A DNA stretch of 33,161 nucleotides from contig JADLEX010000015.1 of the NCBI GenBank assembly GCA_020845895.1, forward strand, positions 1-33,161, given 5' to 3'. Positions within the stretch are counted from its first letter, which is position 1, and each line of letters opens with the position of its first letter. Origin of the DNA: Deltaproteobacteria bacterium. Its GTDB lineage: Bacteria > Lernaellota > Lernaellaia > JACKCT01. The translations under genes were made by a program, and so were the position numbers. The notes under the pieces are model-generated. The model searched no databases. It was not told where the DNA came from and worked only from the letters and a program-made list of their open reading frames with translations. This document shows positions 1 to 33,161 of the stretch, piece by piece.

Positions 1-337
1 ATACACCCGCGAAAATGGGAACGCAAGAAAAATCGTCTCCGAATTTCCGCGGTAGAAATAATTCTAGAGATTGCGCCCGACGAGGACGCGAGGCGCTACA
101 AGCGCAAGAAGCGCTGGCAGTAATTTCACCGCGACGCTGTGCAGCGGCAGATGGCGGGCGATGAATCCGTTGCTCCCGCGCCGTCGCCGGCCTTCGCGTA
201 CGCCGGACGAAATCCGCGCCAACCACGGATCGTCCCTGCGCGTCGAATCTTCGGTGCCGGAGATTCCCGGTTTGACCCGCGCGCGGGCCGTCCCTATGCT
301 TCCGCCGGTCATCGGGCGAAATCTCGAGGAGCGACGC
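1..337. other. Left-edge stretch with no supported gene
   Basis: No convincing gene is visible. The frame of the downstream lipoprotein stays open back to a TTG near 71, but the extra residues are Arg/Pro/Ser-rich and precede a textbook signal peptide that starts at 338. The opposite-strand open frame (about 64-339) is similarly Arg-rich and looks like a GC-rich shadow. The first 70 bases are more AT-rich than what follows and may be the intergenic region of a gene to the left. Confidence 0.5.
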
Positions 338-1129
338 ATGCGTTTGAGTCTGATCCTGATTGTGTTGGCGGCCGTCTTCGCGGTCGCGTGCGAAAAGCCG
401 GAGACCGCCGCCGTGACGACGCCGGCCGCCGCGACCCCCGCGCCGCCGAAGTCCGCCGAACCGCCGAAGCCGCCCTACACGCTCGCCACCGACGAGGAGC
501 GCGCGATCGACGAAGCCTCGAATCGCGCCGTGATGTACATCGAGTCCGAGGATTCGGTGCGTAAAATGCTTGCCGACCACGAGCTCGAACTGACGCGCTG
601 CGACGCGGAGGTCGCGAAAAACAGCGACCAGTGCCTCGCGCGCACCGGCGCGTTCTACTGCATGCGGATCGGGGACGACTATCGGGGTCTCAAGGACGAA
701 CCGGCGGCGGTGCGTTTCTACATGGAGGCGCTGAAGCGCACGGTGGAGCTGAACGACCGATCCGAAAAGGAATACCGGGAGAACGTGAAGGCGGGACTCG
801 CGGCGGCGAAATCCGACGCGGGGCGGGCGATGACCGAAAGCTACCACGCGGCGCGCTATCACTTTCAGTCGTACAAGGATTTCGCCGAGATGGCCCGCTA
901 TGAAAAGCGCCTGGTCGAAATCGCGATCGAGAACCAGCGCGACGAGATGGCGAAGGACAGTTGGTCGCGCATCGAAAACTCCGTGAAAACGGCCGCCACG
1001 CACCGCGCCGAATTCCTGAAACATGTCGCGGCGCTACGAGCGATCAAGGACAAGATTCCCGAGCAATACCGGCACTTCTACGACGAGATCATGAGTCTCG
1101 AAGGCAATCTGAAAATCGAGCGAATCTGA
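338..1129 (+). CDS. Predicted lipoprotein of unknown function
   Basis: The 263-residue product has a short signal peptide ending in a lipobox (FAVAC, Cys18), so it is probably lipidated and held at the inner or outer membrane. A Pro/Ala-rich linker (about 25-50) is followed by a largely helical, charged body rich in Glu, Lys and Arg. Residues about 100-200 have a spacing of Ala, Tyr and Leu that could be degenerate TPR-like helices, but I cannot assign a family. ATG 338 was chosen because it gives the intact signal peptide and has a GAGGA ribosome site 7 bases upstream; longer starts add an unlikely basic leader. It lies about 100 bases ahead of the ATP synthase F0 genes on the same strand and may share their transcript. 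No enzymatic motif was seen. Confidence 0.8.
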   Translation: MRLSLILIVLAAVFAVACEKPETAAVTTPAAATPAPPKSAEPPKPPYTLATDEERAIDEASNRAVMYIESEDSVRKMLADHELELTRCDAEVAKNSDQCLARTGAFYCMRIGDDYRGLKDEPAAVRFYMEALKRTVELNDRSEKEYRENVKAGLAAAKSDAGRAMTESYHAARYHFQSYKDFAEMARYEKRLVEIAIENQRDEMAKDSWSRIENSVKTAATHRAEFLKHVAALRAIKDKIPEQYRHFYDEIMSLEGNLKIERI

Positions 1130-1229
1130 CTCCCCGCCGTGCTTGCGACGCGCGGCACCCCGGTGTAAGACGGGCGCGCCCCGAGCGTCCCGACGACGCG
1201 GGCGTTATCTGGAAGCGGCGACCACCCCC

Positions 1230-1475
1230 ATGGATCCCGAATCCCGCAAAATGATCCGCGACTCCGGGCGCTTCGGCGCCGTGGGCATCGAAATGGGCAT
1301 TTCGGTCGCGATCGGGCTGTTCGCGGGGCGGTGGTTCGACCGGCGATTCGAAACGGACCCCTGGCTCACGATTCTCGGCGTGGTGTTCGGACTGGGCGCG
1401 GCGGGCATGGCGGGTTGGCGCGTGTACCGGGCGGCGAAGGCCGATATGGCGGCGGACGGAAACGGGCGGACATGA
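1230..1475 (+). CDS. atpZ: AtpZ/AtpI-like small membrane protein of the F0 cluster
   Basis: This is an 81-residue protein with two hydrophobic segments (about 17-34 and 46-64) separated by a basic/acidic loop (GRWFDRRFETDPW). That loop is typical of the AtpZ/AtpI family (F0F1-ATPase subunit, putative), which sits in front of atp operons. Family members are thought to assist c-ring assembly or Mg2+/Ca2+ handling. The start at 1230 leaves MDPESRK before the first membrane segment; an earlier GTG at 1143 would add a Pro/Arg-rich leader and is unlikely. The stop codon overlaps the next start (ATGA), so the two genes are translationally coupled. The gene symbol rests on family-level resemblance and context. 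Confidence 0.8.
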   Translation: MDPESRKMIRDSGRFGAVGIEMGISVAIGLFAGRWFDRRFETDPWLTILGVVFGLGAAGMAGWRVYRAAKADMAADGNGRT

Positions 1476-1894
1476 TCGACAAAAACGCCGACACCCTGAC
1501 GAACATCGAGCGCATCGCGTTCGTGCTCTGGATCGTCCTGACGGCCCTTTCCATCGCCTGGCGCGACGCGCGCGTGCTGGCCGGCGTGGCCGCGGGTGGG
1601 GCTTTCGCTTTGGGAAACTTTCGTATATTAAAGGGCGTCGTCGGACGCGTCTTCCGCGATCCCGAGAACCTCAAACCGGCGTATTTCGCGATCCTCGTGC
1701 CGAAATTCGTGATCCTCGCCGGGCTGCTGTGGGTCATCGTGACAAGCGGGTGGTTCAACCTCGCGGCCTTCGCGGTCGGGACGCTGAGCCTTCTCATTTC
1801 GGTGGTGGCGGTTCCGTTCCTGACCGGTGGGGATGCCGTCGCCGATTCCGCGAAAGACGCCGACGGTTCGAACGGTTCGGGGTTGGGGTCATGA
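1472..1894 (+). CDS. atpI: ATP synthase subunit I (AtpI-like)
   Basis: The 140-residue protein has four hydrophobic segments (about 13-29, 36-52, 70-90 and 94-115), matching the four-helix layout of ATP synthase protein I. AtpI is an accessory membrane protein that helps assemble the c-ring and is not a catalytic subunit. The C-terminal 25 residues are polar (Ala, Asp, Gly, Ser) and probably a disordered tail. It overlaps atpZ by four bases at the start and atpB by four bases at the end, placing it inside the F0 transcript. The sequence of this family drifts quickly, so the call depends on topology and position as much as on residues. Confidence 0.8.
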   Translation: MIDKNADTLTNIERIAFVLWIVLTALSIAWRDARVLAGVAAGGAFALGNFRILKGVVGRVFRDPENLKPAYFAILVPKFVILAGLLWVIVTSGWFNLAAFAVGTLSLLISVVAVPFLTGGDAVADSAKDADGSNGSGLGS

Positions 1895-2718
1895 AATTCG
1901 CAATGCGTATTGCCGCCTTGGCGCTGGTCGTGTGGGGAATGTCCGCGGGCGTCGCGCTCGCCGCGGGCGACATGCACACGTGGTCTTACGTCAACCCGAT
2001 CAACGACGCCCTGCGCGCCGTGCTCCACACCGATCTGGACCTGTCGCACTCGATCTGGTTCACGTTCGTGGCGATCTTCCTGTGCGTTTCGGGCGCGATC
2101 GTCGGCAAGAGCTACAAGGAAAAACTCCGGACGGGCGACATCGCCCCGTCGCCGAATTTCTCGCTCGCCAACGTCTACGAGTCGCTGATCGGCATGATGC
2201 TGAACCTGCTCGAGGAGATCGTCGGCCACCACGGTCGCCAGTACATCACGCTGATCTGCTCGCTGGCCTTCGTCATCGTGCTGACGAACTTCTCGGGCCT
2301 GACCCCCGCGTCGGTGCTCGCCACGTCGAATCTGAACACCACGGCGGCGCTCGCGCTGGTGGTCTTCGTCGCCTACAACTACTACGGCATCAAGGCGCAC
2401 GGCCCGGTCAAGTACGCCGCGCACTTCCTTGGGCCGCTCGAAGGCAATCTCCGCTTCGTCATGGCGCCGATCATGGTGCCGATCGAGCTCATCAGCCACG
2501 TCGCCCGACCGCTGTCGCTGTCGCTGCGTCTTTTCGGCAACATGACCGGCGATCACACGATCTTCGCCGTGTTCATGGTGGGGCTCGGCATCGCGTGGCC
2601 GCTGCTGTTCCCCTTGCCGCTCTACGTGCTGGGAACGCTGGTTTGTTTCGTGCAGATGCTGGTGTTCGTGATGCTGACGATGGTCTATCTGTCGCTGGCG
2701 ACGGCCCACGACCACTAG
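1891..2718 (+). CDS. atpB: ATP synthase F0 subunit a
   Basis: The 275-residue product is the stator channel subunit of F-type ATP synthase, which conducts ions to and from the c-ring. The decisive signature is SLRLFGNM at 211-218, whose Arg213 corresponds to the essential arginine facing the c-ring carboxylate. PIMVPIELI just before it is equally typical. An N-terminal hydrophobic stretch ending LALAAGD (about 1-26) resembles a cleavable signal, a feature of a subunits in several deltaproteobacterial-type clusters. The start overlaps the atpI stop (ATGA). A 67-base gap with its own strong ribosome site separates it from atpE. The gene for subunit b and the F1 genes are not in the window, so the cluster is split. 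Confidence 0.97.
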
Positions 2719-2772
2719 AAACGGGTTTTTTCACGGGAACAAGGGCAACGGTTCGTCTTGCCATGGATTACC

Positions 2773-2778
2773 AGGAGG
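2773..2778 (+). promoter_or_regulatory. Strong ribosome binding site of atpE
   Basis: The consensus AGGAGG lies 7 bases before the atpE ATG, while the preceding genes in the cluster rely on overlapping starts and weak sites. A stronger site for subunit c fits its many copies per enzyme (known for atp operons; the link here is inference). Confidence 0.8.
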
Positions 2779-2785
2779 TTTCGAT

Positions 2786-3100
2786 ATGAATAAGAGAATG
2801 CTCACACTGACCCTGTTCGTGCTCTTCACGTTTGCGATGGCGACGACGGCCTTTGCCCAGGGCTTGTCGGACGACGTGAAAAAGAACGTGGCGCTCGCGG
2901 CCGGTTTCGGCATCGCGGTCGCGGCGTTCGGCGGCGCGTTCGGCCAGGGCCGCGCGGCCGCGGCGGCGCTCGAAGGCATCGCCCGCAACCCCGCCGCCGC
3001 CCAGAAACTCTTCACGCCGCTCATCCTGAGCCTCGCGCTGATCGAGTCGCTGGTCATTTACGCGCTCGTCATTTCGTTCCTGCTCGTCTTCAAGCTCTAA
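2786..3100 (+). CDS. atpE: ATP synthase F0 subunit c with signal peptide
   Basis: The 104-residue product is the rotor-ring proteolipid. Residues 1-24 form a signal peptide (ending TTAFA), followed by helix 1 (about 34-60), the polar loop with RNP (67-69), and helix 2 (about 74-101) carrying the ion-binding Glu87 in [13 protein letters not shown]. Gln54 in GQG, Ser88 and Tyr92 line up with ligands of sodium-type c-rings, but the residue after Ser88 is Leu rather than Thr, so ion choice is open. The start follows a consensus ribosome site. It is the last gene of the cluster, with a strong terminator 25 bases downstream, so atpFHAGDC must be elsewhere. Confidence 0.96.
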
Positions 3101-3124
3101 AGGCGATCCGAAGACCGACCGACG

Positions 3125-3150
3125 AACCCCGGGGCGACCCGGGGTTTGTT
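3125..3150 (+). terminator. Intrinsic terminator after atpE
   Basis: A perfect 9-base-pair GC-rich stem (AACCCCGGG with CCCGGGGTT) closes on a GCGA tetraloop of the stable GNRA type and runs into a T-rich tail (TTTGTTGTTTG). It separates the F0 transcript from the Bat operon. Confidence 0.85.
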
Positions 3151-3219
3151 GTTTGCAGGCACCTCGCCCCGACTTTCCCCTTCCTTTTTCCGGAAGCCCT
3201 TTCCCGTTGCGGCGTCTCA

Positions 3220-3249
3220 TGGACAGCCCCCGGGGGAGTGCGTTACATT
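3220..3249 (+). promoter_or_regulatory. Possible promoter of the Bat operon
   Basis: TGGACA (3220-3225, 5 of 6 to the sigma70 -35 box) and TACATT (3244-3249, 4 of 6 to the -10 box) are 18 bases apart, about 80 bases before the first Bat-operon gene. The spacer contains a perfect 10-base palindrome, CCCCCGGGGG (3227-3236), which could be an operator or simply GC-rich chance. This is a weak match; the stronger argument is that a promoter is needed between the atpE terminator and 3332. Confidence 0.3.
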
Positions 3250-3331
3250 CCGCCCGCCTCTCATGAGCCGCGGCTGGAAACCGGATTGCCCGGCGGATGT
3301 CGTATGGGGGGCTTTTTCGTGTCGTGAGCGC

Positions 3332-4354
3332 ATGAGAATCGGAACCGCCCAAACGCTGATTCTGACGCTCGGCGTTGCCCTTTCGGCGACGTTCGGCGCG
3401 TCGGCGCGCGCCCAGGACCCCGCGGACGGCAAGACCCCGGGCGTCGAAATCGTCGTGACCGCGGAGCCGAATGAGATCACCGTGGGCGACGAAGTCCGTT
3501 ACCGCATCACGGTGACGTGGGATCCCGCCAACAAGGTCGAGCAAAAAGCGCTGGAAGAGAACCTCGGTGACCTCGTTGTACGCGAGCAGCTCGGGGTCGA
3601 CCTGCAAACGCTTCCCGACGGGCGCTCCCAACGCACCGAGGGTTACGTCATCACCTCGTATCTGGTCGGCAAGTACAAGCTCCCGCCCCCTGCGGTGCGT
3701 TTCACGAACGCCGCCGGAGCGGAATTGGTCCTGGACGCCGAGCCGATCATCCTGAACGTCCGCTCGGTGACGCCGGATGACGCGACCGACATCCGCGACA
3801 TCAAACCGCCCCGCGCGGTGCCCCGCGACCTGCGTCAGGTGGGGATGTACGCGGCGATCGCTTTCGCGGCCATCGCGTCCATCATCGCCGGTATCGTGGC
3901 GTGGCGGCATTTCAGGCGGAAGCCCGAACCCGAGACGCCGCCCCTGCCCGCGCACGAGCATGCACTCGCCCGTCTCGCTGCCGCGCGCGAGTTTCCCCGC
4001 GCGACGCACGACGAAATCAAGGCGTACTACGTCGAAATCTCCGCCGCGCTTCGCGAGTATCTCGACCGCCGCTTCGCCGTTCCCGCGCCGCTGCTGACGA
4101 CCTATCAGCTGCGCGACGCGCTGCGTGGTCGCACGCAGATGCCTGCCGGCGACGGCGCGGCGCACTTTGGCGCGCTTTTCGATGTACTCGACACGGCCGA
4201 TTTCGTGAAATTCGCCAAATTCGACCCCGATGCCGACGGGCAGAACGCGGATCTCGATTCCGCGATCCGTTTTGTCGAGGCGACGCGACCGCCCGAGCCA
4301 ACGGAATCGGCAACCGACGCGCCCGCCGCGCCGCCAAACGAGAACGCCGCATGA
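3332..4354 (+). CDS. BatD-like/DUF4381-like membrane protein heading the Bat operon
   Basis: The 340-residue protein has a signal peptide (about 1-27, ending ASARAQD). A periplasmic beta-rich domain follows (about 35-145) that begins like a BatD domain (VEIVVTAEPNEITVGDEVRYRI). There is one membrane helix at about 171-191, then a basic stop-transfer run (WRHFRRK) and a cytoplasmic tail with a helical EIKAYYVEISAALREYLDRRF segment. This layout and its place just before batA resemble the short BatD-like or DUF4381 proteins seen in aerotolerance operons. The role, presumably scaffolding with the VWA proteins, is inferred. ATG 3332 gives the clean signal peptide; its stop overlaps the batA start (ATGA). 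Confidence 0.7.
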   Translation: MRIGTAQTLILTLGVALSATFGASARAQDPADGKTPGVEIVVTAEPNEITVGDEVRYRITVTWDPANKVEQKALEENLGDLVVREQLGVDLQTLPDGRSQRTEGYVITSYLVGKYKLPPPAVRFTNAAGAELVLDAEPIILNVRSVTPDDATDIRDIKPPRAVPRDLRQVGMYAAIAFAAIASIIAGIVAWRHFRRKPEPETPPLPAHEHALARLAAAREFPRATHDEIKAYYVEISAALREYLDRRFAVPAPLLTTYQLRDALRGRTQMPAGDGAAHFGALFDVLDTADFVKFAKFDPDADGQNADLDSAIRFVEATRPPEPTESATDAPAAPPNENAA

Positions 4355-5346
4355 GTTTCCAGTTCGCCAACTCCTGGGCGCTCGTCTTCCTGGCGTTGCC
4401 GCTGCTCATTTTGTGGTGGCGGATCGCCGGGGAGCGATGGCATGTCGCGCCGATCCGCGTCGGCGGCGCGGAGCTGTGGCGCGACGTGCGTCCGTCGTGG
4501 CGCGTTCGTTTTCGCCGGTTGCCGCTCTATTTGCGCGTCGCGACGCTGGTATTTGTGGTCTTCGCCCTCGCGCGCCCACAGCTCGGCCGCACGCAGAACG
4601 TGACCGAGGGCGAGGGGATCGACATCGTGCTCACGCTCGACGTGTCGGGGTCGATGGCCGCGCAGGATTTCGCTCCGAACGACCGCCTCTTCGTCGCGAA
4701 GAAAACCATCGAGCGCTTCATCGAAGGCCGCAAGGTCGATCGCATCGGCCTCGTGCTCTTCGCGGGGCAGGCGTTTTCGCAGTCGCCGCTCACGCTCGAC
4801 TACGGCATCATCCTGCAGTTTCTGGAGCGCGCGAAGATCGGGATGATCGAGGACGGCACGGCGATCGGCATGGCGCTCGTGACGGCGACGAACCGCCTGC
4901 GCGAGTCGACCGCCAAGAGCAAGGTCGTCGTGTTGCTGACCGACCGCGACAACAACGCGGGACGCGTGGACCCGATGACGGCGGCGGACCTCGCCAAGGC
5001 CGTGGGTATCCGCGTGCACACGATCGGCGTGGGCAGCGACGGCCCTGCGTACATTCCCGTCAAGGACCCGCTGATGGGCACGCGCCTCGTCAAGCAGACC
5101 TTCGTGCTCGACGAGAAAGTGCTGCGCGGCATCGCCGACAAGACCGGCGGGCAGTTCTACCGCGCCACCGACGCCGACAGTCTGCGGCGTGTGTTCGACG
5201 CCATCGACCAGCTCGAAAAAAGTCCTTACGAGGTGAAGACCTTCACCGATTTCACCGAGCGCTATCCGCTTCCACTGGCGCTCGCGTTTTTGTGCCTCGC
5301 CGCCGAATTGGTCCTCGCGCGCACGGCCCTGCGGGAGGTGAGCTGA
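4351..5346 (+). CDS. batA: BatA-type von Willebrand A membrane protein
   Basis: The 331-residue protein has membrane segments near the N-terminus (about 9-23 and 60-74) and C-terminus (about 308-325) flanking a VWA domain. The metal-ion site is intact: DVSGS (Asp97, Ser99, Ser101), Thr170 in EDGTAIG, and Asp198. The residues after Asp198 are unusual, LTDRDNN where LTDGxNN is usual, so a small Gly is replaced by Arg199. BatA proteins are named after the Bacteroides aerotolerance operon; with BatB they probably act as a membrane VWA complex worked on by a MoxR AAA+ ATPase. It overlaps the preceding gene by four bases and is followed by batB one base after its stop. Confidence 0.92.
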   Translation: MSFQFANSWALVFLALPLLILWWRIAGERWHVAPIRVGGAELWRDVRPSWRVRFRRLPLYLRVATLVFVVFALARPQLGRTQNVTEGEGIDIVLTLDVSGSMAAQDFAPNDRLFVAKKTIERFIEGRKVDRIGLVLFAGQAFSQSPLTLDYGIILQFLERAKIGMIEDGTAIGMALVTATNRLRESTAKSKVVVLLTDRDNNAGRVDPMTAADLAKAVGIRVHTIGVGSDGPAYIPVKDPLMGTRLVKQTFVLDEKVLRGIADKTGGQFYRATDADSLRRVFDAIDQLEKSPYEVKTFTDFTERYPLPLALAFLCLAAELVLARTALREVS

Positions 5347-5347
5347 G

Positions 5348-6376
5348 ATGGACTTCGCCCGGCCGTGGCTGCTGCTGATACTCGTTGCGATCGCGCTGCT
5401 GGCCGTGTGGCTCGTGCGTGCTTCGCGGCGACGAAGTGCCGCGCTGGCCGAGTTCGCCTCGGCCGACGTGTGGCGCGCGGTGCGTCTTCACGCCGCGCCC
5501 GGACGCGAGACGGCGCGCATCGCGCTCGTGACGGCGGCGCTCACGCTGATGGTCGTGGCGCTCGCCGGCCCGCAATTCGGCACGGTCTTCGAGGAAGTGC
5601 GCCGTCGCGGCATCGACATCGTCGTGGCGGTGGACGTCTCCAAGTCGATGCTCGCCGAGGACCTTGCTCCAAACCGCCTGGAAAAGGCCAAACACCAGCT
5701 TTCGAGCCTGCTCGATCAGGTGCGCGGCGACCGCGTGGCGGTGTTGCCCTTCGCGGGGCAGGCGTTTCTGCTCTGCCCGCTCACGCTCGACTATTCGGCG
5801 GCGAAGCTCTACCTGTCGATCCTCGACGTGAACGCGATTCCCACGCCGGGCACGAACATTACCGCGGCGATCGAGACGGCGACCGAGGCGTACGAGAGCG
5901 TGAACCGCAAGCACAAAGTGATGCTGCTGCTCACCGACGGCGAGAGCACCGTCGGCGACGTGGAGAAGGCGACCGAAAAGGCGAAGGAAGAAGGCGTCGT
6001 GATCTACACGATCGGCATCGGCTCGCCCGAGGGCGTCCCGATTCCGCAACGCGACGAACAGGGCAACATTTCGTACGTAAAGGACAAGTCGGGACAGGTC
6101 GTGCTTTCGAAGCTCGACGAGACGCAGCTACAGAAAATCGCCGACACGACCGGCGGGAAGTATTATCGTTCGAGCTACGGCGAGCTCGAACTCGGCTGGT
6201 TTCTTGAGGAAATCGAGAAGATGGATAAAAAGGACCTCAAGAGTCAGGTCATTACGCGCAAGCGCGAGCGGTTTTTCGTGTTCGCGCTCGCGGCGATGAT
6301 GATGCTCGCCGTCGAGGCGGCGTGGCCCGAGCGGCGCGTGTGCAGGCCCCGGCGCACGGATGAGGACGCGGCATGA
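5348..6376 (+). CDS. batB: BatB-type von Willebrand A membrane protein
   Basis: The 342-residue paralogue of BatA has two N-terminal membrane helices (about 7-24 and 58-74), a VWA domain, and a C-terminal hydrophobic segment (about 308-322). The metal site is canonical: DVSKS (Asp96, Ser98, Ser100), Thr169 in PGTNIT, and Asp197 in LLTDGES. It shares long stretches with BatA (FAGQAF, PLTLDY, IADxTGGxxYR), so the pair arose by tandem duplication. The start is one base past the batA stop; the stop overlaps the batC start. The function in oxidative or envelope stress is known only from the family. Confidence 0.92.
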   Translation: MDFARPWLLLILVAIALLAVWLVRASRRRSAALAEFASADVWRAVRLHAAPGRETARIALVTAALTLMVVALAGPQFGTVFEEVRRRGIDIVVAVDVSKSMLAEDLAPNRLEKAKHQLSSLLDQVRGDRVAVLPFAGQAFLLCPLTLDYSAAKLYLSILDVNAIPTPGTNITAAIETATEAYESVNRKHKVMLLLTDGESTVGDVEKATEKAKEEGVVIYTIGIGSPEGVPIPQRDEQGNISYVKDKSGQVVLSKLDETQLQKIADTTGGKYYRSSYGELELGWFLEEIEKMDKKDLKSQVITRKRERFFVFALAAMMMLAVEAAWPERRVCRPRRTDEDAA

Positions 6377-7248
6377 CGCGGCGCACCGACACCATCCCGT
6401 TTCGAGCGATGCTCGCCCCCTTGGCGGCGGCGTTGTGGATCTTCGCCGGCGCGGGGTTTCTCGAATTCGTCTTCGACGAGGCATACAAGGGGAACCGCGA
6501 ATTCGAGCACGGGCGGTACGATCAGGCGCAACAGCATTACACCGAAGCGCAGGTGAAAAACCCCAGCGCCCCGTCGCTCGACTTCAACCTCGGCGGCGCG
6601 CTTTACAAACAGGGCAAGTTCGACGATTCGCTGACCGCGTCCCGCAAGTCCTACTACAGCGACGACCCGAATATCGTGGCCGACGCGCACTACAACGCGG
6701 GCAACGCGCTGTTCAAGAAGGGTGCGTATCCCGAGGCGATTCAGGAGTACATCGAGGCACTCAAGCGCCGCCCCGGCGACGAAGACGCCAAGTACAATCT
6801 CGAGCTCGCGCGGCGCTTGCTCGCGCAGCAGGAACCTTCGAACCAGAACAAGAATCCCGATCAGAAAAAGGACGATCCGAAGGACGACAAGAGCGGCGGG
6901 GGCGACCAGGAAGGCGACAAGCCCGACGAGGGCAAGAAGGGCGATCAGCAGGGCGAGAACGAGGGCGGTGAAAAGGGCAAGGCCGAGTCGAAGGACGACC
7001 AGACCGACGAGGCGAAACCCACCCCCAAGCCCCAGGAGGGCGAGGACGAGAACGACCAGCCGCCCGAAGAAGAGAAGAAATCCCCCGACACCCGCGTGGA
7101 GGAATCGACTGAACAGCAGACGGTCGAGAACCTGACGCCCGATCAGGCCGCGCGGATTCTGGATTCGCTCAAGCGCGATGAACAGGCCGAGCTCATCCGG
7201 CAGATCCTGCCGAAGACGGGATACACCGTTCCCGACAAGGACTGGTGA
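6373..7248 (+). CDS. batC: BatC-type TPR protein with a long charged linker
   Basis: The 291-residue protein has a hydrophobic N-terminal segment (about 12-30). TPR units at about 38-150 show the hallmark spacing (FNLGGALYKQGKFDDSL, YNAGNALFKKGAYPEAIQEYIEAL). A very polar linker rich in Lys, Asp, Glu, Gln and Gly follows (about 153-245), then a conserved-looking tail that starts ENLTPDQAARILDSL. That tail and the acidic/basic linker are typical of BatC or the equivalent TPR partner in aerotolerance operons, where the protein is thought to dock BatB and BatD. Both ends are coupled to its neighbours (ATGA at the start, TGATG at the end). Confidence 0.88.
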   Translation: MTRRTDTIPFRAMLAPLAAALWIFAGAGFLEFVFDEAYKGNREFEHGRYDQAQQHYTEAQVKNPSAPSLDFNLGGALYKQGKFDDSLTASRKSYYSDDPNIVADAHYNAGNALFKKGAYPEAIQEYIEALKRRPGDEDAKYNLELARRLLAQQEPSNQNKNPDQKKDDPKDDKSGGGDQEGDKPDEGKKGDQQGENEGGEKGKAESKDDQTDEAKPTPKPQEGEDENDQPPEEEKKSPDTRVEESTEQQTVENLTPDQAARILDSLKRDEQAELIRQILPKTGYTVPDKDW

Positions 7249-9062
7249 TGTCCGCGCCCCTTCGCCATCTCACGGGCCTCGTCGGGCTGCTCTTCGTTCT
7301 CGCGGCCGCACCGGCCGTCGCGCAGGTCACGCTCTCGCTCGATGCCGAGCCGCAGTCCGTCCAGGTGGGCGACGCCGTGACGGTGACGATTCGCCTCGAA
7401 GGCGCGGGGCTCTCCGCGCCGAAGCCACAGCTTCCGAGCCCCGCAAACCTCGAACTGATCGGCACGTCGGGCGGGCCCAGCATCCAGATCGTCAACGGCC
7501 AGACGACGGTCACGCACCAGACGGGACTGACGTTTCGCGCGACGACCGTTGGCAAGGTCACGATCGGCCCGGCGAAGATGACGATTCGCGGGCAGGTGTT
7601 TCAGAGCAACACCGCGGACGTGGAGGTCGTCGACCGCATGGCGGCCGCCGCGCCCGGCGACGTGCCCGAGGAAGCCGCGGGAAACGGCGCGTTCATCGAC
7701 GCCGAGGTCGAACCCGAAACCGCGTACCCGGGACAGGAAGTCATCGTCACCTACTACTTCTACCTGATTGAGGGACAGGGACTCGAAGGCGCGGAACTGC
7801 TGGGAGATCCGGCGTTCACCGGCGGTCTCGGCCATCGACTCTCGGGCGGGCAGTCGTTCAACTTCACCTCCACGAACGTCGGCGGAACTCGATACAAGGT
7901 GTCGCAGGTGGTGCGTTTCGCCGTGTATCCCATCGCGCCGGGCGAGGTGAAGATCGAGCCGCTCGTCATGTCGGTGCTGCTGCCCGAACGAAATAGTCGG
8001 CGGCGGAGCGACCCCTTCGGCATCGATGCGTTTTTCGGGCGCACGGTCCGGCGTGAACTGCGCAGCCCCGCGAAGACCATCACGGTGAAGCCCCTGCCCG
8101 TCGCCGGGCGGCCCGCGGGGTTCGAGAACAACGTCGGCGTCTTCACGATGGCCGCCGCGATCGACAAGGCGCAGGTCCGCGCGGGCGAGGGGGCGACCGT
8201 GTCGATCACCGTCACGGGCAAGGGCAACGCCGACAGCCTCGGCGCGCCGAAGCTGAACCTGCCGACCGGCTTGCGCGGGTTCAAGGAAGCGAGCCGCGAC
8301 GACAGCGTGGCGAGCCTCGACACCATGAAGGCGCGGCGCGTGTTCGAAACCGTGATCGTGCCGGAAAAGGACGGCGAGTACACGCTCGGTCCCTTCACGC
8401 TCGACGTCTTCAATCCCGTGAAGCAGGCGTACGAAACGATCTCGGCGGGGCCGATCGCGCTTTCGGTGCTGCCCGGCGACGTGGCCGCCGCGCCGGCCAG
8501 ACCGCGCACGAAGGAAGAAATTGCCCTCGCGGGTCGCGACATCCGCACCGTCAAATCCGACGCGCAGCACCTCGACGAATGGCGTGAGCCGATCACGCGG
8601 CATCCCGCATACTGGGCTGTTTTCCTGCTGGCTCCGGTGGCGTTTGCCGTGCGCGCGTGGAGGGTACGTCACGCGGAGCATCTGGCGGGCAACGTCGCCC
8701 TGGCGAGGCGGCTTCGCGCGGGCAAGGAGGCGAAGAAGCACCTCGCCGCCGCGAACAACGCCGTGGGCGGCGCGCCATCGGATTTCGGAGCGGCGCTCAC
8801 CGCGGCGCTCATCGGTTTCGTCGCCGATCAATTCGCCGTCGAAGCGCCGTCGCTCACGGCGGCGGCGGCGCGCGAACGTCTCGCGGCGCGAGGCGTCGGC
8901 GACGATCTTCTTCGGGATTTCGCCGACCTGCTGGGCGCCTGCGACGCCATGCGTTTCGGCGGCGTGAATCCCCCGCCGGACGACCGCCGGGCCGCCATTG
9001 ATCGCGCGGGGCGATGGATCGACGCGATGCACCGCCTGCTCGCGAAAGGGGGCGCGTCGTGA
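7248..9062 (+). CDS. batD: BatD protein
   Basis: The 604-residue protein has a signal peptide (about 1-25, cleaved near AVAQV). Its periplasmic region is built of repeated beta-sandwich modules (about 26-440), with the typical openings VTLSLDAEPQSVQVGDAVTVTIRL and FIDAEVEPETAYPGQEVIVTYYFYL. A membrane helix near 453-471 is followed by a basic cytoplasmic tail of about 130 residues with a helical AAAARERLAARGV segment. Length and domain order fit full-length BatD. ATG 7248 shares its A with the batC stop (TGATG); a GTG three bases earlier is also possible. It is coupled to batE by a GTGA overlap. Confidence 0.92.
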   Translation: MSAPLRHLTGLVGLLFVLAAAPAVAQVTLSLDAEPQSVQVGDAVTVTIRLEGAGLSAPKPQLPSPANLELIGTSGGPSIQIVNGQTTVTHQTGLTFRATTVGKVTIGPAKMTIRGQVFQSNTADVEVVDRMAAAAPGDVPEEAAGNGAFIDAEVEPETAYPGQEVIVTYYFYLIEGQGLEGAELLGDPAFTGGLGHRLSGGQSFNFTSTNVGGTRYKVSQVVRFAVYPIAPGEVKIEPLVMSVLLPERNSRRRSDPFGIDAFFGRTVRRELRSPAKTITVKPLPVAGRPAGFENNVGVFTMAAAIDKAQVRAGEGATVSITVTGKGNADSLGAPKLNLPTGLRGFKEASRDDSVASLDTMKARRVFETVIVPEKDGEYTLGPFTLDVFNPVKQAYETISAGPIALSVLPGDVAAAPARPRTKEEIALAGRDIRTVKSDAQHLDEWREPITRHPAYWAVFLLAPVAFAVRAWRVRHAEHLAGNVALARRLRAGKEAKKHLAAANNAVGGAPSDFGAALTAALIGFVADQFAVEAPSLTAAAARERLAARGVGDDLLRDFADLLGACDAMRFGGVNPPPDDRRAAIDRAGRWIDAMHRLLAKGGAS

Positions 9063-9832
9063 TTCGCCGCATCGCGATCGCGGTTGTAGTGTTGGCGGCG
9101 CTGGCGCATTCGAGGCACGCCGGTGCGTCCGGCGAGGGCGCGGCGACGTTCTACAATCAAGGCAACGAGGCGTTTCTCGCGGGCGCCTACGCCGAGGCGA
9201 TCGATGCCTATGAGAAAGCCCGCGCGCAGGGCAGCGACGACGCACGGCTGCTTTACAACCTCGGCTGCGCGCACCTGAAGGCCGGGAACCTGGGTCAGGC
9301 GATCCGGTTCTTCGAGATGGCGCGCCTTCGCGCCCCGCGCGACGCCGACATCATCCACAACCTCGATTTCGCCAAATCCTCGCGCGCCGACGCGTTGCCC
9401 GAGACCGACGAATCCCTCGTGATGCGCCTCGGCCGATTCGGTGTCGAGCGGCTGCGCTTCGTGGAACTCGCGGGCGCGGCGGCGGCGTGTTATGTGATCG
9501 GCTTCGCCGTGATCGGTGCGGGATGGCCCCGGAGGCGCGACCGCTCCGGCAAGCGCGTCATCGCGGTCGGGGTCGCGTTGCTCCTTTGCGCGGCGCTCGC
9601 GGGCGTGTACGCCATCGAACATCGGCGAGAATACGGCGGCGCGCGCGCGGTGGTCGCCCCCGCCGAACTCGCCGTCAAAAGCGGGCCGTCGATGGACAAC
9701 CCGACGCTCTTCACCGTTCACGCGGGGATGGACTGCAAAGTGCGCGAGACGCGCGGCACGTGGTCGCTAATCGAAATTCCGACGGGCTTCACGGGATGGG
9801 CTCCCAATGAAGCGCTTTTGCCGATAGGATAA
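9059..9832 (+). CDS. batE: BatE-type TPR/SH3 membrane protein
   Basis: The 257-residue protein starts with GTG inside the batD stop region. A signal-like hydrophobic N-terminus (about 2-20) precedes TPR units (about 28-110: FYNQGNEAFLAGAYAEAIDAY, LLYNLGCAHLKAGNLGQAI). Two membrane helices follow (about 138-158 and 170-185). A C-terminal SH3-like domain (about 197-257, LAVKSGPSMDNPTLFTVHAGMD and TGWAPNEAL) is of the bacterial SH3 type that binds peptide or cell-wall ligands. TPR plus SH3 is the standard layout of BatE. It ends the Bat operon, which has no moxR or DUF58 gene in this window. Confidence 0.9.
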   Translation: MIRRIAIAVVVLAALAHSRHAGASGEGAATFYNQGNEAFLAGAYAEAIDAYEKARAQGSDDARLLYNLGCAHLKAGNLGQAIRFFEMARLRAPRDADIIHNLDFAKSSRADALPETDESLVMRLGRFGVERLRFVELAGAAAACYVIGFAVIGAGWPRRRDRSGKRVIAVGVALLLCAALAGVYAIEHRREYGGARAVVAPAELAVKSGPSMDNPTLFTVHAGMDCKVRETRGTWSLIEIPTGFTGWAPNEALLPIG

Positions 9833-9854
9833 AAGGCTCCATCGTGGGGGCTTC

Positions 9855-10628
9855 ATGACCCGGGACGATCGCAACAAGGAGCATCGCGCCGACACCCACG
9901 CCGCGCACGAACCCGATTCGCGCGCTTCGGCGCATCCCCACGGCGCGGCGCACGCACAAGGCCACGACGGGCACGCGCATGGCCACGACGGGCATGCGCA
10001 CGGCCATGCCCAAGACCATCACCACGACCATCAGCACGACCGCAAGTTCAGTGTCGCCAAGGCCGCGCGGCTCGACGACCCGGCACGAAAAAAACTCCTG
10101 CCGCTAAAAACGATCATCCGCCTCGTGTCGCCCTTCGAGGGCATGTCCTTCGCCGACATCGGCGCGGGCACGGGGTATTGCCTGTTTCCCATCGTCGAAG
10201 CCGTCGAAGGGCGCGGGCGCTTTTACGGTCTCGATTGCCAGGATGCGATGAACGATATCCTGCGGGAGCGTTCGATCCATCACCGATACGGCGAGTCGAT
10301 CATTCCGGTTCTGACCGCGGAAACGCACATCGATCTGGGGCCGGAGACGCAGGACGTTTTGCTTTGCTGCGCGGTGTATCACGAGCTTCCCGCCCGCGAT
10401 CACCATCTGTCCGAAATGCTGCGCGTATTGCGTCCCGGCGGTCGCGTCGTGGTGATCGACTGGCCGCCGCTGTCCGACGGTCAGACTCCCGATTTCGGTC
10501 CGCCAAACCATCTGCGGATTTCGCTGGAATCCGCGTGCCGCGAGTTTCTGGATGCCGGATTCGGACACATCAAGGCCCATGACGAGTTCGAACACTACTG
10601 GTGTCTGACCGCGACAAAATTGCACTGA
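9855..10628 (+). CDS. SAM-dependent methyltransferase with a His-rich N-terminal extension
   Basis: The 257-residue class I methyltransferase has motif I ADIGAGTGYC at about 100-109, an acidic residue after the second strand (GLDCQD), and a post-IV region LRPGGRVVVIDWPP, all typical of UbiE/Methyltransf_11-like enzymes. The first 63 residues are unlike the family core: 18 of the first 61 are His, in HGHDGHAHG-type repeats resembling metal-binding or storage segments of metallochaperones and Zn/Ni transporters. Several Cys lie near the active site (Cys128, Cys171, Cys172), so a metal or metalloid substrate is conceivable but unproven. It begins 22 bases after batE and could be cotranscribed. 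The substrate is unknown. Confidence 0.85.
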   Translation: MTRDDRNKEHRADTHAAHEPDSRASAHPHGAAHAQGHDGHAHGHDGHAHGHAQDHHHDHQHDRKFSVAKAARLDDPARKKLLPLKTIIRLVSPFEGMSFADIGAGTGYCLFPIVEAVEGRGRFYGLDCQDAMNDILRERSIHHRYGESIIPVLTAETHIDLGPETQDVLLCCAVYHELPARDHHLSEMLRVLRPGGRVVVIDWPPLSDGQTPDFGPPNHLRISLESACREFLDAGFGHIKAHDEFEHYWCLTATKLH

Positions 10629-10674
10629 TGGGGCGCGATTCCCCTGTACGGTTAGAGACTTCGCGACGGTGCCC

Positions 10675-12609
10675 ATGCCTTTTCACGCGGAAATAATGGG
10701 GCGTTCAATAACACCGGCGCAAGACACGGAGTCGAAAAAAATTTTCGTGATCCAGATGTGGCTGAACATCGCTCCCTACGCGCTGCCCGTTCCGGCGGGC
10801 GAACCCCTGCGGCTCTCGGCGTTTGCGGGACGCGTGGACAAGACCGCGCTGCTCGACCTGATGTCGACGCCAGACCCGCAAATTGGCGATCTCGCGGCGC
10901 TGATCCAGGCTCGAGAAGTCGGAATGACGTCCGAGTTCGTACCGACCGACGACGCCGTCGTCGACTTTTCGACGACCAACACGGTGACGGTGACCGCGTC
11001 GGCGCATGTGGATCGCTTTCCGTCCGGGTCCGACGTGTTGATCGGCTCCTTCGCGGATCGCGAGCAGCTCGACGGAGCGGGCGAAATGCTGCTCGCGGGG
11101 TTCGAGTACGCGCTCGGCGGAACGTCCGTCGACGTGGACCTGCCGACCGTCGATCCGGGCGGCGCGATCCCGGCCTACGACCCCCTTCTGGCCGCCATCG
11201 CCATCGACGCGAACGGCGCGATCGTCACGCAGATCGCGCGCGGGCTCGCTTCGCGCAATGACGACGTCGATTTGGCCACGCCGTTCGATGTGTTGGACGG
11301 GCTCAGCCAAACCGACCGATCGTTCACGCTGAGCGATCCGACGACCGCCTGGAGTCCCGACGCGGATCTCGTCATCGCGCGGATTATCATGAGGGCATGG
11401 GCAGACGAGGCGCTCTGGGAAATTTACGCGCCGGGTGGGACGACCGACCTGATGCTGCCGGAAATTCCAGCTGGCGTCCGGGCCCCCATGCGCGATCCGC
11501 AGTCGGGCGAAAGGCTGGACCTGCTGGCGGGGGTCGCCGCGCTCACCTTCGGCTCGGCGCCCTTCGACTACGACACTTTCTCGTTCGATCAGATCACGGA
11601 CGAACTCACGCACTACACCTTCAATCGTCTGACGGGTCTGGACAACCCCTACGTTTTCGTTCCAACGACAACCACGACCACAACCACAACCACAACGACC
11701 ACGACCACGTCCACCGCGACGCCGCCGACGACACACCCCTCCACGACGACCACGACGGAAGGAACAACGACCACGGTGGCGCCGACAACATCGACGACCA
11801 CCACGACCATCGCGGGTGACCCGCCCACGGTTTCCAACGGGTCGTTCAATCCCGCGGAGTTCGACTGGACACCCGCGTGCGAGGTGGAAGCTTGTAGCTG
11901 GCTCGAGTTCACCGTCTGCGATCCGGACAGCGATCTGCTCGGAGCGTACGTCAAGCTCGTCGACGTGCCGTTCTTCCTGTTTCCCACGACCATAGACTGG
12001 GATGAATTGATCGCTCCCGGCGACCCGCTCACGGACTGTGAATTCCCGTTCGGACCGGTGCGCTTGCCGCTCATCCTCGCGGAATGGATGTTCGGCGTGG
12101 GTGAAGACTGGTACGATGGACGCGTGGACATCATTGGTTACGACGCGGCGGGGCACATCGGCAACCGGTTGGAGGACGTGGCCTTCAGCGTGTACTACGC
12201 GCCGGCGTCGACCACCACGACGATCGGCAGCACGACCACAACCACAACGACCGCGAGCAGCACGACGACATCGAGCACGACGACAACAACCGGCGCCACA
12301 TCGACTTCCGATCCGGGTACGACTACCACGTCCTCGACGACAACGACGGAACCGAGCACCACGACGACACAGACGTCAACGACGGCGAGTTCGACATCGA
12401 CAACAACATCAACGAGCACGACGACGACATCGGATACGGGTAACACCACGACAACGACGTCAACTTCGACGTCTTCAACGACGACGACTTTAGAAGGGGA
12501 TGACCATGACGAGCCGGACGACGACACCGAGAATCCGGAATTCCCGGAAACAGGTTCCAACGAATCGAATGTCGGTGCCATGGAACAAGACGGAGCATGT
12601 TGTGGGTGA
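10675..12609 (+). CDS. Threonine-rich presumed surface protein, possibly 5'-truncated
   Basis: The roughly 644-residue product is of unrecognised family. Residues about 20-330 form a beta-rich region with no known motif. An uninterrupted run of 15 Thr (about 331-345) opens a Thr/Ser/Pro linker, then a beta domain with four Cys (about 386-510, CEVEAC, TVCDPDSD, LTDCEF). A second Ser/Thr-only stalk (about 512-606) and an acidic tail ending in ACCG complete it. Long Thr stalks are typical of secreted or cell-surface proteins, yet no signal peptide precedes the body, and the start (ATG 10675 or GTG 10669) lacks a good ribosome site. The 5' end may therefore be lost or rearranged. Its end overlaps the likely GTG start of the next gene by eight bases. 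Confidence 0.65.
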   Translation: MPFHAEIMGRSITPAQDTESKKIFVIQMWLNIAPYALPVPAGEPLRLSAFAGRVDKTALLDLMSTPDPQIGDLAALIQAREVGMTSEFVPTDDAVVDFSTTNTVTVTASAHVDRFPSGSDVLIGSFADREQLDGAGEMLLAGFEYALGGTSVDVDLPTVDPGGAIPAYDPLLAAIAIDANGAIVTQIARGLASRNDDVDLATPFDVLDGLSQTDRSFTLSDPTTAWSPDADLVIARIIMRAWADEALWEIYAPGGTTDLMLPEIPAGVRAPMRDPQSGERLDLLAGVAALTFGSAPFDYDTFSFDQITDELTHYTFNRLTGLDNPYVFVPTTTTTTTTTTTTTTTSTATPPTTHPSTTTTTEGTTTTVAPTTSTTTTTIAGDPPTVSNGSFNPAEFDWTPACEVEACSWLEFTVCDPDSDLLGAYVKLVDVPFFLFPTTIDWDELIAPGDPLTDCEFPFGPVRLPLILAEWMFGVGEDWYDGRVDIIGYDAAGHIGNRLEDVAFSVYYAPASTTTTIGSTTTTTTTASSTTTSSTTTTTGATSTSDPGTTTTSSTTTTEPSTTTTQTSTTASSTSTTTSTSTTTTSDTGNTTTTTSTSTSSTTTTLEGDDHDEPDDDTENPEFPETGSNESNVGAMEQDGACCG

Positions 12610-14011
12610 GCGTCGATCTCGATTGGGCGCTGGATCGGTTTCGCACAGATTTGAACCGATTTGCGGCGTTATAAATCTGATTTTCTCCTGCTGTTTGGCG
12701 GCTGCGATATCACTTTGCTTTCTGATTGGATGCGCGCAGGACTCTTCTTCCCCACGAAACGGTGGTACTGAAATTGTGGAAACTCCCCCAACTAGCGCAA
12801 TCGAATCGGTAGCCACACCGACGATCTCAACCACATCGGCGGATTCGAATTTCGAAATTCCGGTTACAAATCCGAAATCAAGCAAGCCTGATCATAGGGA
12901 CACGAACGAAGAATCAACCTTGACAATTTCCACCGAAACGCCGAAAAATCTGCATCGAAGAGCGCTTGGTCCGTTCGGCAGGGACTCTGATTTGAGATAC
13001 CTGAGTAAAGAAGAAATCCTTGACTTGATTTCATATTTTAGAATTTCGGAAAATGAGCTTCCCGACAAATCGACAAATCAAGAAACATTTGTGTGCAGCA
13101 ATTGTTTGGTGATATGCAATGGTCTCATATTGACACCCCCATTTTCGACTGAAATCGAAGGGGACATACTGTACATTAACGGAATACCAGCGAATGAGTT
13201 TGTCGCCGAAAAAGGGATGCTGCAATTTCTCTCAGACAATCCTCAAATTAAAACTGAAATTGATTATGCATATAATACTATACCTATAAGCGATTATCAA
13301 GCGCGATGCTCAGATAAGTATGATGAAACTAAATATGCCATGTTCGCAGCAGCACGTTATATCATATTAAAAGAAATGCAATCAATAGATCCAAAATTCG
13401 ACGGCGATCGACTTGCAAGGGAAACTAGAGAGTACCTCGCGAAACGAAATTATATATATCTTGATAAAATTCAATTGGATATATCCGCAAGTTCAAACGG
13501 AAAAGAAATAACATATTCTGCGCAGGGGAACGTACCGAAATGCAAAGGTGGCGCATTAATGGGGAATCAGCAACTATTAAAACCGAACGAGGCGAGAGAG
13601 CATCTAAATAAGTACAGGGATTATTATCGAAATTTACGCCCGAAAACACCAGAAGACAAAATGAAATTAAAAAATCGTAATAAAGAAAAAAAGCCAAGAG
13701 AGGCATTTGCAGAATTGCCGAAACCGCTTCGCCGAGCCCCAGATGAAGTGCTAAAGATGTTTCGAGAGATCCTTCACGACAACACTCATATTATAATAGA
13801 AAAGGGAATATCACATGTTCGGCGTGGCGGTTTAATTGACGTCAACAAAGATCTAAAACAGTTATATTATACGCTGTGCGCAGAGGGGGACGAAGTCGAG
13901 GCAAAGGTTGCTGGTATTCAGAGATCAGTGAGCATCAGAAGTGTCGATGCGCTAGTGATGCTCGCAAATTTTGAGGCGACGAAACAGTGCGTCGGCAAAT
14001 ACGAGGAATAA
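12602..14011 (+). CDS. AT-rich orphan lipoprotein of unknown function
   Basis: The product is about 469 residues from GTG 12602 (GGAG 6 bases upstream, overlapping the previous stop); an ATG at 12569 in the same frame is an alternative. A basic leader and hydrophobic stretch end in a lipobox, CFLIGC (Cys44), and a Ser/Thr/Pro-rich linker follows, so it is probably a surface lipoprotein. The body has a cysteine cluster CSNCLVIC (Cys165, 168, 172) and a Lys/Arg-rich middle section (LKNRNKEKKPREAF). I recognise no family. Base composition is unlike its neighbours: 20 of 60 bases are G or C at 13261-13320 against 37 of 60 in ileS at 15301-15360, and ATA and AGA codons are frequent. Recent acquisition is the simplest reading. 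Confidence 0.7.
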   Translation: MGERRSRLGAGSVSHRFEPICGVINLIFSCCLAAAISLCFLIGCAQDSSSPRNGGTEIVETPPTSAIESVATPTISTTSADSNFEIPVTNPKSSKPDHRDTNEESTLTISTETPKNLHRRALGPFGRDSDLRYLSKEEILDLISYFRISENELPDKSTNQETFVCSNCLVICNGLILTPPFSTEIEGDILYINGIPANEFVAEKGMLQFLSDNPQIKTEIDYAYNTIPISDYQARCSDKYDETKYAMFAAARYIILKEMQSIDPKFDGDRLARETREYLAKRNYIYLDKIQLDISASSNGKEITYSAQGNVPKCKGGALMGNQQLLKPNEAREHLNKYRDYYRNLRPKTPEDKMKLKNRNKEKKPREAFAELPKPLRRAPDEVLKMFREILHDNTHIIIEKGISHVRRGGLIDVNKDLKQLYYTLCAEGDEVEAKVAGIQRSVSIRSVDALVMLANFEATKQCVGKYEE

Positions 14012-14152
14012 AATGTTAAATACGATAAATCCTAAATGTCGGATGATAAGATACTTGATGTTCATAGCATTATTTGAATTCTCGGGACACAATACCGATC
14101 TCTCTCGATTCGGGCCGCAGGGGCCGTTCGCAAACCGCCTCGTGCGTTGATA

Positions 14153-14170
14153 GCCATCCGTTCGGATGGC
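14153..14170. repeat. Perfect short hairpin
   Basis: GCCATCC and GGATGGC form a 7-base-pair stem around a GTTC loop. No T-run follows on either strand, so it is not an obvious terminator; it sits inside the repeat-like patch. Confidence 0.6.
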
Positions 14171-14517
14171 GAAGGAGGGGAGAGGGCACGAGCGGGGACA
14201 GGTATGGGTCGTTGGTCTCTCGTCGTTGGTTTTTGGTTGAGGGCACAGGAGCCAGTGTTGTCACGATTCAGCAGTGGAGGCGCGAACTTCGACCTCAAGC
14301 CTCACCGACGCAAGCCTCAAAGGGCTACTTTAGTTTTTGGTCGGCTGCACGTGCTGGGAGCGCCGAGCGCCAGCTCGGCATTGTTTCGAGCGGGTACACT
14401 CATCGCGCGGCGCGCTGCATGTCCCCGATCGTAGCCGGCTCTCGGTGGCGGCATCGCGGGCGAGGGCACCCGCGCCACACGATGGGGACACTTTGCGCTC
14501 TTTGCGCCTTCGCGGTG

Positions 14518-14542
14518 AGATCCTTCACTTCGGTCAGGATGA
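14518..14542 (+). repeat. Dispersed 25-base repeat, copy 1
   Basis: The element begins AGATCCTTCACTTCG and ends TCAGGATGA, with ATCCT/AGGAT arms that make it a small imperfect palindrome. It matches the reverse complement of 32872-32896 at 24 of 25 positions. It ends 17 bases before the -35 box of the ileS promoter. A GGCGAGGGCACCC segment lies upstream (about 14458-14470), and a related GGCGAGGGTGCCCC lies beside the other copy. Confidence 0.75.
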
Positions 14543-14559
14543 ATCGGGACCGCGCCGAA

Positions 14560-14587
14560 TTGACCTGCCCCGCCCCCTACCTATAAT
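14560..14587 (+). promoter_or_regulatory. Sigma70-type promoter of ileS
   Basis: TTGACC (14560-14565, 5 of 6) and a perfect TATAAT (14582-14587) are separated by 16 bases. Transcription would start near 14594, leaving a leader of about 57 bases that includes a GGATCGAAG/CGGCGGCGGATCG segment. The leader is too short for a T-box riboswitch. Confidence 0.7.
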
Positions 14588-14650
14588 CGCGCGTTCCGGG
14601 ACCGGTTTCCGGGATCGAAGCGGCGGCGGATCGCGCCGCTAGGGGCGCTT

Positions 14651-17600
14651 ATGCATCAAAAAGTCGATAGCTGGTTCGACCTCGTCGCGCTCGAGCACGA
14701 GGTCCTGAAGTTTTGGGACGAGCACCGCGCGTTCGACCGCCTGCGCGAAAAGAACGCGCACGGACCGATCTGGTCGTTTCTCGACGGCCCCATCACCGCC
14801 AACAACCCGATGGGAATCCACCACGCTTGGGGGCGCACGCTCAAGGACGCCTACCAGCGCTACCAAGCCATGAACGGGAAGCGACTGCGTTACCAGAACG
14901 GCTTCGACTGCCAGGGCCTGTGGGTCGAGGTGGAGGTGGAGAAGGAACTCGGCTTCGCGACGAAACGCGACATCGAGAACTACGGCATCGACCGGTTCGT
15001 CGAGAAGTGCAAGGAGCGCGTGCGCAAGTACAGCGCGGTCCAGACGGCGCAGTCGATCCGGCTCGGATACTGGATGGACTGGAACGACTCGTACTACACG
15101 ATGTCGGACGAGAACAATTACACGATCTGGACGTTCCTCAAGAAGTGCCACGATCGCGGCCTGATCTACAAAGGCCACGACGTGATGCCCTGGTGCACGC
15201 GCTGCGGAACGGGACTGTCGCAGCACGAAATGCACGAGGGCTACAAGACCGTCAAGGACACCTCGATCTTCGCGCGATTCCCCATCGTCGGCCGCGAGGG
15301 TGAATACTTCCTCGTGTGGACGACGACCCCGTGGACGCTCTCGTCGAACACCGCCATCGCGGTGAATCCCAAACTGCGTTACGCGAAGGTGCGCCAGGGC
15401 GACGCGGTGTATTACCTCGCCGAAGGGCTCGTCGCGTCGGTCGTCGGGCGCAAGGGCGCGCACGAGGTGATCGAGACCATGCCGGGCAGCGCGTTCGAGG
15501 GCTGGCTCTACCGCGGGCCGTACGACGAGAACGCGAACCAGAAGGTGGACGGAGCGGGGCACCCGGTGGTGTTCTGGGACGAGGTGGCGGCGACCGATGG
15601 CACGGGCATCGTCCACATCGCGCCGGGCTGCGGCAAGGAAGACTTCGAGCTCGGCAAGCAGTACGGCCTGCCGGTCATCGCGCCGATCGACGACCTGGGC
15701 GTCTTCGGTCCGGGCTTCGGATATCTGACGGGCAAGAACGCGGCCCAGGTCGAGAGCCTCGTCATCGACGACTTCAAGTCGAAGGGAATCCTCTTCGCGA
15801 CGGAGAAGTACGAGCACAGCTACCCTCATTGCTGGCGATGCAAGACGCCGTTGCTCTTCCGCGCGGTGGACGAGTGGTTCATCGCGATGGACGCGTGGCG
15901 CGAGGAGATCAAGGACGTGGCGCGGCAGATCCGCTGGATCCCGGGCTACGGCCTCGACCTCGAGCTCGACTGGCTCGGCAACATGCGCGACTGGATGATC
16001 TCGAAAAAGCGCTACTGGGGTCTCGCCCTGCCGATCTGGGTCTGCGATTCGTGCGGGCATTTCGACGTGATCGGCGGCCTGAATGAATTGCGCGAGCGCG
16101 CGATCGCCGGGTGGGACGGTTTCGACGGCAAGAGCCCGCACCGCCCGTTCATCGACGCGGTCAAGATTGCGTGCGCGAAGTGCGGCCACGCGGCGAGTCG
16201 CATCGGTGACGTGGGCAATCCGTGGCTCGACGCGGGCATCGTGGCCTACTCGACCACGCACTACAACGCAAATCGCGACGAGTGGAAAAAGTGGGTCCCC
16301 GCCGATCTCGTGCTCGAGTGCTTCCCCGGCCAGTTTCGCAACTGGTTCTACGCGCTGCTCGCGATGAGCACGATGATGGAGAACCAGCCGCCGTTCAAAA
16401 CGCTGCTCGGTCACGCGCTGGTGCGCGACGAGCACGGGGCGGAGATGCACAAGTCAGCGGGCAACGCGGTCTGGTTCGACGACGCGGCCGAACACTCCGG
16501 CGTGGACGTGCTGCGCTGGCTGTATTGCCGGCACGAAACGACGACGAATTTGAATTTCGGTTACGCGGCCGCCAAGGAGATCCGCGGGCGTTTCATCAAC
16601 ACCTTCTGGAACACCTACGCGTTCTACGTGAATTACGCGCGCATCGCGAATTACGACCCCGGCGCGCGCCCGCAGACGCATTTCGCGGATCGTCCGCCCT
16701 TCGATCGATGGATCCTCGATCGGCTCGCCGTGCTCATCGAACGCACCCGCAAGGGCTTCGACGACTACAACCTGCGCGCGGGCGTGCTGGCCGCGGAAGA
16801 GTTCGTCGAGGAACTGTCGAACTGGTACATCCGCAACAACCGGCGGCGCTTCTGGGGCGAGATCGCGGACGCCGACACGCGCATGGCGTTCGACACGCTC
16901 TTCACGTGCGTCGAAACACTCACGCGCCTTGTCGCTCCGATCATGCCGTTCCTGACCGAGCACATTTACCAAAACCTCGTGCGCGCGGTGCATCCCGACG
17001 CGCCCGATTCGATCCACCACCTGCATTTTCCGCACGCGATGCCCGAATGGCGCGACGCCAAACTCGCCGATGAGATGGGCGCGCTGGAGCGCATCACGCA
17101 CCTGATGCTCTCGGCCCGCGAGGGCGCGAAGCTGCGCGTGCGTCAGCCGTTGGCGTCGATCGCGGTTGGCCCGCAGTCCGCGGCGGAGGCCGAGAGTTTC
17201 CGCGAGCACGAGGCGTTCCTGCGCGAGCAGCTCAACGTCAAGGCGATCAGGGTCGCCGAGCCGGGCACGCCCTCGCCCGCGACGATCACGGTGAAGCCGA
17301 ACTTCAAGACGCTCGGCAAGAAACTCGGGCCGAAGATGAAGGCGTTTGCCGCCGCGCTCGAAACCGATGCGGAACTTCGCGCGAAGGCGCTGGAGCAAGC
17401 CGCGTCGTTCACGATGGAATTCGAGGGCGCGGAGTTCGAGTTCGAGAAGGCGGACTTTCTCGTGGAGCAGCGATCGCCGGAAAACACTTTCGTCGCGGCG
17501 GACGCGTTCAACTGGGTGTCGCTCGACACGGTCATCACACCGGAACTGGAGCGCGAGGGGTTGATGCGCGACATCCTGCGCAACCTTCAGATGCTGCGCA

Positions 17601-17818
17601 AGGACGCGGGGCTCGAGATCGAGGATCGCTGCGCGGTCGTCTATCACATCGATGGCGACATGCTGCGCGAGGTGGTGCGCGAGTGGGGCGAGGTCATCGC
17701 CGAGGAACTGCTGTGCACATCGTTCACCGAGGGCGACCCCGGCGACGACTCGAAGGAGCTGAAGATCGCATCGGGCCGGATGCGGGTGAGGCTCGCGAAA
17801 GCCGAGGCGGTTTCGTGA
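14651..17818 (+). CDS. ileS: Isoleucyl-tRNA synthetase, type 2-like, with altered HIGH motif
   Basis: The 1055-residue class I synthetase charges tRNA-Ile. The catalytic core opens with PMGIHHAWGRT (53-63): where HxGH is expected it reads GIHH (55-58), that is GXHH. The KMSKS equivalent is EMHKS at 598-602, with its second Lys kept. The CP1 editing domain is present (VWTTTPWTLSSN near 222, and GIVHIAPGCGKEDF). CxxC zinc-type pairs occur (WCTRCG, CWRCK, CDSCG, CAKCG), and an anticodon-binding helical region follows the core. Length and motifs match the eukaryote-like IleRS2 group, which resists mupirocin. The start has an AGGGG ribosome site at 14641. No second ileS is in the window, so whether this is the housekeeping enzyme is unknown. 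Confidence 0.97.
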   Translation: MHQKVDSWFDLVALEHEVLKFWDEHRAFDRLREKNAHGPIWSFLDGPITANNPMGIHHAWGRTLKDAYQRYQAMNGKRLRYQNGFDCQGLWVEVEVEKELGFATKRDIENYGIDRFVEKCKERVRKYSAVQTAQSIRLGYWMDWNDSYYTMSDENNYTIWTFLKKCHDRGLIYKGHDVMPWCTRCGTGLSQHEMHEGYKTVKDTSIFARFPIVGREGEYFLVWTTTPWTLSSNTAIAVNPKLRYAKVRQGDAVYYLAEGLVASVVGRKGAHEVIETMPGSAFEGWLYRGPYDENANQKVDGAGHPVVFWDEVAATDGTGIVHIAPGCGKEDFELGKQYGLPVIAPIDDLGVFGPGFGYLTGKNAAQVESLVIDDFKSKGILFATEKYEHSYPHCWRCKTPLLFRAVDEWFIAMDAWREEIKDVARQIRWIPGYGLDLELDWLGNMRDWMISKKRYWGLALPIWVCDSCGHFDVIGGLNELRERAIAGWDGFDGKSPHRPFIDAVKIACAKCGHAASRIGDVGNPWLDAGIVAYSTTHYNANRDEWKKWVPADLVLECFPGQFRNWFYALLAMSTMMENQPPFKTLLGHALVRDEHGAEMHKSAGNAVWFDDAAEHSGVDVLRWLYCRHETTTNLNFGYAAAKEIRGRFINTFWNTYAFYVNYARIANYDPGARPQTHFADRPPFDRWILDRLAVLIERTRKGFDDYNLRAGVLAAEEFVEELSNWYIRNNRRRFWGEIADADTRMAFDTLFTCVETLTRLVAPIMPFLTEHIYQNLVRAVHPDAPDSIHHLHFPHAMPEWRDAKLADEMGALERITHLMLSAREGAKLRVRQPLASIAVGPQSAAEAESFREHEAFLREQLNVKAIRVAEPGTPSPATITVKPNFKTLGKKLGPKMKAFAAALETDAELRAKALEQAASFTMEFEGAEFEFEKADFLVEQRSPENTFVAADAFNWVSLDTVITPELEREGLMRDILRNLQMLRKDAGLEIEDRCAVVYHIDGDMLREVVREWGEVIAEELLCTSFTEGDPGDDSKELKIASGRMRVRLAKAEAVS

Positions 17819-17848
17819 TAGAATCGTGAACGTCGAACGGAGGGCGTC

Positions 17849-18163
17849 GTGATTTCCCCCAAGCTCCATTGGCCGGTCGAGCAGATCGAGGCGTTCTGCC
17901 GAAAGTGGAAGATCGTCCGCATGGAGTTGTTCGGCTCGGCGCTACGCGGCGATTTTCGTGACGACAGCGACGTGGACGTCCTCGTCGTCTGGGAGCCCGA
18001 CACCGGGTGGGACCTGTTCGATCAAGTCCACATGAGTGACGAAATGTCTGAAATTCTCGGACGGCGCGTCGACTTCGTCAGCCGGCGTGGTCTTGAGCGA
18101 AGTGGCAATCCGTATCGAAGAGACGAGATTCTGAAAACCGCCCAGGTCGTCTATGAAAACTGA
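17849..18163 (+). CDS. mntA: MntA-like nucleotidyltransferase antitoxin
   Basis: The 104-residue minimal nucleotidyltransferase has the pol-beta signature GSALRGDFRDDSDVDVLV (29-46), in which Gly29-Ser30 and Asp41/Asp43 bind nucleotide and metal, with a third acidic residue at Asp75 (RRVDFV). In HepT-MntA systems this protein AMPylates the toxin and so neutralises it. GTG 17849 is preceded by CGGAGGG 5 bases upstream, a good ribosome site. It overlaps hepT by 11 bases, the usual order for this module. It lies directly behind ileS, from which a separate promoter is not obvious. Confidence 0.9.
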   Translation: MISPKLHWPVEQIEAFCRKWKIVRMELFGSALRGDFRDDSDVDVLVVWEPDTGWDLFDQVHMSDEMSEILGRRVDFVSRRGLERSGNPYRRDEILKTAQVVYEN

Positions 18164-18503
18164 TCGCGCGTACGTTTTCGACATCTTGAACGCGGCCAAG
18201 GTGATTGAAGGGATTATCCAGGAACGGACATTCGAGCAGTTTATTGGAGACACGGAGCGATACTACGCGTGCCTCTACAAACTGATCGTCATGGGTGAAG
18301 CCACAAAAAGACTGAGCGAGGAGACGCGACAGCGATTCCCGGGAATCGATTGGCGCGGCCTTGCGGGACTCCGAGATGTCGTAGCCCACCAGTATGATGG
18401 GATCGATGATGAGTATCTGTGGGGCACGCTGACAAAACGTGTTCCCGGCCTCATTGGTCAATTGGCGAGCATTCTCGAAAACTGGGTGGAGCCGGGAGAC
18501 TAA
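18153..18503 (+). CDS. hepT: HepT-like HEPN toxin
   Basis: The 116-residue all-helical HEPN-domain protein has the diagnostic RX4HXY motif at Arg74-His79-Tyr81 (RDVVAHQY), the RNase active site of the family; Tyr81 is the residue AMPylated by MntA in characterised pairs. Its overlap with the antitoxin gene suggests translational coupling. All key residues are intact, so the pair looks functional. It ends 13 bases before the next gene and may form one transcript with it. Confidence 0.9.
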   Translation: MKTDRAYVFDILNAAKVIEGIIQERTFEQFIGDTERYYACLYKLIVMGEATKRLSEETRQRFPGIDWRGLAGLRDVVAHQYDGIDDEYLWGTLTKRVPGLIGQLASILENWVEPGD

Positions 18504-18516
18504 TGCGGGGAACCGC

Positions 18517-20178
18517 ATGACGTCGCGACCCTCTCGCGTCATCGTCTTTGGATTCGACGGCGGCGATCCCGACCTGCTCTACCCTTGGGCGCGCGCGGGG
18601 TATCTGCCCAACCTCATGCGTGCGATGGACGCGGGATGTCACGGGCGGCTCGAATCGACGCGGCATCCGCTCACGCCTGCCGCCTGGACGAGCATGGTCA
18701 CCGGCGTGAATCCCGGACGGCACGGCATCTTCGATTTCGGCGCGCGCAGGCCGGGCTCGTATCACATCGATCTCGTCACCAGCCTCGATCGCCGATTTCC
18801 GACGATCTTCGAGACGCTCCCCGCGCCGCTGCGAAGCGGCGTCGTCAATCTGCCGCTCACGTTCCCCGCCGATCCGATTCGCGGTTTTTCCGCGAGCGAC
18901 ATGCACACGCCGTCGCTCGATACCCCCGGCGCGACGCACCCGCCCGAGCTGGCCGCGAAGCTGCGCGAATGGGGCTGGATCATCGACGCGATGGTCCACT
19001 GGCACGACGACCGCTCGCGTTTCCTCGGTGACGTGCGCGCCATGCACGACGCACAGCATCGCGTGGCGCTGCGTCTGCTCGACGAGGAATCGCCCGACCT
19101 GTTCTTCCCCGTTTACGTCGCGTTCGATCGCGTGGCGCACGCGTTCTGGGGCGCGATGACCGGCGAGCACCGCGCGAATCCGGGCGCGCGCGGCGACGAG
19201 GGCGACGCCGTCTACTTCGCCGCGAAGATGCTCGACGACGCGCTGGGCGACTATCTCGACCGGCTCGAGCCGGATGACCACCTGCTTGTCGTGTCGGATC
19301 ACGGCTTCGGCGATCTGCGCGGCGACGTGTACCTGAACGCCTGGCTGATCGACGAAGGATATCTGTCGTTCGACCCCGCGAAGGTCCGCGCCTTCACGCC
19401 ACCACCTCCGCCACATGGCGATGACCCGCGCCACGCGTGGCACGCGAAGCTGCTCGACGGCGAACGGCATTCGCTTCCCGACGATGACGATGCGATCCGC
19501 CGCGGCCGATTCGACGCGCGATACAAGTCGTGGGACACCGTGGATTGGGCGCGCACGCGTGCGTACGCGTCCGGCTTGTTCGGAAATGTCTGGATCAATC
19601 TGCGCGGGCGCGAGCCGGAAGGGACCGTCGAGCCCGGCCGCGAGTACGAGACGCTGCGCGACGAGTTGATGGAGCGGGTTCGCGCGCTTCGCCACCCCGA
19701 CGACGACGCGCCGCTCGCAAGCTTCGTCGCGTCGCGCGACGACCTCTACTGGGGCGCGCATCTCGATCTCGCGCCCGACATCGTCGTGACGTTTCGCGAC
19801 AACGCATACATGACGCGCGGCGCGACCGAGTTTCACGCAACGCGGCTCGTCGGCCCTGTCGCGGTCGGCCACACCGGCAACCACCGAGCGCACGGCATCG
19901 TCGCGCTCGCCGGTCCGCGCGCCGCACGCGGGGTAGCCGGAGACAGCCACATTCTTGATATCGCACCGACGATTTTGTACCTGCTCGGCGCGCCGATTCC
20001 GCGAAACCTCGACCGACCCGCGCCGTCCCATTCGCTCATCGACCAGAGCGCTTTGCGCGAGCAACCCGCCGACATCGGCCCGGCGGTTTCCCCAAGGCAT
20101 CTCACTCCAGCCACGGCATCGGACGCGAATCTCGACGAGGTGCGCCGCCGTCTGGAAGGGCTCGGCTATCTCGCATAA
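18517..20178 (+). CDS. Alkaline-phosphatase-superfamily phosphodiesterase/phosphatase
   Basis: The 553-residue enzyme of the type I phosphodiesterase/nucleotide pyrophosphatase group has a two-metal site that can be read in order: Asp14 in FGFDGGDP, probable nucleophile Thr53 in HPLTPAAWTSMVTG, Asp and His in AFDRVAHAFW, Asp-His in VVSDHGFG, and His in GNHRAHG. No signal peptide is seen, so it is probably cytoplasmic. The tail EVRRRLEGLGYLA resembles C-termini of related MAG proteins. ATG 18517 was preferred to the upstream in-frame start because the core begins at once (RVIVFGFDGG). The following membrane protein starts 13 bases later; together they may work on a lipid-linked or surface substrate, which is inference. 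Confidence 0.85.
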   Translation: MTSRPSRVIVFGFDGGDPDLLYPWARAGYLPNLMRAMDAGCHGRLESTRHPLTPAAWTSMVTGVNPGRHGIFDFGARRPGSYHIDLVTSLDRRFPTIFETLPAPLRSGVVNLPLTFPADPIRGFSASDMHTPSLDTPGATHPPELAAKLREWGWIIDAMVHWHDDRSRFLGDVRAMHDAQHRVALRLLDEESPDLFFPVYVAFDRVAHAFWGAMTGEHRANPGARGDEGDAVYFAAKMLDDALGDYLDRLEPDDHLLVVSDHGFGDLRGDVYLNAWLIDEGYLSFDPAKVRAFTPPPPPHGDDPRHAWHAKLLDGERHSLPDDDDAIRRGRFDARYKSWDTVDWARTRAYASGLFGNVWINLRGREPEGTVEPGREYETLRDELMERVRALRHPDDDAPLASFVASRDDLYWGAHLDLAPDIVVTFRDNAYMTRGATEFHATRLVGPVAVGHTGNHRAHGIVALAGPRAARGVAGDSHILDIAPTILYLLGAPIPRNLDRPAPSHSLIDQSALREQPADIGPAVSPRHLTPATASDANLDEVRRRLEGLGYLA

Positions 20179-20191
20179 ACTCGCGCCGTCG

Positions 20192-22267
20192 ATGTCCACC
20201 GATTCCTCCGAACCAACCGACGCCAGGCGCGAACTCCCGTGGTGGGTCCTCTGGGCCGTCATTTGGGGCGCGTGGTACGTCGTCTCCTTCGCGCACTACC
20301 AGCGCGGGCCCGTCTATACCGAAGAAACCGTCAACGGAAACCTGACCCGGGGCTTGCTCGAAGGACTCGTCGCACCGGTCGGGACATACCAGTACGTCGA
20401 TATCACTCCCGGACCGCTGGTGTACGGTGCGTTGCTCGTTCCCGTCTTCGCCGCGTTCGGTTCCAACATGTTCGCCATGAAGTGCCTCGCGGGCCTGTTC
20501 GCCGCGGGCGGCACGCTGCTGTGGACGTACAACGTTCGACGCGCGGCGGGCGCGCGTGCGGCGGCCATCCTCGCGATCTGGCTCCTCGCGCCGCCGACGC
20601 TGCTCGACCGCATGTTCCGCCTCGCGTGGGCGAACCACATGGAAGCCATCGGGTGGGGCGCGCTCGTCTATCTCGTCGCGCGGCGCTCGTGGTCGGCGCA
20701 TTCCCGAGGGCGCGACGCGCTGTTCGGCGTCGCCTGCGGCTTCGCGGTGTTCTTCTGTCTGCAAAATGTCGTATCCGTCGCGGCCGCGCTTGTCGCTTGG
20801 GTGTGGCGTCTCGGGCGACTCGCGCCGCGCCGAATCGCGAGCGCGCTCGTTCCCGGATTTCTGGTCGGGTTCGCGCCGCGCATCTGGCTCGCGATCGACA
20901 CCCATCGCATCGGTCCCGTCTTCCAACCGATCGAGGTCGACACGCCGGTTTTTGCCAAGCTCGCGGCACTGCTCTTTCGACACGTTCCGCGCATGGCAAG
21001 TTACTCGTGGGCTTGGGCCGGGTCGTGGTTCGCGGCGCTCGCGATCGCGGCGCTCGCCATCCTCGTCTGGCGGCGGACCGTCGCGCGCGATGAGTTTGCC
21101 ATCGATGACGATCGGCGCGATCTTGAACGATTTGTCCTCTTGTGGATCGGTGCGTATCTCGGCGCGTATGCCCTGACCGGCTACGAGGTCTTCGAGATGG
21201 TCAACGACCCGCGCTACACGTTCCGCTATCTCGTGCCGATGTTGCCGGTGCTCATGATCGCCGCGGCGCTCGTCGTTTCGCTGCGCCCGTTCCGACTCGG
21301 GACGCTCGCGCTCGTACCGCTGTTGCTCGCGGGCGCATGGGATCTGTCGCCGCGCGTCACCATCAAGGGACTGGTCGAACGAGTTGGGCAACGTCGATTC
21401 GCCATCGAGTACCGCTGCGCGCGCGGCGACGACTACCGCGTGCTGCTCGGCCAGAACCTTCCGGCATACTGGCAGTCGGAGTTCGGCGTCGGCCCGAAGC
21501 TGACGCCGGTCGCTCACTCTTCATGGAAACACGCGGTGGCGAAACTCCCGTATTCCTGGATGACGCAGGTCTACGAGGAGCTGGGACGCATCACGGGACC
21601 GCACGGTTCCCTCGACCTCGTGATGTCCGACGCCTCGACTCCGTCCGCGTGGAAACTCGCCGCGATTCGTGGCGCGGCGTACGCGCGTATGGCGACCGCG
21701 CGGCGCACGGAAGGTTCGCCGCCGTTCGCGTTGGAGGACACGGGCGAGTTCATCAAGTCGTGGCCGAACGCCCCCGCCGGCTCGGACGCCGCCTTCGCGG
21801 CGGGAGTCGTCCAGGGCGCGATGGGCACGGGATTCGCCCGCGTGACCAACGCGGACCTCGCGGACGCGGACGGGCGGGGACGAATTGTCGCGCTCCTGAA
21901 CGAACGGGTCGCGTGGAACTCGGAAACGTCGCCGGACCTGGTTGCGGGCGCGGCGCGGGGATTCGGTCGCGCGCTCGGCGAACTCGCGGGGTACGACTTC
22001 GATGCCCAGGCCGTGGCGGCCGACGTGTTCGGGGCGGCGGGCGACGGGCGCGTCGCCGAAGCGCTGCGCGCGGGATACGACGAAGGCGAGGCGCTGTGGG
22101 CGCTCGCGTGTTTCCGCTGCCTTTATGACGACCGCTCAATCGCGCGGAGCGACCGCCTCGCCCCGGCGCTCGCGGAATACGACATCCGCCTCGTCCCGCG
22201 CGGCGACGTGATCGATCTGGTCGAAGGGCCGCGCCACATCGAGTGGCGGGCGCGAACGAGCCGCTAA
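20192..22267 (+). CDS. Multi-pass GT-C-like membrane protein with a long C-terminal domain
   Basis: In the 691-residue protein, roughly the first 400 residues hold about nine to eleven hydrophobic segments, with an early acidic pair in a loop (VYTEETVNG, near 43-51) where PMT/ArnT-type glycosyltransferases carry their catalytic acid. The last 250 residues are soluble, Ala/Gly/Asp-rich and appear to contain helical repeats (GFARVTNADLADADGRGRIVALL and similar); I do not recognise them. A role in transferring sugars from lipid carriers is plausible but not shown. The start at 20192 places MSTDSSEP before the first helix. Its stop overlaps that of the convergent pap gene (CTAA). Confidence 0.65.
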   Translation: MSTDSSEPTDARRELPWWVLWAVIWGAWYVVSFAHYQRGPVYTEETVNGNLTRGLLEGLVAPVGTYQYVDITPGPLVYGALLVPVFAAFGSNMFAMKCLAGLFAAGGTLLWTYNVRRAAGARAAAILAIWLLAPPTLLDRMFRLAWANHMEAIGWGALVYLVARRSWSAHSRGRDALFGVACGFAVFFCLQNVVSVAAALVAWVWRLGRLAPRRIASALVPGFLVGFAPRIWLAIDTHRIGPVFQPIEVDTPVFAKLAALLFRHVPRMASYSWAWAGSWFAALAIAALAILVWRRTVARDEFAIDDDRRDLERFVLLWIGAYLGAYALTGYEVFEMVNDPRYTFRYLVPMLPVLMIAAALVVSLRPFRLGTLALVPLLLAGAWDLSPRVTIKGLVERVGQRRFAIEYRCARGDDYRVLLGQNLPAYWQSEFGVGPKLTPVAHSSWKHAVAKLPYSWMTQVYEELGRITGPHGSLDLVMSDASTPSAWKLAAIRGAAYARMATARRTEGSPPFALEDTGEFIKSWPNAPAGSDAAFAAGVVQGAMGTGFARVTNADLADADGRGRIVALLNERVAWNSETSPDLVAGAARGFGRALGELAGYDFDAQAVAADVFGAAGDGRVAEALRAGYDEGEALWALACFRCLYDDRSIARSDRLAPALAEYDIRLVPRGDVIDLVEGPRHIEWRARTSR

Positions 22268-23754
22268 CGTCCCGACTTTCCGCTCTTGCCCAACGCCGCC
22301 TCGAACGCCTCGACCATCAGACGAAGAGCCTTGATGCGCGCGTATTTCTTGTCGCGGGCTTCCAGCAGATGCCAGGGCGCAAATTCGGTGCTCGTGCGCT
22401 CGAGCATCTCGTTCGCCGCGAGTTCGTAGTCGTCCCATTTCTCGCGATTGCGCCAGTCCTCCGGCGTGATCTTGAAATTCTTGTAGCTGGTATGCTCGCG
22501 CTCCTTGAAGCGTCGAAGCTGCTCGGCCTTGTCGATGTGCAGCCAAAACTTCAGCAGGATGATGCCGAAGTCGCAGAGTTGCTCCTCGAAATCGTTGATT
22601 TCCCGATATGCGCGTTTCCATTCGTGCTCGGCGGCGAATCCCTCGACGCGCTCCACCAGTACGCGGCCGTACCAGCTCCGGTCGTAGATCGTCACGCGCC
22701 CCGCGGACGGAACGTTGCGCCAGAAGCGCCAAAGGGAGTGGTGCGCGCGCTCCTCATCGGTCGGCGCGCTCACCGGAATCACGTGATAATGACGCGCGTC
22801 GAGGGCAGGCACGATGCGCCGGATGATGCCGCCCTTCCCCGCCGCGTCCCATCCCTCAAAAACGAGAATCGCGGAACGGCGCTGTTTCACGAGCCGTTCC
22901 ATCAGTCCGTTGAGGCGATCCTGATGTGCGACCAGTTGTTTTTCGTAGGCGGGCCGCTCGATCGTCTTTGTCATGTCGAGCGTGTCGAGGATCGTCCGTC
23001 CATTCTTTCGGACGCGCTTGGGCGGCTTCGTCTTCGCGGGCGGTTTCCGCGCCAGTCGGCGTTTCAATTCGTCGCGGATCACCGTGGCGGTCTGCAGATT
23101 GCGCCACCGCCAGTCGGTGCCCTCAACGATGGTCCACGGCGTCTCGCCGGTGCTCGTCTCGCGCAGCACGCGCTCCACCACCTTCGTCCCCTCGTCGTAG
23201 AGACGCAGGATGTCCTTCTCTTCACGCAGCACGCGGCGCCGGAGTTTCTGATCCTTTTCCATCTCGCGAAGACGCTTGCGTCGCTCGCTCTTGGGAAGGT
23301 GGTACCAGAGCTTGACGATCAGCGCGCCGTCGTCCGCCAGCTCTTTCTCGAACGCGTTGATCCGCACGCACGCCGCGTCGATGTGCGCCGCGTCGCCGTC
23401 GCGCACGCCGCGCTGAATGGTCGCTCGATACCACGAGCCGAAGACGACGCCCGCCCGGCCGCGGGGCGGGAGGATTCGCCAGAAACGCCAATACTCCGGT
23501 CGTTCGCGTTCCTCGTCGGTCTCGCGATCGAGGGCGTGCACCTGCAGGAACCGCGCATCCATCCACTCGGTGAGCATAGTCAGCGAATCCGCCAGACCGA
23601 CGCGGTCGTCGCCGGACAGCACGATGATGAGGGGGAATTCCGCGCGGTCCTTGAGCTTCATCTGCGCCTGGAGCAGATCGGCGCGCACGAGCTGCGCCTG
23701 TTTCGCATACTCGTCTTTCGGAATCTTACGGCCCAGTTCGGCGGTCTCGAACAT
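22264..23754 (-). CDS. pap: Tandem PPK2 protein, polyphosphate:AMP phosphotransferase-like
   Basis: The 496-residue protein has two fused PPK2 domains. The C-terminal domain (about 265-490) is complete: Walker A FEGWDAAGKGG (299-309), lid region and Walker B YDRSWYGRVLVERVEGF (357-373). The N-terminal domain keeps the fold (WRFWRILPP, FGSWYRATIQ) but its Walker A is eroded to LSGDDRVGLADS and its Walker B Asp-Arg is lost, so it is probably not catalytic. This is the known layout of class II PPK2 (PAP), which phosphorylates AMP to ADP using polyphosphate. ATG 23754 has AAGGGG upstream; an earlier in-frame start adds a basic leader. It lies 111 bases after the HDOD gene, so cotranscription with the che genes is possible. 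Confidence 0.9.
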   Translation of the reverse strand: MFETAELGRKIPKDEYAKQAQLVRADLLQAQMKLKDRAEFPLIIVLSGDDRVGLADSLTMLTEWMDARFLQVHALDRETDEERERPEYWRFWRILPPRGRAGVVFGSWYRATIQRGVRDGDAAHIDAACVRINAFEKELADDGALIVKLWYHLPKSERRKRLREMEKDQKLRRRVLREEKDILRLYDEGTKVVERVLRETSTGETPWTIVEGTDWRWRNLQTATVIRDELKRRLARKPPAKTKPPKRVRKNGRTILDTLDMTKTIERPAYEKQLVAHQDRLNGLMERLVKQRRSAILVFEGWDAAGKGGIIRRIVPALDARHYHVIPVSAPTDEERAHHSLWRFWRNVPSAGRVTIYDRSWYGRVLVERVEGFAAEHEWKRAYREINDFEEQLCDFGIILLKFWLHIDKAEQLRRFKEREHTSYKNFKITPEDWRNREKWDDYELAANEMLERTSTEFAPWHLLEARDKKYARIKALRLMVEAFEAALGKSGKSGR

Positions 23755-23865
23755 CGCAGGCCCCTTCGAGGATCCATGCAAATCGTGAAAATCGCGCACC
23801 CGCGCGCGGACCGAGCGTAGCGCGCGCGGCGGAAAATTCAATCGACCGGTCGGGGGCGGCGCCGC

Positions 23866-24741
23866 TCAGGCGGCGAGAACCGCGAAGACCTCGGACCGCT
23901 TGGCCTCCTCCTGCACGTCGCGGATGATGTCGGGCACGTCTTCCATGCGCAGCGCCAGATCGTCCCACGCGCCAATGCTGCTCGACTCACGGATCATCCC
24001 GGGCGTCGAGGTGGCGCCGAGATTGTTGCAGATGAAATCGGCGATATGGACGAGCTCGGCGAGCCGGCGGTTGCGGTCGGGCGCGAGGTCGGGTTCGTGA
24101 TGGTAGATCACCGCGTCGACCACGGGCTCGGGCAGCCGCCATCGATTGAGCAGATAGCCGCCGATCTCGGCGTGCGTGATGTCGAGCAACCGCCGCTCGG
24201 CATCGGAGGCGGTCAGATGATCCGATTCCATCAGCGCGCGGGTTTCGGCGTACGCATCGGCGAAGTGTCGCTCCAGCACGAAGGTGCCCACGTCGTGCAG
24301 GATTCCCGCGGTGTAGGAGTGATCCATTTCGAATCGATCGATGCCGCCCGCGTATTCACCCAAAACGCGTGTCGTGTAGGCCACGGTGATCGAGTGCCGC
24401 CAGAATGCGTGCAAATCGATGGTCTTCGATCGGTTCCCGAAGACGCGCGCGATGCCGACCGCGGTGCAGATGCGCCCGACCTCCTGGATTCCGAGCCGCG
24501 TCACGGCCTGCGCGACCGACGCGATCTCCTTTCCGGCGGTCCCATAGTAAGCCGAGTTGACGACCTTGAGCACCGCGCTGGTGAGCGCGGGGTCGTCGGC
24601 GATGACGACGGCGATGTCGGCGGTCGAGCTCTTCTCGTCGCGGACGCGCTCCATGACGCGAGCGACCACCTGCGGCAGGGTCGGCAGGGACCGGATCTCG
24701 CCCAGCCGATCGAGAATCGAGGTTCGCGCGGGGCGGTTCAT
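23866..24741 (-). CDS. HDOD-domain signalling protein
   Basis: The 291-residue protein is filled by an HDOD domain: the opening LPTLPQVVARVMERVRDE (19-36), DDPALTSAVLKVVNSAYYG, and the HD-like centre GILHDVGTFVLE are all typical. HDOD proteins lack a proven enzymatic activity in most cases and act in signalling, often beside receiver or cyclic-di-GMP proteins. The gene starts one base after the stop of the adjacent cheY-like gene, so it belongs to the chemotaxis transcript. The stop codon sits inside a CGCCGC/GCGGCG hairpin (23860-23875) that lacks a T-run. Confidence 0.92.
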   Translation of the reverse strand: MNRPARTSILDRLGEIRSLPTLPQVVARVMERVRDEKSSTADIAVVIADDPALTSAVLKVVNSAYYGTAGKEIASVAQAVTRLGIQEVGRICTAVGIARVFGNRSKTIDLHAFWRHSITVAYTTRVLGEYAGGIDRFEMDHSYTAGILHDVGTFVLERHFADAYAETRALMESDHLTASDAERRLLDITHAEIGGYLLNRWRLPEPVVDAVIYHHEPDLAPDRNRRLAELVHIADFICNNLGATSTPGMIRESSSIGAWDDLALRMEDVPDIIRDVQEEAKRSEVFAVLAA

Positions 24742-24742
24742 G

Positions 24743-25123
<381 letters not shown>

Positions 25124-25133
25124 GGCGCGCTCC

Positions 25134-25982
25134 TTACCGCTTCACCTGGTAGTAGATCGACCGTTGGTGATCGCGGATTTCGAAGTCCGTGCTGTACCCC
25201 GACAGGCTCTCCGCGGAGCCGAGGAACAGGTGTCCGCCCGTGTTCAGGGCCCGGGCGAGCCGTGCGAACAGGTTTTTCTTGAAGGTTTCGGAAAAATAGA
25301 TCGCGACGTTTCGGCACATGATGATGTCGAAGGTCCCGAGCGCCGCGAAGTCGGACTGAAGATTGAGGCGCTTGTAGGTGACCATCTTCTTTACGGACTC
25401 GTCCAGAACCCACACGCGGCCGTTCTGCTTGAAGTAGCGGTCGCGCATGGCATCCTCGAGACCCCGGCCCATCGAAATCTGGTCGTAACGGCCCGCCATG
25501 GCCAGAAAGAGCACCGAGGGCGAAATGTCGGTGCCGACGATCTCGACGTTCGCGGGACGGAGCGCCGCGCCGGGCCGAAGCCGCGAGAACTCGTGCACGC
25601 ACATCCCTAGCGAATACGGCTCCTGTCCGGTGGAACTCGCCGCGCACCAGATTCGTACGCGCATGCGCTTGCCCGACGCGATCTCGGCGTCGAACTGCGG
25701 CAGCAGCACGTCCTGAAAAACCGCGAACGGCGACTTGTCGCGAAACCAGAGCGTTTCGTTGGTCGTCATCGCGTCGACCAGCTTGTCGCGAAGGCGCTGG
25801 TCGGGTGTCGTTTTGATCTTTCGGTAGAACTCCAGAAAGGACTTGGAGCCCGACTCCACGACCATGGTCGTGAGTCGGCTCTCGATCAGATATTCCTTTC
25901 CGCTCGTGAGCGAGATTCCGCACTGCTCCTCGATGTAGTCGCGAAGCAACGTGAATTCCTCGTTCGAAATGGCGAGCGCCAT
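25134..25982 (-). CDS. cheR: Chemoreceptor methyltransferase CheR
   Basis: The 282-residue protein has an N-terminal helical CheR domain (about 1-60), the family signature MTTNETLWFRD (72-82), and a SAM-binding domain with IWCAASSTGQEPYS (111-124) and IIMCRNVAIYF. It methylates glutamates on chemoreceptors, opposing CheB. ATG 25982 shares its A with the cheB stop (TGATG); a GTG one codon earlier is also possible. No receptor gene lies in the window, so the targets are encoded elsewhere. Confidence 0.95.
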   Translation of the reverse strand: MALAISNEEFTLLRDYIEEQCGISLTSGKEYLIESRLTTMVVESGSKSFLEFYRKIKTTPDQRLRDKLVDAMTTNETLWFRDKSPFAVFQDVLLPQFDAEIASGKRMRVRIWCAASSTGQEPYSLGMCVHEFSRLRPGAALRPANVEIVGTDISPSVLFLAMAGRYDQISMGRGLEDAMRDRYFKQNGRVWVLDESVKKMVTYKRLNLQSDFAALGTFDIIMCRNVAIYFSETFKKNLFARLARALNTGGHLFLGSAESLSGYSTDFEIRDHQRSIYYQVKR

Positions 25983-27127
25983 CACGTCGACCTCCGGCCA
26001 AATGGGCGAATCTTATCTGCAATTCGGGTTGCGATCTCAGGCAGGGCGATCTGCGCGTCGGACAGGCCCGCCTCGTCGATCGCGCGCGGCATCCCGTACA
26101 CCACGCACGTCGCGGCCGACTGCGTGATGCAGTAACAGCCTTTGCGCTTGAGCGTCGCGACGCCGTCCGCGCCGTCGTCGCCCATGCCCGTGAGCACGAC
26201 GGCGAGGATGTTTTTGCCGTACGTGTTCGCGACCGAGCGAAACAGCACGTCCACCGAAGGACGGCAACTTTTCACGGGCGGATTTTCGTTGATGCCGATC
26301 CGCCGCTCCGTCTGCCCCGCCTCTTCGCGCACGACCATGTGCCGACCGCCGGGCGCGATGTAGACCGTGTTGCGCAGGATCGGCTCGCCGTCCGCGGCCT
26401 CCTTCACCGCGAGCGGCGACTTTCCGTCGAGGTTGCGCGCGAGCGACTCGGTGAACTTCGGCGGCATGTGCTGAACGAGCAGCACCGGCACGCCCAAATC
26501 GCCGGGCAGGAGCGGAATGATTTTTCCGAGCGCCTCGGGCCCGCCAGTGGAGCAGCCGATCGCGAGTACGTCGAAGACGCCGGGGACAGGTGCGATCCGG
26601 GCGGAGGGCGGAGGTGGAGGAGGAGGCAGGATCGCCGGGGCGGATTCGGGACGCGAATCCCGTCCCGCGCGCATCGCGGCGGTGCGCTGTCGCGTTCGGT
26701 GGAGCATCAGCACGGTGGAGATCTGCTTGCGCAGCCACTCGACGCTGGCGTCGATCCCCATTCCCTCGGGTTTTGGGACGAAGTCGATCGCGCCGGATTG
26801 GAGGCACTTGATCGTGATGTCGGCGTTGTGCGTGCTCGCGCCGCTCACCATCACGACGCCGATGTGCGGCCAACGGGGCTTGAGGGCCTTGAGCGTCTCC
26901 AGTCCGTCCATCTCGGGCATCTCGACGTCGAGAAACACGAGATCGGGCTTGAGCTGTTCGATCTTGAGCAGCGCGATGCGGCCGTTGGGCGCGGTGCCGA
27001 CGATCTCGGCGTCTTCGAGACGTTCGACGACGTCGGTCATGATCCGCCGATAGGTGACGGTGTCGTCGACGACCAGAACCCGACTCCGGGGTTCCGGCGA
27101 GGCAGCTTTGGCGGCGTTCCAGCTCAT
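25982..27127 (-). CDS. cheB: Chemotaxis methylesterase/deamidase CheB
   Basis: The 381-residue protein has a receiver domain (about 15-135; Asp21-Asp22, phosphoacceptor Asp67 in FLDVEMPEMDG), a Pro-rich linker (168-174) and a methylesterase domain (about 183-375). The catalytic triad is visible: Ser193 in GCSTGGP, His220 in VQHMPP and Asp318 in GMGDDGA. It removes methyl groups from receptors when phosphorylated by CheA. ATG 27127 was chosen because a longer in-frame extension is Arg-rich and reaches into the 52-base gap behind cheW. Confidence 0.96.
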   Translation of the reverse strand: MSWNAAKAASPEPRSRVLVVDDTVTYRRIMTDVVERLEDAEIVGTAPNGRIALLKIEQLKPDLVFLDVEMPEMDGLETLKALKPRWPHIGVVMVSGASTHNADITIKCLQSGAIDFVPKPEGMGIDASVEWLRKQISTVLMLHRTRQRTAAMRAGRDSRPESAPAILPPPPPPPSARIAPVPGVFDVLAIGCSTGGPEALGKIIPLLPGDLGVPVLLVQHMPPKFTESLARNLDGKSPLAVKEAADGEPILRNTVYIAPGGRHMVVREEAGQTERRIGINENPPVKSCRPSVDVLFRSVANTYGKNILAVVLTGMGDDGADGVATLKRKGCYCITQSAATCVVYGMPRAIDEAGLSDAQIALPEIATRIADKIRPFGRRST

Positions 27128-27179
27128 GTCCACCGGTTTCCGGGGTCGAGTTCGACGTTTCGGCGCGCGACCGGTTCGA

Positions 27180-27650
27180 TCAGGAACAGACCTGCGCCAC
27201 CTTGAGAATCGACAGCAGGCCATGATCGAGTTTGACCACGCCCGAAAGGTACTTGCCGCTGATCACGCCGACGTTCGCGGGGGGCTTCTCGATCTCCGAT
27301 TCGTCCACGGTGACGACGTCGCCGATGCGATCCACGAGCAGACCGACCACATCGGTCCCGGTGCCGACGTGTTCGTCCGTGTGCACCGCCTGCCGGTCGA
27401 GTTCGCCCTCGGTCTTGAGGATGATGTTGCGCGACGTGGCCGACACCTCTCGCGGGTCGAGCGCGAGTTTGACGCCCAGGTCGAGCACCGTGACGATCTG
27501 GCCGCGCAGGTTCACGAGGCCCCTCACGTAGTTCCCCACGCGATGCACCGGCGTGAGTTCGAGCTGACGGCTGATCTCGCGGACGTAGAGGATGTCCACG
27601 CCGAAGAGGTGATCGTCGAGATAGAACGTCGTGTATTGCTTGTCGCTCAT
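27180..27650 (-). CDS. cheW: Chemotaxis coupling protein CheW
   Basis: The 156-residue CheW domain protein has the expected two-lobe beta pattern: YTTFYLDDHLFGVDILYVREI, PVHRVGNYVRGLVNLRGQIVTVLDL and VGLLVDRIGDVVTV. CheW links receptors to CheA. ATG 27650 shares its A with the cheA stop (TGATG); a GTG one codon earlier is the alternative. The chain cheA-cheW is therefore translationally coupled. Confidence 0.95.
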   Translation of the reverse strand: MSDKQYTTFYLDDHLFGVDILYVREISRQLELTPVHRVGNYVRGLVNLRGQIVTVLDLGVKLALDPREVSATSRNIILKTEGELDRQAVHTDEHVGTGTDVVGLLVDRIGDVVTVDESEIEKPPANVGVISGKYLSGVVKLDHGLLSILKVAQVCS

Positions 27651-30600
27651 CACGCAGCCCTCGTCGCGGATTGCAGCAGGTTGTGGATGGTCTCGAGAAG
27701 CTTGGCCTTGTCGATCTTCACCGCGTAATCCGTGAAGCCGCTCTTCGTGCCCAGGTCGCGCGACTTTTCGTCGGTGAGCGACGTGAGCGCGAGAACCGGC
27801 ACGCCGGCGTGGCCGTTGCCGCTGCCGCGGATGCGTCTCACGAGTTCGAACCCGTCCATGCGCGGCATCACGATGTCCGACACCACGAGGTCGTAGTGCG
27901 TCTTCATCAGGGCCTCGAGGGCTTCCTCGCCGTCGCGCACCGTGTCGACCGCGTAGCCCGCGGACTCCATATAGTCGCGCTCGAGCTGTCGGAAGAAGGG
28001 CGTGTCCTCGGCGAGCAGGATGCGGTACGAACCCTCGGCGCGGCGGATCGGCGCCTCGGCGCCGTAGTACTCGGGATCCGCCTTCTCCATGAGCGCGAAG
28101 GTGTCGAGCACAAGCGTGATGCGCTCGTTGACGATCGCCGAACCCATGATGCCGCCCTCGGCGCGGTTCGTCGTGTCGAGGTCGATTTCGGTTTCGAGGA
28201 CGTTGACGACCTCGGTCGCGACGATGCCGACCGCGGTTTTCATCAGCTTGGGCACGATGACGTACAGGAACGCGCCGTCACTCGCCGGAGCGGAGACCGG
28301 CAGATGGTGATGCAGGCGCACGAGGCGCATCGCGCCGCCCCGGTACTTGATGAACTCGCGGTCTCCCACGCGCTCGATGTCGCCCAACGGCACCTTCTCG
28401 ATGCGCGTGATGAGCGAAAGCGACATGGCGAAGATTTCCTCGGGGCCGTTGCGGAACAGCAGCACGGTCTGGCGCTCGCGCAGACCGTTGCGCATCGCAT
28501 CCTGCTCCATCGCCACGTTCGCGCGGTCCACGTCCTCGAACGCGAGTTTTGCCGTGTCAGAGATGCCCTTGGCGTCGAGAATCATCGCCACGCGCCCCTC
28601 GCCCATGATCGTCGTGCCCGAGTAGCAGGAGTTTTCCTTGACGTACTTGGACAGCGGCTTCACCACGATCTCCTCGTTGTCGAACACGCGGTCGACGATG
28701 AGGCCGAACTGGTTGGTGCCCGCCACGAGCACGAGGATGTTGATGGCGCTTTGCGAATGGAATCGGCGATCCGGCCCGCCACGCCGGTCCGGGTGCGACC
28801 GTTGCGCACCGCCGTTGATCGCGACGAGTTCGCCGGTCTCGCCGTCCACGCGGAAGCGATTCGGTTCGCCGTCCGGAGCGCGGCGATCGACGAGCGTCAT
28901 GCGGCGTTCGTCGCACTCATCATTGGTCTCGGGATCGACATACGTGGCGCGGATCCCGAGCACCTCGGACAGACGCACGAGGGGCAGGAGCTGGTCGCGC
29001 AGGCGCAGCACTTCGGCACCGTTGACCTCTTTGATGCTTTTCGAGGCGTCGCGCGCGCGGATGCGCACGAGTTCGACGATGCTGACCTGGGGCACGGCGA
29101 ATTTTTCCTCGCCGACGCCGATGAGCAGCGACGGGATGATCGCGAGGGTGAGCGGCAGGCGCAGTCTCACGCGCGTGCCCTCGCCCTTGGTGGAATCGAG
29201 TTCCACCGTTCCGCCGAGCCGCTCGATGTTGGTTTTCACCACGTCCATGCCGACCCCGCGGCCGGAAACGTCGGTCACCTGCGCGGCGGTCGAGAATCCC
29301 GGCGCGAAGATGAGGTTCAGCACCTCGCGGTCGCTCATGCGCGCCGCGGCCTCCGCGGACACGACGGCCTTCTCCACCGCCTTGCGCCGGATGACGGACG
29401 GATCGATTCCGTTCCCGTCGTCGCTGATCTCGATGTTGACGAGGCCCGCCTCGTGGAACGCGCGCAGCAGCACGCGCCCGACGCGCGGCTTGCCCGCCTT
29501 CTCGCGGTCCTCGCGCGACTCGATGCCGTGATCGGCCGTGTTGCGAATCAGGTGCGTGAGCGGATCGGACAGCGACTCGATGATCGACTTGTCGAGTTCG
29601 ACGTCGCCGCCCTGGATCTCGAGCTCGATGTCCTTGTCGAGCTTCTTGGCCAGGTCGCGCATGATGCGCGGGAACTTGTTGAACACCCCGCCGACCGGCT
29701 GCATGCGGGTGTACATGATGCTTTCCTGCAGCTCGCCGGTCACGAGATTCAGGTTCTGGAGCACCGAATTCAGGCCGCGGATTTCGCCGGCGCGGTCGAT
29801 CAGGAGCTGCGTGAGCTGGTTGCGCGAAAGCACCAGTTCGCCTGCGAGGTTCAGCAGGTGGTTGAGCAGCGACACGCTGACGCGCAGCGTCTCGGCGCCT
29901 TCCTGCCCGCGCGACGCCGTCGCGGCGGATTCGGGCGCATCGGCGGGCGACGCATTCGTCTTGCCGTTCGCGGGCGACGTTCCGTTCACCTTCCTCGGAG
30001 TCGACGGGGGCATCGATGCCGGTATGGGCGTCGAAACGGACTCGACGACGACCTCGGCATTCCCGGCTGGTAGCGCCGCCGGCGGCTCCACCCGGCTCAC
30101 CTGATCGTCCGCGACGCGCAGCGCCATCGCGAAGAGGTCCTTTTCCAGAACACTCGCGCCGAGAATCCAGACATTCGCGGCGTCGGTGTGGCTCTCGAGC
30201 TTCTCACGCGAGGGATCGCTCGCCAGGCACTCGCCCACGGTCTTGAGCTGGTCGAGCACGTCGAGCGCCGAGCGGCCGCCCGCCCGGAGATCGACGTCGG
30301 CGTCGAGGCGAATCAGATAGGCCATTCGACCGGACGCCTGGCACGATTCCCATTGGGCGGGAGTGGGCGCGAGCGCGGGCGCCGCGATCGGCGGCGCCGA
30401 GGCCGCCGCGGCGGGTTTCGCCGTCTCGGCGGGCTTGCCGTTCGCGGCATCGAGCAGCGCGACGAGGCGCGACTTTTCGGCGCTGATATCGAAGCTGTCG
30501 GCGTTCTCGACATCGTCCACCATGGCGGAGAGACGATCCGAACCCGCGAGCAGCGCGTCGACGAGCTCCGACGAGACGCCCAGCGACTTGTCGCGCAGTT

Positions 30601-30826
30601 TCATCAGCAGGCTCTCCATCACGTGCGCGAGCTCGTTGATGTTCTTCAGGTTGAAGAACCCCGACGCGCCCTTGATGCTGTGCACGCTCCGGAAAATCCG
30701 GTTCACGACATCCGGATCGGGATCGCCCGATTGTTCCAGCGCCAGCAGATCGGGCTCGAGCACCTGAAGGTGGTCCCGGGCCTCGGTGATGAAGTCCTGA
30801 AGAACGGCTCGGTACTTGTCGTCCAT
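27650..30826 (-). CDS. cheA: Hybrid chemotaxis histidine kinase CheA with two CheW-like domains and a receiver
   Basis: The 1058-residue protein is far longer than the roughly 650 of enteric CheA. Domains in order: HPt (1-110, phospho-His49 in RSVHSIKGASGFF), a P2-like region (about 158-245), a low-complexity Ala/Pro/Ser linker (246-310), and the dimerisation helices (312-375). The ATPase follows (about 380-560; N-box Asn428, DDGNGID at 469-475, GRGVGMD at 522-528). CheW-like domain 1 (about 560-765) carries a charged insert at 626-693, CheW-like domain 2 spans about 785-915, and a C-terminal receiver (933-1058) has Asp984 in SDIVMPRMDG, Thr1015 and Lys1037. It phosphorylates CheY and CheB; the built-in receiver may act as a sink or feedback element. 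Family members with this layout occur in non-enteric systems. Confidence 0.96.
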   Translation of the reverse strand: MDDKYRAVLQDFITEARDHLQVLEPDLLALEQSGDPDPDVVNRIFRSVHSIKGASGFFNLKNINELAHVMESLLMKLRDKSLGVSSELVDALLAGSDRLSAMVDDVENADSFDISAEKSRLVALLDAANGKPAETAKPAAAASAPPIAAPALAPTPAQWESCQASGRMAYLIRLDADVDLRAGGRSALDVLDQLKTVGECLASDPSREKLESHTDAANVWILGASVLEKDLFAMALRVADDQVSRVEPPAALPAGNAEVVVESVSTPIPASMPPSTPRKVNGTSPANGKTNASPADAPESAATASRGQEGAETLRVSVSLLNHLLNLAGELVLSRNQLTQLLIDRAGEIRGLNSVLQNLNLVTGELQESIMYTRMQPVGGVFNKFPRIMRDLAKKLDKDIELEIQGGDVELDKSIIESLSDPLTHLIRNTADHGIESREDREKAGKPRVGRVLLRAFHEAGLVNIEISDDGNGIDPSVIRRKAVEKAVVSAEAAARMSDREVLNLIFAPGFSTAAQVTDVSGRGVGMDVVKTNIERLGGTVELDSTKGEGTRVRLRLPLTLAIIPSLLIGVGEEKFAVPQVSIVELVRIRARDASKSIKEVNGAEVLRLRDQLLPLVRLSEVLGIRATYVDPETNDECDERRMTLVDRRAPDGEPNRFRVDGETGELVAINGGAQRSHPDRRGGPDRRFHSQSAINILVLVAGTNQFGLIVDRVFDNEEIVVKPLSKYVKENSCYSGTTIMGEGRVAMILDAKGISDTAKLAFEDVDRANVAMEQDAMRNGLRERQTVLLFRNGPEEIFAMSLSLITRIEKVPLGDIERVGDREFIKYRGGAMRLVRLHHHLPVSAPASDGAFLYVIVPKLMKTAVGIVATEVVNVLETEIDLDTTNRAEGGIMGSAIVNERITLVLDTFALMEKADPEYYGAEAPIRRAEGSYRILLAEDTPFFRQLERDYMESAGYAVDTVRDGEEALEALMKTHYDLVVSDIVMPRMDGFELVRRIRGSGNGHAGVPVLALTSLTDEKSRDLGTKSGFTDYAVKIDKAKLLETIHNLLQSATRAA

Positions 30827-30854
30827 GGCGGTCCCTCTCGCCCTGTGGGCGCCC

Positions 30855-31316
30855 CTATTCGAACGTGATTTCGATGAAAAACTGGCCCTGCTCGGTGTTG
30901 AACGGCACCACGATCACGTTGCCCTTGGTCTTGTGCGTGATCGTGTGGTCCTTGCCCATGATCGTGGACGGGATCGACATGTCGAACCGGTAGCCCTTTT
31001 CGGACAGCACCTTCTTCGCGCCGCCCAGGACCATGTTCGCGATCTCGCTGACCATGTCGATGACGATGGGCTCCATCTGCGAATAGTCCTCGCCCAGCAT
31101 CTTCGACGCGATCATCAAAATGACCGGCTCGGGGAAGGTGATGGCGAGAGAGCCTTTTGTGGATGGGCCCGCGATGCCGATGATCCCCGTCACGTCGCCG
31201 AACGCGCCTTTGCCGTTCTTGACGAAGGGCTTTTCCGGCGTCGCCTGCGTATAGGCCATGCTCGAAAGCACATTGATCATGGAATCGAGAAACGGGTTGA
31301 TATACTCGACGTTCAT
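30855..31316 (-). CDS. cheX: CheX-like CheY-P phosphatase
   Basis: The 153-residue protein matches the CheX/CheC family of CheY phosphatases. The signature helix DMVSEIANMVLGGAKKVL carries the catalytic-type Glu and Asn (E-x-x-N), and the fold pattern VTGIIGIAGPSTKGSLAITFPEPVILMIASKMLGE is typical of CheX. ATG 31316 has a GGGGGAC site upstream. It lies between cheY and cheA, fitting a role in dephosphorylating the CheY made by this cluster. Confidence 0.92.
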   Translation of the reverse strand: MNVEYINPFLDSMINVLSSMAYTQATPEKPFVKNGKGAFGDVTGIIGIAGPSTKGSLAITFPEPVILMIASKMLGEDYSQMEPIVIDMVSEIANMVLGGAKKVLSEKGYRFDMSIPSTIMGKDHTITHKTKGNVIVVPFNTEQGQFFIEITFE

Positions 31317-31390
31317 GCAAGTCCCCCGCGAAGCGTTTTTCGCAAGCCGCCCGCCCTCGCGCGCGGCCCTTTGTCCGGTTCCGGGCGCGT

Positions 31391-31771
31391 TTAGATGCCC
31401 GCGATGATCTGCTCGACCTTCTGCTTGAAGACCTCGGGCGTGAACGGTTTGACGATGTAGTTCGTCACCCCCGCCTGCACCGCCTCGATCACGTTCCCCT
31501 TCTCGGACTCGGCCGTCACCATCAGAAACGGAATCCCCTTCATCCGCTCGTCCGAACGGACCTTTTTTAGCAGGTCGAGCCCGGTCATCTTGGGCATATT
31601 CCAGTCGCTGATGATGAAATCGATCTTCTGCTCCTCGAGGGTCTTCCACGCGGTCGAGCCGTCGTCCGCCTCCAGAACCTCGTCGTACCCCAGGTCCTTG
31701 AGCAGGTTCTTGACGATGCGGCGCATCGAAAAAAAATCGTCCACGGTCAGAATCTTCAGCGATTTTGCCAT
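31391..31771 (-). CDS. cheY: Chemotaxis response regulator CheY
   Basis: The 126-residue receiver is close to enteric CheY: VDDFFSMRRIVKNLLKDLGY, Asp11-Asp12, phosphoacceptor Asp56 in IISDWNMPKM, Thr86 in LMVTAES and Lys108 in VKPFT, each one position off the E. coli numbers. It is the first gene of the che transcript, with GGGAGTGAG as ribosome site. It probably binds the flagellar switch, but no flagellar gene is in the window, so a non-flagellar output cannot be excluded. Confidence 0.96.
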   Translation of the reverse strand: MAKSLKILTVDDFFSMRRIVKNLLKDLGYDEVLEADDGSTAWKTLEEQKIDFIISDWNMPKMTGLDLLKKVRSDERMKGIPFLMVTAESEKGNVIEAVQAGVTNYIVKPFTPEVFKQKVEQIIAGI

Positions 31772-31965
31772 TTTCTCACTCCCCGCCCGCGTCCCTGCGT
31801 ATTCGTGCCGCACCGATCGGCCGTGTTCTATGGCTCGTATCGGAGCGCATTCCGTGTGAATTGAGCATTATTTTCGTTTCGGGGCGCGCGGCGCGTAAAC
31901 TTGGGCGGATTCGCGCGAAAATCGGGCTTCACCGGATCGGGGAGCCGTCGGCGGCGAGAAACGAC

Positions 31966-32691
31966 TCAGCCTTCGCGCCGATCCCCGAATCCGAACCAGT
32001 TCCGCAGTTCGGATGCGAGCCACCGCATGTCGTCCGGATCGCGATTCGCGATCAGCCCGATTTCGCGTTTCGAGGAAACGAGGATCAACGCGGGATACGA
32101 GCCGCCCTTGCTTCGACGCACCATCTTCAACTCGACCCGGCTGACGTCGGACGCATCGATGACCTTGCGCAGCGGCACGCCGAGCAGCTTGCGTGTCCGG
32201 GTGAGCCGACCGTACTCGGCTGAGATTTCGGTAATGCCCACGAACCGCCAGACGAGCGCGAGGAGCAGGCCGATGCCGATGACATCGTGAATGACTCCGA
32301 AACCCAGCATGTCCCATCGGCGCTCGCGGATCGCCATCGCGTTCCACATCACCATGAAGCCGCACCAGATCACGGTGAACAGGATGAGCCCGATGGCGCT
32401 CGCCGAAAAACCGGCGGGAGGGATGTGAGCGAAGAACCGATAGCCCGGCATATTCTCGATCCGCACCCCGGTTTCCATCGGGCGCATGGCGCCGGTCACG
32501 TCGATCACCCCGTCGGACGCGGGGCGTAGTCCCGCAGGGGCCTGATCGGGAAATTTCGCGGCACTCTTTTCGAGAAACTCGCGAGCGTTCGCCGCGAATC
32601 CGCACGTGTTGCAAGAGACGTTGCCGACGAGATCAAACACGCCGAGAGACGTCGGCGTACCGCACGATGGACACTTCACTTCGAACTTCAT
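31966..32691 (-). CDS. Zinc-ribbon membrane protein of unknown function
   Basis: The 241-residue protein has an N-terminal zinc ribbon (Cys7, Cys10, Cys27, Cys30), a linker, two membrane helices (about 95-118 and 130-153) and a cytosolic C-terminal beta-rich domain (about 155-235, KLLGVPLRKVIDASDVSRVELKMV) resembling the PH-like or bacterial PH domains of other two-helix proteins. I recognise no named family. ATG 32691 gives the zinc ribbon directly and has GGGAGG 10 bases upstream. It is 194 bases ahead of cheY on the same strand, so it could be read separately or lead the che transcript. Confidence 0.75.
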   Translation of the reverse strand: MKFEVKCPSCGTPTSLGVFDLVGNVSCNTCGFAANAREFLEKSAAKFPDQAPAGLRPASDGVIDVTGAMRPMETGVRIENMPGYRFFAHIPPAGFSASAIGLILFTVIWCGFMVMWNAMAIRERRWDMLGFGVIHDVIGIGLLLALVWRFVGITEISAEYGRLTRTRKLLGVPLRKVIDASDVSRVELKMVRRSKGGSYPALILVSSKREIGLIANRDPDDMRWLASELRNWFGFGDRREG

Positions 32692-32871
32692 GGGAACGCG
32701 CCTCCCATTTGGGATTCGCTCAAACGGAACCGGAACGCAAGCTCGACCGGGAGCGCGGGGACACGCAGCGGTGCGGCTGCAAACTGGCGACGCAGCGCGG
32801 CCCGTGCACCCCGGTTTTCCGTTGGCGCATCCAACGAACACCGATGAACGCCCTGTTGCCCTGCGGTGTTG

Positions 32872-32896
32872 TCATCCTGAACGAAGTGAAGGATCT
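32872..32896 (-). repeat. Dispersed 25-base repeat, copy 2 (inverted)
   Basis: The reverse complement matches 14518-14542 at 24 of 25 positions. A GGCGAGGG-type segment (about 32928-32941) lies downstream, as one lies near the first copy, so the shared unit may be larger than 25 bases and degenerate. Confidence 0.75.
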
Positions 32897-33028
32897 TCCC
32901 GTGAACACGCGACCCGCTCGCGCCGTGCGGCGAGGGTGCCCCGCCAATGGTATTGTATTTTCGATGATTTGATCTTATTCTAACTCATCTTCGACCGTTG
33001 TCGGCGGTTTGAATTTCAAGACCTGAAT

Positions 33029-33055
33029 AAAATCGCATAGTTACGCTGCGATTTT
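33029..33055. terminator. Possible bidirectional terminator hairpin
   Basis: AAAATCGCA and TGCGATTTT form a perfect 9-base-pair stem with a 9-base loop; a T-run lies at the 3' end on the plus strand and, by symmetry, on the minus strand. The stem is AT-rich, so it is weaker than the atpE terminator. No gene is seen to end into it within the window. Confidence 0.45.
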
Positions 33056-33161
33056 TCGAATTTTCGCAAAATTGTAGTGCCTAATATCGTCTCGGCAGGC
33101 TCAAATCAGTCTTGACATATCCCTTGCTGCCATTGGAAATGGCGGCGTGTTCGTTCGCGCC

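Follow-up and report, generated by a model that had tools for sequence, protein, structure and literature searches.

A class I methyltransferase with a histidine-rich, possibly metal-binding leader encoded behind a bat operon

Histidine-rich stretches are recognized as a sign that a protein handles metal, and the question raised by this locus is why such a stretch lies at the N-terminus of a SAM-dependent methyltransferase. The window, which is the whole stretch of 33,161 nucleotides analyzed here, contains a 257-residue open reading frame on the plus strand. The preliminary description reported 18 His among its first 61 residues, followed by a class I methyltransferase domain. Both the His count and the coordinates of the open reading frame proved exact, and the domain assignment was borne out by matches to Pfam Methyltransf_11, Methyltransf_12 and Methyltransf_25 from residue 101 onwards. 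In searches of a limited open-access collection, we found no description of a His-rich stretch on a SAM methyltransferase. The features of the locus are as follows.

4351 to 9062, plus strand: BatA-like, BatB-like, TPR (BatC-like by order) and BatD-like genes of a bat operon
9014 to 9832, plus strand: TPR plus SH3-like protein, 22 bases upstream of the methyltransferase
9855 to 10628, plus strand: class I SAM-dependent methyltransferase with a His-rich leader, 257 amino acids (open reading frame and Pfam)
9855 to 10040, plus strand: His-rich leader, residues 1-62 (18 His)
9950 to 10006, plus strand: 21-base tandem repeat, 2.7 copies, encoding GHDGHAH-like units (sequence)
10044 to 10625, plus strand: methyltransferase core, starting with KF (residues 64-65)
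10155 to 10175, plus strand: SAM-binding motif I, DIGAGTG, residues 101-107 (sequence and Pfam)
10380 to 10385, plus strand: His176-Glu177; all 64 aligned relatives have His at position 176, whereas position 177 holds Glu in 46 of them and His in the other 18
10458 to 10463, plus strand: Asp202-Trp203; Asp in 55 and Glu in 9 of 64, then Trp in 41, Phe in 15, Tyr in 5 and His in 3
10497 to 10505, plus strand: GPP motif, residues 215-217, present in 61, 63 and 54 of 64 aligned relatives

All 18 His of the 62-residue leader are located within residues 1-61, and residues 37-61 read HDGHAHGHDGHAHGHAQDHHHDHQH. HxH motifs start at residues 27, 40, 42, 47, 49, 55, 57 and 59, with HH at 55 and 56, and this dense cluster of HxH, HxxH and HH is of the type found in the metal-binding His-rich stretches of HypB, CDF and LarC proteins. 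The 18 other open reading frames of the window, when pooled, contain 163 His in 7955 residues (2.05%), and no 61-residue stretch in any of them has more than 7 His; against this background, the binomial probability of 18 or more His in 61 residues is 2.3e-16. The first in-frame ATG, GTG or TTG after residue 1 is a GTG at residue 91. This codon follows the conserved F65 and R78, and a usual start codon for the whole core without the leader is therefore absent. An alternative start that drops the leader and keeps the whole core was thereby ruled out for the usual codons, and the leader is obligatorily translated together with the whole core. Residues 1-62 are hydrophilic as judged by eye, which speaks against a signal peptide; the leader is probably disordered.

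The core scored above the gathering cut-offs of Methyltransf_12 (44.2 bits, cut-off 30), Methyltransf_11 (43.3 bits, cut-off 21.2) and Methyltransf_25 (43.1 bits, cut-off 27) and contains the GxGxG of motif I, which defines it as a class I SAM methyltransferase. For this region, the Pfam matches are no more specific than the general class I methyltransferase domain with its UbiE-like relatives, and all 23 NCBIfam models listed for the protein were far below their cut-offs. A UbiE/MenG quinone methyltransferase was rejected because the best UbiE model gave 35.3 bits against an equivalog cut-off of 216. The best single-sequence match in the PDB was 3dh0, and a core profile of nine relatives matched the same entry with 177 bits over positions 4-190 of 193. 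We defined a 3dh0-like core signature consisting of F at the core start, R78, HE or HH, D/E-W and GPP. Among the 64 aligned relatives, F65 was found in 52, R78 and H176 were invariant, D202 was found in 55 and P216 in 63. The KF core start corresponds, by eye, to the position of a short M..F(D/N) start in approximately 21 of the 28 other best loci. On the basis of its sequence, the core is a member of the 3dh0-like branch of the UbiE/Methyltransf_11 superfamily; the enzyme would be a cytosolic class I SAM-dependent methyltransferase of this branch and probably acts on small molecules. At two other loci, L045 and L118, the same core is apparently fused to an ArsR-like helix-turn-helix (by eye).

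The genes upstream of the methyltransferase (BatA-like, BatB-like, TPR, BatD-like and TPR-SH3) follow the bat order, and from this order we take the TPR-SH3 protein at 9014-9832 to be BatE-like. In the nearest relative, G002, which belongs to the same family and is 46-50% identical, the same bat series ends directly before the methyltransferase, with a TPR-SH3 homologue immediately upstream. The methyltransferase is therefore linked to a bat operon in two genera, and this adjacency would fit a leader that serves as a metal-delivery arm for a partner such as the Bat (VWA) system, with the methyltransferase being only a carrier or a cofactor maker. Such a role is favored by the link of VWA proteins in MoxR systems to the insertion of cofactors and metals. 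However, neighbors in an operon need not interact, no bat genes were found by the same search in the 27 other neighborhoods, some of which are cut by contig ends, and we know of no metal target of Bat proteins; we consider delivery to the Bat system unlikely.

Downstream of the methyltransferase lie a Thr-rich protein, an AT-rich open reading frame and an isoleucyl-type class I tRNA synthetase. The Thr-rich protein (10669-12609) is a 646-residue open reading frame that contains long poly-Thr linkers, matches no Pfam family and overlaps the next open reading frame by 110 bases. The latter belongs to an AT-rich island (12500-14011) that encodes 503 residues; these likewise match no Pfam family, and a lipobox-like stretch was recognized in them by eye. 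The G+C content is 0.40 at 13001-14000 versus mostly 0.60-0.70 in the window, and the island may have been acquired. Further along, on the minus strand, a chemotaxis-type cluster at 23866-31649 contains HDOD/HD, CheR, CheB, CheA-like kinase and CheX genes.

To place the leader among relatives of the enzyme, we compared the results of several searches. A core search of 98 genomes gave matches in 21, and a profile search of 386 genomes, with matches in 322, reached the wider superfamily; the best 30 loci of the latter search were fetched. The G002 relative begins MDHHDHHSKKFHH, with only MDHHDHHSK ahead of the core, and the other genome of the family, G001, gave no match at an E-value of 1e-8. 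In G005, a genome of the same class, the copy is split over contig ends and starts with MTRDKMF without a His-rich leader. The window protein also begins with MTRD and rejoins the G005 sequence at RKF, so the leader looks inserted when the two are compared by eye. Its length thus varies from 62 residues in the window to about 9 in G002 and 0 in the class relative. None of the 28 other loci among the best 30 had a comparable cytosolic leader, and one of them, L059, showed HQHGH following an apparent signal peptide. A pattern search of genome contigs for relatives recovered one distant relative with 27% identity, and two scans of viral contigs recovered none. As far as these relatives indicate, the long leader is a lineage trait. 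The G002 copy itself (L028, 6646-7188) apparently goes out of frame close to its 3' end, where the homology continues in another frame (by eye).

According to the preliminary description, a role of the leader in metal handling would be contradicted by homologues that have the same core in an otherwise identical context and no leader, together with an absence of metal binding. The G002 relative goes half of the way: it sits behind the bat operon and carries only a short His cluster. Since the leader is not conserved in length and a tandem repeat is visible in its DNA, a serious rival is that it arose by near-neutral tandem duplication of such a short His cluster, was tolerated at a disordered N-terminus and is functionless. 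The repeat (88% matches over its 2.7 copies), the variation in leader length within the class, from 62 residues through about 9 to none, and the apparent insertion relative to G005 are all consistent with this explanation. It accounts less well for the retention of His in both gene-bearing members of the family at the same place in the operon, for the recurrence of His-rich segments in a separate branch of lipoproteins, described below, and for the differences between the two full repeat copies, which are few, numbering two, and are both silent CAC/CAT changes. We regard a neutral expansion as quite possible, if short of probable.

The lipoprotein branch was found in the class of G034, where relatives were present in 77 of 147 genomes at an E-value of 1e-20, and 30 loci (L142-L171) were fetched from large genomes of this class. 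A lipobox was recognized in 29 of the 30 loci, and the segments between lipobox and core contain 137 His in 642 residues across the 29 loci, with 1-9 His in each. In the phylum of G229, 72 of 199 genomes matched and 30 loci were fetched; no equally dense segment was present in the 29 loci read, in which L196 and L210 each had 3 His in 40 residues. The lipoprotein branch shares with the window enzyme the core fold, the GPP motif and a His-rich segment directly ahead of the core, but it differs in having a signal peptide and a lipobox and is predicted to be extracytosolic. A quick tree of 64 rows, in which one locus appears twice (L010 = L034) and the deep branches are poorly supported, paired the window protein with G002 at a support of 100, separate from the 20-row clade of the exported members (support of 99). 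Because this pair stands apart from the exported clade, there was probably more than one origin or expansion of the His-rich trait. The earlier view that such leaders are unusual on methyltransferases consequently holds for the near relatives and not for the superfamily as a whole, in which His-rich segments recur. A search with sulfur, CDF, FeoB, copper ATPase, bat and other baits found none of them in 12 neighborhoods of the lipoprotein branch. This branch is a second puzzle in itself, as it presents a SAM enzyme with a His-rich stalk that is predicted to lie outside the cytosol.

We also looked for similar stretches in the genome of the window. A scan for five spaced His codons pointed to nine contigs of this genome, and seven places were fetched. 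Four of these encode proteins whose His-rich parts are convincing, namely a CDF transporter, HypB, LarC and a small protein that is rich in His at one end and had no NCBIfam match. Loci L138-L140 contained no convincing His reading frames (by eye). HypB was identified by TIGR00073 with 261.7 bits against a cut-off of 121.2, and LarC (L136, 873-3137), a nickel-pincer cofactor protein, has a His-rich stretch of its own. By analogy with these HxHxHxHxH proteins of the same genome, two of which handle nickel (HypB and LarC) and one of which is a cation transporter (CDF), metal binding by the leader is plausible. The simplest reading would be that the leader is an arm for binding Ni, Co or Zn, and the His-rich part of CbiX-L, described below, is a fair precedent for it. 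In this reading, an expanded and probably disordered leader was joined ahead of the core; it would bind a divalent metal, most likely Ni, Co or Zn, as a buffer or capture arm and would take no part in catalysis. The His cluster that the G002 relative retains at the same place in the operon supports a metal arm. Gain and loss of a His-rich trait within one family has precedent, since COG0523, UreG and HypB proteins are described in passages of PMC2770081 as existing both with and without His-stretches.

A different role for metal was suggested in the preliminary description, which proposed that Cys residues near the active site fit the metal idea and that the enzyme could methylate a metalloid. 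Six such residues do exist, at positions 109, 128, 171, 172, 228 and 250. The argument drawn from them fails because these positions are Cys in only 1, 1, 2, 3, 1 and 2, respectively, of the 64 aligned relatives, the window protein included. ArsM has a conserved active-site Cys, and the enzyme was rejected as an arsenite methyltransferase both on this point and by its score of 31.9 bits against a cut-off of 263 for the NCBIfam ArsM model NF008823. An enzyme that methylates arsenite, selenite or tellurite, with a leader that holds or delivers the metalloid, would agree with the class I fold common to ArsM, with the weak matches to ArsM models and with the apparent fusion of L045 to an ArsR-like domain seen by eye. 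Against this, the genome encodes a separate ArsM-like protein that scored just above the cut-off (268.5 bits), and His side chains suit arsenite poorly. The window enzyme thus resembles ArsM in its class I fold and differs from it in lying far below the ArsM cut-off and in lacking the conserved Cys; metalloid methylation did not survive this comparison and is very improbable.

For the substrate of the core, we turned to the neighborhoods of relatives. Twenty-eight plasmid records with relatives approximately 27-34% identical to the window core were found, and 15 were viewed for their neighborhoods; 10 of these 15 (L092-L096, L099-L102 and L104) had TauE/SafE, TusA, DsrE, rhodanese, sulfurtransferase or YeeE/YedE genes within 5 kb, although 11 of the 15 are from haloarchaea and the loci are therefore not independent. 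No sulfur genes were found within 5 kb at L091, L097, L098, L103 and L105, nor in three further plasmid records viewed from the 96 of a second search. On the haloarchaeal plasmids L099, L101 and L102, the methyltransferase and rhodanese genes overlap by 8 bases inside sulfide/persulfide clusters. Rhodanese or TauE genes were present in 5 of 27 chromosomal neighborhoods versus 0 of 20 control stretches, which is a weak enrichment (Fisher p 0.063), where the controls come from the 15 of the 27 genomes with long enough contigs and three of the five positives are from genomes without a control. In the lipoprotein branch, 0 of 12 stretches had either gene. The best-scoring relative adjoins a pyridine nucleotide-disulfide reductase-rhodanese fusion, and another relative adjoins a CDF cation transporter. 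From 102 neighboring open reading frames, chosen crudely by length, 54 were scanned (10 and then 44 more). In the first 25 of 56 families listed for the 44 further proteins, radical SAM (4), YGGT (3) and rhodanese (3) were the most frequent; OsmC (2) and TauE (1) also occurred, and the others were largely unrelated. Beside a Haloarcula relative lies a second methyltransferase, for which a TMT1-like reading was rejected: its PDB matches listed a phosphatidylethanolamine methyltransferase and others, with no TMT1.

In the window and in G002, the neighbor of the methyltransferase is the bat operon, and no sulfur or metal gene was found beside it. These two proteins form a deep pair that was not joined with good support to a sulfur-linked clade in the tree. 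Passages of PMC12904073 describe MddH and MddM2 as UbiE-family and MddM1 as UbiG-family S-methyltransferases for H2S and methanethiol. From these enzymes and from the sulfur-gene neighborhoods of the relatives, our best guess is that the core methylates a small thiol or sulfide, most likely in the manner of the H2S and methanethiol S-methyltransferases; we hold this guess with low confidence, as nothing in the window itself points there.

Taken together, we assign a probability of roughly 40% to the joint reading of a cytosolic 3dh0-like small-molecule methyltransferase that has a non-catalytic, metal-binding His-rich leader and acts on a small thiol or sulfide. The protein combines a known fold with a known kind of leader, and this combination recurs in the superfamily. 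Should the stretch bind metal, a coupling between metal buffering and methyl transfer, perhaps during the detoxification of sulfide or thiols, could be tested directly in this family. A broader idea, which we consider a long shot, is that a single superfamily of methyltransferases for small thiols or sulfide acquired His-rich metal-binding arms repeatedly, both on cytosolic members and on members outside the cytosol. Metal on the arm might then keep sulfide or thiolate close to the SAM pocket, or metal and sulfide might be sensed jointly by the arm. If this were true, metal load and sulfide detoxification would be coupled within one protein.

Comparison with known systems places the two parts of the protein separately. 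The core family profile matches PDB 3dh0 over nearly its full length; this entry is listed as a SAM-dependent methyltransferase without a specific function, and it differs in that its 219-residue chain is matched from chain residue 5 and is thus without a long leader. MddH, MddM1, MddM2 and TMT1A/B are, like the window enzyme, class I SAM enzymes, and their small-thiol substrates fit the sulfur-gene neighborhoods of the plasmid relatives. MddM2 additionally has an N-terminal extension, which is unstructured and includes a signal peptide. These enzymes are likened here by description and not by sequence, and the passages concerned mention no His-rich leader on them (PMC12904073). The HypB, UreG and COG0523 metallochaperones resemble the leader in composition, as does the HypB of this genome, but they are G3E-type GTPases, whereas the stretch is located on a methyltransferase here. 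In the cobalt chelatase CbiX-L, the His-rich region is C-terminal and the metal is the substrate of the enzyme; nevertheless, as described in parts of PMC7689651, CbiX-L likewise joins an enzyme to a His-rich region that is dispensable for the reaction and is proposed to store or deliver metal.
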